The translations under genes were made by a program, and so were the position numbers. The notes under the pieces were generated by a model that was not told where the DNA came from, searched no databases, and saw nothing but the letters and a program-made list of their open reading frames with translations. This document shows, one piece after another, positions 1 to 64,000 of a stretch of DNA of 64,000 nt (positions are counted from its first letter, which is position 1; each line of letters opens with the position of its first letter). The stretch covers positions 62,001 to 126,000 of the forward strand of contig NZ_JANKMS010000012.1 in the NCBI RefSeq assembly GCF_024649945.1. Reading direction: 5' to 3'. This DNA is from Flavobacterium panacis (GTDB taxonomy: Bacteria > Bacteroidota > Bacteroidia > Flavobacteriales > Flavobacteriaceae).

Positions 1-13
1 TGCGAATGTATAC

Positions 14-46
14 AAAAACTGCTTATTCAGGATTGTAATAAGCAGT
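14..46 (-). terminator. Intrinsic terminator after the LOG-family gene
   Basis: A perfect 10-bp stem (18-27 with 37-46, 9-nt loop) is followed on the minus strand by a run of five T. It sits 13 bases past the stop codon of the gene at 59-640. Confidence 0.75.
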
Positions 47-58
47 GTTTATTCTGTT

Positions 59-640
59 TTAAATTTCTTTTTTATCAATCCATTTTCCAACAGTAGGAGC
101 GGTGTAATTTCTCATTTGCTGTAATAAATCTTCAACATTATCGCTTACTAAAAGCATTTCTCTATTTACTTCTTTAAGCAAACCTTGGGAGGTCATAGTT
201 TTAAGTAGTGCTATAAGAGAATCATAAAAGCCATTTACATTCAAAACGGCAATTGGTTTTTTATGAAGTCCCAATTGTGCCCAAGTCAACATTTCGAAAA
301 GCTCTTCGAGAGTTCCGAAACCGCCAGGAAGAGCAATCACGCCGTCGCATAAATCATTCATTTTTGTCTTGCGTTCGTGCATGCTTTCTACGACAATTAA
401 TTCGGTCAAATTTAAATGAGCAATTTCTTTTGATCGTAAAAAGTTTGGCAATACACCAATTACTTTTCCACCAGCGTTCAAAGCTCCGTCTGCAACAGCT
501 CCCATTAAACCGACATTCGCACCTCCGTAAACTAATTCTATATTTTGTTCTGCAAGTGTTTTTCCTAAAGCAGCAGCTTGTTCTTCGTATATTTTTTCTG
601 TACCGAAGCTAGAGGCACAGAAGACCGTTATTCTTTTCAT
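59..640 (-). CDS. LOG-family (TIGR00730) phosphoribohydrolase
   Basis: This 193-residue protein matches the lysine-decarboxylase-like LOG family in length and motifs. The signature PGGFGTLEE lies at residues 105-113 and MHERK at 87-91; together they form the nucleotide-binding active site. Family members cleave nucleoside 5'-monophosphates, including cytokinin ribotides, to free base and ribose 5-phosphate. It has no signal peptide and is expected to be cytosolic. It is transcribed alone and has its own terminator. The family assignment is secure. The physiological substrate in a non-plant-associated bacterium is unknown, and older lysine decarboxylase annotations of this family should be ignored. 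Confidence 0.9.
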   Translation of the reverse strand: MKRITVFCASSFGTEKIYEEQAAALGKTLAEQNIELVYGGANVGLMGAVADGALNAGGKVIGVLPNFLRSKEIAHLNLTELIVVESMHERKTKMNDLCDGVIALPGGFGTLEELFEMLTWAQLGLHKKPIAVLNVNGFYDSLIALLKTMTSQGLLKEVNREMLLVSDNVEDLLQQMRNYTAPTVGKWIDKKEI

Positions 641-740
641 TGTTGTAGTAGTTAAATGTTAAAAGTAAAAAGTTAGAGGATTGCTGTAAAGTATTTTTAT
701 TCGATTTTACTGCAAACTGAAACTGCAAACTGTGACTCAA

Positions 741-1262
741 TTATTTCTTCAATTCATACTCAAAGTACGGTACTTCGACGCCATTCACATTAAATGTCAA
801 ATCATTAATTTTTTCTGCTCCGAGTTTTAAAACAGCTTTTTGCGAACGGAAATTTTCTGACCCAATATGAAAAAGTATAGAATCAACGTATTGAAAAGCA
901 TAGTCAATCAATAATTGCTTGTTTGACTTATTGTAAAGTCCGCCCCAATATTTTCTGGTAATAAAAGTGTATCCAATTGCAACGCTCGATTTTTCGGGAT
1001 TGTAATCGTAAAAACTAGTTGTTCCCATTACTTCATTGGTTTGTTTATCGAGAATTAAAAACGGACTTTTTGTAATTATGATGTCAAAAAAAGTTTTAAA
1101 AGCTTCTCTTTGATAACGGTTTTTCACAGGATTTTGTTCCCAAATTAACGGGTCGGAAGCTGCTTCAAATAATGCTTCAAAATGTTTTTCTTCTAACGGA
1201 ATTAATTTTGTGATTTCGTTTTCTAAGAAATCCGGCTGTAAATTGAAGTTTGATGTTGACAT
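741..1262 (-). CDS. GNAT-family N-acetyltransferase (RimJ/RimL type)
   Basis: The 173-residue protein has the layout of RimJ/RimL-like acetyltransferases: an early region around EEKHFEALFEA, a central beta strand ending SSVAIGYTF (92-100) and a following RKYWGG segment (103-108) where the acetyl-CoA pyrophosphate loop is expected. The C-terminal half contains FRSQKAVLKLG, which resembles the usual N-x-x-S-x-x-x-x-x-x-x-G motif. The acceptor, a protein N-terminus or a small amine, cannot be told from sequence. The gene is separated from its neighbours by a tandem-word gap on one side and a palindromic repeat on the other, so it is probably monocistronic. Confidence 0.85.
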   Translation of the reverse strand: MSTSNFNLQPDFLENEITKLIPLEEKHFEALFEAASDPLIWEQNPVKNRYQREAFKTFFDIIITKSPFLILDKQTNEVMGTTSFYDYNPEKSSVAIGYTFITRKYWGGLYNKSNKQLLIDYAFQYVDSILFHIGSENFRSQKAVLKLGAEKINDLTFNVNGVEVPYFEYELKK

Positions 1263-1302
1263 TGTTTATGTTTTTTTTTTGATTTTTTAATTAAGTCAAG
1301 TT

Positions 1303-1406
1303 TGTCATTTCGACCGAAGGGAGAAATCACACTAGTATTTCCGTACAGAAAAGTTCCAATCTTTTTAGAATTACGAGTGTGATTTCTCCCTTCGGTCGAA
1401 ATGACA
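1303..1406. repeat. Palindromic intergenic element, family A copy 1
   Basis: The arms 1303-1333 and 1376-1406 are exact reverse complements over 31 bases and enclose a 42-base centre. The arm begins TGTCATTTCGACCGAAGG and continues GAGAAATCACACT. The same arm recurs at 62151-62254, and a variant occurs at 43937-44037. The element fills the gap between the lactonase and acetyltransferase genes and its right arm ends 7 bases before the lactonase stop codon. No transposase or recognisable target duplication is visible. Confidence 0.95.
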
Positions 1407-1412
1407 CAAGAA

Positions 1413-2537
1413 TCAAATTCTCTTAATCTGTACACAAGAAACATTCTCCATTTTAACCTGTTTTCCTGTTTTTTTCAATAATCCGGTTTTAGGATCTCTT
1501 TTAAAAACAACAATATTTCCGGTTTGAACATTTGAAGCGACTAAAAATTTCCCGCTTTCGTCAAGGGCAAAAACACGTGGATGTTTTCCTAAAGTAGATT
1601 GATAGCCAATATTTTTTAGTAATCCGTTTTCGTCTATGGAGAAAATGGCGATGTTGTTTTCTTTTCCTCTATTGGTTGCATACAGAAATTTTCCGTCTAG
1701 CGAAATATGAACATCAGAGCTTTCAAAACCTTCTTTTATTTTATCAGGATGTGTTGCAATACGTTGTATTTTATTCAAAGTGCCATTTTCATATTTATAA
1801 ACACTTATCTGTCCCGCCATTTCTTCAATACAATACCCAAATTTTTGATTAGGATGAAAAGTAAAATGTCTTGGACCAGCTTCTAAATCGGTTTTTGTAA
1901 ATGGATTTTTAGTTTCCACTAAAGGCTTTTTCTGATTTTCATCAAAAGCATAACAACGTATTTTATCAGCTCCTAAATCAGGTAAAAATAGGTAATCGTT
2001 TTCAGGCGAAAATACAGCCGAATGTACATGTGATTTGGTTTGTCTTTCTTTATGAGTGCTTCCATCTGAATATTGAAAATTCTGCGCAAGCGAATCTATT
2101 TTACCATTTTCTAAAATCGGAAAAACAGAAACACTTCCTTCTGTATAATTAGCATTTGCAATCCATTTACCACTTTTATGTACAGAAACATAGACAGGAT
2201 TTTCGCCTCCGCTTCTTTGACTGTTTAAAAAAGTTAGACTTTTATTTTTAGGATTGAATTCAAAACTACTGATACTTCCTGCATTTGGCGTTTTAGTATC
2301 GGTACAAGCATAAACATATTTTCCGTTTGGAGAAACTGCCAAATAAGACGGATTCACAACATTCTTAACCGAAGTAAATTTGGTTAATTTTCCGTTCAAT
2401 GTGTCCAATTCGTAAACCTGAATTGCTTCAGCGGTTTTATCACGATTGTAAGATCCCAAAAAGACATAAGTATTTTGAGAAAAAAGGTTTATCGTTAATA
2501 AAAATGCAATTGAAAAATAGTATGTTTTTTGTTTCAT
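1413..2537 (-). CDS. Secreted lactonase, 7-bladed beta-propeller (6-phosphogluconolactonase-like)
   Basis: The 374-residue protein starts with a hydrophobic signal peptide ending in LFSQ and continues with repeated blades typical of the lactonase family PF10282 (for example YVFLGSYNRD, YLAVSPNGKYVYAC and the late segment HPRVFALDESGKFLVAS). Cytosolic relatives such as E. coli Pgl hydrolyse 6-phosphogluconolactone. The export signal makes a pentose-phosphate role unlikely here, so an extracytoplasmic lactone or a purely structural propeller is equally possible. It is transcribed alone, with tandem-word DNA upstream. Confidence 0.85.
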   Translation of the reverse strand: MKQKTYYFSIAFLLTINLFSQNTYVFLGSYNRDKTAEAIQVYELDTLNGKLTKFTSVKNVVNPSYLAVSPNGKYVYACTDTKTPNAGSISSFEFNPKNKSLTFLNSQRSGGENPVYVSVHKSGKWIANANYTEGSVSVFPILENGKIDSLAQNFQYSDGSTHKERQTKSHVHSAVFSPENDYLFLPDLGADKIRCYAFDENQKKPLVETKNPFTKTDLEAGPRHFTFHPNQKFGYCIEEMAGQISVYKYENGTLNKIQRIATHPDKIKEGFESSDVHISLDGKFLYATNRGKENNIAIFSIDENGLLKNIGYQSTLGKHPRVFALDESGKFLVASNVQTGNIVVFKRDPKTGLLKKTGKQVKMENVSCVQIKRI

Positions 2538-2550
2538 ATTTAAGTCTCGG

Positions 2551-2647
2551 TTTTCAGTCTTAGTTTTCAGTTTTCAGTCTCAGTCACAGTCACAGTTTTC
2601 AGTTTCATGGCAATCTAAAATCTAAAATCTAAAATCTACAATCTAAA
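2551..2647. repeat. Two adjacent tandem-word arrays
   Basis: The gap between two minus-strand genes contains an irregular array of the word TTTTCAGTCT and its CAGTCACAG variants (2551-2606), followed by five copies of the 7-mer ATCTAAA (2613-2647, one copy with a single change). The units are too short and lack spacers, so this is not CRISPR. A smaller array of ACTGCAAACTGA words occurs at 709-732. Confidence 0.85.
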
Positions 2648-2648
2648 A

Positions 2649-3752
2649 TTATTTAACTCCTTTCCACCATTGTTTAAATTCCTGTTTTTCGTTTTTCAAT
2701 TCAATCACTTCTCCAATCATTGGTGTGATTAATGGAATCGGATTGTCAGACAAACTATTTAATTCGGTTACTCTATTTAATGGTTCGTCCCAAGAATGCA
2801 ACGATAAAGCAAATTTTGAAGAATGTACAGGAAAAACTCTTTTCGCTCTTAAGTCTTTCATCGCTTTAATCACGTCTTCTGGCATATTGTGAATGTATTT
2901 CCACTTCTCATTATATTGTCCATTGTCAAGCAAAACAACATCAAAAGGACCATATTTTTCGCCAATTTGGGCAAAGTGAGTATCATAACCACTATCGCCT
3001 CCCAAATACATTTTAAAGTCTTTGGTTTCTAAAATGAAAGAAGTCCAAAGTGTATTGCATCTTTTAAAACTTCTTCCAGAAAAATGTCTGGATGGAGCTG
3101 TATGAAGCGTTAGATTTTCATCTAATTGAATGGTAGAAAACCAATCTTTTTCGATAATATTTTCAGAAGGAAAACCCCAGAATTCAAAATGTGAACCCAC
3201 ACCAAGAGCCGTTATAATTTTTTTAGTTTTAGGTTTTAATTTCAGAATGGTATCATAATCCAAATGATCGTAATGATCGTGTGTAATCAATAAATAATCA
3301 ATTTCTGGAAGATCTTCAACTGTGTAAATATCAGATCCTTTAAAAGATTTTGTAGTTCCGGGAATAGGAGAGGCGTTGCCACTGAAAACTGGATCAATTA
3401 AAAAACGTTTTCCTTCCAACTGAATAAAATAAGAAGAATGCCCAAACCAAACTAAAACATCTTGATTGGCAGAAAGTTCTTTTAAATTGGTTTTTACAGA
3501 CGGAATCAAATCGGTTGGCGTTTTTCTATCTACTTTTTTGAAGAAGAATTCAAATAAAACTCCCGCCATACTTGCGCCTTCGGCAAGATCGGGAGTGAAC
3601 GATTGATTTTCGAATTTACCATTTTTATATTGAGGCGAATTTTGAATTACAGTAAGTCTTTCGCCAGAAGGCGCTTTTCCAAATTTTGGATGTTTTAGAA
3701 ATCGGTAAGAAGCAATAACGATTAAAAGTATTAGAATTAAGAATGTGATCAT
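2649..3752 (-). CDS. Membrane-anchored MBL-fold metallo-hydrolase (UlaG/NAPE-PLD-like)
   Basis: A single N-terminal transmembrane helix (residues 1-18) is followed by a metallo-beta-lactamase fold domain. The metal-binding motif THDHYDHLD spans residues 157-165, with further ligands likely in GGDSGYD (250-256) and VHSSKF near 314-319. The length (367) and the FGHSSYFIQLEGKRFLIDP opening match the UlaG/YtnP/NAPE-PLD-like group that hydrolyses phosphodiesters or lactones. It is the last gene of a three-gene operon, 2 bases after the DUF1801 gene. The substrate is unknown. Confidence 0.85.
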   Translation of the reverse strand: MITFLILILLIVIASYRFLKHPKFGKAPSGERLTVIQNSPQYKNGKFENQSFTPDLAEGASMAGVLFEFFFKKVDRKTPTDLIPSVKTNLKELSANQDVLVWFGHSSYFIQLEGKRFLIDPVFSGNASPIPGTTKSFKGSDIYTVEDLPEIDYLLITHDHYDHLDYDTILKLKPKTKKIITALGVGSHFEFWGFPSENIIEKDWFSTIQLDENLTLHTAPSRHFSGRSFKRCNTLWTSFILETKDFKMYLGGDSGYDTHFAQIGEKYGPFDVVLLDNGQYNEKWKYIHNMPEDVIKAMKDLRAKRVFPVHSSKFALSLHSWDEPLNRVTELNSLSDNPIPLITPMIGEVIELKNEKQEFKQWWKGVK

Positions 3753-3754
3753 AT

Positions 3755-4177
3755 TTATTTGGAGGGATATAATTTTTGAGTGTATTCAATAGAACGTAAA
3801 ATTATCTTTTTTAAGATTTCTATGTCGATATCGGCTAATTTTTTAATGTAGATACAAGCTTTAGAAGAAGTGTGTTTTCCAAGTTGAGATAAAAGTTCTT
3901 CTCTATTTTCTTCAGGCAGATAAAAATAAACAGTCATTGCAGTTTTTCTTGGCGAAAAACCCGCTAATGGCGCGTCACCTTCATGTCCGCTTTCATATTT
4001 GTAATGATAACTTCCAAAGCCAATAATACTTGGTCCCCACATTTTGGGTTCAAAACCTGTGGTTTCCTGAATGATTGTAAGAAGTTCAAAAGCATCATTT
4101 CTTTTAACTTCATTATCGACAGCATTAATAAATTCAGTAACGCTGTTTTGGGTTTCTGTAGTTTTATTTTTTGCCAT
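3755..4177 (-). CDS. DUF1801 (YdhG-like) domain protein
   Basis: The 140-residue protein fits the DUF1801 family, recognised by the central GPSIIGFGSYHYKY segment and the SPRKTAMTVYFY strand, with C-terminal helices containing IEILKKIILRSIEY. No catalytic motif or export signal is visible, so it is probably a small cytosolic protein. Its start overlaps the end of the serine hydrolase gene by 14 bases, which indicates translational coupling, and the MBL hydrolase follows directly. The family's biochemical role is not established. Confidence 0.8.
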   Translation of the reverse strand: MAKNKTTETQNSVTEFINAVDNEVKRNDAFELLTIIQETTGFEPKMWGPSIIGFGSYHYKYESGHEGDAPLAGFSPRKTAMTVYFYLPEENREELLSQLGKHTSSKACIYIKKLADIDIEILKKIILRSIEYTQKLYPSK

Positions 4178-5213
4178 TTTTACTTAATAAATCACTTTTA
4201 AAAAGAATATTTTTGATTTTGAATTCAGTTGCATAAAACAAGTTAGCATCTTCCGGCATCTGATTTTCTAAAGCAATCAGACTCACATCACTTTCAGGAA
4301 AGTATAAATTTACAGCAGAAAATCCGTTTCCAAGACCAGTATGTCCAAAATATTTTACAGGTTCTTTTTCGATAATTCTTAAACCGTAACCGTATCCTTC
4401 TTTTTCTTTTCCAAAGAAATTATGCTGATTTTTAATGGTGTAAGAGGTCATTAATTTGTATGATTCAGGTTTTAAGATTTTCCCTTTATGAAGATTATTA
4501 TTCCAAATTAAAAGATCTTTAACGTTAGAAACAAGACCACTTGAAGGCACTCTGTAAGGACTTATTAAATTATTTTCAGCTTTTTTAAAATTAGTATTGT
4601 TGCTCATGTATCCTGTAACTAAATTTTGATCACTGTCTTTAGAGTAGCAAAAGGTATGATTCATTTTAAGTTTTTTAAACAAAGCATTCGCCAGTTCTGA
4701 ATAGCTTTTTTTAGAAACGGCTTCAAGAATCTGACCTAATATCGGATAACCTTCATTACCATATTTAAAATCAGTTCCGGGTTTAAAAAGCAAAGGTTTT
4801 TGTAAATCAGTAATGCCATGCGAATGATTTAATAACTGATGCACTGTGATTGTGTCTGCCCATGTTTGTTTTAAATTGGGCAAATATTTTTTTATCGGAG
4901 TATGGAGATCGATCTTACCTTTCTCCACTTCTTGCAAAACCAAAGAAGCAGTAATTTGTCTGGTTAAAGACATAATTTCAAATTGACTATCGATTGTCAA
5001 AGGTTTTTTGGTTTCAAAATTAGCAAATCCTTTTGCTTTTGAATAAACTGTCTTCCCATTTTTCGAAATCAAAACCACGCCATTAAATTTCGGATTGGCA
5101 TTTTGAAGTATACTATCAATACTTTTTTGATACTTGTCGTTTTTCTGTGCCGTTGAATTACAGCTTGTTAAAATGATTAGAGCTAAGAAGGCGATTTTGG
5201 TAATGAAGTTCAT
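4164..5213 (-). CDS. Serine hydrolase lipoprotein, beta-lactamase/class C family, with Arg in place of the motif Lys
   Basis: The 349-residue protein has a lipoprotein signal with the lipobox Cys at residue 18 (ILTSC). It has the three landmarks of class C/penicillin-binding serine hydrolases: the nucleophile motif at 82-85, a YGN motif at 151-153 and an HTG motif at 291-293. The first motif reads SLTR, so the general-base lysine of SxxK is replaced by arginine (codon AGA, one transition from AAA). If this is not a sequencing error, the usual acylation mechanism is impaired. It is the first gene of the operon with the DUF1801 protein and MBL hydrolase. Confidence 0.85.
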   Translation of the reverse strand: MNFITKIAFLALIILTSCNSTAQKNDKYQKSIDSILQNANPKFNGVVLISKNGKTVYSKAKGFANFETKKPLTIDSQFEIMSLTRQITASLVLQEVEKGKIDLHTPIKKYLPNLKQTWADTITVHQLLNHSHGITDLQKPLLFKPGTDFKYGNEGYPILGQILEAVSKKSYSELANALFKKLKMNHTFCYSKDSDQNLVTGYMSNNTNFKKAENNLISPYRVPSSGLVSNVKDLLIWNNNLHKGKILKPESYKLMTSYTIKNQHNFFGKEKEGYGYGLRIIEKEPVKYFGHTGLGNGFSAVNLYFPESDVSLIALENQMPEDANLFYATEFKIKNILFKSDLLSKNGKK

Positions 5214-5217
5214 TTAT

Positions 5218-5342
5218 AATTGTTAATGGTAAATTGTTAATGGTAAATTGTTAATTGTTAATGTTTGTTTGTCGATTTTGTTTCAGAGTTAGTTTTTATA
5301 GTCTTGATATAATTAATAATTTACCATTTACCATTAACAATT
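5218..5342. repeat. Palindromic intergenic element built from an iterated word
   Basis: The arms 5218-5234 and 5326-5342 are perfect 17-bp reverse complements (AATTGTTAATGGTAAAT). The left side iterates the 14-mer TTGTTAATGGTAAA, and the right side carries GGTAAATGGTAAA when read in reverse. The element fills the whole gap between the serine hydrolase and the NTF2-like gene. Confidence 0.9.
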
Positions 5343-5345
5343 AAA

Positions 5346-5714
5346 CTAAAACATCCCATTTTCATTAATAGTTTCTTTTGGAATTGGTTGTCCTAAATCC
5401 CAAAGTTCGATGATTTTATCCTCTTTGAATTTTAGGATATGAACTACGGCGAAACCAATATCTGTAGGGGTTTGTTTAAGATGTGAATGTACCGCAACGA
5501 GATTTTCGTCTTCCAAAATATGATGAATTTTAAAAATCTTATTCGGGTTTGTTCTGGCCGATTCTTCCATAGCAAGCATCAAAGTTTCTGCATCGCCTTT
5601 GAAGTGTGCGTTATGATGTTTGAAATTCTTTCCGACATATAATCGAAAACCCTCATGAGAATGCCCTTTTGCTGCGAGATTCAGGAAGTTTCTAGCGATT
5701 TCTTTCTTAGTCAT
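5346..5714 (-). CDS. NTF2-like (SnoaL-type) polyketide-cyclase-fold protein
   Basis: The 122-residue protein has the compact NTF2/SnoaL fold pattern: an N-terminal helix, the KNFKHHNAHFKGD segment, and the terminal strands AVVHILKFKEDKIIELWDLGQ, here seen as VVHILKFKEDKI followed by ELWDLGQ. This ending is characteristic of the predicted SnoaL-like aldol condensation group. There is no signal peptide. Members include small-molecule isomerases and ligand-binding proteins, so the specific activity cannot be assigned. It appears monocistronic. Confidence 0.8.
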   Translation of the reverse strand: MTKKEIARNFLNLAAKGHSHEGFRLYVGKNFKHHNAHFKGDAETLMLAMEESARTNPNKIFKIHHILEDENLVAVHSHLKQTPTDIGFAVVHILKFKEDKIIELWDLGQPIPKETINENGMF

Positions 5715-5802
5715 AATTCAATGTTTTAAAGCAAACTAAGGTATGAAATTAAGCGCTATAATTATTGCAGAAAACGAGTTGAATTTTATAAAATTAAATT
5801 GC

Positions 5803-6006
5803 TTACGATTTGATTTTTGAAAGGTCTATACCGAGTTTAGTGAATTCTTTTTCTCCCAATTCCGTTATGTAAAAATGTTTGTCGGAGGGGGATTTTTTAG
5901 CAATCCATTTTTTGTCGGCAAAGTTCTCCAAAAGCAATTCGCCGAGTTTGCCACCGAGATGTTCGTAGCATTTTTTTGCTGGTTTTATAGAAGATTCATC
6001 ACTCAT
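5803..6006 (-). CDS. Stand-alone C-terminal half of an ArsR-type regulator
   Basis: The 67-residue protein resembles the effector-side C-terminal part of longer ArsR regulators, which usually reads CYDHLAGRLG followed by a short strand-hairpin and a LTxxGxxxxxxLGID ending. Here these are CYEHLGGKLG (residues 13-22), FYITELGEKEF and KLGIDL. The winged-helix DNA-binding half is absent and no upstream coding remnant is visible. It lies 2 bases after a four-helix membrane protein gene and near an AHSA1-type gene, a family often paired with ArsR regulators. Confidence 0.7.
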   Translation of the reverse strand: MSDESSIKPAKKCYEHLGGKLGELLLENFADKKWIAKKSPSDKHFYITELGEKEFTKLGIDLSKIKS

Positions 6007-6008
6007 GA

Positions 6009-6422
6009 TTATTTCTTTTTTGTAGCAATTTTTGAAGCTAAATAAGCTGCTGGAAGATAAGCAAAAACTAAGTCGATAATGCTAAACCAAATTGGAGACG
6101 GAAGCGTATAAACCATGACAATGCCACCAAACAAAAAGAAAGCGCCAATAAAAAAAGCCAGTTTGGTTTTGTTTGAAGCAACAATCAATGCTGTAGTCAA
6201 AGCACCGCCAAAAGTTCCGATGGCATGGGCCAAAAACGGAAACAGAAAATGTTTGGGTTCAAACAAATGCATAGTTGCTTTTAATCCTTCTGCAGTTGTA
6301 ACATCGGCGCCGTTTGGAGGCGGAATTATAGAACCACTTAATGAAATAATACTCATGTTGATAATGCTTCCAATAACAAGGCCAGCAAGAACAGCCAAAG
6401 TGTTTCTAAAAAGTGGATTCAT
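6009..6422 (-). CDS. Small four-helix integral membrane protein
   Basis: The 137-residue protein has four hydrophobic segments, near residues 7-30, 58-80, 87-108 and 112-131, separated by short loops. Glycine and alanine content in the helices is high. I do not recognise a characterised family. It lies directly upstream of the ArsR-like fragment (2-base gap), so the two are probably co-transcribed, and downstream of the AHSA1-type gene. Confidence 0.75.
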   Translation of the reverse strand: MNPLFRNTLAVLAGLVIGSIINMSIISLSGSIIPPPNGADVTTAEGLKATMHLFEPKHFLFPFLAHAIGTFGGALTTALIVASNKTKLAFFIGAFFLFGGIVMVYTLPSPIWFSIIDLVFAYLPAAYLASKIATKKK

Positions 6423-6458
6423 AATTTTCGTGATTTAGTACAACGAATTTATGAAAAA

Positions 6459-6947
6459 TTAATTTCCTGCCGATAACTTCTTTTCATTTTCTGTTTGCGG
6501 TTTTCCTGTAGCGTTAGGTTCTCCTTTTCCTGTTTCAATAAGTTTTTTTAGGCTGTTCTGAATATAATTTGTCCAAGCATCACGACAGATTTCAAAACAT
6601 TCGTCTTCTGGAACTAATCCGAAATGAGTGAAAGTCAATTGAGTTTTTCCGTCTTTTTCTTTGATTTCAAAAGTAGGTTTTGTTCCTGTCCATTCGGTTT
6701 TATCTTCAGTGAATTTGAAATAATTCTTTTCGATAAACCAAACCATTTTCTGATTCGGAATTACTTCAATCAATTTTATTTTACAGCGATGAACATCTTC
6801 ATAATGATAATCAAATTCGTCATTTAATTCAGCTGTTTTGCCTTCAATTTCTTCAGACCACCAGCCTCGTACGTTTTGAACTGCTTTAAAAACTTCTTCA
6901 GACGAATGATCAACTAGTATTGTTGTGGTAAAATTGTTTGTCTGCAT
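6459..6947 (-). CDS. SRPBCC / AHSA1-like (START-fold) protein
   Basis: The 162-residue protein begins with the SRPBCC strand-helix pattern (TTTILVDHSSEEVFKAVQNV), includes RGWWSEE and a late strand TQLTFTHFGLVP, and ends with the C-terminal amphipathic helix RDAWTNYIQNSLKKLIETG. This is the Bet v 1/Aha1 C-terminal-like hydrophobic-pocket fold. Members bind lipophilic ligands or act with chaperones; no catalytic residue can be named. It likely heads the set with the membrane protein and ArsR-like fragment. A perfect 15-bp inverted repeat precedes its start codon. Confidence 0.85.
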   Translation of the reverse strand: MQTNNFTTTILVDHSSEEVFKAVQNVRGWWSEEIEGKTAELNDEFDYHYEDVHRCKIKLIEVIPNQKMVWFIEKNYFKFTEDKTEWTGTKPTFEIKEKDGKTQLTFTHFGLVPEDECFEICRDAWTNYIQNSLKKLIETGKGEPNATGKPQTENEKKLSAGN

Positions 6948-6952
6948 TTTGG

Positions 6953-6998
6953 ATTGATTATTAGATTAGTAAAGTAAATTTACAATCTAATAATCAAT
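6953..6998. promoter_or_regulatory. Inverted repeat upstream of the AHSA1-type gene
   Basis: ATTGATTATTAGATT (6953-6967) and its exact reverse complement (6984-6998) flank a 16-base spacer. The element begins 6 bases upstream of the start codon at 6947, where a promoter or operator is expected. It may be a regulator site or a short member of the intergenic palindrome class seen elsewhere in the window. Confidence 0.6.
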
Positions 6999-7046
6999 TG
7001 TTTAAGGTGTTAATAGGACAATTTTAAGGTGTGTTTCGGACAAGAT

Positions 7047-7487
7047 TTACAGATAATCAAATAAGAAAACCACACTCATAATCAAGCTTAAAAAAACAAT
7101 TAGACTGATAATCCCAATTACGGTAACTCTCCACCCGTTATAAGTTTCACCTCCATTATTTAAATGGTTTTGAATGTTCTTTTCTTGATATGTTTTTAAA
7201 AAGTAAGAAGCTACAAAAGAATAAACTATGGGAAAAACGATAGATGGAAAATTTTCTGGTAAAAGAAAAACCAAACAAAGTATAAAAAAGGATGAGATAG
7301 CCGTAATTGTCCAAGTTTTTCGTGCTTTTTCGGCATCATTAAAAACTTTAAAATTTTCAGCTATGCAATAGCCAGCGACTAGTGGTCCAGCTAAGAATGT
7401 TCCAATACGAATGGCTTTTTCTGAGTAAATTTTTTCGGTTGGGATTTCTTCAAAAACGGATTTTTCTACATTTTCTTCTGTTGACAT
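7047..7487 (-). CDS. Hypothetical membrane protein
   Basis: The 146-residue protein has an acidic N-terminal cytoplasmic stretch (about 35 residues) and about four hydrophobic segments, around 27-45, 59-77, 79-96 and 122-145. I do not recognise the family. Its start codon overlaps the stop of the upstream flavodoxin-fold oxidoreductase gene in a TAATG arrangement, so translation is coupled. Confidence 0.75.
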   Translation of the reverse strand: MSTEENVEKSVFEEIPTEKIYSEKAIRIGTFLAGPLVAGYCIAENFKVFNDAEKARKTWTITAISSFFILCLVFLLPENFPSIVFPIVYSFVASYFLKTYQEKNIQNHLNNGGETYNGWRVTVIGIISLIVFLSLIMSVVFLFDYL

Positions 7488-8086
7488 TATGTATAGATTT
7501 GAGATTTAATTTTTTGTGGAATTTGATTAATTAGTTCAAAATGGGCTGGCATTACTTTTTCAAGTTCTAAAGTTCCGCCTAAAATAAGCATTTCTTTGTT
7601 TTCGAAACGTTTGCCGAGTCGATCTTCTAGCATTATTTTTTCCATGCTTTGAGCAATTTCTATTTCGTTTAAAAAAACATTAGGGTGTCCTGCTGTGCAA
7701 ATTACCAATCCTAACGGAATAGTTTTCATTTGTCTGGAAGTTTCATTTTGTCCGTAAGCATATCCAACAGAATAAACGCGATCAAACCAGCCTTTTAATT
7801 TGGCTGGACAGTCACTCCACCAAACTGGATAGAGAAAAATGATACAGTCCGCTTTTTCTATTTTTTCTTGCTCATTTAAAACATCGTAAGAAATCGGAAG
7901 ATTAGTTTTTGCAAAACCTTCTCTTTGATATTCTTCATCAGTCATGTCACTTTGAAAGTTGGAAGCATACAAGTCAGAAACTTTGACATTCCATTTTTCA
8001 ACATCTAAAACCGATTTCAATCTTTCTAAAATTTTAAAAGTATACGATTTTTTGCTCGGATGTGCATAAACAATTAAAATATTCAT
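7487..8086 (-). CDS. NAD(P)H-dependent oxidoreductase, flavodoxin-like fold (NQO/KefF group)
   Basis: The 199-residue protein starts with the flavodoxin-fold strand and FMN phosphate loop (LIVYAHPSKKSYTF, residues 3-16). It carries the family signature YPVWWSDCPAKLKGWFDRV at 86-104, typical of quinone reductase, MdaB and KefF relatives. These two-electron FMN/FAD reductases act on quinones or xenobiotics in the cytosol. The gene is followed, with a 1-base stop/start overlap, by a membrane protein gene. Confidence 0.88.
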   Translation of the reverse strand: MNILIVYAHPSKKSYTFKILERLKSVLDVEKWNVKVSDLYASNFQSDMTDEEYQREGFAKTNLPISYDVLNEQEKIEKADCIIFLYPVWWSDCPAKLKGWFDRVYSVGYAYGQNETSRQMKTIPLGLVICTAGHPNVFLNEIEIAQSMEKIMLEDRLGKRFENKEMLILGGTLELEKVMPAHFELINQIPQKIKSQIYT

Positions 8087-8157
8087 TTTAGTTTCCTTGT
8101 TGAATTGAATTTTGTTTTGTACGAAAATACAAATTAAACCGAAATAATATTCATCAT

Positions 8158-8364
8158 TTAATCTTCAGAAAATTCTAAAATATCTCCAGGCTGGCAGTCT
8201 AAAACTTTACAGATTGCTTCGAGAGTGCTAAAACGAATGGCTTTTGCTTTTCCGGTTTTTAAAATGGAAAGGTTGGATAAAGTCAAATCTACTTTTTCTG
8301 AAAGTTCGTTTAATGACATTTTTCGTTTTGCCATCATGACATCTAAATTTACTATAATAGGCAT
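8158..8364 (-). CDS. Small Cro/C1-type HTH regulator (YozG-like)
   Basis: The 68-residue protein is essentially one helix-turn-helix: MMAKRKMSLNELSEKV, then LTLSNLSILKTGKAKAIR, then a terminal CQPGDILEF. This is the YozG-like group that almost always sits beside a DUF2975 membrane protein, as it does here (11-base gap). The usual inference is that the pair forms a regulatory unit in which the regulator controls the membrane partner; neither role is proven. Confidence 0.88.
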   Translation of the reverse strand: MPIIVNLDVMMAKRKMSLNELSEKVDLTLSNLSILKTGKAKAIRFSTLEAICKVLDCQPGDILEFSED

Positions 8365-8375
8365 AATTTTTTCGT

Positions 8376-8918
8376 TTAGATGGTTAATTCAATTTCAGAT
8401 TGTATTTCGATTCCCTTTTTGAAAATTTGCGCGATAACAAATAATACGATTGCCATAAAGATCCAGACGCTGCCGCCTTCTAGATTTAAGCTTTCTAATG
8501 TTGGAACTTTTACATGGTTTGTCATTAGCCAGTTGTTGAATTTTGCTGCCCAAAGTGAAAACAAACCAATTCCGAAAGCCAGATAGGCCATATAAGAGAT
8601 AAATTTTCCCATTTCTGCAGTAAACGGTTGAGCAATGTTTAGCTTTTTTTCGTGTAGCATTTTTACGATTAAGTAAAACATTATGGCTTTTAGAATGGCG
8701 ACAATACTCATAAAACACATTTCCTGAATGTAATAAGAAGTATTAAAATTATAAATGTCCAGTAAGTCTAAAAAACGTGCGTTGTACGAATTTATAGTCA
8801 TAGTGTAAATTCCGTTAAAGAGATACATACCAGCGTCTACACATAAACCAATAAAGATGATCCAAGATAAAATGTTTAAAATTTTCAGGATTTGCGATGT
8901 TCCAATTTTAATTTCCAT
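8376..8918 (-). CDS. DUF2975 integral membrane protein
   Basis: The 180-residue protein has four hydrophobic helices, around 10-32, 64-86, 102-124 and 148-167, separated by short polar loops. A segment KKLNIAQPFTAEMGKFI between helices 2 and 3 is typical of DUF2975. The gene precedes the YozG-like HTH gene in a two-gene operon, the standard arrangement for this family. Its function is unknown. Confidence 0.85.
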   Translation of the reverse strand: MEIKIGTSQILKILNILSWIIFIGLCVDAGMYLFNGIYTMTINSYNARFLDLLDIYNFNTSYYIQEMCFMSIVAILKAIMFYLIVKMLHEKKLNIAQPFTAEMGKFISYMAYLAFGIGLFSLWAAKFNNWLMTNHVKVPTLESLNLEGGSVWIFMAIVLFVIAQIFKKGIEIQSEIELTI

Positions 8919-8995
8919 TTGTAATTAAGATTAAAGTTTATTGTGCTAAAGTAATAAATATTTATTGATAAACGATAAATTTATTTTAATAATCA

Positions 8996-9029
8996 AAAAA
9001 AAACTCCAACAGCTATTCTCTGTTGGAGT
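8996..9029 (-). terminator. Intrinsic terminator after the DUF4919 gene
   Basis: A perfect 10-bp stem (9003-9012 with 9020-9029, loop of 7) is followed on the minus strand by a run of A/T complementing the plus-strand A tract at 8995-9003. It lies 36 bases after the stop of the 9066-9746 gene. Confidence 0.88.
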
Positions 9030-9065
9030 GATGAATATTCTTTTGTGAAAATTAAAAAAGGCAGT

Positions 9066-9746
9066 TTATCGAAGTGCTTTTCTTTCGTTTTCCAGCATTT
9101 TTTCGATATTGAAATAAATTCCTTCTACTTTGTAAGCGCCTTTTTCAAAACTGAGATAATCACAATTTTCGATTAATGATTGTCCTTTTGATTCGAGTTC
9201 AAAAAGATTTAATAAGACATATTCATGTTCAACGAGTAAAACATGAAAACCAGTTTCGCATTTTTTTCCGTCTCCCGAAGACAGAATTACATTCATAATG
9301 CTATGAAATTTGAAAGAGGTAATTTTTGAAGCTGCTTCATCTCCTTTTAAATGATAAATGTAAGAGAGGTAATTCAGTTGTCTTAGATCGAATGGGAATT
9401 CACTCAAAGAATGATTAGATAATTTAATGATCTCATCATAATCTGAGGTTTCCAGTTTTTCTTTGCTATAAAATTCATTGAGTTTTTTTTCATCCGGAGA
9501 TCTCCAGAAAGCATTGTATTTGGGCTGAAAAACATATCCCAGATACAAATGGCGATATTCTTCCTGTGTTAAAAGAGTATCATTTTTCATGAGTCTTTCC
9601 ATCAATTTAGGATAGAAAAATTGGGAGTTTTTATTGTTTATTTCTTTTTCAATCGCTTTGTAATCGGGAGTTGTAAAACCAAGTTCTTGTGAATACATTT
9701 GTACTCCGAAACAAAAAAACAGGAGAAGTAAAATTTGTTTTAGCAT
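9066..9746 (-). CDS. Secreted DUF4919-family protein
   Basis: The 226-residue protein has a signal peptide (LLLLFFCFGVQMYSQ) and the pattern of the Bacteroidota-specific DUF4919 family, including EYRHLYLGYVFQPKYNAFW near residues 63-81 and the central FPFDLRQLNYLSYIYHLKGD segment, which looks like a TPR-like helical hairpin. No enzymatic motif is visible. Its role is unknown; it is expected in the periplasm or outer membrane. It is monocistronic with a strong terminator. Confidence 0.75.
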   Translation of the reverse strand: MLKQILLLLFFCFGVQMYSQELGFTTPDYKAIEKEINNKNSQFFYPKLMERLMKNDTLLTQEEYRHLYLGYVFQPKYNAFWRSPDEKKLNEFYSKEKLETSDYDEIIKLSNHSLSEFPFDLRQLNYLSYIYHLKGDEAASKITSFKFHSIMNVILSSGDGKKCETGFHVLLVEHEYVLLNLFELESKGQSLIENCDYLSFEKGAYKVEGIYFNIEKMLENERKALR

Positions 9747-9834
9747 GATTTAGAAGTTTTTAGGTTGTAGCTCTGATCTTACTAAAATACTAATTATTTT
9801 AACACAAAATGTTCTTTTGAAAACACAATGCGTG

Positions 9835-9923
9835 AAGGATGGAAGTGGCATCCTTTTATATTCCCGATGGCTATCGGGAATATAAAAGATATAACGGACA
9901 GCCTGACCCGGAGGGGCACGCCC
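9835..9923. repeat. Structured intergenic element (candidate repeated ncRNA)
   Basis: The element opens with AAGGAT paired to ATCCTT (9835-9840 with 9850-9855). A perfect 15-bp hairpin follows (9854-9868 with 9873-9887, 4-base loop GGCT), then a GC-rich tail that includes GACCCGGAGGGGCACGCCC. The tail is far richer in GC than the surrounding DNA. I recall near-identical sequences in other flavobacterial intergenic regions. It may correspond to the Flavo-1 RNA motif, which a covariance-model search would settle. Confidence 0.75.
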
Positions 9924-9956
9924 ATAAAATGCTTACTTTATTTTGAACGATAAATT

Positions 9957-10691
9957 TTAATGTCCAAGCTGTTTTCTTAAATCTAAATTTAAGCTGTATT
10001 GCTCTTCAATAGGAATGATTTTTCTTTGCACTTTGTTAATGTCGCTTCCTTCTTCTGTCCACAAAAATGGATAAAAATTAAATACTTGATCGCCTTGAAG
10101 TTCTGGTACTTCCTTTTTCCAGTTTTCCCATCTGCTGCCCGCATAAAATTTGTCGAGATCGTTTGTAAAACAGAAGCCTAAGAATTCAGAATAGGAAATA
10201 TCCAAAGGTTCGTATTCTAAATTATCGGGCGAAAAATAATAGACTTTGCCAAGATCTTGGCCAAGAGCTCCGCCATTTAAAATGTAAAAGCCGCCAAGGG
10301 CATCATCGGCAATTAAGAGAAAAGAAGGCGTTTCTCCTGCTTCTTTAAAAGACTTGCCTTTGTTCCAGTCTGGAAGACTTCGATTAAGTTTGGAACTTCC
10401 TGAGCCTAAAATTCTAATCCAGCCGTTATCGATTAAGATGCCACCAGTTTTGTAAACCACGGCTCCCATTGGCGATTTTGTAGTGACTTGTACTTGATAC
10501 AGCGCATCTTTGGCTTTTTGCGGGTCGGCAGGCAGAACTTCTACTTTGTTTTTGGCGCTGTCAATCCATTCTTTTATTAGTTTCCATCCAGAATCATCTT
10601 GGTCTATAAGTTCGTTTACGGGGCGCATTTTGGTTTGTGAAAAAGTTATAGTGGTTAAAAATATAAAGGCGGTTAATTGAAAAAATTTCAT
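9957..10691 (-). CDS. Secreted DUF2625-family protein
   Basis: The 244-residue protein has a signal peptide (ending ITFSQ) and the DUF2625 pattern: RPVNELIDQDDSGWKLIKEW near the mature N-terminus, VYKTGGILIDNGWIRILGSGS in the centre, and the late GFCFTNDLDKFYAGSRWENW. This family contains uncharacterised bacterial proteins with an SMI1/KNR4-like look. The export signal is a difference from cytosolic relatives. No catalytic motif is seen and the gene stands alone. Confidence 0.8.
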   Translation of the reverse strand: MKFFQLTAFIFLTTITFSQTKMRPVNELIDQDDSGWKLIKEWIDSAKNKVEVLPADPQKAKDALYQVQVTTKSPMGAVVYKTGGILIDNGWIRILGSGSSKLNRSLPDWNKGKSFKEAGETPSFLLIADDALGGFYILNGGALGQDLGKVYYFSPDNLEYEPLDISYSEFLGFCFTNDLDKFYAGSRWENWKKEVPELQGDQVFNFYPFLWTEEGSDINKVQRKIIPIEEQYSLNLDLRKQLGH

Positions 10692-10730
10692 TTTGGTTTT
10701 GGGTTAATGCGGTTTGGTTATTAATCGAAT

Positions 10731-11069
10731 TTATTGTTCTTCAATTATCGAATTCCCTTTGGATTGGTCTCCCGATGTCCATTGCCAGATTTCATGAAGT
10801 CTTATTTTTCCATTTTCTAAAATTTCTGGTTTAGAAGTACAGATTCCTGTCATTAATTCACCTTTTTCGTTTACTTGATGGTAACGCATTTCGATATTTC
10901 CCTGATTATCCACTAAACCAATCAAATGACCTGAAATGATTTTTCCTCCTGCATATTGAGAAGTTAAAATATTGCCGTCTTGTTTGTAGAGAAATGTTGT
11001 TTCATTGGAAGTTTCTCCGTTTTCGGTATTGCTTACAGGTTTAAAAATTTTATTATTATAATTGATCAT
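10731..11069 (-). CDS. Small beta-rich protein of the n-acetylglutamate synthase-like annotation group
   Basis: The 112-residue protein consists of alternating short strands (TTFLYKQDGNILTSQYAGG, IEMRYHQVNEKGELMTGICTS) ending in a RLHEIWQWTSGD segment. It resembles a group often mislabelled N-acetylglutamate synthase, but the acetyltransferase motifs are absent. It is probably a small beta-barrel. No signal peptide is present. It lies at the edge of the run of immunity-like genes at 11-13.7 kb. Its function is unknown. Confidence 0.65.
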   Translation of the reverse strand: MINYNNKIFKPVSNTENGETSNETTFLYKQDGNILTSQYAGGKIISGHLIGLVDNQGNIEMRYHQVNEKGELMTGICTSKPEILENGKIRLHEIWQWTSGDQSKGNSIIEEQ

Positions 11070-11122
11070 TTTGTAATGCGAAATTTTACTCTTTTAGAAT
11101 TGATGTTCTTTAAAAACTGTTT

Positions 11123-11533
11123 TTAATTATTTTGAAAAATAATAATGTCTGAGAATTTTTCTATCTGATCTATGATAAATAAACTATCATTAAAGTAATC
11201 CATATCAAAATCCTCATCTCCCCATAATTCAAATCTTTTTTGAGCAGTTTTTAATTTTTCTTTATCGAAAGGTTCCTCGTTCCAGTCTTTTTCTAGATCT
11301 TCGGTAATTTCTAAAGCTTCTTCATTTACATGTTTTTCCTCTGATAGATAAATATAGAAACGATATTCATCATTAAAAATTAGGGTAATCTGATTATCAC
11401 TCAGGTTAATTTCTGGTTGCTCTCCAGCGCCCTCATTTTGATAAAATTCCTCTAAATACTCTTTTAAAGCCATAATGGTTGCATTTGAAGAAGGCAATAT
11501 ATAAGCGGAATAGGAATAAAAACTATTAGCCAT
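11123..11533 (-). CDS. Acidic hypothetical protein coupled to the SUFU gene
   Basis: The 136-residue protein is strongly acidic, with clusters such as EEALEITEDLEKDWNEEPFD and GDEDFDMDYF. I do not recognise the family. Its start codon overlaps the stop of the SUFU-domain gene in a TAATG arrangement, so the two are translated together. Small acidic partners of SUFU-type proteins are common among toxin-immunity genes, but that role here is inference. Confidence 0.7.
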   Translation of the reverse strand: MANSFYSYSAYILPSSNATIMALKEYLEEFYQNEGAGEQPEINLSDNQITLIFNDEYRFYIYLSEEKHVNEEALEITEDLEKDWNEEPFDKEKLKTAQKRFELWGDEDFDMDYFNDSLFIIDQIEKFSDIIIFQNN

Positions 11534-12177
11534 TATTTTCTGTTTAAGTCGGTTATAAGTAACGGATTGTTTTCTTTTAGTTTATTAACTAATTCCTCCA
11601 CTTTATCTGGATTTTCTACAATGTGTTCGTATTCTGCAGAAGTTATTCCTACGATTTGAAGAAACGAAACTTCGCCATGAGGAGTTTGTTTTTTGGGAAC
11701 TTCAGGATCTGCCACAATTACCAATGCGGTAATTTCGGTATCGGTGTTTAAACGAATCGGACCATTGGCTGGCATATAATGAAATTCTTCGAACCAATTT
11801 CCGCTATCGAAAACATATTTGGCAATATTTTGTAACAATGCGACAGCCCAACTTGGATTTCCATTATCGGCTTCGTAAGGTTTTAGTCTGAAGGTAAGTT
11901 CAAATCCCCATTTACTAAATTCGCCATCTACTTTTTCTTCATTATAATACAATTCCGAAAAACCATAAGTGATGAAATGATAATGGTCTTCTTGTTTTTT
12001 ACTTTCGTAATAGCTTACTCCGTCTAGCGGACTATCACCACCAAGCATGTACGGAAGGGCAGGAGCAAAATGTTTAGGTTCCTGACCAGGATATAAACGA
12101 TCAAATTCTTTATCGATTTCTAACCAGCCGACAGCATCATCTTCTGTAAATTCTTTTTTGTATTCTTCTAAGTTCAT
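11533..12177 (-). CDS. Suppressor-of-fused (SUFU) domain protein
   Basis: The 214-residue protein has the bacterial SUFU pattern: HFITYGFSELYY near residues 66-77, WGFELTFRLKP, FHYMPANGPIRLN and the late GEVSFLQIVGITSAEYEHI, which matches the conserved FLQIVGI motif. Bacterial SUFU proteins are recognised as one of the commonest immunity-protein superfamilies of polymorphic toxin systems. No toxin gene is visible within the window, so this would be an orphan immunity gene. It is cytosolic with no signal peptide. Confidence 0.88.
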   Translation of the reverse strand: MNLEEYKKEFTEDDAVGWLEIDKEFDRLYPGQEPKHFAPALPYMLGGDSPLDGVSYYESKKQEDHYHFITYGFSELYYNEEKVDGEFSKWGFELTFRLKPYEADNGNPSWAVALLQNIAKYVFDSGNWFEEFHYMPANGPIRLNTDTEITALVIVADPEVPKKQTPHGEVSFLQIVGITSAEYEHIVENPDKVEELVNKLKENNPLLITDLNRK

Positions 12178-12246
12178 TTTTATAGTTTTCTGGTTTAAAG
12201 CAGATACAAGATATTGTTTTTATTGGAGAAAAGTAAATTCAGAACA

Positions 12247-12280
12247 TAAAAAAATCCGATTTTCTTTCAAAAATCGGATT
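12247..12280 (-). terminator. Terminator with AATCCGATTTT stem
   Basis: A perfect 11-bp stem (12253-12263 with 12270-12280, loop of 6) is followed on the minus strand by seven T. It terminates the TPM-domain gene at 12288-12779. The same stem core recurs in the terminators at 12887, 13723 and 17111. Confidence 0.88.
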
Positions 12281-12287
12281 GCGTATT

Positions 12288-12779
12288 TTATTCTATTTTT
12301 TTGATTAGTTGCTCAGTGCCAAGTTGTAAACCTTTGTAATAATCGCCTTTTTTTAATTCTGGAACCACATAAGTTGAAATGATATTTTTCATTTCTTCAT
12401 CAGTCATTTTAACACGAATCTTGTCTACTCCCTGAACCTGAATTTGCCTTAATTGTTTGCTTATTACAATCAATATTGAAGTGTCAATTTTCAACTTAGA
12501 AATCAAATATTTATCTAAATCTAAAGAGTACTCAGTCAAATCTGTATAAGGACTTATAGAGGAGGTTGTCACAATAAGTATTTTGCTTTTTGTTTTGGCT
12601 TCACTGGTTTTCAAAAAATCTCCTAAACTTTTTGCCTGACTTGGACTCATGATCTTTTCAAAATCATTTACATAATCGTAAGATTTTGCAAAAATAGTTT
12701 CTGGGTCAGGTTTGGTTTGTGCAGAAGAATAATTTGGTAGAAAAAGAACAATTATAAAAAGCAACAATAATTTTTTCAT
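12288..12779 (-). CDS. Secreted TPM-domain protein
   Basis: Starting at the ATG whose product begins MKKLLLLFIIVLF gives a proper signal peptide (ending SSAQ), so I prefer it over an in-frame start 27 bases upstream. The mature protein has the TPM phosphatase-like fold pattern: VNDFEKIMSPSQAKSLGDFL, ILIVTTSSISPYTDL, SILIVISKQLRQIQVQ and a C-terminal YVVPELKKGDYYKGL. TPM domains occur in periplasmic proteins linked to photosystem repair or respiratory-complex quality control, and some bind divalent metals. It lies among immunity-like genes but does not belong to that class. Confidence 0.82.
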   Translation of the reverse strand: MKKLLLLFIIVLFLPNYSSAQTKPDPETIFAKSYDYVNDFEKIMSPSQAKSLGDFLKTSEAKTKSKILIVTTSSISPYTDLTEYSLDLDKYLISKLKIDTSILIVISKQLRQIQVQGVDKIRVKMTDEEMKNIISTYVVPELKKGDYYKGLQLGTEQLIKKIE

Positions 12780-12886
12780 GTCAGATTTTGATTTTGGGCA
12801 GTGCAAAATTAAAGCTTTATTATTAAAAATTAATATCCAATTTGTTACGAAAAATCAATATTTATTTCTCATAGAATGGAATAAAA

Positions 12887-12914
12887 AAAATCCGATTTGT
12901 GTAAATCGGATTTT
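12887..12914 (-). terminator. Terminator with AAAATCCGATTT stem
   Basis: A perfect 12-bp stem (12887-12898 with 12903-12914, GTGT loop) has A and T tracts on both sides. It follows the DUF2314-ankyrin gene by 8 bases. It could work in both directions. Confidence 0.85.
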
Positions 12915-12921
12915 TCGTAAT

Positions 12922-13671
12922 TTATTGAAGCAATGGCAGCAGATGTTCCCATTTTAGTTCTTTGGCAAAATCAAGTGCAGTTTTGCCATTTTCTGTTTTA
13001 GCACTTTTATCTGCTCCGGATTCTAACAAAACTTCAATTGAAGTTTGATTTCCTGCAATCGTTTCGCGATGTAAAAAAGTGTATCCTAATTCATCTTGAT
13101 GAGTTACTTCTTCTGGATTATTTTTTACAAAATCAATAAGGCTTTCCTTCATGTTTTTGCTCATTGGATGTTCAACCAAATTTTCAGGCTTTTCTTTTTG
13201 TTCGTTAACCACCAAAATATCATTATAATCTCCAAAATCTAATCCCCAGGCTTCATCGTGAGATTCTCTTTCGTCTTCACTCATTTCAGAACGCATCGCT
13301 TGAATCGTAAAAGCGCCGTAAGTTTTGCCGTTAATTGCAAATAACCAATCACTAATTTGATTGATCGGAATTTGTATTTCGTCGCCATTATTTACATTGG
13401 TTAATTCATCTGGATCGTTTACTAAGATTCCGTATATGTTTTCGCCATCAAAATTTACATCATTGATCCACATGTGTTCTACTACAGTTTCGCCGTCGAT
13501 TTCTTGAGTAAAAGCCAGTTTTACACAAGCAACATCCAATCCTGGAATTATGCGGCGGTATTCCCAAGATAATTCTCTCCAGAAATATTTAAAAGTTTCC
13601 TGAGCTTTTTTGTAAGCTTCGATCATTTTTGGGCTTTCTCCGTCAGCGTAGAATATTTTTGTTTCTTCCAT
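12922..13671 (-). CDS. DUF2314 domain plus ankyrin-repeat protein
   Basis: Residues about 1-145 form a DUF2314 (YegJ-like) domain with the segments AQETFKYFWRELSWEYRRI and the ending ADY-like WLFAINGKTYGAFTIQAMR. Residues about 175-249 contain two ankyrin repeats: YTFLHRETIAGNQTSIEVLL, then GADKSAKTENGKTALDFAK. There is no signal peptide. DUF2314 and ankyrin proteins are frequent in immunity clusters of polymorphic toxins, which agrees with the nearby SUFU gene. Terminators on both sides make it a self-contained cassette. Confidence 0.85.
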   Translation of the reverse strand: MEETKIFYADGESPKMIEAYKKAQETFKYFWRELSWEYRRIIPGLDVACVKLAFTQEIDGETVVEHMWINDVNFDGENIYGILVNDPDELTNVNNGDEIQIPINQISDWLFAINGKTYGAFTIQAMRSEMSEDERESHDEAWGLDFGDYNDILVVNEQKEKPENLVEHPMSKNMKESLIDFVKNNPEEVTHQDELGYTFLHRETIAGNQTSIEVLLESGADKSAKTENGKTALDFAKELKWEHLLPLLQ

Positions 13672-13722
13672 TATATTGTATTTTAAATGATTTTGTTGGG
13701 ATGTGAATTACTTTAAACGAAT

Positions 13723-13758
13723 AAAAAACCGATTTGTTTTTTTGCAAATCGGTTTTTT
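13723..13758 (-). terminator. Terminator with ACCGATTTG stem
   Basis: A 14-bp stem (13723-13736 with 13745-13758) has an 8-base T-rich loop and T/A tracts on both sides. It follows the 13777-14730 gene by 18 bases and shares the CGATTT/AAATCG core with the neighbouring terminators. Confidence 0.85.
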
Positions 13759-13776
13759 TTATGATCAGAAAAGAAT

Positions 13777-14730
13777 TTAGAAATTTACGTCGTCTGCAAT
13801 ATTTCCGCCTTGTTCTGCGGCAAATTTTGCTGCGTATTCTTTTTGTTTTTCCTGCTGGTAATTAGAAAATTCAAGAATACTCTCTGAGTTCCAGTTTTGA
13901 TTTTGTTCTGTCATCCATTGCATCGCTACCGATTGAAAATCTGCTAAATTGATTCCGAAGTTTTCTAAAATCCATTGAGCGCCATCAATTCCGTATTCGT
14001 AAGCTGCTTGTCTTGCGCCAGCCAATTCTTCGTAAAAATAGCGATCACTTTTCATTCTTTCTAAGTTTGCGGCTCCTTCTTCTGAAATTTCTGCTTTAAG
14101 ATTTTCCAATTGAGGAACAGTAACATTTTCAGCATAATATTGCCCGAAAAGGGTGGTAACCGTAAACGAAGTATCTTCGCCCATACGTTGTGGCCAGATG
14201 GTATTTAATTCTTCCCAAATAATAGGTTCAAATCCCATTGCTTTACAAACTTCCAGATGATCGATTCCGGCACTTATTTTAAGGCACATTGCAGTATAAG
14301 TTCTTAAATCTACACCGTGAACAGGTTCTAATAGTGGATTATTATCTTCTACTTTTACAAATCCTGAAGTCTGAATTCCGGTGTATTTTAGAGAATTAGC
14401 GTGTTCAAAACGAATCATTTGATCAGAATCACAGTTGTTCCATTCTGTGTAAACTTCTCTTCTGTAATTAAAATAGATGTTCTGAATGTCTTTATCTTCT
14501 AAATTTTCGCCACTTGCGCGTTCATCTGCGATCCATGCTTCGGCTCTTTTAGCTACTTCTGCATCAAAATCATCAACAGAATAATGGGTTCCATGTAGAG
14601 TTTCAGGATCGTATTCTACTTCCTGATATTCATCTTCATAATCATTTTCAAAATTATCATTTGAAGCTTCATAATTCTGGTTTTCTTGCTTGCTATCTCC
14701 AGTTAGAGACTCAAAAAATTTTTTAAACAT
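13777..14730 (-). CDS. Large cytosolic protein, probably DUF6620 family
   Basis: The 317-residue protein has an acidic disordered N-terminal region (residues 15-45, rich in N, E, D and Y) followed by a helical body. Recognisable segments are KRAEAWIADERASGE, GVDLRTYTAMCLKISAGID and FGINLADFQSVAMQWMTEQN. I believe it belongs to DUF6620 but am not certain. It is the last gene of the SPFH/zinc-ribbon operon, 25 bases after the preceding gene. No catalytic motif is seen. Confidence 0.65.
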   Translation of the reverse strand: MFKKFFESLTGDSKQENQNYEASNDNFENDYEDEYQEVEYDPETLHGTHYSVDDFDAEVAKRAEAWIADERASGENLEDKDIQNIYFNYRREVYTEWNNCDSDQMIRFEHANSLKYTGIQTSGFVKVEDNNPLLEPVHGVDLRTYTAMCLKISAGIDHLEVCKAMGFEPIIWEELNTIWPQRMGEDTSFTVTTLFGQYYAENVTVPQLENLKAEISEEGAANLERMKSDRYFYEELAGARQAAYEYGIDGAQWILENFGINLADFQSVAMQWMTEQNQNWNSESILEFSNYQQEKQKEYAAKFAAEQGGNIADDVNF

Positions 14731-14755
14731 TTGTCGATTTTTTTGGATTAATAAT

Positions 14756-15685
14756 TTAATATTTTAATTGATTCTGATACATTTTTTCGTTGTGTTCTTT
14801 CAAATCCGGAGTGATTTTGTTCCATTCGTCGTACATTGCTCGTAGATAAATCTGACGTAGTTTTGGTGCGTTTTGAATAGCAAATTGCCTCTGTTCTTCC
14901 AAGTCTTTCATTTTGGACTGAATTTCGCTCAATACTTTTTTATTGGATTCATGAATGGTACTTAAACTCAACTTATGATGCTCGTGATATAATTCTCTTT
15001 CTTTCTCTACTTCGTTTTCAAATTCTTCCAGTAAATGTGCTGTTCTCTGTTCTGCAAGTTCTCGCGCAATATTTTGTAAATTTCTTCCGAGTGTACTTGG
15101 TGTAAATGTATTTTGGGTTTTGCAATACGGACAAGAAACATAGGTTTCGATTAAAAATATTTTGTCTATAGTCAAATTTCCACCGCATTGTGTACAGCTG
15201 AATTTATCTTTTATGGTTTCAAATTCGGCTAAGATTTTTTGGTACTCGATTTCAAGATCGCGTTCTTTTGTTTTTTCAATCTGTTTTCTCCAATACTCGC
15301 ATTTGTTTTCAAATTCATAATAGCGGTTCGAAGAAGCATTTCTAAAATCTGAAATCACACCATGCTGTTTACTAAGTACAGAAACCTGAGAATTGAGACT
15401 ATAATAGAGATTGTTTATTTTTTCTTCGTAAGTTTCCCTAGCTTTTGTTCTAATGTTACTGAGTTGACCATTTACACCAGAATATACATTATGAAAAGTT
15501 CTTTTGTATAAATCATCATCTTCCTGCAAGATTTGTTTTAACTCTGGAATTGCAGCCGTTGCCAATTCTTCCATTTTGGCTTCCAGTTTTTCCAGAAAAG
15601 CGAACCATCTTTCTTTTGATTCCTGAAGTTCAGGATACCATTCTGGTTCTCTTTCTTCCTTTTTTTTATTGAATAATCCGAACAC
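14756..15685 (-). CDS. Coiled-coil protein with a central zinc ribbon
   Basis: The 309-residue protein has long charged helices (about residues 5-155 and 200-295) flanking a zinc ribbon with CTQCGG near 164-169 and CPYCKTQ near 184-190, a CxxC...CxxC pair typical of double-strand zinc ribbons. It is rich in K, E and Q and predicted to form coiled coils. It sits between a small zinc-ribbon gene and the DUF6620-like gene in the SPFH operon. I do not recognise a named family; a scaffold or adaptor role is an inference from architecture. Confidence 0.75.
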   Translation of the reverse strand: MFGLFNKKKEEREPEWYPELQESKERWFAFLEKLEAKMEELATAAIPELKQILQEDDDLYKRTFHNVYSGVNGQLSNIRTKARETYEEKINNLYYSLNSQVSVLSKQHGVISDFRNASSNRYYEFENKCEYWRKQIEKTKERDLEIEYQKILAEFETIKDKFSCTQCGGNLTIDKIFLIETYVSCPYCKTQNTFTPSTLGRNLQNIARELAEQRTAHLLEEFENEVEKERELYHEHHKLSLSTIHESNKKVLSEIQSKMKDLEEQRQFAIQNAPKLRQIYLRAMYDEWNKITPDLKEHNEKMYQNQLKY

Positions 15686-15699
15686 TTTATTTTGATTTT

Positions 15700-15942
15700 T
15701 TAAATTGAATTATCTTCTTTTTTAATGTAAAGTCCGTCTGAAAGTTTGGTGCTTAAAAATTCAAATCCACAATAGGCGCAATGGGTTACACCGTCTTGCT
15801 TGGCACGTCCAGCGCCGCAATTAGGGCAATCTCTTGCATTCATTTGTGCATCTGTTGTTTCGTATTCTCCTCCATAATTGGTTTGATTTTGCGCTTTCTG
15901 CTTCAGTTTATCTAAAAACGAATTGACTTTTTTCTCTTCCAT
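15700..15942 (-). CDS. Small zinc-ribbon protein
   Basis: The 80-residue protein contains a zinc ribbon with CPNCGAGRA followed by CAYCGFEF, 14 residues apart, and short polar flanks. Its start overlaps the stop of the SPFH gene by 1 base (TAATG), so the two are translationally coupled. Small zinc-ribbon proteins next to SPFH/virion-core-like genes recall the Bacillus subtilis ydjFGHI membrane-stress operon, where YdjG is a zinc-ribbon protein. Functional equivalence is inferred from order and domains only. Confidence 0.75.
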   Translation of the reverse strand: MEEKKVNSFLDKLKQKAQNQTNYGGEYETTDAQMNARDCPNCGAGRAKQDGVTHCAYCGFEFLSTKLSDGLYIKKEDNSI

Positions 15943-16895
15943 TACAACTGATTTAATAATTCGGTTTTCTTTGTTTTGAATTCGTCTTCATCAATTAAAC
16001 CAGCATCAAATAATGATTTTAGTTTTTGAAGTTTTGAAGTTAAATCGTCTGCAGTTTCTTGTTTTGGAGTTTCTTTGTTTTGCTGTAACTGATTTAAAAG
16101 AATTCCCATTCCCAAAGCATTTTGAGTAGCGTCATGAAGAACAGTTCCTTTATCTCCAATTGCAGTTGCAGTATTGAATTTGGTAAATTTATCCATGTCG
16201 GTTACCATATTCATATTGGTGATTTTATCGTAATGCGCTGTAACTTCTTCGGGCAAGGTTACACTCGTAATCACAAACAGAGTCAGTTCGATTCCTAATT
16301 GTTCAAAATAGGGTTTTAGATAAGGTTCTATTTTTTTACCTAATTGTGTAATGTTTCCAGCAACGTCTGTAATCGTAATATTTTCATTAGAGAGCACTTC
16401 TCCAAATTTTGGAGCTATGAAATCTCTTAATTGGTTTTGTAATTCAAAAATGGTGAGCTGTTTATAAGTTCCAGCATATTGACGGAAAAATTTAGCGACA
16501 TCGTTAATTTTTATATCAAAACTTCCAAAAGCACGAATTCTAATCTGACCAAATTGCGGATCATTAAGCAGAATAGGAGCAGGAGTTCCCCATTTGTTAT
16601 TGATAAATTGATGGGTATTGAAAAAATAAATATCAGCTTTAAATGGACTTTCGAAACCATATTTCCAACCCTTTAATCTGCTTAAAATGGGAATATTTGC
16701 TGTTGATAATGAATGAAGTCCTGGAGAAAATACGTCTGCAAGCTGTCCTTCGTTTAATAACATTACCTGCTGACTTTCACGAACGGTTAATTTAGCTCCA
16801 TTTTTTATTTCTTTATCTTCATCATGATGCTTCCACATTAATAAATTAGGATCACTTGTTGTAGCTTCGATTATTTCTATAAAAGGTAGTTTCAT
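15942..16895 (-). CDS. SPFH-domain (virion core/YdjI-like) protein with C-terminal SHOCT
   Basis: The 317-residue protein begins with a segment found in YdjI/virion-core-like SPFH proteins (LMWKHHDEDKEIKNGAKLTV, then ESQQVMLLNEGQLADVFSPG). The SPFH body has strands such as IRAFGSFDIKI, and the C-terminus is a short SHOCT motif (LQKLKSLFDAGLIDEDEFKTKK, about 288-309). SHOCT domains mediate oligomerisation or targeting. This is the first gene of the four-gene operon with two zinc-ribbon proteins and a DUF6620-like protein. Known relatives in the PspA-associated YdjI group assemble at membranes under stress. Confidence 0.85.
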   Translation of the reverse strand: MKLPFIEIIEATTSDPNLLMWKHHDEDKEIKNGAKLTVRESQQVMLLNEGQLADVFSPGLHSLSTANIPILSRLKGWKYGFESPFKADIYFFNTHQFINNKWGTPAPILLNDPQFGQIRIRAFGSFDIKINDVAKFFRQYAGTYKQLTIFELQNQLRDFIAPKFGEVLSNENITITDVAGNITQLGKKIEPYLKPYFEQLGIELTLFVITSVTLPEEVTAHYDKITNMNMVTDMDKFTKFNTATAIGDKGTVLHDATQNALGMGILLNQLQQNKETPKQETADDLTSKLQKLKSLFDAGLIDEDEFKTKKTELLNQL

Positions 16896-17199
16896 TGCAA
16901 ATCTATTTAAAGGTAATAAAAATAGGAAATTTGCTACAATAAAAAGGTTTTCTTACGTAAAATTTAAGATAAATTTTTATTTTGCGCTATCTTTTCTGTA
17001 AATGGTTAATTACGGTTTGCAAATTGAAATTAAATAAAGAATGTGTCTTGAATGTTAATTCTAGAACATTGATTTTTTAATAAAGAATATCCCTTTTTTA
17101 AAAGACAAAAAAAATCCGACCTGCTTTCGCAAATCGGATTTTATAAATTGAAAATTATATATAACTCCGTAAAGAAACAAATCTTTACATTGTATATTT
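16896..17199. other. Gap between lpdA and the SPFH operon
   Basis: This 304-base AT-rich gap holds the lpdA terminator (17111-17142) near its lpdA side. The remainder must contain the promoter of the minus-strand SPFH operon, but I find no TTG-N19-TAnnTTTG pair with correct spacing. No open reading frame with a plausible product is seen. Confidence 0.6.
17111..17142 (-). terminator. lpdA terminator with GAAA tetraloop
   Basis: The stem 17111-17124 pairs with 17129-17142 (two G-U wobbles in the minus-strand RNA) around a GAAA tetraloop, followed by T residues on the minus strand. It follows the lpdA stop by about 57 bases and shares the ATCCGA/TCGGAT core with the terminators at 12.2-13.7 kb. 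Confidence 0.85.
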
Positions 17200-18588
17200 T
17201 TACAAGTGAATTACTTCGCCGTATGCATCAGCAACAGCTTCCATAACAGCCTCGCTCATAGTTGGGTGAGGGTGGATAGATTTAAGGATTTCATGACCTG
17301 TAGTTTCTAGTTTACGAGCTACAACTGCCTCAGCAATCATATCTGTAACACCAGCACCAATCATGTGGCATCCTAACCATTCTCCGTATTTAGCATCAAA
17401 GATTACTTTTACGAATCCGTCAGCAGCTCCAGCAGCTTTTGCTTTTCCAGAAGCTGAGAATGGGAATTTACCAATTTTTAATTCGTAACCTTTTTCTTTA
17501 GCTTGTTTTTCAGTTAAACCAACAGAAGCGATTTCTGGAGTTGCATAAGTACAACCAGGAACGTTTCCGTAATCGATTGGGTCTACGTGCATACCAGCTA
17601 TTTTCTCCACACAATTGATTCCTTCAGCAGAAGCAACGTGAGCTAAAGCTTGACCTGGAGTAACATCTCCAATTGCGTAGTATCCTGGAATATTAGTTGC
17701 GTTGTAAGCGTTTACTAAGATTTTATCTCTGTCAACAGCAATACCAACTTCTTCTAATCCGATGTTTTCGATATTTGTTTTGATTCCAACTGCAGAAAGT
17801 ACGATGTCAGCTTCAAGAATTTCTTCCCCTTTTGCTGTTTTTACAGTTGCTTTTACTCCGTTTCCAGAAGTATCAATTTTTTCTACAGAAGAGTTAGTCA
17901 TGATTTTTACACCCGCTTTCTTCATAGAACGTTCCATTTGTTTAGAAACGTCTTCGTCTTCTACAGGAACAATGTTTGGCATAAATTCTACGATAGTAAC
18001 GTCTGTTCCCATTGAGTTGTAGAAGTGAGCGAACTCAACTCCGATTGCTCCAGAACCAACTATAATCATAGATTTTGGTTGTGTTGGCAAAGTCATTGCC
18101 TGACGGTATCCAATTACTTTTACACCATCTTGAGGTAAGTTTGGTAACTCACGAGAACGAGCACCAGTTGCGATGATAATGTGATCAGCGCTATATTCTG
18201 TAACTTTATTGTCTTTATCCGTAACGTCAAGTTTTTTCCCTGGTTTTAATTTACCAAAACCTTCGATAACGTCAATTTTATTTTTTTTCATTAAGAATTG
18301 AACTCCTTTGCTCATTCCTTCCGCAACACCACGGCTACGTTGAACAACAGCTGGGAAATCTTTATCGAATTCAGAAACTTTCAATCCGTAGTCAGAAGCA
18401 TGCTTTAAATAATCAAAAACCTGAGCAGATTTTAAAAGAGCTTTTGTTGGAATACATCCCCAGTTAAGGCAAACTCCACCAAGATTTTCTTTTTCTACTA
18501 CAGCTACTTTAAAGCCTAATTGAGAAGCTCTAATCGCTGTTACATATCCTCCAGGACCACTTCCTAAAACAATAACGTCGTATTTCAT
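17200..18588 (-). CDS. lpdA: Dihydrolipoyl dehydrogenase (E3)
   Basis: The 462-residue flavoprotein has the N-terminal FAD motif GSGPGG (9-14), the redox disulfide C40/C45 in GGVCLNWGCIPTK, a second nucleotide-binding GSGAIGVEFA motif for NAD, and the C-terminal catalytic pair His441/Glu446 in HPHPTMSEA. Length and motif spacing are those of E3 of 2-oxoacid dehydrogenase complexes and the glycine cleavage system. It reoxidises dihydrolipoamide in the cytosol and passes electrons to NAD+. It stands alone with its own terminator, as is common for E3 in Flavobacteriaceae. Confidence 0.97.
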   Translation of the reverse strand: MKYDVIVLGSGPGGYVTAIRASQLGFKVAVVEKENLGGVCLNWGCIPTKALLKSAQVFDYLKHASDYGLKVSEFDKDFPAVVQRSRGVAEGMSKGVQFLMKKNKIDVIEGFGKLKPGKKLDVTDKDNKVTEYSADHIIIATGARSRELPNLPQDGVKVIGYRQAMTLPTQPKSMIIVGSGAIGVEFAHFYNSMGTDVTIVEFMPNIVPVEDEDVSKQMERSMKKAGVKIMTNSSVEKIDTSGNGVKATVKTAKGEEILEADIVLSAVGIKTNIENIGLEEVGIAVDRDKILVNAYNATNIPGYYAIGDVTPGQALAHVASAEGINCVEKIAGMHVDPIDYGNVPGCTYATPEIASVGLTEKQAKEKGYELKIGKFPFSASGKAKAAGAADGFVKVIFDAKYGEWLGCHMIGAGVTDMIAEAVVARKLETTGHEILKSIHPHPTMSEAVMEAVADAYGEVIHL

Positions 18589-18988
18589 TTTTTTTGTTTT
18601 TAGTATTAACTATCGAAAAATGAATTCTACAATTCCGAAACTCATCTTTCGATTTATTCTTTTGTTATTTGTGATTGCGAATTTAAGGATTTATTTTATA
18701 TGAACACCTGAAATTTTGTTTTTAAAGACAGAGATTTTGGTCTTTTCACAGAAAATGAAGTAATTGTGAATTGCAAATTGTGAATTATGAAGCGAATTTT
18801 GAGATTTGGTATGTAATTGTTTATAGTTGATGGTTGTTGGTTGGTCGTTGATTGTTTTTTGCAAAAAAAAAATAAGTCACAGATTATTAGGATTAGAATG
18901 ATTTTTAAATCAGTATTAATCTAAGTAATCTGTGACTATTATTGCAATTAAAAAAAAGAATTAAGAATTCAGTATTTAGAATTCCTAA
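18589..18988. other. Gap upstream of lpdA with low-complexity words
   Basis: This 400-base gap carries direct words such as AATTGTGAATT near 18766-18785, an iterated GTTGATGGTTG-like stretch at 18826-18852, and the inverted repeat at 18875-18937. No coding potential is apparent. The lpdA promoter must lie here, but I cannot identify a convincing TTG/TAnnTTTG pair. Confidence 0.6.
18875..18937. repeat. Imperfect palindromic intergenic element
   Basis: AGTCACAGATTA and following bases (18875-18895) pair with 18917-18937 with 18 of 21 positions matching; the outer 12 are perfect. Length and placement resemble the other intergenic palindromes in this window, though the arm sequence is unrelated to them. 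It could also act as a terminator for the NUMOD4-like gene, 50 bases downstream of its stop on the minus strand, but no T-run follows. Confidence 0.85.
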
Positions 18989-19573
18989 TTAAACTTTCAC
19001 GTGTCCCCAGTTTTCTCCGCTGGCAATTCTTCTGATCTGCATTTCGCTTACGCCAAATTGTTTTGCAATCATTTTCAATCGTGTTTTTTGTTCCGGTCTT
19101 GCCAGGATTTTTTTAATCAACATTACTTTTGTAGTTGTTAATTTTCTTCCGTCGGCTTTTAGGTTGTGTTCTATTAGATTTTTTTTGGCCTGAATCACAC
19201 GAGGGCTTTTGCGGCTGTGTGCCATCATTTCCTGCTTGGTTGCCCAGCGTAAATTTCTAACATCATCATTGCTTCGGTTGTAATCAAGATGTAAAACATA
19301 AGTTTGTTCATCAGATTCTTTCGGAATAAAATATTGAGCAACTAATTTGTATAAGAAAAGATATTTGTTGACGATTTTATCGTCTTTTTTAACCTTAAAA
19401 CGGAATGTTGGATATCCGTCGCTTAAACCGCCTTTTAAGATGCGGCCATTTTCAATTTCGTCAGTAAAGCTTATTAATCTTCCTCTGTTTGAAATGGCAT
19501 ATTTTAATTGTAATGAGGCATTTATTTCTATTTCTTTAAACTGTTCGTCTGGATAAAATCGATTTTGTGGCAT
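18989..19573 (-). CDS. NUMOD4/HNH-like protein with C-terminal HTH
   Basis: The 194-residue protein begins with a NUMOD4-like strand region (IEINASLQLKYAISNRGRL). It then has an HNH-like core with HLDYNRSNDDVRNLRWAT (about residues 97-114), whose H, N and N residues follow the NUMOD4-HNH family. The C-terminus carries a predicted HTH in RLKMIAKQFGVSEMQIRRIASG. This architecture derives from homing endonucleases, but there is no intron or intein nearby, so the protein is probably a domesticated stand-alone DNA-binding protein. Whether nuclease activity remains is unknown. Confidence 0.75.
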   Translation of the reverse strand: MPQNRFYPDEQFKEIEINASLQLKYAISNRGRLISFTDEIENGRILKGGLSDGYPTFRFKVKKDDKIVNKYLFLYKLVAQYFIPKESDEQTYVLHLDYNRSNDDVRNLRWATKQEMMAHSRKSPRVIQAKKNLIEHNLKADGRKLTTTKVMLIKKILARPEQKTRLKMIAKQFGVSEMQIRRIASGENWGHVKV

Positions 19574-19805
19574 ATTCTTTTACATTTGATTTTTTAACTT
19601 CTATACTCTCAAAGATAATTAATAAACCAAAAATGAACGCTATCTTGTTGATTGTGAAACATCAATTTTATGATTTCTATAACGCATTTTTAACGTTTTA
19701 AAATCTTTTTAGCAGTTTTTAGTCGGATTTTAAATCACAAATTGTGAAATATGCAGTTTTTAATTTTTCGCAAAAGCGTAAAATTTAGATTAAATTACCA
19801 TTATT

Positions 19806-20570
19806 TTATTGATCGAGCCAGATTTTAAAGTTGTGGATTTCTTTTTTACTGATAAAAATCGGATCGTTTTCGACAGAAGGAACCGTAAGAATAAGTTCGA
19901 CTTTTTGATGCGAATGTTTTACAACTTCTTTGATAGTGTTTCGATGCACAATATATTTTCGGTTTATTTTGAAGAAATGAAATGAATCGAGACTATTTAT
20001 AATGTCTGTTATGGTACTATTGTACAAGTAACTGTTTCCTGATTTTAAATAAATAAACAAATGTTTGCCAGTCGCTGCAAAATAATTGATTTCGTTTTCA
20101 TTGACAGAAATCAGTTTATAACCGTGATTAACCAGGAAATGATGCTTTATTTTACTGTTTTCGGGATTTTCTATAGCAACTAAAGATTGAAGCGTAGAAT
20201 TGCTATTAAAGCTGTTTTTTATTTTTTTGAATTTTTGAAGTGCTTCCAGCAATTCTGATTCTTCAAATGGTTTTAAAAGATAATCTATAGTGAAGTGTTT
20301 GAAAACAGAAATCGCATAAGAATCGTAAGCTGTAATAAAAATAACAGGGCAGGCAATGATGGTCTTTTCGAAGATTTCGAGACTTTTTCCATCTCCTAAA
20401 TGAATGTCCATGAAGGCTAAATCGACTTTGTTTTCGCTAAAGAAAATAACGGCTTCTTTCACAGATTTTAAAACACTGATTTCTAAAATCGGTAAAATAT
20501 CTTGCTGCTCTAAAATGGATTTTAGATAACTAGAAGCTAGATATTCGTCTTCGACAATAGCGATTTTCAT
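19806..20570 (-). CDS. LytTR-type response regulator
   Basis: The 254-residue protein has an N-terminal receiver domain with acidic pocket EDE (7-9), phospho-acceptor Asp55 in LAFMDIHLGD, a switch Thr/Ser in FITAYD, and Lys in LLKPFE. A LytTR DNA-binding domain spans about residues 150-250 (ENEINYFAATGKHLFIYLKSG, then FHFFKINRKYIVHRNTI). Regulators of this type bind paired direct repeats about 21 bp apart, and such a pair occurs at 28034-28068. It has its own promoter and lies at the far end of the protease/SusCD block from its likely kinase at 28053-29624. Confidence 0.92.
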   Translation of the reverse strand: MKIAIVEDEYLASSYLKSILEQQDILPILEISVLKSVKEAVIFFSENKVDLAFMDIHLGDGKSLEIFEKTIIACPVIFITAYDSYAISVFKHFTIDYLLKPFEESELLEALQKFKKIKNSFNSNSTLQSLVAIENPENSKIKHHFLVNHGYKLISVNENEINYFAATGKHLFIYLKSGNSYLYNSTITDIINSLDSFHFFKINRKYIVHRNTIKEVVKHSHQKVELILTVPSVENDPIFISKKEIHNFKIWLDQ

Positions 20571-20603
20571 TTTTTAAACATTTAGTTTTCTGGTATTATT
20601 TTG

Positions 20604-20633
20604 CAAAGATACTTCACTAAATAGTTTTTCCAA
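20604..20633 (-). promoter_or_regulatory. Bacteroidota-type promoter of the LytTR regulator gene
   Basis: On the minus strand the -33 element TTG (20633-20631) and the -7 element TATCTTTG (20611-20604) are separated by exactly 19 bases, matching the flavobacterial consensus TTG-N19-TAnnTTTG. The expected start site is about 28 bases before the coding start. The terminator at 20639-20668 lies just upstream, so the regulator is expressed independently of the SusCD operon. Confidence 0.8.
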
Positions 20634-20638
20634 TAAAA

Positions 20639-20668
20639 AAAGGTCCGGTTTACAAAAACCGGACCTTT
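20639..20668 (-). terminator. SusC/SusD operon terminator
   Basis: A perfect 13-bp stem (20639-20651 with 20656-20668, ACAA loop) with A/T tracts on both sides follows the SusD stop by 20 bases. It isolates the operon from the LytTR regulator downstream. Confidence 0.93.
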
Positions 20669-20687
20669 TAAAAAAAACAAATAGGTG

Positions 20688-22007
20688 TTATAGATTGGGA
20701 TTGTTCAATCTCGCGTTTGCAGGATAAACAATCGTATAGCGCGGATCATTTTGTATCAATGTATAATCTTGTCCATCAACAGTATGAACGATTTCCTTTT
20801 GAGTAGTTCTTCTCAAGTCAAACCAACGGTGTCCTTCGGCAGCAAATTCGCGACGTCTTTCGTTGCCAATAAATATGGCTAGATCAGTTGCATTCATGGC
20901 ATTAACAGAAGCAGTAACGGTAGTTAAACCAGCTGGAGTGTAACGTTTCGATGCGAAATCTAATACAGTTGTTTTAGCATCTGTCAAATTATTTAATTCC
21001 AATAAAGTTTCTGCTTTTGTCAGGTATAATTCTGAAGTTCTAAAAGAACATTTTTGAGCGTCTTCTCCACCTTTTTGGATTCTGAAACGGCTTCCGTTTG
21101 CTAAAAAGTAAAGTGAGTAACGTATATCTGTTGTTTTGTTGTAAGCCGAAAGTAAGTCAGGAGAAGCATATGAAACTGATTTCAAACTATTATTGAATAC
21201 ATTTTCAAGTGCTAAGATCGATTCTACACCATCAAATCTGTTGGCTAAAACTTTAGTTGAATTTAAATCAACTAAATCATTCTTGATTGCCAATGCTTTG
21301 TTTGCAGCATCAAGAGATTTTTGCCATTGTTTTTGATACAAGTAAATACGGCTTTCTAAACTATATAAGGAAACTTTTGAAAAACGGTAATTTAATCCTT
21401 TTGGCTGAGATACTACATTAAGTAATTTCTCTGCTTCGTTAGTGTCAGAAATAATTTGATTATAAATTACTTCTACACTTTCTGGAATAAATGCCTGTTC
21501 TAAATCTATTTCTAATGCTAAAGGAACTGCTTTGTCGCTTGTTGCAGTTGCTGCATTGTAAGGTTTTGCAAAAAGGTTAACCAAATCAAAATATGCCATT
21601 GCTCTCAATGCATAAGCTTCTCCGATTAATTGATCTCTTTCTGCCGAAGCTCCTATTTTTTTAGAAGCTTCGTTGATTAATACATTCGTGTAGAAAATTA
21701 CAGTATATAAATTTTGATATTGAAAAGAAGTGGTAATCTTGTCGGGATTTGCATCTTTCCAAATGTAAATATCTCTGAAATAGATAAAATCGTCAAAGAA
21801 TTCATTCATTGTAAGTTCGTCTGCACGAACTGCGCTCAATGATTTATGTTGAGGATAAGTAGAATATCCTGTTGTTAAAACGGCACGAAATTGTGGTAAT
21901 GTTTCCGGAATTACTTTACCAACAGGTGTTACATCCAGATAATCATCACAGCTGGTTAGGGTTAACGCTGCGATAAAAAACAATATATATTTTGAGTATT
22001 TTTTCAT
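20688..22007 (-). CDS. SusD/RagB-family outer-membrane lipoprotein
   Basis: The 439-residue protein has a lipoprotein signal with lipobox Cys20 (TLTSC) and the SusD-family pattern DYLDVTPVGKVIPETLPQF at the mature start. It also has central TPR-like helices (LIGEAYALRAMAYFDLVNLF) and the C-terminal NERRREFAAEGHRWFDLRR segment common to RagB/SusD proteins. It is surface-exposed and forms a lid over the SusC pore to capture ligand. It lies 13 bases after SusC and ends the operon, followed by a strong terminator. Confidence 0.94.
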   Translation of the reverse strand: MKKYSKYILFFIAALTLTSCDDYLDVTPVGKVIPETLPQFRAVLTTGYSTYPQHKSLSAVRADELTMNEFFDDFIYFRDIYIWKDANPDKITTSFQYQNLYTVIFYTNVLINEASKKIGASAERDQLIGEAYALRAMAYFDLVNLFAKPYNAATATSDKAVPLALEIDLEQAFIPESVEVIYNQIISDTNEAEKLLNVVSQPKGLNYRFSKVSLYSLESRIYLYQKQWQKSLDAANKALAIKNDLVDLNSTKVLANRFDGVESILALENVFNNSLKSVSYASPDLLSAYNKTTDIRYSLYFLANGSRFRIQKGGEDAQKCSFRTSELYLTKAETLLELNNLTDAKTTVLDFASKRYTPAGLTTVTASVNAMNATDLAIFIGNERRREFAAEGHRWFDLRRTTQKEIVHTVDGQDYTLIQNDPRYTIVYPANARLNNPNL

Positions 22008-22019
22008 CTTTTGATAGTA

Positions 22020-25000
22020 TTAAAAAGTAACATTACAACCTACAGTAAATGACTTAGGAACGGGCTGAGAATAAATATTTCCATAAGTTTCTGGATCAAA
22101 GTAACCTTTGAAATCAGAACTAATTACAAATAAGTTTCTTGCTTCAACATTAAGTCTAATACTCGAAATATTAATGTGATCTGTAAACGCTTTTGGAAGT
22201 GTATAACCTAAACGGATACTGTTCAATCTCATATAACTCATTTTACGAGCCCATGTATCCAGGTAATTCATAGTTATAATATTGTTTCCTCCAGAATACC
22301 ATTGGTAGGCCATCCAAGCATCTCCTGATCCAGAAGTCATGCTTGTAATTCCTGGTAAGTTTGAGGAAGTATTAGTTGGCGACCAAGCATCTAAAATTCT
22401 ACTTGAATAATTTCGTCCTCTGTCTACTTCAGCTCCGTTGTAAGGTGGAGTTTCTACAACAGTTTGGTCTAAAGTAAATGAAGCCACAACTGCTAAATCA
22501 AAATTACCCACTTTGAAAGTATTGGTAATACCTCCTGTATATTTAGGATCTCTATCTCCTAAATAAGTAAATAAATCTCTAAACTCTGCAGCAGATAATT
22601 TTGATTGCGAAAATTCTCCTGGTAAGAAATCTGCAAATAAATCATATAAACCAAAGAAAGTTTGACTGTTTACTGTTTCTCCTTTTTTATTTACAAATAA
22701 AGGATTTCCGTTTTCGTCGATTCCGTTTGTTTTAAATCCGAAAACTGCATTTACAGGACGACCTTCTCTGCTTGGCATATAATCAGTATCACGAACTTCT
22801 ATGCGGTCAACATTACTCTTGTTTTGTGCAAGATTGAAGTTGGTAGTCCATTTAAAATTTGGACGATCGATATTTCTTGTTGAAATAGAAAGTTCAAAAC
22901 CTTTATTGGTTACCTGAGCCCAGTTCATGTTTGTAAATTCAAAACCATTTTCTAGAGGTAATGCTCTATTACCTAATAAATCGGTACTTTTTCTTCCGTA
23001 AACATCAGCAACAATGCTAATACGGTTATGAAACAATCCAAGATCTGCACCAAAGTTTGTATTCGTAGTTTTTTCCCAACGCAATTTTTCGTTTGGAGGA
23101 CTAACCACTACAATTGTAGGTTCTGTTTGTCCTGGAAGAATAGTTGTAGTTTTGTTTTCTCCTACAACAAATGGAGAAGTGTTTTTGTCGATATTTCCTT
23201 GTAAACCATAAGAAGCACGTAGTCTTAAGTTAGAAATAACGTTGCTGTCTCTTAAGAAGTTTTCCTGAGAAACCAACCAAGCTCCAGAAGCAGACCAAAG
23301 TGGCAAGTATTTGTATTTCGGGTCTACACCAAATAAATCTGAACCATCATAACGTGCACTTCCAAAGAAAGTATATTTTTTGTTATATGTATAGGAAGCA
23401 GTTGCAAAGAAAGAAGCAAAAGCATTTTCATTTTGCGACTTCAGGTACGTTCTGTATTCAGCGTTGTTTGCAAAATCAGAATTTGGGAAAACGATTTGCT
23501 GAGTTGTCAATGTATTTTCATCAAAACCGAATCCTCTAGTTTCTATAATTGTTTGGTAATTTCTTCTTAACTCATTACCAACCATAATTTCAACCTCGTG
23601 CTTGTCAGCAAAATTGTTTGCGTAATTAAGCGTTGTTTTTAAATTGTATTGAAAAAAGTCGTTATTAGAATTTTCGATTACACCACCTGCTGGAAGGAAA
23701 TAATTGAAATTACCATTCGAAAAATAACGTGATTTTTCTTTGTATCTTCTTGTATAGTAACTGTTTTGACCAGCAAATTTATCAGTAGAAGTCTGGTCCA
23801 ACTGAAGTCCAAGCTGACTGTTTACTTTTAAATGATCTGTAATTTTGTATTCAGCATCCAAAAGCGCTTTTATGGCTCTTGCTTTCAGTTCGTAAGAAGT
23901 GTTTGCTCTTTCTTCAAAAAGATTATATGGAACGTAACGATCAGAATATCCTGTAATATCCTGGTCATAATTGTAACTTCCGTCAGCATTGTAAGGTGTA
24001 AGGTACGGATTTACGTTTCTTGAATAATTAGCAGGATTTGTATTTCCACTTGCTTCTGTAAGGTAAGATTTTTTGATAGATTCTGAACCAAAAATTCCAA
24101 CACCAACTTTAAATCTGTCCGATACTTCGTAGTTGTTTTTTAAGGTTAAATTGTAACGTTTGAAACCAGTTCCAATAGTAGTTCCTTGTTCGTCATAAAA
24201 ACCTGTAGAGAAATAGTAATCTGATTTTTCGCCTCCACCAGACAGGCTTAAACCATGCTGTGTATTGATTGCGTTTTGGTAAACTAAATTACCCCAGTTC
24301 AAATTATTGTTTCTTAAAGCATTAATAGAATTTTGAGTAGCTGGACTCAAAGCAGAGAATCCCCCAGTTCTGAAAGCATTTAATTCATTAGCTCCATTTA
24401 AAATACGAGCTACCTGACCGCCAGTATCTCTGTATGTTAAATCAGAACGACTAGCCATACCAAGTTCAAAATCAACTTTTTGGTTAGAGTTCATTAAATT
24501 CAATTTATCGAAATCTGGTCTTTGCGTGATAAAAGTGTTAGTGTTGATATTGATTACCATTTTACCGCTTCTTCCTTTCTTAGTGGTAATTACAATAACT
24601 CCATTGGCAGCACGTGCACCATAAATAGAAGTTGCAGCTGCATCTTTTAAAATCGTAATATCTTTAATATCATCAGGGTTTAATCCTGCAATAGAATAAT
24701 TTGCCAATAAATCTATGTTGTCTTTATCGTAGTTTGTAGGCACATCTCGACCTTCTAATGGCAATCCGTCCAAAACCCAAAGAGGATCTTGAGAACCGTT
24801 AAGAGAAGCAGTTCCTCTAATTCTGATTTTAGCTGGTGCTCCAGGTGCTCCAGATGGTGTAGTTACAGCAACTCCGGCAACTTGTCCCAACAACATTTGG
24901 TCCACACTTGCAACTCCGGCTTGCTGAATAGAAGCCATATCAACTTTTGCTACTGCAGAAGTAAGCTTTCTTTTTTCAATTTTTTGATAACCCGTTACTA

Positions 25001-25361
25001 CAACTTCCTGAAGTTTTCCAACTTCAGATTTTAAACTGATTGTATATTCTTTTTGAGAGGAAGATAAATCTAAAGTATAGGCTTTGTATCCCATAAATGT
25101 TATTCTTAATGCGGTAACATTTTTAGGTACTTTTAATTGAAACTTACCATCAAAGTCTGAAGTAGTTCCGATGCTTTCACTCTGAATAATTCCAGCCATA
25201 GCTGTTTTACTAGAGATCGAATTGTTCTCAACAAAAATTGATGCTCCAGGAATCGGAGATTTGTCATTTTCGTCTAAAACAATACCCGAAATAGTTCGGG
25301 ATTCCTGCGAGTATCCTGCGATGGCCAGGAACAGCAGTAGGGTTTGTAAAAATTTTGTCAT
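22020..25361 (-). CDS. SusC/RagA TonB-dependent outer-membrane transporter
   Basis: The 1113-residue protein has a signal peptide, then a carboxypeptidase-like regulatory (CarboxypepD_reg) domain from about residue 20 to 105 (SRTISGIVLDENDKSPIPGA). The TonB-dependent plug follows with the conserved DAAATSIYGARAANGVIVIT motif near 240-260, then a long beta barrel ending in VTF. It imports oligomeric substrates across the outer membrane using TonB energy. It is preceded 14 bases upstream by the zinc metalloprotease and followed by SusD, so the imported ligand is probably a peptide or protein fragment rather than a glycan. Confidence 0.95.
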   Translation of the reverse strand: MTKFLQTLLLFLAIAGYSQESRTISGIVLDENDKSPIPGASIFVENNSISSKTAMAGIIQSESIGTTSDFDGKFQLKVPKNVTALRITFMGYKAYTLDLSSSQKEYTISLKSEVGKLQEVVVTGYQKIEKRKLTSAVAKVDMASIQQAGVASVDQMLLGQVAGVAVTTPSGAPGAPAKIRIRGTASLNGSQDPLWVLDGLPLEGRDVPTNYDKDNIDLLANYSIAGLNPDDIKDITILKDAAATSIYGARAANGVIVITTKKGRSGKMVININTNTFITQRPDFDKLNLMNSNQKVDFELGMASRSDLTYRDTGGQVARILNGANELNAFRTGGFSALSPATQNSINALRNNNLNWGNLVYQNAINTQHGLSLSGGGEKSDYYFSTGFYDEQGTTIGTGFKRYNLTLKNNYEVSDRFKVGVGIFGSESIKKSYLTEASGNTNPANYSRNVNPYLTPYNADGSYNYDQDITGYSDRYVPYNLFEERANTSYELKARAIKALLDAEYKITDHLKVNSQLGLQLDQTSTDKFAGQNSYYTRRYKEKSRYFSNGNFNYFLPAGGVIENSNNDFFQYNLKTTLNYANNFADKHEVEIMVGNELRRNYQTIIETRGFGFDENTLTTQQIVFPNSDFANNAEYRTYLKSQNENAFASFFATASYTYNKKYTFFGSARYDGSDLFGVDPKYKYLPLWSASGAWLVSQENFLRDSNVISNLRLRASYGLQGNIDKNTSPFVVGENKTTTILPGQTEPTIVVVSPPNEKLRWEKTTNTNFGADLGLFHNRISIVADVYGRKSTDLLGNRALPLENGFEFTNMNWAQVTNKGFELSISTRNIDRPNFKWTTNFNLAQNKSNVDRIEVRDTDYMPSREGRPVNAVFGFKTNGIDENGNPLFVNKKGETVNSQTFFGLYDLFADFLPGEFSQSKLSAAEFRDLFTYLGDRDPKYTGGITNTFKVGNFDLAVVASFTLDQTVVETPPYNGAEVDRGRNYSSRILDAWSPTNTSSNLPGITSMTSGSGDAWMAYQWYSGGNNIITMNYLDTWARKMSYMRLNSIRLGYTLPKAFTDHINISSIRLNVEARNLFVISSDFKGYFDPETYGNIYSQPVPKSFTVGCNVTF

Positions 25362-25375
25362 GTTTTGGTTGTGTA

Positions 25376-27967
25376 TTAAAAGGTTGTATTATTCAGGGCT
25401 TTTTCGATTCGTTGTATTAAATCGTTGTAATGGTTTTGGGTAGATTGATCTCCAGTATTCTTTTTAATTTTTAATAATTGAAGGACTTTGCTTAATTCTC
25501 CTTTTTTATCTGAAGTCACTTCTGTAACTCTTTTCAAAGTGGATTGATTGATGTTTCGTGCCATGTGAGCATCATCTAAATAGTTGCACAAATGAGGCAT
25601 GTTTAAAGTCTGCTGAATGTCTAGTAATTTTTTAGGATCTGTTTTTTCAAATAATTTGTTTGTTGAAACAATTAAAACATCTACATAATTCTTTTGTGTC
25701 ATTCTTTCTAAAATGCTCAAAGATTTATTTTGAATGGTTCCTGCAAACACACTTTGATGCATTTTTTTAAACAAGTCATTTACGGTAAAAACAGGGTCTT
25801 TGGTTTTGTTACGCTGATATAATTCGTTTTCTGTCATTCGAAGCAAACGATCATCACTGAATAAATTATACATAACGTCGTACTGCAGTTCTCTTGAAAG
25901 CGTATATGGAGTATATTCATAAGGCCCAAGAGGAGAATCTTTCAACGGATTTGTTTTGTCTAAAATATCATTGAAAAATAACCATTGTGGAATCGTAATT
26001 ACATTCTTCACTAAATAGTCAGCAGCTCTTTTTTGCATAGTAGCTGGAACAGGAACATAACTTTGTTTGTTGTCACCATGAACCGTTACATTCAAATAAA
26101 CACCGCCAATATTGTTCATCACATGACGATTGTACATTTGCCATTGACCGATAGTTCCAATGTATAATTTTCCAGTTTCGTAATACGATTGATCTTTATC
26201 ATAAGTCCAGTTTAGGATATTATCCACAACACGTTTTAAGTTTTTCAAACCATATTCGCTGGCTTTAACTGCGTCGTTTCCTAAATCTTCCGATTGAGAA
26301 CGAGGATCAATAGTATTTTCCTGTTGTTCTCCGTAGAAATAAATCGGATCATTTTGATGTTTTGTAATTAAAGTATTTAGCTTTAAAGTCTCATTGTCAT
26401 TTGGACCGTACCATCTATACCCCCATTCGATAGCATATTTATCATATTCTCCGATTTTTGGAGTAATTACAGTAACATTATCTTCTGGCTGAGCTACATA
26501 ATTGTAACGGGCATAATCCATAATTGATGGAGCAGTTCCGCCCATTTTTGCTGTAAATTCTTTAGAACGTAAAGATTCCACATCATAAGCAAAAGAAGAA
26601 CCCATATTATGTTTTAGACCAAAAGTATGTCCAACTTCGTGAGAAGAAACAAAACGAATTGCCTCACCCATGTGTTCGTCGCTAAATGTATTTCCACGAG
26701 CTTTTGGGTCAATTGGTCCAGTCTGAATACGCATCCAGCTTTGAAGCGAAGTCATTACATTATGCCACCAGATAATATCGGCTTCGATAATTTCACCACT
26801 TCTTGGATCAACTACAGATGGTCCCATGGCGTTCGATTTTGGAGAAGCCGCATACGTAATGACAGAATAACGAACGTCATCAATATCAAAATCTAAATCT
26901 TGTTCAGTAGGTTCTTTTGCAATAATGGCATTTTTAAATCCTGCTTTTTCAAAAGCTGCCTGCCAATCGTGTACGCCATCAATAATATACTTTCTCCATT
27001 GTTTTGGAGTCGACGGATCGATGTAATAAACGATTGGTTTTTTCGGCTCTACTAATTCACCTTTCAAATATCGTTCTTCATCTTCTTTCTTTGGTTCTAA
27101 ACGCCAGCGGGTAATCAATTCTTTTTCAAGCATTGCCTGCTGTGCATCGGCAAAGTACCAATGCTTTTCAGTAAAAAAGCCAATTCGTTTATCAGAAAAA
27201 CGAGGTTTCATTGGAGTTCTATCCAATAAAATAATATTACTAGTTACGCCAAGCGTCACAGACAATGCTGGACCGCCTTCGCTTACAGAAGTTGTCAGTT
27301 GTGATTTAACAACAATGTTTTGAGGGAAAGATTTTAAACCTTCAATATAAGAAAGATCAGATTTAACAGAACCGCCAAAACCAGTGCTACTCAAAACATC
27401 GTTGAAGCTTTTTTGTTTTCCGTCAAAAATCTTATTTACTTTAATAACAATGGCAGTCGAATCATTATTTTTAGTTTCAATATCAAAAACTTCAATAATA
27501 GATTCTGCAAAATTATTTTTTACAGATTCTGTAATCGCATCTTCTTTTGGTGAAGAAACTTTAGGAACATACGATTTTACCCAGACTTTCTTTGCGATTG
27601 TATCTTTATAAAAACTAATGATCTTGTTTTCATAATTCATTCCTTTATTTAAACCGGCTTCGTTTACCTGAAAAGGAACCTGAGATAACTTGTTTACAAC
27701 TAAAAATTCTCTTTGAAATAAACTGTCCTGAATTTCAAAATAAACATCAGTTTTAACTTGAATAATATTGAAGAGCCCTTTTTTAACCGTTCCTTTTTTG
27801 ACAAGGTCGTTGTATTTTTTACCTTTTTTAGAATCGGTAGAATCTTTTTTAATTTCAGTGTTATCTTCTTTTTTCTTTTTCTTTTGAGAATGAACAGTAA
27901 GTGGAGATAATAATAATAGGAGTATGCAAAATGTTATCAAATTATGCAGGAATTTCTTTTCCTTCAT
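25376..27967 (-). CDS. Secreted zinc-dependent metalloprotease (DUF5117/DUF5118/DUF4953 type)
   Basis: The 863-residue protein has a signal peptide (ending TVHSQ) and an extended metzincin-like zinc motif HEVGHTFGLKHN with H443, H447 and H453 as ligands and Glu444 as catalytic base. The N-terminal region (about 45-350) matches the Bacteroidota DUF5117/DUF5118 pattern, and the region after the zinc motif matches DUF4953. It is the first gene of the operon with SusC and SusD and directly follows the sensor kinase gene. It is expected to degrade protein outside the cell or in the periplasm and feed peptides to SusC/SusD. Confidence 0.92.
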   Translation of the reverse strand: MKEKKFLHNLITFCILLLLLSPLTVHSQKKKKKEDNTEIKKDSTDSKKGKKYNDLVKKGTVKKGLFNIIQVKTDVYFEIQDSLFQREFLVVNKLSQVPFQVNEAGLNKGMNYENKIISFYKDTIAKKVWVKSYVPKVSSPKEDAITESVKNNFAESIIEVFDIETKNNDSTAIVIKVNKIFDGKQKSFNDVLSSTGFGGSVKSDLSYIEGLKSFPQNIVVKSQLTTSVSEGGPALSVTLGVTSNIILLDRTPMKPRFSDKRIGFFTEKHWYFADAQQAMLEKELITRWRLEPKKEDEERYLKGELVEPKKPIVYYIDPSTPKQWRKYIIDGVHDWQAAFEKAGFKNAIIAKEPTEQDLDFDIDDVRYSVITYAASPKSNAMGPSVVDPRSGEIIEADIIWWHNVMTSLQSWMRIQTGPIDPKARGNTFSDEHMGEAIRFVSSHEVGHTFGLKHNMGSSFAYDVESLRSKEFTAKMGGTAPSIMDYARYNYVAQPEDNVTVITPKIGEYDKYAIEWGYRWYGPNDNETLKLNTLITKHQNDPIYFYGEQQENTIDPRSQSEDLGNDAVKASEYGLKNLKRVVDNILNWTYDKDQSYYETGKLYIGTIGQWQMYNRHVMNNIGGVYLNVTVHGDNKQSYVPVPATMQKRAADYLVKNVITIPQWLFFNDILDKTNPLKDSPLGPYEYTPYTLSRELQYDVMYNLFSDDRLLRMTENELYQRNKTKDPVFTVNDLFKKMHQSVFAGTIQNKSLSILERMTQKNYVDVLIVSTNKLFEKTDPKKLLDIQQTLNMPHLCNYLDDAHMARNINQSTLKRVTEVTSDKKGELSKVLQLLKIKKNTGDQSTQNHYNDLIQRIEKALNNTTF

Positions 27968-28033
27968 CAGATGTTAAGTTTAGGTTAATTTTTCGCCGAA
28001 ACTATTTTATTTTAGTTCAGAAAAAAAACAAAA

Positions 28034-28068
28034 AGGAGTGAATGGATTTTTTTTAGGAGTGAATGGAT
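28034..28068 (-). promoter_or_regulatory. Direct repeat, candidate LytTR-regulator site
   Basis: The 14-mer AGGAGTGAATGGAT (plus-strand sense) occurs twice, at 28034-28047 and 28055-28068, with 21 bp between equivalent positions. On the minus strand the proximal copy ends just before TTTTTG, a possible -33 region, with a weak TAGTTTCG about 24 bases further. The distal copy covers the last codons and stop of the kinase gene. Two repeats 21 bp apart, in phase on the helix, are the classic layout for LytTR activators. The target is the metalloprotease-SusCD operon starting at 27967. Confidence 0.7.
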
Positions 28069-29624
28069 AGTAATGGAAGCGTGCAAACGAAAGTGCCATC
28101 TTTTTCTGATGTCTTAAATTCGCTTTTCGAATAATAATTGTAAATACTCTTCAGATAATTTAATCCAAATTTAGTACTTGGTTCAGCATTCAATTTCTTT
28201 TGAAGATTGTTGCTAATGATAACCTGATCTTCTTTAATCAGGATTTTTGTAGTAAGAGGACTTTCCTGAGTAGCTGTATTATGCTTAATAGCATTTTCGA
28301 CCACAATCTGAAAAGCAAGATAGGGGATATGTTTGTTTAATGCAGCTTCGTTTTCAATTTCAATAGAAAAGAATAACTCTTCCTTAAAACGGGTCTGCTG
28401 CAAAAAGATATATTTCTCGATAAATAAAAGTTCATCCTTTAAAGGAACAATGTTCTTTTCTGGAGGATCAATTAAATAACGATAAATTCGGGATAAGTTT
28501 AAAGTAAATTTTTGTGCGACTTTAATATCGCTTCCAATTAACATATAAAGTGAATTCAGCGAATTAAACAAAAAGTGCGGATTAATCTGCTCCTTTAATT
28601 GCTGCAGCTGAATCAACGCTTTTTCTTTGATGATTTTTTCGTTTTCAACCAAGAGTTTGTTTTTCTCTTCAATAACAATTCCTTTTTCTCTGTAGGCACG
28701 TCTGTTGGCATAAGAGAAAAGATAGAAAATCAACAGTAACATTACTGTCGTAATGGAATAAATTAAAGTGGAATATTTTTTTATCTGCGCGACATTCTCA
28801 TCCACAAAGATTTTCGGGAAGTTTACACAAACAAACCAATTCGAATTTTTTACATCTAATTTTTTAGTAAAGCGGATAACGTCCAGTTTTAAAAACTCAG
28901 ACATGGTAATTCTCTTCGCAAAATCTTGTTTTTGGGTGAATATTGTATCAGAAGCCTGAAAAGAAGAAACTTTAAAAATATTTTTTCCAATAAAAGCAGC
29001 TTCCGGATGATAAACGCAAGTTCCTTTTTTATCAAAAACAAAAGCATAATTAGAAGCCGTTTTGTCTATTTTTGAAATATAAGTATGAAGCAATCCTAAA
29101 TCAATATCATAACCATATCGAACCGTTGTGTTGTTTGCTGAAACAAGGTTGAAATAAATACGCCAAACCCATTCTTTTCCCTGCGGAAGAACAATACTAA
29201 TGTGTTGCTTGTTTTTGTTTTGAAAAAGAAAATCTTTAATATCTTTTTTGGTTTCTTCTGAAATCTCATTACCTCCGTAATGAATAACATTTTCATTAAT
29301 CTGAAACCAATTGTGTATAATCAGTTTATTATTTGCCTGAAGCGAAGAAAGCAATTGTAAATTATTGTCAAGATTTGAAGCACTGCTTATTTGTAAAACA
29401 TGCTGAATTCTTTTTTCCTGTTCTAGAAATTTGGATAATTCCTGAGATAAAAATTCCTGTTTTTTAATGAAGTTACGCTGCGCCATATCTTCATTCGATT
29501 TTTCGGTCAGATCAGTTATCAGATTACTCAAAATGTAAACCGAAGTAACCGTAATCAGAATCGAGGCAATAACGTAAATTACAAATGCCCGTCTGGAAGT
29601 AATATTTTTTAATCTAAATTTCAA
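28053..29624 (-). CDS. LytS/YehU-like sensor histidine kinase with extracytoplasmic sensor domain
   Basis: The 523-residue protein has a transmembrane helix at about 13-36, an extracytoplasmic Cache-like domain (about 40-280), a second helix at about 285-305, then a PF06580 histidine kinase domain. The phospho-acceptor is His350 in LKEQINPHFLFNSLNSLY, and the ATP-binding N-box reads VVENAIKHN. The start codon appears to be TTG at 29624: an in-frame stop lies three codons upstream and the next in-frame Met is residue 47, which would remove the first helix. Its probable partner is the LytTR regulator at 19806, on the other side of the protease/SusCD operon. Confidence 0.92.
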   Translation of the reverse strand: MKFRLKNITSRRAFVIYVIASILITVTSVYILSNLITDLTEKSNEDMAQRNFIKKQEFLSQELSKFLEQEKRIQHVLQISSASNLDNNLQLLSSLQANNKLIIHNWFQINENVIHYGGNEISEETKKDIKDFLFQNKNKQHISIVLPQGKEWVWRIYFNLVSANNTTVRYGYDIDLGLLHTYISKIDKTASNYAFVFDKKGTCVYHPEAAFIGKNIFKVSSFQASDTIFTQKQDFAKRITMSEFLKLDVIRFTKKLDVKNSNWFVCVNFPKIFVDENVAQIKKYSTLIYSITTVMLLLIFYLFSYANRRAYREKGIVIEEKNKLLVENEKIIKEKALIQLQQLKEQINPHFLFNSLNSLYMLIGSDIKVAQKFTLNLSRIYRYLIDPPEKNIVPLKDELLFIEKYIFLQQTRFKEELFFSIEIENEAALNKHIPYLAFQIVVENAIKHNTATQESPLTTKILIKEDQVIISNNLQKKLNAEPSTKFGLNYLKSIYNYYSKSEFKTSEKDGTFVCTLPLLSIHS

Positions 29625-29640
29625 AGAGTATCATCATGAC

Positions 29641-31395
29641 TTAATTTGCGACGGCAAATTGAGAGTCATATAAATTTTTATAGTACCCATCAGTTTTATG
29701 TAATAATTCCTGATGTGTTCCTTGTTCAACAATTAATCCTTTATCCATCACCACAATCTTATCTGCATTTACAATTGTTGCTAGTCTATGTGCTATAATA
29801 ATCGAAGTTCTTCCTTTAGTAATCGTTTCTGTCGCACGCTGAATCATTTCTTCGGAATACGTATCGATAGAAGAAGTCGCTTCGTCTAAAATTAAAATAC
29901 TTGGGTTGCTTACATACGAACGTAAAAAAGCAATCAATTGGCGTTGTCCAGATGACAACATAACGCCTCGTTCTTTTACATCAAAATCGTAATTATTTGG
30001 CAGGTTCATAATAAAATCATGAACTCCAATTTTCTTTGCTGCATCAATTACTTTGTCTCGAGTAATTTCTTGATTGTGCAAAGTGATGTTGTTGTAGATT
30101 GTATCGGCAAATAAAAATACATCTTGTAAAACCACAGCAATTTGTTTTCTTAAAGAAGCCAAGGTATAGTTTTCGATATTTTCTCCATCAATAGAAATAG
30201 TACCTCCGTTAATTTCGTAAAAACGATTCAAGAGATTAATAATCGTCGATTTTCCTGCGCCTGTAGAACCTACAATGGCAACAGTCTGTCCTGCCGAAAC
30301 AGATAAATCGATTCCTTTGATTACTTCTTCTTCTGGGATATAACTGAAACGGACTTGCTTAAATTCGATACTTCCGTTAAAAACAGGAGCTTCAATTTTT
30401 CCAGTATCTTGAATATGATCTTGCGTGTCAATAATATCAAAAACGCGATTGGCAGCGATCATTCCTAATTGCATCTCGTTAAATTTATCCGCAATTTGTC
30501 TCAAAGGATTAAACAACATTCCGATAAACATGGTGTACGAAAACAAATCTCCGAAAGTCGTAAAATGATCTCCATTCAAAATTCTGAATCCACCGTAAAC
30601 CACAACTAATCCTAAAGTAATGGATGAAATAATATCGGCAATCGGGAAGAAGATGGAGTTGTACAAAATCGTCTTAATCCAGGCAACTCTGTGTTTGTTG
30701 TTGATTTCTTTAAAATTTTCGGCTTCGATTTTTTCACGGTTAAAAAGCTGAACGATTTTCATTCCCGTCACACGTTCCTGAACAAAAGAGTTCATATTAG
30801 CAATCTGAGTTCTTACTTCTTCAAAAGCCACTTGCATTTTTCGTTGAAAGATTCTAGTAATGTAAACCAAAATTGGCATGGCAACCACTACAATCCAAGT
30901 CAGTTTCCAGTTCATGTAAAACATAAAAATCAGGACCACAAACATTTTCATCAAGTCGCTTATAATCATAAACAAACCTTGACTGAAAATTCTAGCAATC
31001 GACTCAATATCGGAAACAGCACGTGTCACCAACTGTCCAACCGGAACCAAATCAAAATACTTCATTCGGAAACTTAAAATATGTTTGAAAAGTTTTGTTC
31101 GAATATCTTTTACAATATCCTGTCCAAGCCAGTTGGCCCAATATACAAAGTAAAACTGAGAGAAAACCTCCATCAATAAAACTACACCCATTAAAATGAT
31201 ATACATCAACAATCCCATTTTGTCATGAGTTTTGATGTAACCGTCAACCGTTTCTTTTAAAAGATAAGGACGAAGTGCAGCAAAAATAGAAAGTGAAACC
31301 GCAAAAATGATTACGCCATAATAGCGCCATTTATAAGGTCTTGTATATTTTAAAATTCGTTTGAATAATCCAGTATCGAATGCTTTTGCTTTCAT
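29641..31395 (-). CDS. ABC exporter half-transporter (MsbA/BmrA type)
   Basis: The 584-residue protein fuses a six-helix permease domain (about residues 1-330) to an ATPase domain. The ATPase has Walker A GSTGAGKST (376-384), the signature LSSGQRQL, Walker B SILILDEATSS and a final H-loop (IIIAHRLATI). It must dimerise to function. Members export lipids, peptides or drugs; the substrate cannot be deduced from sequence. It lies 16 bases upstream of the sensor kinase gene on the same strand, so some read-through is possible, but the ABC gene is probably not functionally tied to the uptake locus. Confidence 0.93.
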   Translation of the reverse strand: MKAKAFDTGLFKRILKYTRPYKWRYYGVIIFAVSLSIFAALRPYLLKETVDGYIKTHDKMGLLMYIILMGVVLLMEVFSQFYFVYWANWLGQDIVKDIRTKLFKHILSFRMKYFDLVPVGQLVTRAVSDIESIARIFSQGLFMIISDLMKMFVVLIFMFYMNWKLTWIVVVAMPILVYITRIFQRKMQVAFEEVRTQIANMNSFVQERVTGMKIVQLFNREKIEAENFKEINNKHRVAWIKTILYNSIFFPIADIISSITLGLVVVYGGFRILNGDHFTTFGDLFSYTMFIGMLFNPLRQIADKFNEMQLGMIAANRVFDIIDTQDHIQDTGKIEAPVFNGSIEFKQVRFSYIPEEEVIKGIDLSVSAGQTVAIVGSTGAGKSTIINLLNRFYEINGGTISIDGENIENYTLASLRKQIAVVLQDVFLFADTIYNNITLHNQEITRDKVIDAAKKIGVHDFIMNLPNNYDFDVKERGVMLSSGQRQLIAFLRSYVSNPSILILDEATSSIDTYSEEMIQRATETITKGRTSIIIAHRLATIVNADKIVVMDKGLIVEQGTHQELLHKTDGYYKNLYDSQFAVAN

Positions 31396-31403
31396 TTGTT
31401 TTC

Positions 31404-31550
31404 AGGAGCTGTTTCCTGCTTTCCGTTACAAGTTTTTTTCAAAAATATGTTTTTGTATTGTTTTGCTAAGAGCTTCCGTTGGTCGCTTTATCAAAACACA
31501 AAAACTATATTTTTTTCAAAAAAGCTTTTCACTTCAATCAGGGCTATTTA
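31404..31550. repeat. Composite intergenic repeat overlapping the truA stop codon
   Basis: The gap begins CAGGAGCTGTTTCCTGCTTTC and continues CGTTACAAG (31404-31433). It contains AT-rich words on opposite strands, TTTTTCAAAAATATGTTTTTG at 31435-31455 and ACAAAAACTATATTTTTTTC near 31498-31517, and ends CACTTCAATCAGGGCTA (31530-31546). The terminal CTA is the complement of the truA TAG stop codon. I recall similar opening and closing sequences in many flavobacterial intergenic regions. Confidence 0.7.
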
Positions 31551-32281
31551 ATGTAATCGTAATCTATTTTGGTTAAATACAAACCATGCGCTGGGACAGA
31601 AAACCCTGCTTTTTCTCTGTTTTTACTGGCGATAATATTTTCTAAATCTGCCAATGTAATTTTGTGTAAACCTATATTAATTAAAGTTCCTACAATTGCC
31701 CGAACCATATTTCTCAAAAAACGATTTGCTGAAATGGTAAATATCAGTTTTCCATTTTCTTGTTTCCAAAATGCCTCAAAAATCGTGCAGTCAAATGTAT
31801 TGACATCTGTATTTGTTTTAGAAAAACACTGAAAATCGGTATGTTTCAATAACAACTGCGCGGCTTCATTCATAAAATCCACATCCAGTTTCTGACTTAC
31901 ATACCAGCTCAGTTCCTGTAAAAACGGATTTTTTACTGTATTGATATGATATTCATACGTTCTTTTGGAAGCATCAAATCTACAATGTGCATCATCGTGA
32001 ACTGGAATAATATCAAAAATCGCAATATCTTTTGGTAAAAAAGAATTCAGTTTATGAACCAAAACCGGAATATTCAAAGTTTTTTCGGTATCAAAATGCC
32101 CAAACATTTCAGTAGCATGAACACCAGTATCTGTTCTTCCGGCTCCCATAATACTAATGGGTTCATTTAATAAAACCGAAAAAGCCTTATTTAAAGTTTC
32201 CTGAACAGAAGAGGCGTTTGGCTGTATCTGCCAGCCATGATAATGTGTTCCGTTATAAGCGAATTGAATAAAATATCTCAC
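31544..32281 (-). CDS. truA: tRNA pseudouridine synthase A
   Basis: The 245-residue protein has the TruA catalytic motif GRTDTGVHA with Asp51 as the nucleophile, preceded by the AYNGTHYHGWQ opening and followed by the conserved RNFLRNMVR-like ANRFLRNMVRAIVGTL segment. TruA isomerises uridines 38-40 in the anticodon arm of tRNAs. Length and motifs are typical. Its TAG stop lies within the 3' end of an intergenic repeat element, and a second palindrome occupies the upstream gap. Confidence 0.97.
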   Translation of the reverse strand: MRYFIQFAYNGTHYHGWQIQPNASSVQETLNKAFSVLLNEPISIMGAGRTDTGVHATEMFGHFDTEKTLNIPVLVHKLNSFLPKDIAIFDIIPVHDDAHCRFDASKRTYEYHINTVKNPFLQELSWYVSQKLDVDFMNEAAQLLLKHTDFQCFSKTNTDVNTFDCTIFEAFWKQENGKLIFTISANRFLRNMVRAIVGTLINIGLHKITLADLENIIASKNREKAGFSVPAHGLYLTKIDYDYIK

Positions 32282-32291
32282 AATTGAGGTT

Positions 32292-32476
32292 CAAAGGTTC
32301 TGAGGCGCAAAGGTATGAAAAAAGGTTCTAAGATGCTAAGATGCTAAGGTTCTAAGTTTTTTCTATAGAGATGTTATGATGTTTTTAATATTATAAAGTA
32401 TTAGACGCACGGCAGTGGGGCTCTACAATTTAAAATGCTAGGAAAAACTTAGTATCTTAGCACCTCAGAACCTTTG
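32292..32476. repeat. Palindromic intergenic element with iterated CTAAGATG words
   Basis: The outer arms CAAAGGTTCTGAGG (32292-32305) and CCTCAGAACCTTTG (32463-32476) are perfect 14-bp complements. Inside, the left side repeats GCTAAGATG-type words (32323-32357) and the right side carries one complementary set, AAAAACTTAGTATCTTAGC (32444-32461). The element fills the divergent gap between truA and the YfcE-like gene, so it must coexist with two promoters or contain them. Confidence 0.9.
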
Positions 32477-32490
32477 TCCCTAAAAAAAAA

Positions 32491-32985
32491 ATGACTAAAA
32501 TCCTTCTTCTCTCAGATACTCACAGTCACATTGACGATACTATTTTGAAATATGTTGCACAGGCAGATGAAGTTTGGCATGCTGGAGATATTGGTGATTT
32601 AAACGTTACAGATACCATTAAAAAACTAAAACCTTTAAGAGCTGTTTACGGAAATATCGACGATGCAAAAGCAAGATTGGAATTTCCATTAAACAATCGT
32701 TTTTCTTGTGAGAATGTTTCTGTTTGGATTACACATATTGGTGGTTATCCTGGAAAATACAATCCGAACGTTAGAGAAGAGCTGGCTCTGAATCCTCCAA
32801 AATTGTTTATATGTGGACATTCACATATTTTGAAAGTGATGTTTGATAAAAAGAACAATTTATTGCATATGAATCCTGGTGCAGCTGGGAAAAGTGGTTT
32901 TCACAAAGTCAGAACAATGCTTCGATTTGTAATTGACGATGATAAAATTAAAGATTTGGAAATCATCGAAATTGGAGAAAAATAA
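32491..32985 (+). CDS. YfcE/MJ0936-family metallophosphoesterase
   Basis: The 164-residue protein carries the full calcineurin-like phosphoesterase motif set: SDTHSHID (8-15), GDIGD (37-41 region), YGNIDDAKARLEF, CGHSHI near 110-115 and GAAGKSG. These bind two divalent metals. Small single-domain members hydrolyse phosphodiesters or monoesters such as 2',3'-cyclic nucleotides in vitro, and the physiological substrate is generally unknown. It is divergent from truA and convergent with the NarL-type kinase gene, 2 bases away. Confidence 0.92.
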   Translation: MTKILLLSDTHSHIDDTILKYVAQADEVWHAGDIGDLNVTDTIKKLKPLRAVYGNIDDAKARLEFPLNNRFSCENVSVWITHIGGYPGKYNPNVREELALNPPKLFICGHSHILKVMFDKKNNLLHMNPGAAGKSGFHKVRTMLRFVIDDDKIKDLEIIEIGEK

Positions 32986-32987
32986 TT

Positions 32988-33905
32988 TTAGAGTGGCAAC
33001 GGAATCTGAATCTGAATTTTAGTTCCTTCATTTTCTTTAGATGTAATAGCCAGTTTTCCTTTGTATTTTTTAATTCGGGCTCTAATTCGATTTAAACCAA
33101 AACCTTCCGCATCTTTTAATTTTTGAGTTTTAAAACCGATTCCGTCATCGTGAATAGTTAATAATAACTCATTGTTTTTTTCGATTAAATGAATTTTAGC
33201 TTTTACGGCTTTGCTGTGTTTTATGATATTATTGAACAGTTCGCTGACGATGAAGTAAATCTTCATTTCAAATTTTTCAGTATATCGTGTACTGATTGGG
33301 ATAGAACTGGAAAATTCAAAATGAATAGCCGAATTAGAGTTTTTTTCGCATAGATCTTCTAAAGCATAAATTAATCCAAAACGAACCAAAAGCGAAGGAA
33401 CAAGATCATGTGACATGTCTCGTAGGAGTTCATGAGCTTCTGATAGAATAGTTTTGGCTTTTTGTATTTCATCAGATTTAATATCATGTTGCGCCGTAAA
33501 GGTATTTAAATGCAATCCCGCCGATGACAAGAGAGAATTGATGTTGTCATGAAGAAAAGAAGCGATTTTTTTCCGTTCGATTTCCTGACTGTCAATTCCT
33601 GAATTAATGATATCAAGAAGTATTTTTTGTTTGGTATCTTTTCTTTTTATTTTCTGTTTTAACTTATTGTTCTGGTACAAAAAATAGAATAAAAAAAAGA
33701 TAATAATAGTGAGCAGAATAGACAAACTGACTATTTTTTTATTTCGTAATTGTTCTGATTTTTTAATAGAATCCTGCTCTGTTTTGTTTTTGATTTCTGT
33801 TGGAGAACCACTCGCATTGATACTTGTATTTACGGGTTGTGAAAAAGAAGTTCCTTTAACAACAAAACATAAAAATAATGATAGTATAAAATTACGGCCA
33901 AACAT
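32988..33905 (-). CDS. NarL-type sensor histidine kinase (HisKA_3)
   Basis: The 305-residue protein has a signal-like segment (residues 1-23), a short extracytoplasmic part and one transmembrane helix at about 58-78. A HisKA_3 dimerisation domain follows with phospho-acceptor His119 in RKKIASFLHDNINSLLSSAG, then an ATP-binding domain with ELFNNIIKHS and DDGIGF. Its short sensor region contains no recognisable domain, so the stimulus may be sensed through the membrane or by a partner. It follows its cognate response regulator gene by 3 bases on the minus strand. Confidence 0.92.
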   Translation of the reverse strand: MFGRNFILSLFLCFVVKGTSFSQPVNTSINASGSPTEIKNKTEQDSIKKSEQLRNKKIVSLSILLTIIIFFLFYFLYQNNKLKQKIKRKDTKQKILLDIINSGIDSQEIERKKIASFLHDNINSLLSSAGLHLNTFTAQHDIKSDEIQKAKTILSEAHELLRDMSHDLVPSLLVRFGLIYALEDLCEKNSNSAIHFEFSSSIPISTRYTEKFEMKIYFIVSELFNNIIKHSKAVKAKIHLIEKNNELLLTIHDDGIGFKTQKLKDAEGFGLNRIRARIKKYKGKLAITSKENEGTKIQIQIPLPL

Positions 33906-33908
33906 AAA

Positions 33909-34568
33909 TTAGGGATTAATTAAATTGTTTTTCAGAGCATATTTAACCAAACCAATTGTGCTTTTTATGTTTAGTTTTTTCATAATATTTTTACGATGAG
34001 TTTCGACGGTATGCGAACTGATAAAAAGCTTTTCGCTGATTTCTTTTCCACTGTATTCTAAGGCGATCAATATGATAATCTCAACTTCTCGAGGACTCAG
34101 GATTGGACTTTCAATAACGATATTTTGATTTAGTTTCGGATTGTCTTTAAAGGTGTTGAATATCTTTTGTCTAATGGCGTCGCTAAAATATTCCTGTCCC
34201 TGGTAAACGGCTTCTACAGCTTCAATGATATTTTCTCCTGCGCAATTTTTGGTGAGATAACCTTTTGCGCCCAGTTTCATTACTTCTTTAATTATTTTTA
34301 AATCATCATAACTGGATAAGATAATAACTTTGCAAGGAGATTCTTTTTCGTTGAATTCTTTTAACGTTTCTATTCCATCTTTTTTCGGCATGCTGATGTC
34401 CAGAATTAAAACATCCGCTTCGTCTGCAACAACATCATTATATACAGAAGTGCCATCAAGTGAGCTTCCGACCACTTCGAAGTTCGAAACGGTTTTTAAT
34501 AAGTTGGAGAGGCCATCAATTAAAACCTGATGATCGTCTGCGAGATGAATTTTTATTGATGAAGCCAT
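33909..34568 (-). CDS. NarL/FixJ-family response regulator
   Basis: The 219-residue protein has a receiver domain with acidic residues DD (11-12), phospho-acceptor Asp57 in VLILDISMPKKDG, and Lys in GYLTKNC. A LuxR-type HTH follows (about 150-212, LSPREVEIIILIALEYSGKEI, then HTVETHRKNIMKKLNI). It lies 3 bases upstream of the HisKA_3 kinase gene and forms a complete two-component pair. The target genes are unknown. Confidence 0.94.
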   Translation of the reverse strand: MASSIKIHLADDHQVLIDGLSNLLKTVSNFEVVGSSLDGTSVYNDVVADEADVLILDISMPKKDGIETLKEFNEKESPCKVIILSSYDDLKIIKEVMKLGAKGYLTKNCAGENIIEAVEAVYQGQEYFSDAIRQKIFNTFKDNPKLNQNIVIESPILSPREVEIIILIALEYSGKEISEKLFISSHTVETHRKNIMKKLNIKSTIGLVKYALKNNLINP

Positions 34569-34634
34569 TTTTTAAAACTGATTAAAAAGTAAAATTATGA
34601 AAAATTATCTTACGTTTATTTCGTTTTAGACCAA

Positions 34635-34661
34635 AAAAAACCCGAATATAAAATTCGGGTT
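34635..34661 (-). terminator. Intrinsic terminator after the DUF4293 gene
   Basis: A 9-bp stem AACCCGAAT/ATTCGGGTT (34639-34647 with 34653-34661, loop ATAAA) is followed by eight T on the minus strand. It terminates the DUF4293 gene at 34693-35103 and separates it from the response regulator gene downstream. Confidence 0.92.
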
Positions 34662-34692
34662 CTTCTTCGCGCAATAAACTAAGTTTATAGGT

Positions 34693-35103
34693 TTATCTCA
34701 AACGATCTACAGATTTTACAAGATCTTCGTCCTTTTTGATGGCCTTATTAGCTAAAACTAATAACACGATAGCAACAATCGGAAGAAACATCCCAATACC
34801 TTTCTCAGAAACTTCCGCTTCTCCAGATAAATTTAGTGATCGGTAAACAAATAATCCTAATAAAATTAAATTTAATATGATATTCAATCTGTTTAACACA
34901 AATTGATTTTGTCTCTTTTTAAATGAAATTATACTCACTACGGTAAGCATCGTTGTTAGACCTAGGATAAAAGTATAAATCATATCCTGCATAAAATAAA
35001 AAGGTTTTCCCGTAGCAGTTGTCCAAAGCGGAACAAAAAGCATTAAAATGCCAGTTACAGCAAAAGTCAGAAATAAATATACAGTTTGAATTCTTTGTAT
35101 CAT
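34693..35103 (-). CDS. DUF4293 integral membrane protein
   Basis: The 136-residue protein has four hydrophobic helices (about 5-25, 38-58, 69-89 and 103-121) and opens MIQRIQTVYLF, the conserved start of the Bacteroidota DUF4293 family. The gene is divergent from rho, an arrangement widely conserved in Flavobacteriaceae. Its function is unknown. Confidence 0.9.
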   Translation of the reverse strand: MIQRIQTVYLFLTFAVTGILMLFVPLWTTATGKPFYFMQDMIYTFILGLTTMLTVVSIISFKKRQNQFVLNRLNIILNLILLGLFVYRSLNLSGEAEVSEKGIGMFLPIVAIVLLVLANKAIKKDEDLVKSVDRLR

Positions 35104-35151
35104 GATCTAAAAATGTTTTACAAAAATATATTTTCTTTTTTTAAAATACTA

Positions 35152-35181
35152 TTGTATGATAAAATTTTATTCGTATTATTG
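35152..35181 (+). promoter_or_regulatory. Candidate rho promoter
   Basis: TTG (35152-35154) and TATTATTG (35174-35181, one mismatch to TAnnTTTG) are separated by 19 bases, matching the flavobacterial promoter consensus. The expected start would give a leader of roughly 100 bases before the rho start codon, room for the autoregulation known for rho in other bacteria. Confidence 0.65.
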
Positions 35182-35286
35182 CATCATAATACCGTAAGCA
35201 CTTCATACTGCGGTCAATTCAAATTTATTATCTACCTATTCTTTTTACAGTATTTCCTTTAAAATAATTAAATTCATAGAACATTC

Positions 35287-37125
35287 ATGTTTGATATTTC
35301 TGCATTAAAAGAAATGAAGCTTGCTGAGCTTCAAGAAATAGCTAAGTTAGCTAAAACAATAAAGATTACCGGTGTCAAAAAAGAGACTTTAATTAGCCAG
35401 ATTTTAGCACATCAGGAAAGCACTCTTGAGCCTGTTAAAGCTCCTCAAACAAACGTTGTTGCTGAAGCTAAAGAAGAAAAACCTAAACGTGCTCGAATTG
35501 CACCAGTAAAAGCAAAAGCAGCAAATACCAAAAATGCTCCCGTTTTAGAATTTGATAAAGTAGAGGAAACTGTTCAAAAATATGATACTGCTGAAATAGT
35601 TGAGCCAATTGCAGAAACGGCAACTGAAGCAGTACAGGAAAATAAAACGCCAGCAGCGAAAAAAGAGCCTAAAGGTGGAAAATTTAATAAACAGGCTTAC
35701 GAGAAAAAAGTAGCTCTTAAAAAAGAGAAAGAAACGGTACAGGAAGTTGCTACAACAGAAGAACCTGTAGAAACAACTCCTTCTGAAACAGTAGCCGAAA
35801 CAACAGAAATAGCAGAAAAAACTCCTGCTATTGCCCCTGCAAAAAAGATCAATCCGAATCAAAATAAAAATCAGAACCAAAACCAAAATCAAAACCCGAA
35901 TCAGAACCAAAATCAGAACGGGAATGGCAATGGAAACGGAAATCACAACAACCAAAATCCTAATCATAAAAATAAAAAGAATAATAATTTCAGAGATTCA
36001 GATTTCGAATTTGACGGAATTATAGAAAGTGAAGGTGTTTTGGAAATGATGCCTGACGGTTACGGATTTTTACGTTCATCAGATTATAATTATTTAGCTT
36101 CTCCAGATGATATTTATTTATCAACATCACAAATCAGATTGTTTGGTTTGAAAACTGGAGATACAGTAAAAGGAGTGGTTCGCCCTCCAAAAGAAGGAGA
36201 GAAATTTTTTCCTTTAGTTCGTGTTCTTAAAATTAACGGACATGATCCGCAAGTTGTTCGTGATAGAGTTTCTTTCGAACATTTAACTCCGGTTTTCCCT
36301 TCAGAAAAATTCAAACTAGCCGAAAAAGGTAGTTCTATTTCAACTCGAATTATAGATTTGTTTTCACCAATAGGTAAAGGTCAGCGTGGTATGATCGTTG
36401 CACAACCTAAAACAGGTAAAACAATGCTTCTTAAAGATATTGCAAACGCAATTGCTGCCAATCATCCTGAAGTTTATTTGATTGTTCTTCTTATTGACGA
36501 ACGTCCTGAGGAGGTTACAGATATGCAAAGAAGTGTTCGTGGTGAAGTTATCGCTTCAACTTTCGACAGAGAGCCACAAGAACACGTTAAAATTGCAAAC
36601 ATTGTATTAGAAAAAGCAAAACGTTTAGTAGAATGCGGTCACGATGTTGTGATTTTATTAGATTCGATTACACGTTTAGCAAGAGCTTATAACACAGTTC
36701 AGCCAGCATCTGGAAAAGTATTAAGTGGAGGTGTTGATGCGAATGCATTACAAAAACCAAAACGTTTCTTTGGAGCGGCTAGAAATGTAGAAAACGGTGG
36801 TTCTTTAAGTATCATAGCAACTGCGTTAACAGAAACAGGTTCTAAAATGGACGAGGTTATCTTCGAAGAATTTAAAGGAACTGGTAACATGGAATTACAA
36901 TTAGATCGTAAGATAGCCAATAAACGTATTTTCCCTGCAATCGATCTTACTTCTTCAAGTACACGTCGTGACGACTTGTTATTAGACGAAAAAACATTAC
37001 AAAGAATGTGGATTATGCGTAAATATCTATCAGATATGAACCCAGTAGAATCTATGGATTTTGTAAACGATCGTTTCAAGAAAACAAAAAACAACGAAGA
37101 GTTTTTGATTTCGATGAATGATTAA
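35287..37125 (+). CDS. rho: Transcription termination factor Rho with Asn/Gln-rich insert
   Basis: The 612-residue protein is about 190 residues longer than E. coli Rho. Residues 1-45 are the Rho N-terminal SAP-like domain. Residues about 50-188 are low-complexity, rich in A, E, K, P and T, and residues 189-236 are an Asn/Gln-rich tract. The RNA-binding cold-shock-like domain follows ([21 protein letters not shown]), then the ATPase with Walker A around PKTGKT (374-379) and the Walker B and RecA-like core. Long disordered inserts are typical of Bacteroidota Rho, and in Bacteroides one has been linked to condensate formation. It is monocistronic. Confidence 0.97.
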
Positions 37126-37146
37126 TTGAAAGGAACAAAGGCTCAT

Positions 37147-37268
37147 AGTAACAAAGGGACAAAGGTTTTCGCTTTTGAGCAAAAAAAATATAAAATAAAA
37201 AAAGGGATGAGTAAAACTCATCCCTTTTTTGTTTGTTACAGATTGGAAACCTCTGTCCCTTTGTTACT
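37147..37268. repeat. Palindromic intergenic element enclosing the rho terminator
   Basis: AGTAACAAAGGGACAAAGG and the next three bases (37147-37168) pair with 37247-37268 at 21 of 22 positions. The bidirectional terminator at 37201-37227 sits in the middle. The word ACAAAGGGAC is iterated on both sides (also 37132-37139 and 37265-37281). The element separates the convergent genes rho and the M28 peptidase. Confidence 0.9.
37201..37230 (+). terminator. Bidirectional terminator between rho and the M28 peptidase gene
   Basis: A perfect 11-bp stem (AAAGGGATGAG, 37201-37211, with 37217-37227; loop TAAAA) is followed by T residues on the plus strand and by a long A tract (T on the minus strand) on the other side. 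It can terminate both convergent genes. Confidence 0.93.
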
Positions 37269-37282
37269 TTGTCCCTTTGTAA

Positions 37283-38299
37283 CTATTTTTTATCAACTAC
37301 CGGTCTATTTTCTCTATTGGCTAAATCCCAGGCAAGAACGAAAGCCAGTTTTGTTCTTTTTGTTAAAGCATCATATTCAATTTTTTCGGCAGTATCGTCT
37401 TTTCCATGGTAATCTTCGTGTACACCATTGAAAAAGAAAATAGAAGGAATGCCATGTTTAGCAAAGTTGTAGTGGTCAGAACGCTCATAAAAATGGTTTG
37501 GATCTTTAGGATCATTAAATTTGAAATCCAAGTCCATTTTGATATATTTTTCATTTTGAGCTACAACAGCATTGTGTAAGTCAGATGATAATCTATCAGC
37601 ACCAATTACATATACATAATTGTTTGTGTTTGAATGCTCGACATCACGACGTCCGATCATATCGATATTGATGTCTGCAATTGTGTTTGCAATTGGAAAT
37701 AACGGATTTTCAGAATAGAAACGAGAACCATGCAAACCGTGCTCTTCTCCAGTTACATGAAGAAATAAAATAGAACGTTTTGGTCCGTGTCCTTGTTTTT
37801 TCGCTTTTGCAAATGCTTTTGCCATTTCAATAACGGCTACAGTTCCAGAACCGTCATCGTCAGCTCCGTTGTAAACTTCACCATCTTTAATTCCAACGTG
37901 ATCATAATGAGCTGAAATCACTAAAATTTCGTCTGGCTTTTCTGATCCTTCAATGTAAGCCCAGATATTCTCAGAATCAGGTAAGTTTTCGTTTCTTCTT
38001 GCGTTTAAGAAAGCTGCCGGAATATGTTGATAGTAATCAGAAGCTCCTTTTGGGAAAGAGATTCCGTTTTTCTTATATTGATCAATCATATAAAGACCTG
38101 CTTTTTTCTGTCCTTTTGATCCTGTTTCACGACCTTCCATTTCATCTGATGCAATCGTGTAAAGCATTTTCTTTAAATCTTTTTCGCTAATAGCTTTAAC
38201 ATATTTGGTTGGGTCCGAATTGTCTTTGGATGCTGTAGACTGCGCAGTTTTACAAGAATACGCAGAAACAACGAGTAATAAAAGGAGTAATTTTTTCAT
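37283..38299 (-). CDS. M28-family zinc aminopeptidase lipoprotein
   Basis: The 338-residue protein has a lipoprotein signal (lipobox VSAYSC, Cys16) and the M28 metal-binding motifs SAHYDHVG (ligand His), ADDDGSGT (bridging Asp) and GEEHGLHGS (catalytic Glu), followed by NIDMIGRR and a late His ligand in RSDHYNFAKHGIP. These place two zinc ions. It removes N-terminal residues from peptides in the periplasm or at the membrane. It is convergent with rho and lies 8 bases from the DUF3667 gene upstream, so the two may be co-transcribed. Confidence 0.94.
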   Translation of the reverse strand: MKKLLLLLLVVSAYSCKTAQSTASKDNSDPTKYVKAISEKDLKKMLYTIASDEMEGRETGSKGQKKAGLYMIDQYKKNGISFPKGASDYYQHIPAAFLNARRNENLPDSENIWAYIEGSEKPDEILVISAHYDHVGIKDGEVYNGADDDGSGTVAVIEMAKAFAKAKKQGHGPKRSILFLHVTGEEHGLHGSRFYSENPLFPIANTIADINIDMIGRRDVEHSNTNNYVYVIGADRLSSDLHNAVVAQNEKYIKMDLDFKFNDPKDPNHFYERSDHYNFAKHGIPSIFFFNGVHEDYHGKDDTAEKIEYDALTKRTKLAFVLAWDLANRENRPVVDKK

Positions 38300-38307
38300 T
38301 CCTATGG

Positions 38308-39309
38308 TTAGTGTAAATTAATAAATGTGTAAAGAACGTATAAAGAAAGTAAAAATATAATAAAAAGAGAATTTATTATAAAAAGAAAGAAACTTTTTAC
38401 AAAAGATACCGCTCTAGATTCTCCATAAAAACGATGATGTGCTGGATAAAAGTAATAACACATCCAAATTGTACCTGCAAAGTTTGTAATTCCTGAGATG
38501 AAGGACATCGGACTGTCTTCACCAAATAAACCAATCAATCTGTCAATAATAAACATGATTAGAAAAATCAATAAGAGAAAAGAGAAATAATGAAGTGTAA
38601 ATATTCCGTGATCAAAATAATACCATTTCTTTTTGTTGTGAAAAAGCCACAGGAAAAAGGCAAAAAATGGCATGATGATAAATAGAATTTTAGGAAGATT
38701 GTGGAAAAAGGATTCTATGAATTTTATGATTATTTCTTTTTTAGTGTATTTTTCAGTAACATGAACTGCTTTTTCATAAAACCAGTACGATGTTGTATTT
38801 AGCTTTTCGCTTTCTTTTCCGTATTTCTGAATGGAATCAATTTCCTTCATACTTTTTAATTGAAAATAGGATTTGTCCAATGTTTTCGATTTCAAATATG
38901 ATTTTTCATTCCATTTTTTCTTTTCTGTATTAATTTCTTTTTCAAACTTAGACGTGATTTCCTTGTCATTTTTCGTTAAGTCTTCGCTTATATTACTTGG
39001 AAATAAAGCAATTAAAAGAAAGGTAATAAAACTAATAAAGATATAAAGTCGAACTGGCGCCAGATAAGACAATCTTTTTCCTGAAAGATATTCTTTAGTT
39101 AAGGTTGATGGTTTAAAAAGAAGATTTTTTATCGTTTTCCAAAAAGCATTTTCATAATGCGTTAAATCTTCAAAAAAGTGAATAAATAAATGATGAAAAG
39201 TTTTTCGGCTGTCGCTGTTTTCTTGTCCACAATTTGGACAGAATTTTTGTTCTACAACATGCCTGCAATTTAAACAAGTTTTATCTTCTCTAATTTTACT
39301 GTGTGACAT
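38308..39309 (-). CDS. DUF3667 membrane protein with N-terminal zinc ribbon
   Basis: The 333-residue protein begins with a zinc ribbon (CLNCRHVVEQKFCPNCGQEN, residues 13-32). The DUF3667 signature FHHLFIHFFEDLTHYENAFW and KTIKNLLFKPSTLTKEYL follows, then GKRLSYLAPVRLYIFISF and several transmembrane helices, including about 88-105, 205-220, 237-260 and 305-330. This family is restricted largely to Bacteroidota and has no assigned function. It precedes the M28 peptidase gene. Confidence 0.92.
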   Translation of the reverse strand: MSHSKIREDKTCLNCRHVVEQKFCPNCGQENSDSRKTFHHLFIHFFEDLTHYENAFWKTIKNLLFKPSTLTKEYLSGKRLSYLAPVRLYIFISFITFLLIALFPSNISEDLTKNDKEITSKFEKEINTEKKKWNEKSYLKSKTLDKSYFQLKSMKEIDSIQKYGKESEKLNTTSYWFYEKAVHVTEKYTKKEIIIKFIESFFHNLPKILFIIMPFFAFFLWLFHNKKKWYYFDHGIFTLHYFSFLLLIFLIMFIIDRLIGLFGEDSPMSFISGITNFAGTIWMCYYFYPAHHRFYGESRAVSFVKSFFLFIINSLFIIFLLSLYVLYTFINLH

Positions 39310-39353
39310 TGGTTTGGTTGGATTAATTTGTTTTTGGCGGTTTTTGTGTGGTA

Positions 39354-40127
39354 TTATTTCTTTAAAACTTCATTCAGGAATAATTGTAAATGATCAAAAG
39401 AACGTTTTGCTGCAACGGCATTATACGCTGCTCCTTTAGAATTATCGCTTCCTGCTTCCGGATTGGTAAAGGAATGAACAGAATTAGCATAATAAATCAT
39501 TTGCCAGTCTGCTTTAGAATCACGCATTTCCTGTTGAAATGCTGTAATCTCGTCTTTCGGTACAAATGGATCATCGGCTCCATGGCAAACTAAAACTTTT
39601 GTAGTTATGTTTTCTGTCTTTCTAGTGGCATCTTTTCCTAAACCTCCGTGAAATGAAGCCACTCCTTTTAGATTTAAATGACCTCTGGCAGCTTCAAGAA
39701 CTCCAGTTCCTCCAAAACAATAACCAATTGCCACAATATTGTCAGCATTGGCTCCAGATTTTATCAATTCTTGTAAAGCCGTATTGATGCGTTTTTGATA
39801 GGCTTCATAATTTGTTTTATAAAAACCGGCTTGTTTTCCTGCTTCACCAGTATTTTTTGGATAATTTCCTTCTCCATAAATATCAGCAATAAACACATGA
39901 TAGCCTAGTTTGGATAATTCTTCAGCAATTCCTTTAGAAGCGTTATCGATCCCCAACCAGGCTGGTAAAAGTAAGATTCCAGGATTGTTAGTGCTCTTTT
40001 TAGCAGATTTGATAAATAAGCCATTCAGTTGCTGGCTTCCTTCGCTATATTTTACTGGTTTTAATTGCGCATTCATAAGGTTGGAAAATAAGATTGCACT
40101 GAATAAAATTAGTACGGGATTTTTCAT
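39354..40127 (-). CDS. Secreted dienelactone-hydrolase-family protein
   Basis: I place the start at the ATG giving MKNPVLILFSAILFSNLMNA, a signal peptide, rather than an upstream in-frame ATG with an odd leader. The alpha/beta hydrolase has the nucleophile Cys in GYCFGGTG, the acid in HGADDPFVP and the base in NSVHSFTNP, the Cys-Asp-His triad of dienelactone hydrolases. Exported members of this family are common in Bacteroidota and act as general esterases or lactonases; the natural substrate is not known. Confidence 0.9.
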   Translation of the reverse strand: MKNPVLILFSAILFSNLMNAQLKPVKYSEGSQQLNGLFIKSAKKSTNNPGILLLPAWLGIDNASKGIAEELSKLGYHVFIADIYGEGNYPKNTGEAGKQAGFYKTNYEAYQKRINTALQELIKSGANADNIVAIGYCFGGTGVLEAARGHLNLKGVASFHGGLGKDATRKTENITTKVLVCHGADDPFVPKDEITAFQQEMRDSKADWQMIYYANSVHSFTNPEAGSDNSKGAAYNAVAAKRSFDHLQLFLNEVLKK

Positions 40128-40172
40128 AATTTGGTAATTTTTAACAAATATCAGAAATATTATGTTACAAAA

Positions 40173-40202
40173 AAACCTCACAAGTAAATTATTGTGAGGT
40201 TT
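40173..40202 (-). terminator. Intrinsic terminator after the Lrp/AsnC gene
   Basis: A perfect 11-bp stem (40173-40183 with 40192-40202, 8-base loop) is followed by seven T on the minus strand, 33 bases past the stop at 40236. Confidence 0.93.
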
Positions 40203-40235
40203 ATAACGAATAAAATGTTTTAGTAAAATAGCTTT

Positions 40236-40688
40236 TTATAAGGAAATATTTCTTTTAAAAGCACAGCCCAGTTCTACAATAGAATCGGTTTTATCGATAC
40301 CTGGAATTCCATCGATTTTTTCGTAAAGAATGCGGCGCATGTGCTCATGATTTTTGGCAATAATTTTAATGTAAAGTGTAAAAGAACCTGTTACATAATA
40401 ACATTCAGTGATTTCAGGAATTTCTTTAAGCGCTTCAATAATTCTTTCAGAATCAGAATCTTTGTTTAATGTGAGTCCAGTAAAAGAAGCCCAGTCGTAA
40501 CCAATTTTCTTTTCTTGAATAATAGGTTTGATCCCGCCAATAACACCTTGTTCAATCATTCTGTTAATACGCTGATGCACCATCGTATTTGATATTTTTA
40601 AATTAGTAGCGATTGCCGAAAAAGCCATTCTTCCGTCTTTTTCTAATTCCTTAATAATGTTAATATCAAATTCGTCTAATAATTCCAT
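40236..40688 (-). CDS. Lrp/AsnC-family transcriptional regulator
   Basis: The start is placed at the internal ATG giving MELLDEFDINIIKELEKDGRM, the canonical beginning of Lrp/AsnC proteins; an in-frame ATG 69 bases upstream would add an atypical 23-residue tail. Residues 1-55 form the HTH (FSAIATNLKISNTMVHQRINRM) and residues about 75-145 the RAM ligand-binding domain. It is divergent from rocD, and an inverted repeat in the shared gap is a likely binding site. Lrp/AsnC regulators respond to amino acids, which suits control of ornithine aminotransferase. Confidence 0.92.
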   Translation of the reverse strand: MELLDEFDINIIKELEKDGRMAFSAIATNLKISNTMVHQRINRMIEQGVIGGIKPIIQEKKIGYDWASFTGLTLNKDSDSERIIEALKEIPEITECYYVTGSFTLYIKIIAKNHEHMRRILYEKIDGIPGIDKTDSIVELGCAFKRNISL

Positions 40689-40813
40689 GCGGTAAAAAAA
40701 ATCGTTTAAAATTGCGTTTTGTAATTTATAAAAGTAATTATTTTTTTTAATAATCATTTAAAGAATATTTCTCTCAAAGGAAATTTGCTTTTTTTTAAAA
40801 TGTAAAATATATG

Positions 40814-40847
40814 TTTTGACTTTAAATTTGTTATTTTTAAGTCAAAA
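40814..40847. promoter_or_regulatory. Inverted repeat between lrp-like gene and rocD, candidate operator
   Basis: TTTTGACTT (40814-40822) and AAGTCAAAA (40839-40847) are exact complements separated by 16 bases, about 63 bases upstream of rocD and 126 bases upstream of the Lrp-like gene. Two half-sites with similar spacing are typical for Lrp-family regulators. Confidence 0.65.
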
Positions 40848-40882
40848 TATAATTTAAAAACCCTTTTTTAATTTAATTTTGA

Positions 40883-40890
40883 TATTTTTG
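40883..40890 (+). promoter_or_regulatory. Candidate -7 element of rocD
   Basis: TATTTTTG matches TAnnTTTG, 20 bases upstream of the rocD ATG. No TTG element lies at the usual 17-23 base distance, so the promoter may depend on the Lrp-like regulator bound upstream. Confidence 0.45.
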
Positions 40891-40909
40891 TAGAAATAAA
40901 AAGCAGATT

Positions 40910-42163
40910 ATGATAAGTACAGAAAAAGCACTTTCGTCAAAATCAGAAGTTTTGATTGAAAAAGAGAATAAATACGGAGCCCACAATTATCATCCGCTTC
41001 CCGTAGTTTTAGAGCGTGGAGAAGGAGTTTACGTTTGGGATGTAGATGGTAAAAAATATTATGACTTTTTATCGGCTTATTCAGCAGTGAATCAAGGACA
41101 TTGTCATCCGAAAATTGTGAATGCAATGATTGAACAGGCTCAAAAATTGACTTTGACTTCTCGAGCTTTTTACAATGATAAATTAGGAAACTACGAAGAA
41201 TACCTAACCCAATATTTTGGTTTTGATAAAGTGCTGCCAATGAATACAGGTGCTGAAGCAGTTGAAACAGCGCTTAAAGTTTGTAGAAAATGGGCTTATG
41301 AAGTAAAAGGAATTCCTGAAAATCAGGCGCAGGTTATTGTGTGCGAAAATAATTTCCACGGAAGAACTACTACAATTATCTCATTTTCGAATGATGAAAC
41401 AGCTCGTAAAAACTTCGGACCTTTTACAGACGGTTTCATAAAAATTGAATATGACAATTTAGAAGCTCTTGAAAACGCTTTAAATTCATCTAAAAATATT
41501 GCCGGATTCTTGGTTGAACCAATTCAAGGTGAAGCTGGAGTTTATGTTCCTTCTGAAAGTTATTTAGCGAAAGCGAAAGCACTTTGCGAAAAACACAATG
41601 TACTTTTTATTGCAGATGAAGTTCAAACTGGAATTGCGCGTACTGGAAAATTATTAGCGGTTCACCACGAAAATGTACAACCAGATATTCTAATTTTAGG
41701 AAAAGCAATTTCGGGTGGAGTTTACCCAGTTTCAGCGGTTTTATGTAATGATGAAATCATGAATGTAATTAAACCAGGACAACATGGCTCTACTTTTGGA
41801 GGAAATCCCGTTGCAGCCGCTGTTGCCATTGCAGCTCTTGAAGTGATTAAAGACGAGAAATTAGCAGAAAATGCAGAACGTCTTGGAGTAATTTTGAGAG
41901 AGGGATTGAATAAAATTGCCGAAAAAAATAACCTAATTACACTAGTTCGTGGAAAAGGTCTTTTAAATGCAATTGTAATCAACACAGACGAAGAATCTGA
42001 TCTGGCTTGGGAAATCTGTTTAAAATTCAGAGATAACGGATTATTAGCAAAACCAACTCACGGAAATAAAATTAGATTGGCGCCGCCTTTGGTTATGACC
42101 GAAGAACAAATTCAGGAATGTCTAGAGATTATCGAGAAATCTTTGAATGAGTTTAGAAATTAA
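40910..42163 (+). CDS. rocD: Ornithine aminotransferase
   Basis: The 417-residue class III PLP aminotransferase contains the internal aldimine Lys265 ([15 protein letters not shown]) and the acidic PLP-contact motif [13 protein letters not shown]. It opens with the typical OAT segment [22 protein letters not shown]. Ornithine aminotransferases interconvert ornithine and 2-oxoglutarate with glutamate semialdehyde and glutamate, linking arginine and proline catabolism. The gene is divergent from an Lrp/AsnC regulator and ends in a strong terminator. Confidence 0.95.
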
Positions 42164-42187
42164 TTATTTCTGACTATTTATAAAAAG

Positions 42188-42214
42188 AGGCGATTGTACT
42201 AAATACAATCGCCT
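42188..42214 (+). terminator. rocD terminator
   Basis: A perfect 11-bp stem AGGCGATTGTA/TACAATCGCCT (42188-42198 with 42204-42214, loop CTAAA) is followed by TCTGTTT, 25 bases past the rocD stop. Confidence 0.93.
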
Positions 42215-42263
42215 TCTGTTTATAATTACCTAAAATATCAAAAAAAGTAACTATTTCTTTTTG

Positions 42264-43877
42264 TCATAAATCGACAAAGTATTTTTGTTTTCCAAAATCG
42301 AATTCATAATACGTTAGATTAGGCCAAAGCGGTTTGATTAATCCTTTTTCCCAATTTTGTAAAGCCGTTTGCAATTCTTTGACTTTCTCCGGATTTTTTG
42401 CAGCTAAATCTGTGGTTTCCGATTTATCTTTTGCTAAATCATAAAGCCAGGTTTCATGCGTTTTTCCGCTAATAATCAGTTTCCAATCGCCGCTTCGAAT
42501 TGCTTTTGCATCGCCAGAACGCCAGTACAGATCTTTGTGAGCTTCTTTGTTGTTGTTTACAACATCAACTAAATTAACACCGTCATAAATTCTGTCTTTT
42601 GGTAATCCGGAATGCGTAACTGCTGCAATTGTACTGAAAATATCCAAGGTACTTACAGGTCTTTTGTAAACCGTATTCGGTTTGATTTTTCCTTTCCACG
42701 AAAGTGCAAAAGGAACATTGATTCCGCCTTCGAAATGAGAAAATTTACCGCCTTTTAAAGGAGCATTTGTGGTGGCAAAAGTATAATCGGCGCCACCATT
42801 ATCACTCGCAAAGAAAATCAGAGTATTGTCTTCCAAACCTTCTTTTTTGATTTTTGCACGAATTCTTCCAATCGCATCGTCAAGCGCGCTGATCATGGCA
42901 AAATAGACACGTTTGTTTTCATCTTTAACATTCGGAAAACGATCGTAGTATTTTTTTCTTACCTGAAATGGCGTATGCGGCGCATTAAACGGAACATATA
43001 ATAAAAATGGTTTCGTTTTATTTTTATCAATAAAAGCTTCCGCCTCTTCTGCAAACTTTTCAGTCAAATATTTCTTTTCATCAATAATCGTAGAATCTCT
43101 ACGAATTTGACCAATTCCGACACGGCCTTTACCCCAAATCATTTTGTCGGTAAAATCTTTATGATGGTGATTGATAATATCTGGATTATCATCTTCAGGA
43201 GCAAAAAGAGAAAATGCCTGATAAAATCCGTAATGATAATCGAAACCACGATCTAAAGGAAAAAATCCTTTATTATGTCCCAAATGCCATTTTCCAATAA
43301 TTGCCGTGCTGTATCCTTGTTTTTTGGCTAAATCTGCAAAGGTAATCTCAGACTGAGGCAAACCTTGAGTGGCAATCGAAGCATCATTTGGATAATTGAT
43401 TTTATCGTTTAATCTCCAATTATTCGTATTCATTACATATTTGAAAGCGTAATATTCGAGATTGTTTTTCGGATAACGATCTCCTGGTTGATATTCATGT
43501 CCGAAACGTTCCTGATATCTTCCTGTAATCAATCCTGCTCTGGAAGGCGAACAAATAGAAGAAGAAGCGTAACCTTCTGTAAAGGAAACACCTGAAGCCG
43601 CCAGAGAATCAATTTGCGGAGTAGGAGTCGATTTTCCGCCGTAGAGCGAAATATCATATTTCCCTAAATCGTCGGCTAGAAGAATGATGATATTCGGTTT
43701 TCTTTCCGTTGAAGTATCTTTTTGTGCTAAAAATGCTGTTTTACCTTCAACTAATTTTTCGTTTGGTTTAATTAAAGTTCCGTCGGTATTGATGGGCCAA
43801 AATAGAAATGCTGCCAGAAGGAGAAGCACTATTAAAATGGAAACAACAATTTTGGTTATTTTTTTATAGGTTGCCAT
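42264..43877 (-). CDS. Sulfatase, CxPSR type
   Basis: The 537-residue protein has an N-terminal membrane anchor or uncleaved signal (about 9-28) and the sulfatase signature CSPSRAGLITG, with the formylglycine-forming residue Cys109. The metal-binding LADDLG lies near the start of the catalytic domain, and conserved GKWHLGHN and FFASDNGG motifs follow. It hydrolyses sulfate esters in the periplasm; the organic leaving group is unknown. It is separated from the other two sulfatases by the rhodanese and hydroxylase genes, and a family A palindrome lies upstream. Confidence 0.93.
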   Translation of the reverse strand: MATYKKITKIVVSILIVLLLLAAFLFWPINTDGTLIKPNEKLVEGKTAFLAQKDTSTERKPNIIILLADDLGKYDISLYGGKSTPTPQIDSLAASGVSFTEGYASSSICSPSRAGLITGRYQERFGHEYQPGDRYPKNNLEYYAFKYVMNTNNWRLNDKINYPNDASIATQGLPQSEITFADLAKKQGYSTAIIGKWHLGHNKGFFPLDRGFDYHYGFYQAFSLFAPEDDNPDIINHHHKDFTDKMIWGKGRVGIGQIRRDSTIIDEKKYLTEKFAEEAEAFIDKNKTKPFLLYVPFNAPHTPFQVRKKYYDRFPNVKDENKRVYFAMISALDDAIGRIRAKIKKEGLEDNTLIFFASDNGGADYTFATTNAPLKGGKFSHFEGGINVPFALSWKGKIKPNTVYKRPVSTLDIFSTIAAVTHSGLPKDRIYDGVNLVDVVNNNKEAHKDLYWRSGDAKAIRSGDWKLIISGKTHETWLYDLAKDKSETTDLAAKNPEKVKELQTALQNWEKGLIKPLWPNLTYYEFDFGKQKYFVDL

Positions 43878-43936
43878 ATTTTGGTTTTGGTTTATTTTTG
43901 ATTATGACTTTATTTTTAGGTTTTTTTAGTCCAGCT

Positions 43937-44037
43937 TTGTCATTTCGAGGAACGAGAAATCAGACGCGTTTCTCCACAAAGATTGGCTTTCTGTGAGCAG
44001 AATTTCTAGTGCGATTTCTCGTTCCTCGAAATGACAA
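43937..44037. repeat. Palindromic intergenic element, family A variant
   Basis: A perfect 25-bp inverted repeat (43937-43961 with 44013-44037) starts TTGTCATTTCGAGGAACG and ends GAGAAATC in the left arm. It keeps the outer TGTCATTTCGA and inner GAGAAATC of copies at 1303 and 62151 but replaces CCGAAGG with GGAAC. The right interior CTAGTGCGATTTCTC also matches the 62.2-kb copy. The element fills the gap between the sulfatase and the rhodanese-thioredoxin gene. Confidence 0.93.
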
Positions 44038-44070
44038 ACAGGAAGTCTTTCAGATATTTGTAGAAAAAGA

Positions 44071-44784
44071 TTATTTCGAAGCTAAAGCCACATCAACATC
44101 ATTTTTTAAATCGCCTAAACCGTCTTTTTTGAATACGATTTTACCTTTTTGGTAAAAGATTAGAGTTGGAAAGACTTTTACATTTTTTAAATCGGCAATT
44201 ACCTGCGGACTTTCCTCTAGCTCAATTTCGATGATTTTTAGTTTTTCTCCGTATTGTGTTCGGAGAGATTCTAAAATGGGTTTTACGGTTTTACAAGTCG
44301 CACAATATTTTGAACCAATATCTACCAAAACGTATTCGTTTGAACTAATGATTTTTTTATATGCAGCTAATGATAATTTACTTTTTAAATTGCTGTAAAA
44401 TGGTTTTCCACCGCCAATCCAGTTCGCAATTCCGCCTTCGAGAATATATATTTCTGAAAAGCCTCTTTTAGATAATTCAGTAGATAAAAGACCACTTCTG
44501 TAAGCTGCTATTGAATAGATAAATACTGGTTTTTTGGGATCCAATTCTGCAACTCGTTTTTCAAAATCTTCTGACTTTGTATTGAAATTTACAGCACCTT
44601 CAATATGGTTTAGCGTAAATTCATCAGCACCTCTTGCGTCAATTATCTGCGGACTTTTTTGTGTTTTGATTTTTGAATAAAAAGCATCTAAAAGTACATT
44701 GGCACTTTGTCCTTGAGAAAAAACAACAATTGCCCATAAAAAGGCAATTGCTGTTAAACTGGTTTTTAAAATTTGATTTTTCAT
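44071..44784 (-). CDS. Secreted rhodanese-like plus thioredoxin-like fusion
   Basis: The start is set at MKNQILKTSLTAIAF because it yields a signal peptide and begins just after the upstream gene's stop region; a longer frame would run into the hydroxylase gene. Residues about 28-130 form a rhodanese domain in which the loop reads YSIAAYRSG, with Ser91 where the catalytic Cys should be. Residues about 138-237 form a thioredoxin domain with CATC (161-164) and cis-Pro206 (FPT). The rhodanese half is therefore probably a non-catalytic sulfur-chemistry or binding domain, while the thioredoxin half should be redox active in the periplasm. Confidence 0.9.
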   Translation of the reverse strand: MKNQILKTSLTAIAFLWAIVVFSQGQSANVLLDAFYSKIKTQKSPQIIDARGADEFTLNHIEGAVNFNTKSEDFEKRVAELDPKKPVFIYSIAAYRSGLLSTELSKRGFSEIYILEGGIANWIGGGKPFYSNLKSKLSLAAYKKIISSNEYVLVDIGSKYCATCKTVKPILESLRTQYGEKLKIIEIELEESPQVIADLKNVKVFPTLIFYQKGKIVFKKDGLGDLKNDVDVALASK

Positions 44785-44794
44785 TGTAGCTCGA

Positions 44795-45853
44795 TTAAAC
44801 TTGTTCCAAAACTGGAGCAGGAGTTTCTTCAACAACAATTTCTTTAGGTTTTGACGGAAAAGCCAATACACCTTCGGCAAGAGAACTTCCTTCTTTTTTA
44901 GATTTGAATATCGGCCAAAGAAATTGTGCGTACCATTCTTCTTGTTTGTATGATTTTGTTCCGAATGTTTTTGGATATTTTCGAGTGATTAATCCCGTTC
45001 CGAAAATGATATCCCAAATGAAGAACATATTTCCAAAGTTTCCTTTAAAATGTCCAACCCCGTCTCCGCTGGTATCGGCGTGGTGTGCCTGATGTGTTGC
45101 TGGAGTAGAAATCAATCTTTCTAAAACCCAAGCAATTGGATGAAGCACTTTGTATTTGTAGAAAGGTTTATCCCATGGAATGCTTGAGTGTGCTCCTAAA
45201 GTGATAAAACTTTTAATTACTAATACAAATAAAGCAGGCAATCCTAAACCTAAATACGTTAAAGTGGCTGTCAAATAAATTTGAGAAAAGAAAACGGTGT
45301 AAATAAAGTTTTGTCTCGAAGCCATCGCCATTCCCATGTATGGTGCAGAATGATGTGTTCTGTGAAAACGCCATAAAAACGGAACCTGATGGTGCAGTCT
45401 GTGGTACCAATATTGTGTTAAATCGTCGGCAATGGCAATTAGGAAAAAGCCTCCCCAAAATGGAACCCATGATAAAGCATTCGCTGCATTTGGTAATAAA
45501 TAGGGTAAAGCCGTTAAGCTGAAAAAAGCAATGATTGGAGGTAGAATTAATTTTGGTGCTAAGAAAGAAACAATATCAATTTTGCGTTCTTCGCCTGTCC
45601 ATTCGTCATCGTATAAACCTGCTGCAAATTCGATTATTCCTAGAACAATCATAAATACGATTAATCCCCAAGATCTAATGTTTGCAAAAACAGGTTGTAG
45701 AAATTGTAAAAATGAGGGTACTGTTAAATGTGATTCGCTTACAGAGCCGCCTCCAAGTTGAAAATAAAGGTATATTGCCAATACTGGCAGCGAATAAATA
45801 AAGAAACTTATAGTTAAGTCTCTTACTAATTTTTCTTTTTGAACTATTGCCAT
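44795..45853 (-). CDS. Fatty-acid hydroxylase / sterol desaturase family membrane protein
   Basis: The 352-residue protein has about five transmembrane helices (around 12-32, 60-80, 100-120, 130-148 and 190-218) and the three histidine boxes of the di-iron family: HRLHH (151-155), HRTHH (164-168) and HQAHH (254-258), with extra histidines such as His222. Members hydroxylate or desaturate membrane lipids. A lipid-modifying enzyme inside a sulfatase locus is unusual and suggests the sulfated substrate has an alkyl or steroid-like part, although that is inference. It is 10 bases from the next gene, so co-transcription is likely. Confidence 0.93.
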   Translation of the reverse strand: MAIVQKEKLVRDLTISFFIYSLPVLAIYLYFQLGGGSVSESHLTVPSFLQFLQPVFANIRSWGLIVFMIVLGIIEFAAGLYDDEWTGEERKIDIVSFLAPKLILPPIIAFFSLTALPYLLPNAANALSWVPFWGGFFLIAIADDLTQYWYHRLHHQVPFLWRFHRTHHSAPYMGMAMASRQNFIYTVFFSQIYLTATLTYLGLGLPALFVLVIKSFITLGAHSSIPWDKPFYKYKVLHPIAWVLERLISTPATHQAHHADTSGDGVGHFKGNFGNMFFIWDIIFGTGLITRKYPKTFGTKSYKQEEWYAQFLWPIFKSKKEGSSLAEGVLAFPSKPKEIVVEETPAPVLEQV

Positions 45854-45859
45854 GATTTC

Positions 45860-45979
45860 TTATTTTAAAAATTGATTAATAATGGTTAAACCTCCAGCCA
45901 AAATGGCCAATGGTACTAAAAACAAGATTATTCCAACGACAATCTTTTTTCCTATAATTTCATAATCTATTCGTTTCAT
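45860..45979 (-). CDS. 39-residue single-helix membrane protein
   Basis: A short minus-strand frame begins ATG at 45979, and its product opens MKRIDYEIIGKKIV, followed by a hydrophobic helix (about residues 13-35) and a short polar end. The positive-then-hydrophobic pattern, the position only 6 bases upstream of the hydroxylase gene and the fit in an otherwise empty gap support a real gene. It is below usual gene-caller length limits. Its function is unknown; a regulator or subunit of the hydroxylase is possible. Confidence 0.7.
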   Translation of the reverse strand: MKRIDYEIIGKKIVVGIILFLVPLAILAGGLTIINQFLK

Positions 45980-46066
45980 ATTGTTCGTTTTAAGTTAATA
46001 TTAAAGATTTAATTCTGTAGATTTAGTCGAATTTTAAAATGTATTTTTTCTTAAATGGAAGAAAGT

Positions 46067-47989
46067 TTACTGATTCTTCTTGTGAATGCGCTGTCTCAAA
46101 ACGTCTTGCCAATCAATTAACGGATAGAGATTGTTTTTCTTTGCCTGATTGTCAAATTCTGCCTGAAGTTCTTTTAGTTTTTCAGGATATTTTTTAGCCA
46201 AATCAACTCTTTCGTTAAAATCGGTATTGAGGTTATACAATTCCCAAACATCATTGTCAAAATTACTTGGTTCGTCTTTTTTAGATAAAGCATCATTTTG
46301 AGTAATGTCAATATAATCTGGATGATGAGGTGCCGAAGCTTTCCAGCCGTCTTTGTATAAAGATCTTGAACCGAAAATATAATAATGCTGAATTTTATGT
46401 CTAGAAGGCGCTTTTGCATCAGCGTAAGAATACGCCAAAGAAGTTCCCTGAATAGAATCTTGTGCAATTCCTCTGATGGTTTCTGGTGCTTTGATTCCGA
46501 CAGTTTCTAAAGTAGTTGGCAAAATGTCAATTACGTGTCCGTATTGCGTACGAATTCCAGGTGTTTTAATTCCTTTTGGATAATAAACAATCAGCGGATT
46601 TCTAGTTCCTCCTTCAGAATGTGCATCTTGTTTTAGATTTCTAAACGGAGTATTGGCCGCCAATGCCCAGCCGTGCGGATAATTTTCTTTGGTTGCAGCT
46701 GGAGTTCCTAATAAAGCTGTTTTAGCTAAATTAGATTTCAAAGATTCCTCTTTAATTTTAGGATCAGAAAGCTTTCTGAAAGTTTCGTCCACCAATCCAA
46801 TTGAAGTTCCTTCTTTACTCGCTCCGTTATCTCCTAAAATAACATAGAAAATAGTATTGTCTAACTGATTAATTGATTTCAGATGATCTACAATTCGGCT
46901 TACTTCGTAATCGGTATATTCTAAATATCCGGCATATATTTCCATAAACTGAGCGTATAGTTTTTTCTCCTCTGCAGATAATGTATTCCAAGCAGGAACA
47001 TAAGAATCACGAACTGGCAGTTTAGCGTCAGAAGGAATCAATCCTAATTTTTTCTGATTGGTAATTACTTTATCTCTGTAAGCATCCCAGCCATCGTCAA
47101 ATTTACCTTTGTATTTATCGCTCCATTGTTTTTCTACCTGATGCGGAGAGTGAGTTGCTCCCGGCGCATAGTATAAAAAGAAAGGTTTGTTTGGAGCGGC
47201 ATGTTTCTGACGGTCGATGTACGTAATCGCTTTATCTGTAATTAATTCGCTTAAATGTTTTCCTTTCAAATCAGTTGTAAACTCATTTTTAGATTTGTCT
47301 TTTTCGGCTCCGTTTAATTTCGTACTTCCATTTAACCACGTTTGATCTTCTACTAAATCAGGATTGTACTGATCGGTTTGAGAACCCAAAAATCCGTAAA
47401 AATGCTCGAAACCTTTTCCAGTTGGCCATCTGTCAAACGGACCGGCATCTGTGGCGTCTTCATCTGGCGTAACACCATATTTTCCAACTGCGAAAGTATT
47501 GTAACCGTTATCACGTAAAATTTCTGCAATCGTTCCTGCCGAAGAAGGAAGTCTTCCATCCCAACCAGGAAAACCTGCAGACATAGAAGTATGCGAAAAT
47601 CCACCCACATGAACGGCATGTGAATTACGTCCTGTTAATAAAGCCGAACGTGTTGGCGCACAAATCGCTGTGGTGTGAAAGTTGGTGTAACGCAAACCGT
47701 TATTCGCCAGTTTTTCAAAAGTTGGTGTATTAATTAAACCACCAAAAGCGCTTGTTGCTCCAAAACCGACATCATCTAATAAAATCCAAACTACATTTGG
47801 TGCACCTTCTGGCGCTTTTACAGGTTCGATCCAATATTCTTTAGAATCGGCTAAGGTTTTTCCGATAACGCCTTTATAATTTGGATCTGGTTTTGATTGC
47901 CCAAAACCGAATTGAGCAACAAGTAAAGCAGTAACCAAAAGCCCTTTTTGAGGACTTTTGATAGTGCTGTTATATTTTAAATTTTTCAT
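46067..47989 (-). CDS. Arylsulfatase, CxPTR type
   Basis: The 640-residue protein has a signal peptide (ending FGFGQ) and the arylsulfatase signature with formylglycine precursor Cys110 in AICAPTRSALLTGR. It also has the metal motif LLDDVGFGATSAFGG and the late GDNGASKEGTS. It is a close paralogue of the next gene (638 residues, same motif order), consistent with tandem duplication. The family includes type I sulfatases related to PAS that act on aryl and alkyl sulfates. It lies in the SusCD-sulfatase locus, 10 bases after its paralogue. Confidence 0.95.
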   Translation of the reverse strand: MKNLKYNSTIKSPQKGLLVTALLVAQFGFGQSKPDPNYKGVIGKTLADSKEYWIEPVKAPEGAPNVVWILLDDVGFGATSAFGGLINTPTFEKLANNGLRYTNFHTTAICAPTRSALLTGRNSHAVHVGGFSHTSMSAGFPGWDGRLPSSAGTIAEILRDNGYNTFAVGKYGVTPDEDATDAGPFDRWPTGKGFEHFYGFLGSQTDQYNPDLVEDQTWLNGSTKLNGAEKDKSKNEFTTDLKGKHLSELITDKAITYIDRQKHAAPNKPFFLYYAPGATHSPHQVEKQWSDKYKGKFDDGWDAYRDKVITNQKKLGLIPSDAKLPVRDSYVPAWNTLSAEEKKLYAQFMEIYAGYLEYTDYEVSRIVDHLKSINQLDNTIFYVILGDNGASKEGTSIGLVDETFRKLSDPKIKEESLKSNLAKTALLGTPAATKENYPHGWALAANTPFRNLKQDAHSEGGTRNPLIVYYPKGIKTPGIRTQYGHVIDILPTTLETVGIKAPETIRGIAQDSIQGTSLAYSYADAKAPSRHKIQHYYIFGSRSLYKDGWKASAPHHPDYIDITQNDALSKKDEPSNFDNDVWELYNLNTDFNERVDLAKKYPEKLKELQAEFDNQAKKNNLYPLIDWQDVLRQRIHKKNQ

Positions 47990-47999
47990 TGAATACTAA

Positions 48000-49916
48000 T
48001 TAGTTATTTGTTCCTCCAGGTTTTGTAGCCTGTTTGATTAAATCTGAAACTGTTTTTCCTTTGTCAGCTCCAGTGTTGTGAATTCTTCTGTTGTAAACAT
48101 CCTGCCAGTCAATCAACGGATAAACGTTGTTTTCTTTTGCTTGTTCATCAAACAATTTTTGAAGTTCGGCTAGTTTCTCAGGATACTTTTTTGCCAAATT
48201 GTTGCGTTCGTTGAAGTCTTCGTTTAGGTTGTATAATTCCCAAACATCAGTATCAAAATTACTTGCTGCTGGTTTTTCATTATTTCCTAAAGATTTTTTC
48301 ACTGCGAATGAATCTGGTAAATGTGCTGCCGAAGCTTTCCATCCGTCTTTATAAATCGCTCTATTTCCGAAAATGTAGTAATACTGTACTTTATGTAAAG
48401 ATTCTGCTTTCGGATTATCGATTGAAGCTTTGAAAGTTGAACCTTGAATAATATCTTGTTTGATGTTTTTGATATATTCTGGAGCTTTAATTCCGGCAAT
48501 ATCCAAAGTGGTTGGCAAAATATCGGTTACGTGGCTATATTGATTTCTGATGCCGCCTTTGTCTTTAATTCCGTTTGGATAAAATACAATCAATGGGTTA
48601 CGAGTTCCACCTTCTGAATGTGCGTCTTGTTTCCAGTTTTTGAAAGGAGCATTGGTTGCCTGAGCCCATCCTAGAGGATAATTGGTGTTTAAACCTTTTG
48701 CAGTTCCGATTTCTCCAATATTATTCAAATTGCTTTGGAAGTTCTCTTCATCCGTTTTTCCTTGAGAGAATAAACTTTGGCTAATTGTTCCTTGTAAAGT
48801 TCCTTCTTTACTTGCTCCATTATCACCAATGGCAACAAAAATCAAAGTATTATCAAGTTGTCCGCTTTGTTTTAAATAATCGACAACTCTTCCAATTTCA
48901 TAATCAGTATACGTCAAGAATCCAGCGTAAACTTCCATGAATCTTGCGTAAACTTTCTTTTGATCTGGAGATAATTTTTTCCATTCTGTAATTAAAGCGT
49001 TACGTTCTGGTAAAACGGCATTTGCAGGAATTACACCCAATTTCTTTTGGTTTGCTAATACTTTTTCGCGGTAAACATCCCAACCTTCGTCAAATTTGCC
49101 TTTGTAAGGTTCTACCCATTTTTCAGCAACCTGATGAGGTGCGTGAACTGCTCCAGGCGCATAATACAAGAAAAATGGTTTTCCAGGCGCCGCTTTTTGT
49201 TGTTTTTGAATATAACTGATGGCTTTGTCTGTAATCAATTCATTCAAATGGCGGCCATCAGGTTTAATATGAGTTTGATCTTCCACCAAATCAGGATTGT
49301 ACTGATCGGTTTGAGAACCTAAGAATCCGTAGAAATGATCGAAACCTTTTCCGGTCGGCCATCTGTCAAACGGACCTGCATCTGTTGCGTCTTCATCTGG
49401 CGTAACACCATATTTTCCAACGGCAAAAGTGTTGTAACCGTTTTCACGTAAGATCTCTGCAATTGTTCCTTTGTCAGAAGGAATTCTTCCGTCCCAACCT
49501 GGAAAACCTGCCGATAAAATAGTATGTGAAAATCCACTAACATGCACTCTTCCCGAATTTCTTCCTGTCAACAAAGCGGCACGGGTAGGAGCACAAATCG
49601 CTGTTGTATGAAAGTTGGTATAACGTAAACCGTTGTTGGCCAAATTATCAAAAGTTGGTGTGTTGATCAATCCTCCAAAAGCACTTGCAGCTCCAAATCC
49701 AACGTCATCTAGCAAAATCCAAACTACATTCGGAGCACCTTTTGGGGCTGTTACTGGATCTGGCCAATATTCTTTAGAATCGGCCAACGTTTTTCCAATT
49801 GTTCCTTTAAATTCTGTTTTTTCCTGCGCTATTCCCAATTGAGCAATTAAGAAAGCGGTAATCAAAAGTCCTTTTTTCGGACTTTTGACTGCAATGCTAT
49901 TTTTTAAATTTTTCAT
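48000..49916 (-). CDS. Arylsulfatase, CxPTR type (paralogue)
   Basis: The 638-residue protein opens MKNLKNSIAVKSPKKGLLIT and carries Cys108 in AICAPTRAALLTGR, with LLDDVGFGAASAFGG and GDNGASKEGT at equivalent places to the neighbour. A stretch of about 20 residues in the neighbour (TWLNGSTKLNGAEKDKSKNE region) is absent here, and the C-terminus is about 15 residues longer (ADKGKTVSDLIKQATK). The two genes are adjacent and very similar, so they likely arose by duplication with some divergence in substrate choice. Confidence 0.95.
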   Translation of the reverse strand: MKNLKNSIAVKSPKKGLLITAFLIAQLGIAQEKTEFKGTIGKTLADSKEYWPDPVTAPKGAPNVVWILLDDVGFGAASAFGGLINTPTFDNLANNGLRYTNFHTTAICAPTRAALLTGRNSGRVHVSGFSHTILSAGFPGWDGRIPSDKGTIAEILRENGYNTFAVGKYGVTPDEDATDAGPFDRWPTGKGFDHFYGFLGSQTDQYNPDLVEDQTHIKPDGRHLNELITDKAISYIQKQQKAAPGKPFFLYYAPGAVHAPHQVAEKWVEPYKGKFDEGWDVYREKVLANQKKLGVIPANAVLPERNALITEWKKLSPDQKKVYARFMEVYAGFLTYTDYEIGRVVDYLKQSGQLDNTLIFVAIGDNGASKEGTLQGTISQSLFSQGKTDEENFQSNLNNIGEIGTAKGLNTNYPLGWAQATNAPFKNWKQDAHSEGGTRNPLIVFYPNGIKDKGGIRNQYSHVTDILPTTLDIAGIKAPEYIKNIKQDIIQGSTFKASIDNPKAESLHKVQYYYIFGNRAIYKDGWKASAAHLPDSFAVKKSLGNNEKPAASNFDTDVWELYNLNEDFNERNNLAKKYPEKLAELQKLFDEQAKENNVYPLIDWQDVYNRRIHNTGADKGKTVSDLIKQATKPGGTNN

Positions 49917-49960
49917 TGTTGTATAGTTTTTTAGTTATATGGCTTTTTTAATAGTTTTTC

Positions 49961-50100
49961 TAAACACATAGAATCATAGACATTGTTTGTTGTAAAGGCG
50001 TTTCACTAGTTTCAATTCACATAGCAACTATGTGTGGAGAAACGAGTTTCTCTTTTACTTCCTTTATTAATAATTTAAAATCTATGTTTCTATGTGTTTA
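49961..50100. repeat. Palindromic intergenic element with nested hairpin
   Basis: TAAACACATAGAATCATAGA (49961-49980) pairs with TCTATGTTTCTATGTGTTTA (50081-50100) at 19 of 20 positions. A short hairpin CACATAG/CTATGTG (50018-50024 with 50028-50034) and a CGTTTC/GAAACG pair lie inside. The element fills the gap between SusD and the paralogous sulfatase. Confidence 0.92.
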
Positions 50101-50105
50101 AAATT

Positions 50106-51578
50106 TTAGTATCCAGGATTCTGTGGTAATCCATCAGGATTGATATTTCTTTCACTTTGTGGAATCGGATACAGATTATTTCTTTCCGAAACAGAGTTTT
50201 TAGCGGTTACTTTTTTTACTTCGGTAACTAGAGTTCCCCATCTCACCAAATCAAACCATCTTTGTCCTTCCTGAACAAATTCTTTTTTACGTTCTTCCTG
50301 AATTGCCGCTCTAAAAGTGGTCTGATTCAACGCTACTAAATCAACGGTTACGTCTGGTGTTGTAATTGCTTTTCCGAAAGCTCTTCTTCTAACCTGATTG
50401 ATCAATTCGTAAGCTTCTGCCGTTGGACCGCTTTGTTCATTGATCGCTTCCGCTAAAGACAAAAGAATGTCTGCATAACGAATCACAGGAAAGTTAATCG
50501 CTACGTTTGAAGGCGTTGCCAGATTTGTTAAATCCAAGTATTTTTTAAAGATTGGTTTCGGAAAAGTATAAAGCGTTCCCGTTGTCGGATTAAGCAATTG
50601 TTTCGCATAACTCACATCTCTTCTTTTATCTCCAGCTGCATAAATGTCATAGAATAAAGCAACATCTGAGATAATATCGGCTGGTTCAGTAGCTGTAAAT
50701 CCGGTGAAAGATGTAGCTTGGAAAGTACTTCCGCTAGAACCATTTCCAGCTTGATTGGGTTCAAACTGAACAGAGAAAATATGCTCTTTTCCGTTCTTTT
50801 TGGTTTTAGTGAAAATGTCTTGAAAATCTTCAAACAAAGCATATCCATAACCACCATTGATTACTTCTCTGGCTTTTAAAATAGTGTTAGGCCAATCTTT
50901 TCTAGTGATATATACTTTAGCCAAAATCGCTTTTGCAGCTCCAGAAGTCGCGCGTCCAGCATCTGCAGCGCTATAAGTTGCAGGTAAACTTTCAGCATCT
51001 GTTAAATCTTTAATAATCTGAGCGTAAACTTCATCAACTGTAGCGCGGTTGGTTTTTAAATCTCCCAATTTGATAGAAGTCGCTTCGTGTAAAACAATTG
51101 GAACACCACCCCAAAGTCGAACTGCTTGGAAATACAGTAAACCTCTAATGAATTTAGCTTCGTTAATTAATCTTGTTTTGATAACCTCAGAACCCGAAAC
51201 TTTCGGAATATTATCTATAGAAACATTTGCTCTATTGATTCCCGCATAAATTTGTCTCCAAGCCACCTGAACACGATCTGAAGTGGCGTCATGAGTCAAA
51301 CTACTCAAAGCCCTAACTTGTGGATTCGTAGCAGAAACTCCCGCTGCAGCATAATCAGAAGCCATATCTGTTAAGAAATAAAGGTTTCTTCCAAACAAAC
51401 TCTGTTCGCCTGGATCAAGACTTAATGAAGCGTAGACAGCAGTTACACTTGCAACAGCATCATCTTGTGTTATAAAATAATTGTCTTCGGTTACAAAAGA
51501 GGCTGGTGTTACCTCAAGCTCCGTGCACGATACCAATAAACCGGCACTTAAAAGGAATGTTATAAGGATCTTTTTCAT
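50106..51578 (-). CDS. SusD/RagB-family outer-membrane lipoprotein
   Basis: The 490-residue protein has a lipoprotein signal with Cys18 (LLVSC), the SusD N-terminal pattern (EDNYFITQDDAVASVTAVYA) and helical repeats (RLINEAKFIRGLLYFQAVRL). The terminal segment reads QEERKKEFVQEGQRWFDLVRW and IPQSERNINPDGLPQNPGY. It partners the SusC gene 18 bases upstream and recognises the substrate at the cell surface. It is followed by sulfatases, which implies that a sulfated ligand is imported. Confidence 0.95.
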   Translation of the reverse strand: MKKILITFLLSAGLLVSCTELEVTPASFVTEDNYFITQDDAVASVTAVYASLSLDPGEQSLFGRNLYFLTDMASDYAAAGVSATNPQVRALSSLTHDATSDRVQVAWRQIYAGINRANVSIDNIPKVSGSEVIKTRLINEAKFIRGLLYFQAVRLWGGVPIVLHEATSIKLGDLKTNRATVDEVYAQIIKDLTDAESLPATYSAADAGRATSGAAKAILAKVYITRKDWPNTILKAREVINGGYGYALFEDFQDIFTKTKKNGKEHIFSVQFEPNQAGNGSSGSTFQATSFTGFTATEPADIISDVALFYDIYAAGDKRRDVSYAKQLLNPTTGTLYTFPKPIFKKYLDLTNLATPSNVAINFPVIRYADILLSLAEAINEQSGPTAEAYELINQVRRRAFGKAITTPDVTVDLVALNQTTFRAAIQEERKKEFVQEGQRWFDLVRWGTLVTEVKKVTAKNSVSERNNLYPIPQSERNINPDGLPQNPGY

Positions 51579-51596
51579 TTTGATATATTTTTTTAC

Positions 51597-54500
51597 TTAG
51601 AAAGTTACGTTCAAGCCCGAGATGAATGTTTTGGAGTTTGGATAAGAACCAAAGTCAATTCCCGGATATAAGTTGTTTTGTTCGTATGAACTTACCTCTG
51701 GATCATATCCAGTATATTTCGTCCATGTAATTAAGTTTTCTGCAGAGACATATACTTTTACGCTTTTTGTTCCCAATTTTTTAGAAACGCTTTTGGGTAA
51801 AGTATATCCTAATGTGATTAATTTCAATCGTAAGAAAGAAGCATCTTCCACATATCTTTCAGAAACAATTCCTAAAGGAGAACTTGTCGCTCTCGGAATT
51901 TCATTACTCGGATTTGTTGGTGTCCAACGATTATTTAAAGTCGCTGCAGCATTTGTTCCAAGAGTAGAAATTTCCAATTGCTGATTTAAAGCGTTGAAGA
52001 TTTTAGCTCCGTAAGATCCTTGAAAAGAGAAATTCAAATCGAAATCACCATACGAAACGGTATTGCTGAAACTTCCAACAAATTTTGGCTGAGAAGTTCC
52101 TAAGTTTCCTTTGTCCAAAGCAGTAATTACACCATCTCCATTTGTATCAACATATCTTCGGTCTCCAACTTTTGTATTGGCCAAACTGTTGATTTTTGGT
52201 TGAGTATTCACTTCTTCCTGGGTTTGGAAAATTCCGTTTGTTCTATATCCCCAAAAAGTTCCTAAAGGCAAACCTACTTTTACGATAACAGGCTGTTGCT
52301 GTAATAAAGAACCATTTGGAACAACTGGGAAAAATTCGTTTACACCATTTCCGATCTCGGTAACTTTATTTCTGTTTAAAGAAAATACGATGTTAGAATT
52401 CCAAGCGAAGTTTTCTGTTTTGACATTTTCGGTTGTCAAACCAACTTCAAAACCTTTATTTTCAACTCCACCAATATTTTGAAGTACAGTCGCATAACCA
52501 GAACTCAACGGAACTGGAACGCTGATTAATAAATCGTTTGTTTTTTTGTAATACACATCAAAAACAAAATTGATTTTTCTATCTAATAAGGATAAATCCA
52601 GTCCAACATTATATTGCGTTGTTTTTTCCCATTTCAAATCCGGATTTGCCAATCGGGTAGGAGCAATTCCAGTGTATAAAGTTCCGCCGAAAGAATAATT
52701 TACAGAACCCATTGAAGCAAGAGAAAGATAATTTCCAATTTCTTGGTTTCCAGTTGTTCCCGCTGTAATTCTAAGTTTGGCTTCGGTTACACCTTTGATG
52801 TTGTTGGCAAATTCTTCATCAGTAATATTCCATGAAAATCCTGCTGATGGGAAATAACCCCAAAGTGATTCCGTACCAAATCTAGAAGATCCGTCAGCAC
52901 GTCCTGAAAGTGTAAAGTTGTATTTACCTTTATAAGAATAATTTACCCTTGCCAACCACGATTTTAAAACACTTTCGTAAGCTTCACTATATGGTTTTAC
53001 AGCGACTCCATCCTGAAGCGCATTGTAAGTATTCGCATCATTTACAAACGTATTAGCTCCTGCATTTACGACTTCACCTTTTGTATATTGAAGCGTATAA
53101 CCTCCTAAAGCAGAAAACTTATGACTTTCTCCGAAATTGGTGTTATAGTTTAAAGTGTTTTCATTCAAAACAGAACCAACCAAACGATCTCCAACAGAGG
53201 CTAAACCTTTAGTACCAGCTCCGGTTGTGGTATTAGACGGCGCATAATAATTTTGTTTGGTATTTAAAACGTCGCCACTTACAGCCACTTTAGCAGTTAG
53301 CTTTTTTGTGATTTTATATTCACCAAATAAACTCGTTAGAATTCTGTTTAAGCTGGTTTCGTTTATAGTATTGTCTAAATCGTTAATTGCGTTAGGAACA
53401 TAACCATTTACAGAAGTGGCATACGGATTATTGGTTACATTATAACTTCCATCAGCATTTTTTATTGGAACAACTGGAGCAGTCAATACAGCAGCCACTA
53501 GTGGGTTTGGAGTTCTACCGCTTCCCGCAGTTCCTACACCATTGGCAAGAGAATAAGTGTAATTGGTATTTACACCAAATTTAAAGTTCTGTGAATAGTT
53601 TCTTTCGTAATTGGCACGCAGCGAAATACGTTTAAAATCAGAACCCAAAACAATTCCTTCCTGATCAAAATAACCTGCAGAAACCGAATATCTCGATCTT
53701 TCATCTCCACCCGAAAAAGATAAATTATGACTTTGAACAGGCGCTGCAGTTCTAAAAGCTGCCGACTGCCAATCGTAATTTCCAGAAGTTTTGAAAGCTT
53801 CAATTTGTGCATCAGTAAAAGAAGGCGCCTGACCGATACTCGCCTGAACATCGTTTCTTAAACTGGCCCATTCGCTGGCATTCATTAATTTCAGTTTTTT
53901 CGAAATATTCTGAAATCCGAAATACCCTTGGTACGAAATATTGTCTTGACCTTTTGTTCCTTTTTTAGTGGTAATAATAACAACTCCATTTGCTCCACGT
54001 GAACCATAAATGGCTGTAGCAGATGCATCTTTCAAAACCTCAATAGATTCAATATCAGCTGGATTTATGGTCGACAAAACGTTTACACTTGCTCCAGCAT
54101 AAGTTACGCCAGCAGAACTATTGGCGTTATCATTATAAATTAGAATTCCATCTACAACATAAAGTGGCTCGTTACCAGCTGTAATAGAGTTTCCTCCACG
54201 AATACGGACACTCGAAGAAGCGCCTGGACGACCAGAACTTTGTGTAACTACAACCCCTGCAACTGCGCCTCTTAAGAGATTATCTGCAGAAGAAGTTACT
54301 TGAGATAAATTGGCTTTTGGAACCGAAGCAACAGAACCCGTAATGTCTTTTCTTTTCTGAGTTCCGTAACCAACAACTACTAATTCATCTAGTTCTTGGC
54401 GTTCTTCTTTCAAATTAATAATTACCGGATTTTTTTCTACAATTACTTCGGCTTTTTTATATCCAATGTAACTTACAATTAAAGTGTAAGGGAATTTTTG

Positions 54501-54719
54501 TCCTGTCTGAAAATAAAATTTTCCTTCAGCATCTGTAATAACACCATGAGTTGTTCCTTTAATGGTAACAGAAGCACCAATAACAGGCTGATTGGTAATG
54601 GCATCTACAACAGTTCCGTCAAGTTTAGACTGGATTAGCGGGGTGGTATTTTGGGCTTGTATTCCTGCCGTCAGCAGCAGGAGAAATAACAATATGTATA
54701 TGTTTGAAATTTTTTTCAT
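51597..54719 (-). CDS. SusC/RagA TonB-dependent outer-membrane transporter
   Basis: The 1040-residue protein has a signal peptide, a CarboxypepD_reg domain (about 30-110, LDGTVVDAITNQPVIGASVT), a TonB box and plug region with DASATAIYGSRGANGVVIIT near 230-255, and a large barrel ending in VTF. It imports the ligand captured by SusD. The gene leads the sulfatase locus and has an unusually long predicted leader of about 485 bases from the promoter at 55211-55240. Confidence 0.95.
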   Translation of the reverse strand: MKKISNIYILLFLLLLTAGIQAQNTTPLIQSKLDGTVVDAITNQPVIGASVTIKGTTHGVITDAEGKFYFQTGQKFPYTLIVSYIGYKKAEVIVEKNPVIINLKEERQELDELVVVGYGTQKRKDITGSVASVPKANLSQVTSSADNLLRGAVAGVVVTQSSGRPGASSSVRIRGGNSITAGNEPLYVVDGILIYNDNANSSAGVTYAGASVNVLSTINPADIESIEVLKDASATAIYGSRGANGVVIITTKKGTKGQDNISYQGYFGFQNISKKLKLMNASEWASLRNDVQASIGQAPSFTDAQIEAFKTSGNYDWQSAAFRTAAPVQSHNLSFSGGDERSRYSVSAGYFDQEGIVLGSDFKRISLRANYERNYSQNFKFGVNTNYTYSLANGVGTAGSGRTPNPLVAAVLTAPVVPIKNADGSYNVTNNPYATSVNGYVPNAINDLDNTINETSLNRILTSLFGEYKITKKLTAKVAVSGDVLNTKQNYYAPSNTTTGAGTKGLASVGDRLVGSVLNENTLNYNTNFGESHKFSALGGYTLQYTKGEVVNAGANTFVNDANTYNALQDGVAVKPYSEAYESVLKSWLARVNYSYKGKYNFTLSGRADGSSRFGTESLWGYFPSAGFSWNITDEEFANNIKGVTEAKLRITAGTTGNQEIGNYLSLASMGSVNYSFGGTLYTGIAPTRLANPDLKWEKTTQYNVGLDLSLLDRKINFVFDVYYKKTNDLLISVPVPLSSGYATVLQNIGGVENKGFEVGLTTENVKTENFAWNSNIVFSLNRNKVTEIGNGVNEFFPVVPNGSLLQQQPVIVKVGLPLGTFWGYRTNGIFQTQEEVNTQPKINSLANTKVGDRRYVDTNGDGVITALDKGNLGTSQPKFVGSFSNTVSYGDFDLNFSFQGSYGAKIFNALNQQLEISTLGTNAAATLNNRWTPTNPSNEIPRATSSPLGIVSERYVEDASFLRLKLITLGYTLPKSVSKKLGTKSVKVYVSAENLITWTKYTGYDPEVSSYEQNNLYPGIDFGSYPNSKTFISGLNVTF

Positions 54720-54821
54720 TTCTTTGTGTTGGTTTTAAGTAATTAACAAGACGCCCTGAGCACTGTTTATACAGCACTCTAAAAGTGTTCTTGATTTAGT
54801 GATAAATGTTCTTTAAGCCTC

Positions 54822-54854
54822 GCCATTTCTGTTGCCGCAGAAATGGCTTTTTTT
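54822..54854 (+). terminator. Plus-oriented intrinsic terminator opposite the susC leader
   Basis: A perfect 10-bp stem GCCATTTCTG/CAGAAATGGC (54822-54831 with 54838-54847) is followed on the plus strand by a run of T. No plus-strand gene precedes it, and in the minus-strand leader of susC it has no T-run on the downstream side. It could end an antisense RNA that starts inside or near the susC start region. Confidence 0.75.
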
Positions 54855-55210
54855 ATTTACAGCAGCAGCTTTGCATTGTTTTCATTTTAGTTTTTTTTAA
54901 TTGTTAGTCATTTTAATTTTTGAATAATAGGTAGGTTTTCAAGAATCAGTCAAACGCGATAAAAAGGCATTTGAAAGATTTTTGGGTAAACTCAGTAAAT
55001 ATTTTCGGTGGTGAATTTTTAAGAAATCTGCTTTTGAAAAAATGAAAAAGCACATAAAATAAATGTAGATTTTTAACAACAGAAACACATATAACAAAAA
55101 GTGTTATAAGTGTATACTTTAGGAAGAATGTAACGCGATATGCTTTCTGTCGTTTTCACAATAATAATTTTTAAGTTTGAAACATTATTAAACTCTACTA
55201 ATCCTATAGA

Positions 55211-55240
55211 CAAAGTTAAATTTTATATAATAAAAACCAA
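55211..55240 (-). promoter_or_regulatory. Bacteroidota-type promoter of the sulfatase-locus susC
   Basis: On the minus strand TTG (55240-55238) and TAACTTTG (55218-55211) are separated by exactly 19 bases, a full match to the flavobacterial consensus. Transcription starting about 5 bases after would give a leader of roughly 485 bases before the susC ATG at 54719. Confidence 0.75.
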
Positions 55241-55593
55241 AAGTTTGTAGATTTTTTTTTGAAAAAACTGTGTTTAAGAAGGTGCGCTGAAATTCTAATT
55301 ATTAAATAATCTCTTATTTTAAAGGGTTTAAAGAAATATTCTCCACTAGAATAAATGTTAAAATAAAAATGAAATGAAAATTAAAATTGTAGTATTTTAC
55401 ATGGTTTTAAAGACTCTTTATCTTTAATCTAATGGATTGATTTAAGCTAAAATCAACTTAAAAACGTCAGCAAAATACTTTTGACTCATTATTATGCAAA
55501 TTTCTAACTTAATTTTAAAGTTGATTTTGAATAAATTAGAGTAAATTTATAGAGACCAAAAAGAAAACAAATTTTTTTATTCATGATAAGGAT

Positions 55594-55620
55594 AAATACT
55601 TATATTTGTAATAAGTATTT
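55594..55620 (+). promoter_or_regulatory. Inverted repeat overlapping the moeA -7 element
   Basis: AAATACTTAT (55594-55603) and ATAAGTATTT (55611-55620) are perfect complements around a 7-base centre. The centre overlaps TATATTTG (55601-55608), a match to the TAnnTTTG -7 element, about 36 bases before the moeA start codon. A protein bound here would block the promoter, so it looks like a repressor operator for the molybdenum-cofactor operon. No TTG element lies at the expected distance. Confidence 0.7.
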
Positions 55621-55643
55621 TTACTTAGTTTTAAATTAACGAA

Positions 55644-56816
55644 ATGATAGAAGTAAAAGAAGCATTAGAAATTGTAGCAGCAAACAGCTCAAATTTGTCC
55701 ACACAAAAGATTGCAGTAAAAAAAGCACTTGGATTTATTTTGGCAGAAACAATTTATTCGCCAATTTCAATGCCGCCTTTTAGACAATCTGCAATGGACG
55801 GTTATGCTTTTATTCATTCAGAAAGACATCAATTTGATATTGTTGGAATTTCTCAGGCTGGAGATCATGCTAACATAAAACTAAAAGAAAACGAAGCGAT
55901 TCGAATTTTTACCGGAGCGTACGTTCCAGATAATGCCGATACGGTTATTATGCAGGAACATGTAATGGCAAATGAAAATTCTATTTTAATTGCAAAAAAG
56001 CCTGAACCTTTTGCCAATGTTAGAAGTAAGGGAGAACAAATTAATGCTGAAGACGTTGTTTTTGATGCTAATACTTTGATTACACCAGCCGCAATCGGAT
56101 TTTTAGCTTGTTTAGGAATTACAGAGATTACGGTTTATAAAAAACCGAAAGTAGCCATTTTGGTTACAGGAAATGAATTGGTAAAGCCTGGAAAAAAACT
56201 TTCAAAAGGTAAAATTTATGAAAGTAATTCGGTGATGTTAGAGGTGGCACTTGAAACAATTGGTATTAAGAAAGTTAAAATTCATACCGTTAAGGACAAT
56301 TTAAAAGCTACAAAAAGTGCTTTAAAAACAATTTTGGAAGAAAATGATGTTGTTTTAATTTCGGGCGGAATTTCAGTTGGAGATTATGATTTTGTGAAAG
56401 AAGCTTTATTGAAAAATGGTGTAGAAGAGCTTTTTTATAAAATCAATCAGAAACCAGGAAAACCAATGTTTTTTGGTGCTAAAAAAGATACTTTGGTTTT
56501 TGCACTTCCTGGAAATCCGGCGTCATCATTGACTAATTTTTATATTTACGTTTATCCGGCTATCAAAAACAGAATGGGATTTTCGAATACACATTTGCCA
56601 AAAATAGTTCGTAAATTAAATAGTACAATACAAAATACAACGGGTAAAACACTTTTTCTAAAAGCTTTATACGAGGAAACAAATGTGACCATTCTTGAAG
56701 GACAAAGTTCTGCAATGCTTAATTCTTTTGCCATCGCGAATGGTTTAGTGATTGTACCGCAAGATGTTCAGAATATTAAAAAAGGACAATTGGTTACGGT
56801 ATTGCCGATTGATTAG
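55644..56816 (+). CDS. moeA: Molybdopterin molybdotransferase MoeA
   Basis: The 390-residue protein has the MoeA pattern with the opening MIEVKEALEIVAANS, the PPFRQSAMDGYA motif near 43-54, the VTGNEL motif near 176 and ISGGISVGDYDFVKEAL near 236-252. C-terminal GNPASSLTNFYIYVYP completes the active-site domain. It inserts molybdate into adenylated molybdopterin. It is the first gene of the Moco operon, directly downstream of the inverted-repeat promoter. Confidence 0.96.
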   Translation: MIEVKEALEIVAANSSNLSTQKIAVKKALGFILAETIYSPISMPPFRQSAMDGYAFIHSERHQFDIVGISQAGDHANIKLKENEAIRIFTGAYVPDNADTVIMQEHVMANENSILIAKKPEPFANVRSKGEQINAEDVVFDANTLITPAAIGFLACLGITEITVYKKPKVAILVTGNELVKPGKKLSKGKIYESNSVMLEVALETIGIKKVKIHTVKDNLKATKSALKTILEENDVVLISGGISVGDYDFVKEALLKNGVEELFYKINQKPGKPMFFGAKKDTLVFALPGNPASSLTNFYIYVYPAIKNRMGFSNTHLPKIVRKLNSTIQNTTGKTLFLKALYEETNVTILEGQSSAMLNSFAIANGLVIVPQDVQNIKKGQLVTVLPID

Positions 56817-56962
56817 TTTTTTTAGAAGAAGAGGCAATAAGAAAGGGATATAGATTTTATGGACAATAATGAAAAGCGCTGTATAAATAAAAACACATAG
56901 CTTGCTAAATATGGATTATTGAAAGACAATAGTAGAAAACCTGAAACTTGAAACAAAAAGAC

Positions 56963-57535
56963 ATGGAAACATTAACGGTATTTATTCTTTGCGGAGGAAA
57001 AAGCTCCCGAATGCAGTCAGAAAAAGGATTGGTTTTGTTTCAGGATAAACCATTCATTGAGCACATTATTCAGGCGATTTTACCGATTACCGATAACATA
57101 AAATTGATTACAGGATCTAAAGAATACGATTATCTGGAATATGAAAAAATACCAGATTTGGTTTTAGATAAAGGCCCGATGGGCGGAATTTACACCGCCT
57201 TGTCACATTCTGAAACAGAATTCAATCTGATTTTAAGCTGTGATATTCCGTTAATTTCAACCGAATTATTACAGGAATTAATTTCAAAACATACTAAAGA
57301 AGCAGGAATTACAATTTTTGCTTCAGAAAGTAAAACGCATCCGTTAATCGGAATTTATTCGAAAAGTATTGTTCCGACCATCAAAGAAGCAATCGAATCT
57401 AACGAATTAAAGATGATGGATTTGCTGACGAAATTACCGCATCAAATCATAAACATAGAAGAAAGCGAAAACTTTCATTTAACCAATATTAATTCGGCTG
57501 ACGAATTAAACGACCTGAATATCAATTTAATTTAA
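56963..57535 (+). CDS. mobA: Molybdenum cofactor guanylyltransferase (MobA family)
   Basis: The start is placed at the ATG giving METLTVFILCGGKSSRM rather than an upstream TTG. The 190-residue protein has the nucleotidyltransferase motif LCGGKSSRMQSEKG (near 9-22), the Lys in FQDKPFIEH, and LVLDKGPMGGIYTALSHSE with the later metal-binding LSCDIPLIS. It transfers GMP to molybdopterin for bis-MGD enzymes such as assimilatory nitrate reductase. It lies between moeA and cobA in the same operon. Confidence 0.92.
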   Translation: METLTVFILCGGKSSRMQSEKGLVLFQDKPFIEHIIQAILPITDNIKLITGSKEYDYLEYEKIPDLVLDKGPMGGIYTALSHSETEFNLILSCDIPLISTELLQELISKHTKEAGITIFASESKTHPLIGIYSKSIVPTIKEAIESNELKMMDLLTKLPHQIINIEESENFHLTNINSADELNDLNINLI

Positions 57536-57540
57536 AGACT

Positions 57541-58329
57541 ATGCGAAATGTAAAAACACCCAAATTGACGATTGTAGGCGCAGGTCCAGGCGATGTTGAA
57601 TTGATCACATTAAAAGCAATTAAAGCTTTGGAAAGTGCCGATGTAGTTTTGTACGATGCTTTAGTAAATGAAGAATTACTGGAATATGCATCAAATGCTG
57701 AAATTGTTTTTGTTGGAAAACGTTTAGGCTGTCACGCTTACACCCAAGATCAAATTAATGATTTGATTGTTTCCATGGCAAATCTTCACGGACATGTGGT
57801 TCGTTTAAAAGGAGGCGATTCTTTTGTTTTTGGAAGAGGAAGCGAAGAAATAGATTATGCTGTAAAATTTGGTTTAGAAACTTCTGTTGTACCAGGAATT
57901 TCGTCTGCTTTGGGCGTTCCGGCTTCTGCTGGAATCAGTTTGACGCAACGTAAAATTGCTGAAAGTTTTTGGGTAATTACGGGAACAACTTCCAATCATG
58001 AACTTTCTAAAGATGTTCATTTGGCGTCAAAATCGGCTGCGACTGTGGTTATTTTGATGGGAATGCATAAATTAGATGAAATTATTTCTATTTATCAGGA
58101 AAATAGAAATGATGATTTGCCAATTGCTATTATTCAAAACGGAACAAAAAATTCTGAACAAAAAGTGATTGGAACTATAAACACAATTACTAAATTGGTA
58201 TCCGAAAAGAATATTTCATCACCGGCTATTATAGTAATTGGCGAAGTAGTAAAAAATACATCAAAATTAACGGAATATTTTCAAGAGCATTTTGATGATG
58301 AATTTATCTTTCAAAATTTAAACTTATAA
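57541..58329 (+). CDS. cobA: Uroporphyrinogen-III C-methyltransferase
   Basis: The 262-residue protein has SUMT signatures: VGAGPGDVELITLKAIKAL (12-30), VLYDALVNEELL, VRLKGGDSFVFGRGSEE and the SAM-binding PGISSALGVPASAGISLT. It methylates uroporphyrinogen III to precorrin-2, the entry to siroheme and cobalamin. Its place inside a Moco operon fits nitrate assimilation, because nitrite reductase needs siroheme while nitrate reductase needs Moco. Confidence 0.95.
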   Translation: MRNVKTPKLTIVGAGPGDVELITLKAIKALESADVVLYDALVNEELLEYASNAEIVFVGKRLGCHAYTQDQINDLIVSMANLHGHVVRLKGGDSFVFGRGSEEIDYAVKFGLETSVVPGISSALGVPASAGISLTQRKIAESFWVITGTTSNHELSKDVHLASKSAATVVILMGMHKLDEIISIYQENRNDDLPIAIIQNGTKNSEQKVIGTINTITKLVSEKNISSPAIIVIGEVVKNTSKLTEYFQEHFDDEFIFQNLNL

Positions 58330-58331
58330 GC

Positions 58332-58571
58332 ATGATCGAGGTTAAATATTTTGGAGCTGTTGCTGAAAAAACAAAATGTGAATTCGAAAAATTATCTTTT
58401 TCAGAAGAAGTTTCACTAAAAAAACTATTGCAAGATTTAAACGAAAAATATGAGTTCGAATCTTTGACTTTCAGCGTTGCAGTAAATCAAAAAATAGTTT
58501 CGAAAGCTGTAGATTATACTTTGCAAACGAGCGATATTGTGGCTTTGTTGCCTCCATTTGCTGGAGGTTAA
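58332..58571 (+). CDS. moaD: Molybdopterin synthase sulfur carrier subunit
   Basis: The 79-residue ubiquitin-like protein ends in PPFAGG, the di-glycine tail that is adenylated and thiocarboxylated. It follows cobA by 2 bases and precedes moeB, its activating enzyme. Confidence 0.96.
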   Translation: MIEVKYFGAVAEKTKCEFEKLSFSEEVSLKKLLQDLNEKYEFESLTFSVAVNQKIVSKAVDYTLQTSDIVALLPPFAGG

Positions 58572-58581
58572 AAATAAATTT

Positions 58582-59682
58582 ATGAGCGGAACCTCACGAT
58601 ATAACAGACAAATGATACTTCCAGAAATTGGAGATGTCGGTCAGTACAAATTACTAAAAGCTAAAGTTTTGGTAATTGGTGCGGGAGGTTTAGGTGCTTC
58701 AGTTTTACCCTATTTAGCTGGCGCTGGAGTTGGAGAAATTGGAATTGTTGATGATGATCTTATCGAAGTTTCGAATTTACACAGACAGGTTATTTACAAA
58801 ACTTCCGCCGTTGGAAAAGGGAAAGCAGCTGAAGCTAAAGAGATGATTTCAGAACTGAATCCTCTTGTTAAGGTGAATGTTTATGCAGAGAAATTGTCTG
58901 GTAAAAATGCCCTTTTCTTATTTGAAAAATACGATATTATTGTCGATGCAACAGACAATATTTCCATTAAATATTTAATTAATGATGCTTGTTTGGCAAC
59001 GAATAAACCAATGGTTTACGGATCTATTTTTAGATTTCAGGGACAAGTTTCAGTTTTCAATTATCAAAACGGACCTACATATAGATGTTTGTATCCAGAT
59101 GAAAATTCGAATTTTGCCAATTGTGAAGATGCCGGAGTAATTGGAGTTTCTGTTGGAATTATCGGAATGCTTCAAGCCAATGAAGTTATTAAAATGATTC
59201 TCGGAATCGGAGAAGTTTTAAGCGGAAAAATATTAGTTTATAATATACTGAAGAACGAACAGCAGAAGTATAATTTCGACAATAATTCAACTTTAAAAAT
59301 GGTTAAAGAAGATTTTGAAAAAAGATATAATTCTGATGAAAATCAAATTGAAGAAATAAAATTTGAGTCCATTTTGGATGAAATTGAAAACGATGAGGTT
59401 CTTTTTTTGGATGTTAGAAATGTAGATGAATTGCCAAGAATAAAATTAAAAAACAGCATTCAAATTCCGCTTTTAAATTTAGAAAACGAAATTAAAAGCC
59501 TAAATAAAAATCAAGTTATTTACGTTTTCTGTCAATCAGGAATTAGAAGTAAAATCGCGACCGAATTGCTTCAGAAAAATCAATTTCAAAATGTAAAAAG
59601 CATTGTTGGAGGCGCTTTAGTAATGCGAAATTTATTAGAAGAAAAAAAGGGTAGCCACGAATTCACGAATTTTATTTTTTAA
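58582..59682 (+). CDS. moeB: MoeB-type adenylyltransferase fused to rhodanese
   Basis: The start MSGTSRYNRQMILPEIG lies 10 bases after moaD. The N-terminal E1-like domain has GAGGLGASVLPYLAGAG (about 32-48), DLIEVSNLHRQ and the GVIGVSVGIIGMLQANE segment. The C-terminal rhodanese domain (about 265-355) keeps its active Cys in VFCQSGIRS. The zinc CxxC pairs of E. coli MoeB are absent: one position is Thr in PTYRCL, and the second pair is missing. The final residues (GSHEFTNFIF) and the stop codon are encoded inside an intergenic palindrome. It adenylates and sulfurates MoaD. Confidence 0.94.
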   Translation: MSGTSRYNRQMILPEIGDVGQYKLLKAKVLVIGAGGLGASVLPYLAGAGVGEIGIVDDDLIEVSNLHRQVIYKTSAVGKGKAAEAKEMISELNPLVKVNVYAEKLSGKNALFLFEKYDIIVDATDNISIKYLINDACLATNKPMVYGSIFRFQGQVSVFNYQNGPTYRCLYPDENSNFANCEDAGVIGVSVGIIGMLQANEVIKMILGIGEVLSGKILVYNILKNEQQKYNFDNNSTLKMVKEDFEKRYNSDENQIEEIKFESILDEIENDEVLFLDVRNVDELPRIKLKNSIQIPLLNLENEIKSLNKNQVIYVFCQSGIRSKIATELLQKNQFQNVKSIVGGALVMRNLLEEKKGSHEFTNFIF

Positions 59683-59761
59683 ATCTATGCGCAAAGTATT
59701 GGATTAATTCGTGAAATGTGAATTACACAAATTATGGCGTGATAATTCGTGAATTCGTGGC
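59654..59761. repeat. Palindromic element overlapping the moeB 3' end
   Basis: GCCACGAATTCACGAATT (59654-59671) and its perfect 18-bp complement (59744-59761) flank a spacer with further ATTCGTGAA words. The left arm lies inside the moeB coding end, so insertion or expansion of this element has rewritten the moeB C-terminal tail. The right arm ends 17 bases before the moaE start. Confidence 0.93.
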
Positions 59762-59778
59762 AGAAAAAAATAAAGATA

Positions 59779-60210
59779 ATGAGTAAAAATGTATTTGTAG
59801 AAGGACCGATTTCTCCAGAATTTATTGCAGAATCGATCGCCAAACACCAATCTAAACATACCATTGGTGCACATAATATTTTTCTAGGGCAAGTTCGTGC
59901 TGATGTTATTCACGATAATACTGTCGTAGCAATCGATTATTCGGCATATACAGACATGGCTAATGAAGCACTTTATACAATTCGAGAAAAAGCCTTCGCT
60001 AAATTCGATTTAACCTGCATGCATATTTACCACAGTTTGGGCGTTGTAAAAGCAGGCGAAATCTGTTTGTTCGTTTTTGTTTCGGCAACTCGTCGCAAAC
60101 AAGTTTATGAAGCAACCGAAGCCATCGTAAACTGGATCAAAACCGATGTGCCGATTTTTGGAAAAGAGATGTTTGAAAACGATACATTCACTTGGAAACA
60201 AAATACCTAA
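59779..60210 (+). CDS. moaE: Molybdopterin synthase catalytic subunit
   Basis: I choose the ATG giving MSKNVFVEGPISPEFIAESI as start, because a GTG further upstream would translate through the palindromic repeat. The 143-residue protein has the MoaE pattern with HNIFLGQVRAD, HSLGVVKAGEICLFVFVSATR and the active Lys region PIFGKEMFENDTFTWK. It forms a heterotetramer with MoaD to convert precursor Z to molybdopterin. Confidence 0.94.
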   Translation: MSKNVFVEGPISPEFIAESIAKHQSKHTIGAHNIFLGQVRADVIHDNTVVAIDYSAYTDMANEALYTIREKAFAKFDLTCMHIYHSLGVVKAGEICLFVFVSATRRKQVYEATEAIVNWIKTDVPIFGKEMFENDTFTWKQNT

Positions 60211-60219
60211 GAAATAATA

Positions 60220-61134
60220 ATGGTAGATATTACGCATAAAATAAGTACTTTAAGAGTCGCAACTGCAACTGCAATTGTAAAAGTCAGCAGGCAGGAAACA
60301 ATTGATGCGGTTGTGAATAATTTAGTGCCAAAAGGAAACGTATTTGAAATGGCAAAAACGGCAGGATTATTTGCTGTTAAAAACACGCATTTATCTATTC
60401 CCGATTGTCATCCACTTCCAATTGAATTTACTGCTGTAGAATATAATATCGAAGCTTTGGATATTCATATTATTTTCAAAGTAAAAACGGTTTACAAAAC
60501 AGGCGTTGAGGTTGAAGCCATGCACGGCGCATCAATTGTAGCATTGACGATGTACGATATGCTAAAACCGATAGACAAAGAAATCGAAATTTCGACCATC
60601 AAATTAATCAATAAAGAAGGTGGAAAATCATCTTTCAAAAATAAATTCCCGAATGTAATCAAAGCTGCGGTTTTCGTTTGTTCCGATTCGATTTTTGCAG
60701 GCGATAAAGAAGATCGTTCTGGTAAAACAATTGTAGAAAAGTTAGATTCGTATGGAGTTGAAACTTCGCATTATGAAATTATTCCAGATGAATTGGATAT
60801 TATTCAGGAAAAAACTAAAGCTTTCGCGAAAGAAAATCAGTTAGTGATTTTTACAGGCGGAACAGGCTTGTCTCCAAGAGATGTTACACCAGAAGCTTTG
60901 GCGCCATTATTAGAAAGTCGAATTCCAGGAATCGAAGAAGCAATTCGTAGTTATGGACAAGAAAGAATGCCATATGCGATGCTTTCTAGAAGCGTTGCAG
61001 GAACTTTAGGCAAAACGTTGGTTTTGGCTTTGCCGGGCTCAACAAACGGCGTACGAGAATCGATGGATGCTGTTTTTCCGCATGTGATGCACGTTTTTCA
61101 TATTTTAAAAGGAAAAAATCATGACATCCTCTAA
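60220..61134 (+). CDS. moaCB: Bifunctional MoaC-MoaB fusion
   Basis: Residues about 1-140 are MoaC (cyclic pyranopterin monophosphate synthase), with KGNVFEMAKTAGLFAVKNTH, PDCHPLPIEFT and GASIVALTMYDMLKPIDK including the catalytic Asp/Lys pair. Residues about 150-304 are MoaB/MogA (molybdopterin adenylyltransferase), with FTGGTGLSPRDVTPEAL and LALPGSTNGVRESMDAVFP. Fusions of these two steps are found in some Bacteroidota. It overlaps moaA by 14 bases. Confidence 0.94.
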   Translation: MVDITHKISTLRVATATAIVKVSRQETIDAVVNNLVPKGNVFEMAKTAGLFAVKNTHLSIPDCHPLPIEFTAVEYNIEALDIHIIFKVKTVYKTGVEVEAMHGASIVALTMYDMLKPIDKEIEISTIKLINKEGGKSSFKNKFPNVIKAAVFVCSDSIFAGDKEDRSGKTIVEKLDSYGVETSHYEIIPDELDIIQEKTKAFAKENQLVIFTGGTGLSPRDVTPEALAPLLESRIPGIEEAIRSYGQERMPYAMLSRSVAGTLGKTLVLALPGSTNGVRESMDAVFPHVMHVFHILKGKNHDIL

Positions 61135-62128
61135 CATTATTTTAACGGATGGTTTTGGGCGCAAACATAATTATTTGCGCATTTCGCTGCTGGAAAAATG
61201 CAATCTGCGTTGTACGTATTGCATGCCGGCTGACGGAATCGTGCTTTCTCCAAAAGCCAGTTTAATGACGGCTGAAGAGATTTTTGCAATTGCTGAAACT
61301 TTCGTAAAAAATGGTGTTGACAAAATACGATTAACTGGTGGCGAACCTTTGCTTCGAAAAGACTTTCCAGAAATCGTTTCTAAATTGTCAGAATTAGATA
61401 TTTCGCTTTCGATAACAACAAACGGAATTTTAATTGACCGTCATATTGAGACTTTAAAACAATTTAAAGTTCAAAAAATCAATTTGAGTTTAGATACTTT
61501 AGTTTCGTCAAAATTTGCTTCTATAACGCTTCGAAATCAGTTTGAGAAAGTAATTGACAATCTGCATTTGCTTTTGAATAATGATTTTCAGGTAAAAGTA
61601 AATGTAGTTTTGATGAAAGGTTTTAATGATAATGAAATTGTTGATTTTGTAAAACTGACTCAATTTTTACCAATTTCTGTTCGTTTTATCGAATTCATGC
61701 CTTTTGCAGGAAACGAGTGGGATAGGAGTAAAATGGTTTCACAAAAAGAAATTCTGTCTTTAGTTGAAAACAGTTTTTCTTCAGATGAAATTCAAAAGTT
61801 GGAAGACGAAAAAAACTTCACTTCAAGAAATTATAAAATAAAAGATTTTCAAGGCGATTTCGGAATCATCAGTTCCATTACCAATCCGTTTTGTGACAGC
61901 TGCAACAGAATCCGCTTGACGGCTGACGGAAAAATAAAAAATTGCCTTTTCTCTAATTCTGAAACTGATTTATTGACGGCTTTTAGAAATGGGGAATCTA
62001 TTGAGAATTTAATTATGACTTCTATTCAAAATAAAAAGAAAGTTCGAGCAGGAATGGTTAGTGTTTCAGAAATAAATGATCCTGCTAAACATTTTGATAA
62101 TCGCAGTATGATTACGATTGGAGGGTAG
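61121..62128 (+). CDS. moaA: GTP 3',8-cyclase MoaA
   Basis: The 335-residue radical SAM enzyme has the N-terminal 4Fe-4S motif CNLRCTYC (about 28-35), the SAM-contact LTGGEPLLRKDFPE, and the C-terminal substrate cluster CDSCNRIRLTADGKIKNCLF. It ends in the conserved Gly-Gly dipeptide needed for activity. It converts GTP to the first intermediate of Moco synthesis. It is the last gene of the operon, followed by a family A palindrome. Confidence 0.97.
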   Translation: MTSSNIILTDGFGRKHNYLRISLLEKCNLRCTYCMPADGIVLSPKASLMTAEEIFAIAETFVKNGVDKIRLTGGEPLLRKDFPEIVSKLSELDISLSITTNGILIDRHIETLKQFKVQKINLSLDTLVSSKFASITLRNQFEKVIDNLHLLLNNDFQVKVNVVLMKGFNDNEIVDFVKLTQFLPISVRFIEFMPFAGNEWDRSKMVSQKEILSLVENSFSSDEIQKLEDEKNFTSRNYKIKDFQGDFGIISSITNPFCDSCNRIRLTADGKIKNCLFSNSETDLLTAFRNGESIENLIMTSIQNKKKVRAGMVSVSEINDPAKHFDNRSMITIGG

Positions 62129-62150
62129 ATACGGTATTTTTCATTTAGTG

Positions 62151-62254
62151 TGTCATTTCGACCGAAGGGAGAAATCGCACTAGTTGATCGACTAAGATTG
62201 GTTCTTTACTTTGCGGAATTTCTAGTGCGATTTCTCCCTTCGGTCGAAATGACA
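62151..62254. repeat. Palindromic intergenic element, family A copy 2
   Basis: The arms 62151-62183 and 62222-62254 are exact complements over 33 bases. They match copy 1 at 1303-1406 almost base for base (arm GACCGAAGGGAGAAATC) but have a shorter, different centre. The element lies between moaA and the lysine-rich protein gene and could act as a terminator for either. Confidence 0.95.
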
Positions 62255-62271
62255 AAAAAGACTAAATAAAA

Positions 62272-62297
62272 AAAGGTTCAACTTTACGTCAAACCTT
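62272..62297 (-). terminator. Probable terminator of the lysine-rich protein gene
   Basis: An imperfect stem AAGGTT/AACCTT with partly paired interior (62273-62278 with 62292-62297) is followed on the minus strand by eight T. It lies 8 bases after the stop at 62306. Confidence 0.7.
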
Positions 62298-62305
62298 ACT
62301 TCAAA

Positions 62306-62947
62306 TTATTTTTTCTTTTTAGCTTTTGCCTTTGATTTTTTCAAAGCTTGTGCTTTCTTTTCAGCGGCTTTTTTAGCTTGAGCTTTTGCCTTTTCCTTTT
62401 TCGCCTTTTCTTTTTTCTTTTCAGCAGCTTTTAGTTTGGCGTTTTTCGCTTTTTCCAATTTTTTGATAACCGCTTTAATTGCCTTTTCTCTTTTCTTTTC
62501 CTTTTCTTTTTTGGCTTTCAGTTTAGCTTTAAGCTTTGATTTTATATCGTTTTTTTCTTTGCCAATTTTTTCAACAGTTACAACGGGCTTGTTTTCAGAA
62601 GCATCATTAGTTTTAATTTCTACAATTTCAGAAACTATAGGTTCTTTTTTTGCAGGTGTTGCAGCGACTTTTTTTACGGTAGCTTTTGGAGTCGTTTTAG
62701 AAGCGGCTCTTACTGGTGTTTTTGTTACTGGTTTTACTGTGGCTGCAGGTGCTTTTGTAGCTGTTGTTCTTGCGGCTGTAGTTCTAGAAGTAGTAGCTTT
62801 TGTTGCTGGTGTTTTTGTAGCAGTTCTCGTTGTTCTTTTAACTGTTGTCTTAGTTTCTGGTTGAACTTCTGTAGTGGTTTCTACAGCTGTTTCTGCTGGA
62901 ATATCGGTTGCATTTTCAGCAGGAGTACTTGGATTTCTTTTTATCAT
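62306..62947 (-). CDS. Lysine/alanine-rich histone H1-like protein
   Basis: The 213-residue protein is almost entirely low-complexity. Residues about 1-115 are rich in T, A, P, K and R with KTPATKATTSRTTAARTTA-like runs, and residues 130-213 are a highly basic KAK/KEK helix (KAVIKKLEKAKNAKLKAAEK and similar). It resembles the bacterial H1-like nucleoid proteins (AlgP/Hc1-type). There is no signal peptide. A DNA- or RNA-binding role is expected from composition. It sits between the Moco operon and the rubredoxin-domain gene. Confidence 0.75.
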   Translation of the reverse strand: MIKRNPSTPAENATDIPAETAVETTTEVQPETKTTVKRTTRTATKTPATKATTSRTTAARTTATKAPAATVKPVTKTPVRAASKTTPKATVKKVAATPAKKEPIVSEIVEIKTNDASENKPVVTVEKIGKEKNDIKSKLKAKLKAKKEKEKKREKAIKAVIKKLEKAKNAKLKAAEKKKEKAKKEKAKAQAKKAAEKKAQALKKSKAKAKKKK

Positions 62948-63081
62948 AACTGTATTTTTTTGTTGAGTAAAATAGCTTGATACTAAGAATGTTAAATGGC
63001 ATCTGAGGTATAATGCTTTGATGCGGATTCTTAGCTTAGCTAAATATACGCATTTTTTTTAAATACATGAAAATTAAGTTT
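62948..63081. other. Gap upstream of the lysine-rich gene
   Basis: This 134-base gap contains a short inverted pair (CTAAGAAT and ATTCTTAG around 62983-63030) and presumably the promoter of the minus-strand lysine-rich gene. No gene or consensus promoter is evident. Confidence 0.5.
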
Positions 63082-64000
63082 TTACTGTTTTACAAGTTCT
63101 AAAATTGTAAAATTACTTTTTGGAGCTTCACATAAAGAACAACAATAATCTTCGGGTAAATTCTCAAATAAAACTCCTTTTGGAATGCCTTGTGTTTCGT
63201 CTCCGTATTCTGAATTGTAAAGCGTTAAACATTCCTGGCATTGGTAAATATCCAACTGCGGTTTTTCTTTTTTCTGCAGATTTTCAGTTGTTTCTGAAGC
63301 TGTATTTCCTAATTCTTCAAAATATTTTCGGCTTAATTCAATTAAAATTGTTGGAAGTTCCAATTTGTCAATGTCTTGAGAGTGCACAATATATTCTCGT
63401 GTATTAGGGTCGAAGTTCTTGGCAAACAAAACATTGTAAGTATCTCGAATTTTGATGGATTCTAAAGCCGCAGGAAGTTCGTTCTTTTCGATGACAATTG
63501 AAGTAAAATAATGTCCATCACGGTTGTATTCCGAAATTCCGAAATTTAATCCGTATGTGCTGATGTCGAATTGATCTAATGTTCGAACTAAGAAAGTTTT
63601 TAAGTTTAAAGCCCATTCCATTGCAACGGGTAAATGCCAGTTTAATTCTAACAAAGAATGACGAACATTGATTCCTCTTTTTCCGAGAAATTTTTCCCAT
63701 TCTAATTTTCGATCTTTTGGAATTCCTTTTATAATGAAAGATTTCCAAGGTGTGATACAGATTTTCCCGATTTTGCATTCAAAACACAAATCGCACATTT
63801 CTTTTAGAAAATCCAAATCGTAAAGATTATTTCGCCAATATAATCCAAGCCAATATTGATCAATTCCCATTCTATTCATTCCTTCATAATATGGAAATGG
63901 ATAAAACGGAATATTTAATGGTTTATCAATGGTTCGATTATTGGTGTCCAAAGCTTCGCTGACCAAAGTGAAAAGCAATTCGATGTCAATAGAATCTTCT
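63082..64000 (-). CDS. Rubredoxin-domain protein with NIR/SIR-like half domain, 5' end outside the window
   Basis: About 305 residues are visible and the frame stays open to the window edge, so the true start is beyond 64000. The C-terminal 55 residues form a rubredoxin with the Cys pairs in YQCQECLTLY and CCSLCEAPKS. Upstream, CKIGKICITPWKSFIIKGIP resembles the strand-turn of the nitrite/sulfite reductase ferredoxin-like half domain (LTPWR-type). This would make it an electron-transfer or siroheme-linked reductase component. Its position beside Moco and cobA genes supports a nitrate/nitrite assimilation role. Confidence 0.7.
   Translation of the reverse strand, partial: EDSIDIELLFTLVSEALDTNNRTIDKPLNIPFYPFPYYEGMNRMGIDQYWLGLYWRNNLYDLDFLKEMCDLCFECKIGKICITPWKSFIIKGIPKDRKLEWEKFLGKRGINVRHSLLELNWHLPVAMEWALNLKTFLVRTLDQFDISTYGLNFGISEYNRDGHYFTSIVIEKNELPAALESIKIRDTYNVLFAKNFDPNTREYIVHSQDIDKLELPTILIELSRKYFEELGNTASETTENLQKKEKPQLDIYQCQECLTLYNSEYGDETQGIPKGVLFENLPEDYCCSLCEAPKSNFTILELVKQ

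Follow-up and report, generated by a model that had tools for sequence, protein, structure and literature searches.

Gene content of the locus

The window, that is, the whole stretch of 64,000 nt analysed here, is part of a 5.96 Mb Flavobacterium genome. The locus comprises eight genes, all on the minus strand between 42264 and 54719 (ORF list and Pfam), with intergenic gaps of 6–193 nt.

51597-54719, minus strand: SusC/RagA outer-membrane transporter, a TonB receptor (Pfam; TIGR04056, 914 bits)
50106-51578, minus strand: SusD-type lipoprotein (Pfam)
48000-49916, minus strand: S1 sulfatase s1, with a CAPTR motif and GKYG at the active-site-His position (PF00884, 218 bits; PDB search)
46067-47989, minus strand: S1 sulfatase s2, with a CAPTR motif (PF00884, 208 bits)
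45860-45979, minus strand: mp39, a 39-residue single-helix membrane protein (helix by eye), kept in 80/80 loci
44795-45853, minus strand: FA_hydroxylase family protein with three His boxes (PF04116, 85 bits)
44071-44787, minus strand: rhodanese-thioredoxin fusion with a signal-like start (Pfam Rhodanese and Thioredoxin)
42264-43877, minus strand: S1 sulfatase s3, with CSPSR and GKWHL motifs (PF00884, 206 bits; PDB search)

The start of the rhodanese-thioredoxin fusion is set at the ATG at 44787, not at the TTG of the ORF list. Mp39 gave no match in Pfam or NCBIfam. The gene content is that claimed in an earlier note on this DNA (SusC/SusD, three sulfatases, a hydroxylase, a 39-residue membrane protein, and a rhodanese-thioredoxin fusion), and every gene lies where the note had placed it. 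The note had also described enzymes for sugars as lacking, in agreement with our Pfam search of the eight locus proteins, none of which shows a glycosidase or lyase domain. Of the hallmarks of a PUL, the SusC/SusD pair is present, and a glycoside hydrolase or polysaccharide lyase is absent from these eight proteins. The formylglycine-generating enzyme (FGE), likewise reported as missing, is not found in the window by tblastn; the same genome does carry one elsewhere (G000:C22:382111-383043), with the stretch GGSFLC...YC. The CX3CX2C signature of anaerobic sulfatase-maturating enzymes has a sole match among window ORFs of at least 250 residues, at 61109-62125, which reads as MoaA by eye.

Conservation of the gene order

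A search of the genome collection with the hydroxylase gave 326 relatives, and the comparison uses the best 80. These 80 loci come from Flavobacterium or from records labelled Flavobacteriaceae or [Flexibacter], so that the counts below describe one genus and the nearest 80 of 326 and are not independent. Within this set, the hydroxylase is preceded by mp39 and by an s1/s2-type sulfatase in 80/80 loci and followed by rhodanese-thioredoxin in 78/80, and SusC and SusD are present in 78/80. Of the two loci in which the SusC/SusD pair is missed, L032 ends at a contig edge, and in L063 the genes would fall past the fetched flank. Sulfatase s3 is present in 64 and missing from 16 of the 80, and an extra arylsulfatase is found on the SusD side of the s1-type gene in 21. 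Because the gene order recurs in the best 80 of 326 relatives, the grouping is not chance clustering. None of the 80 loci contains an FGE gene; in a further relative (G323), one lies directly behind rhodanese-thioredoxin.

Among 296 genomes drawn from the order, the hydroxylase is found at 83% identity or above in 14 Flavobacterium genomes, including the present one. Twelve listed genomes of the genus are without it, two other genomes of the order have weak matches with internal stops, and 260 genomes of the draw, not listed, have no match. Judged by this sample, the locus is confined to some members of a single genus.

Sulfatases and an occasional alkylsulfatase

S1 formylglycine sulfatases carry the maturation motif C-x-P/A-x-R and an active-site His that follows a Lys, in GKWH. 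The maturation motif is kept in 93/93 s1/s2-type copies (79 loci) and in 64/64 s3 copies. GKWHL is intact in 64/64 s3 copies. In the s1/s2-type copies, GKYG replaces the expected active-site-His motif in 92/93, and GKWH is found in one. Among PDB sequences, s1 is most similar to the bacterial arylsulfatases 4cxk and 1hdh (232 bits) and s3 to kappa-carrageenan sulfatases, with 6prm the nearest (318 bits).

An SdsA1-type alkylsulfatase of 650 residues with a metallo-beta-lactamase fold is encoded in 11 of the best 80 of 326 loci (partial in L028), positioned between the hydroxylase and rhodanese-thioredoxin. One copy tested scores 545–586 bits against six solved alkylsulfatase sequences, including that of SdsA1. 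In Pseudomonas, an arylsulfatase and the alkylsulfatase SdsA1 serve sulfur scavenging. The enzymes here are homologous to them (the structures 1hdh and 2cfu are matched), but differ in being encoded with SusC/SusD and, for the s1/s2-type sulfatases, in being without the active-site His.

Promoter and operator-like motif upstream of SusC

The region upstream of SusC was compared in 64 sequences that extend 400 nt or more upstream: the window itself and 63 loci from the set of 80. This region supplies the strongest evidence on the purpose of the locus and had not been remarked on in the earlier note. The features of this region and a second copy of the operator-like motif are as follows.

55211-55242, minus strand: promoter, consisting of TTTTGG (55242-55237), a 19-nt spacer after TTG, and TAACTTTG (55218-55211); a conserved block in the 64-row alignment
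55194-55210, minus strand: operator-like motif TCTATAGGATTAGTAGA, directly 3' of the -7 box (alignment and pattern search)
46015-46030, plus strand: second operator-like motif, with two mismatches, upstream of mp39 and the hydroxylase (pattern search)

The Bacteroidota promoter consensus is TTG-N19-TAnnTTTG. The 16-base operator pattern that follows the promoter is exact in 63 of the 64 upstream sequences and has one mismatch in the remaining one. The same motif occurs twice at the genome's own sulfate-assimilation operon, which encodes a TauE-type permease, CysH, CysD, CysN, a sulfite reductase, and a methylase (several names assigned by eye). At orthologous loci, own included, the copy at this cys operon is found in 8/8 at up to two mismatches; it is missing from two distant homologues. 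An Rrf2 regulator is encoded beside the sulfate-assimilation operon and is probably the protein that binds the operator.

Exact matches in the genome number five: the three from which the pattern was built (the SusC locus and twice the cys operon) and two further sites. When one mismatch is allowed, the whole genome has 11 matches, compared with 8 for the reversed pattern. Match counts alone therefore prove no regulon; the argument for one is based on where the sites lie and how well they are conserved. Two matches, L122 and L125, fall within genes and were discounted as chance. Three others (L121, L123, and L126) are intergenic, with one mismatch each.

Cysteine-codon leaders between the promoter and SusC

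Between the operator and SusC lie two short Cys-rich ORFs and three hairpins. Two Flavo-1 RNAs are detected by Rfam elsewhere in the window; the leader region is without any match at gathering thresholds.

55073-55159, minus strand: leader ORF 1, GTG start, 28 codons, VKTTESISRYILPKVYTYNTFCYMCFCC followed by a stop (64-sequence alignment)
55030-55051, minus strand: weak hairpin following leader 1, GCTTTT...AAAAGC and next AGATTTCTT, a candidate attenuator (window and 17 loci, each folded as a single sequence)
54853-54885, minus strand: leader ORF 2, MKTMQSCCCK followed by a stop (64-sequence alignment)
54822-54847, minus strand: invariant 10-bp hairpin GCCATTTCTG-CGGCAA-CAGAAATGGC, with A7 before it (alignment); read on the plus strand, it resembles an intrinsic terminator with T7
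54758-54779, minus strand: third hairpin GAGTGCTG-TATAAA-CAGTGCTC, upstream of SusC (alignment, by eye)

Leader 1 is in frame in 64/64 sequences, without an indel and never interrupted, and the other two frames contain stops in all 57 distinct rows. Its C-terminus is CYMCFCC or a close variant. The Cys codons 22, 25, 27, and 28 are invariant across the 57 rows, with codons 25 and 28 switching between TGT and TGC; much of the ORF outside the Cys codons varies between species. The start codon is TTG in 35 rows and GTG in 22. Synonymous changes show a modest excess (33 seen, 24.7 expected). Leader 2 or a variant of it is present in 64/64 sequences, each with at least two Cys codons. In both the window and its relatives (64/64), the run of regulatory codons lies near the ORF end, as in an attenuator, judged by sequence only.

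Two Cys-rich ORFs occur in 560 nt of the window, compared with a mean of 0.03 in shuffled sequence, and two or more were seen in 1/2000 shuffles. A similar scan of ~132 kb of the genome, including the window, finds two other free Cys-rich ORFs, which are unconnected and have TTG starts. The pattern TGYTGYTGYAARTAA has four matches in the genome, one being the leader itself and three judged to be chance. A third small ORF, which begins inside the invariant hairpin (MARLKEH...), was rejected because not all species preserve its reading frame (by eye). The leader ORF scan found no Cys leader before the sulfate-assimilation operon.

The hairpin after leader 1 was missed by the terminator scan and is not a textbook terminator; the same scan finds no sense-strand terminator between the leaders and SusC. 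The A7, stem, and loop of the invariant hairpin are identical in 64/64 sequences. The third hairpin shows compensating changes between species in the alignment, by eye.

Related leaders elsewhere in the genome

A second SusC gene (SusC2, at C11:651881) has an RNA-model match of 62 bits, a Cys-rich leader, and the operator with one mismatch upstream, at C11:652168. The layout comprises a Cys-rich ORF, a mini-ORF, and a hairpin with a partly different stem. Across five species, the first leader of SusC2 is Cys-rich in only 2/5, and the second is without Cys in one. Two further RNA-model matches (L131 and L132; E = 0.69 and 0.79) were set aside.

The operator is also found upstream of the glutamate dehydrogenase gene. 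There, two Cys-rich leaders are present in 4/5 loci and one in the fifth, a count that leaves out L149, a 43% homologue with its start not located. These ORFs are unrelated in sequence to the leaders of the SusC locus. A strong intrinsic terminator, identical except for tail length, lies between the two leaders in 4/5 loci, and this is the only clear terminator among the leaders compared. A PF04116 gene lies behind glutamate dehydrogenase in 5/5 genomes.

The hydroxylase module and the rhodanese-thioredoxin fusion

The three His boxes of the PF04116 hydroxylase are kept in 80/80 loci (best 80 of 326). The protein scores 46 bits against the ornithine-lipid hydroxylase OlsE, for which the NCBIfam equivalog cut-off is 475 bits, and a sequence search at E up to 1 finds no solved relative. 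An AlphaFold2 model built with 20 close relatives had a mean pLDDT of 36 and was discarded.

Within 170 nt upstream of mp39, the operator is found at up to two mismatches in 46/81 sequences, window included. The reversed pattern is found there in 0/81 even at up to three mismatches, and the operator is found upstream of s3 at up to two mismatches in 0/64. The hydroxylase and mp39 are thus probably in the same regulon as the SusC locus, often with an operator of their own. Since this upstream copy is present in 46/81, the hydroxylase module may be transcribed separately and yet belong to the same regulon. The earlier note would have taken independent expression of the hydroxylase as evidence against its reading; separate transcription within one regulon would make this argument weaker.

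An active rhodanese is expected to carry a catalytic Cys motif. The rhodanese domain has Ser at this position in 77/77 relatives examined and is therefore unlikely to be a working sulfurtransferase. A CxxC motif is kept in 77/78.

Evidence for sulfur scavenging and alternative explanations

Gene content, conservation, leader ORFs, and the shared operator motif are read directly from the DNA. Together, the conserved Cys-codon leaders, the operator common to the cys operon, and the operator before the hydroxylase module make sulfur acquisition a well-supported purpose of the locus. The alkylsulfatase in 11/80 loci, the arylsulfatases as nearest relatives of s1, and the absence of glycosidases argue for alkyl and aryl sulfates over a polysaccharide. 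Such a mixture of sulfatases associated with a single importer is more easily explained by scavenging of organosulfates in general than by the use of one polysaccharide, and galactan sulfates are possibly among the substrates too. The proposal of the earlier note that sulfur acquisition is the purpose is accordingly favoured by the leaders and the shared operator. Its suggestion of sulfated lipids, steroids, or alkyl compounds is supported for alkyl sulfates, to which aryl sulfates may be added; nothing singles out steroids or lipids, and s3 is nearest to kappa-carrageenan sulfatases. We consider it likely that the locus scavenges organosulfates for sulfur supply under the control of a sulfur repressor and tandem Cys-codon leaders.

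The combination of SusC/SusD with sulfatases is the usual layout for glycans, and with s3 closest to kappa-carrageenan sulfatases at 318 bits, the locus could be an ordinary PUL for a sulfated glycan with its glycosidases encoded elsewhere. This is quite unlikely, given eight locus proteins without a glycosidase or lyase domain, Cys leaders and a sulfur operator in front of the importer, an alkylsulfatase in 11/80 loci, and an s3 that is missing from 16/80 loci and is without the operator (at up to two mismatches) in 64/64. The stretches between and beside the locus genes were read in 10 loci, so glycosidases are possible in others. The Cys-rich ORFs themselves might encode small functional peptides that bind metals or act in redox chemistry instead of serving as attenuators. 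The motifs CYMCFCC and CCC could bind metals, and the reading frame of leader 1 is uninterrupted in 64/64. We regard this as very improbable: leader 2 has only ~10 residues, much of leader 1 differs between species, and the Cys-rich ORFs that precede glutamate dehydrogenase are unrelated in sequence and, in 4/5 loci, separated by a strong terminator.

The invariant hairpin might mainly be the terminator of an antisense RNA that represses the transporter, in the manner of DonS, in which case the mini-ORFs would matter less. On the plus strand, the hairpin with T7 is the only terminator-like site that the terminator scan finds in 54700-55640; its A7, stem, and loop do not vary across the 64 sequences, and a T-rich tail on that strand is kept in 4/5 SusC2 loci, the own SusC2 copy being without it (by eye). 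DonS-type RNAs are described in PMC7366714 as 78–128 nt long and antisense to susC homologues. But an antisense promoter of the TAnnTTTG type, the only type searched for, lies within the first 30 SusC codons in only 4/64 sequences, and the Cys codons and their TGT/TGC variation would be left unexplained. An antisense RNA of this kind, which would be compatible with sulfur scavenging, is possible but doubtful.

A further extension of the scavenging reading is suggested by two Cys-leader loci with PF04116 genes: that of the sulfatases and, in 5/5 genomes, that of glutamate dehydrogenase. The cysteine leaders might couple sulfur scavenging to membrane remodelling, with the PF04116 products, at times of cysteine shortage, modifying or sparing the cell's own lipids, for example by replacing cysteine-derived sulfonolipids. 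We consider this coupling unlikely.

Discussion

For the sense of regulation, the identity of the repressor, the attenuation mechanism, and the substrates of the proposed organosulfate-scavenging locus, we infer the following scheme. SusC/SusD would import small sulfate esters, probably alkyl and aryl sulfates and possibly some sugar sulfates. Exported sulfatases would release sulfate, which would then be assimilated via the CysDNH/sulfite-reductase pathway. With an ample sulfur supply, the start site would be covered by a repressor, for which the Rrf2 protein is the probable candidate; a fall in cysteine would release transcription initiation. Scarce charged tRNA-Cys would slow ribosomes at the leader Cys codons, and the slowed translation would change the fold of the leader and permit SusC expression. 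The hydroxylase and mp39 may act on the desulfated alkyl product or on the cell's own lipids, and the thioredoxin domain may hold the exported sulfatases or FGE reduced.

In work attributed to Canestrari et al. (2020, Mol Microbiol), mycobacterial polycysteine leader ORFs reportedly attenuate downstream genes in response to cysteine. The leaders here are likewise short ORFs rich in Cys codons, but they come from Bacteroidota, form a tandem pair that precedes a SusC importer, and follow a promoter with a 5' leader. Leader-peptide attenuation at amino-acid operons is noted for Flavobacterium psychrophilum in PMC9723704. Such attenuators share with the SusC locus a short ORF with regulatory codons, an RNA structure, and then the structural genes; the SusC locus differs in that the amino acid is cysteine, the target is uptake and desulfation rather than a biosynthesis operon, and the terminator is weak. 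The Bacteroides DonS cis-antisense RNAs (PMC7366714) resemble it in having a terminator antisense to the susC leader, whereas a conserved antisense promoter of the TAnnTTTG type is not found here. With sulfatase-bearing PULs, the locus shares the SusC/SusD pair and the S1 sulfatases, and it differs from them in its lack of a glycosidase, its sulfur-type control signals, its hydroxylase and mp39, and, sometimes, its alkylsulfatase.

Our searches of open-licence papers gave no earlier description of cysteine leader peptides, either from Bacteroidota or at a sulfatase locus. New here are cysteine leaders in Bacteroidota and the presence of PF04116 genes in two cysteine-leader loci. SusC/SusD-sulfatase clusters are usually taken as glycan loci; the signals at this locus point to sulfur supply instead. 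The combination of Cys-codon leaders with the sulfur operator is a signature that may be used for spotting similar loci.

Neighbours and internal elements of the sulfatase locus

The sulfatase locus is flanked by a divergent molybdenum-cofactor cluster. The rhodanese-thioredoxin fusion within the locus is separated from s3, its third S1 sulfatase, by a palindromic repeat.

43938-44036, palindromic repeat (GTCATTTCGAGGAACGAGAAATC and its complement)
44071-44787 (-), rhodanese-thioredoxin fusion
55644-61134 (+), molybdenum-cofactor cluster

The cluster encodes MoeA, a MobA-like protein, a tetrapyrrole methylase, a ThiS-family protein, a ThiF-rhodanese protein, MoaE, and MoaC-MoCF. Of the 80 loci retrieved around the best of the 326 hydroxylase relatives, 29 contain a MoeA match. 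In the fusion, the rhodanese domain partnered with thioredoxin lacks the catalytic Cys in all relatives examined (77/77). The repeat is presumably of a kind scattered across Flavobacterium genomes.

Related sites elsewhere in the genome

G000:C11:640963 region (L117), acetolactate-synthase-type small subunit gene (named by eye)
G000:C11:81703 (L123), C2:181302 (L121), and C22:711519 (L126), intergenic one-mismatch operator matches
G000:C32:345217 region (L118, L128), glutamate dehydrogenase with Cys-rich leaders

The operator-like motif also lies upstream of the acetolactate-synthase-type gene, as do the Ile-rich mini-ORFs MRNQIISLIIINIIIDR* and MKNFASIIII.... The genes adjoining the one-mismatch matches were identified by eye as encoding MsrA, another Rrf2 regulator, and an ECF sigma factor. 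At glutamate dehydrogenase, two tandem Cys-rich leader ORFs are accompanied by a strong terminator, and a PF04116 (FA_hydroxylase) gene follows.

Other features of the window

9824-9912 (+), Flavo-1 RNA
20688-27967 (-), additional SusC/SusD pair with a DUF5117/Met-zincin protein
31408-31549 (-), Flavo-1 RNA

The additional SusC/SusD pair and its DUF5117/Met-zincin protein perhaps play a role in peptide uptake.
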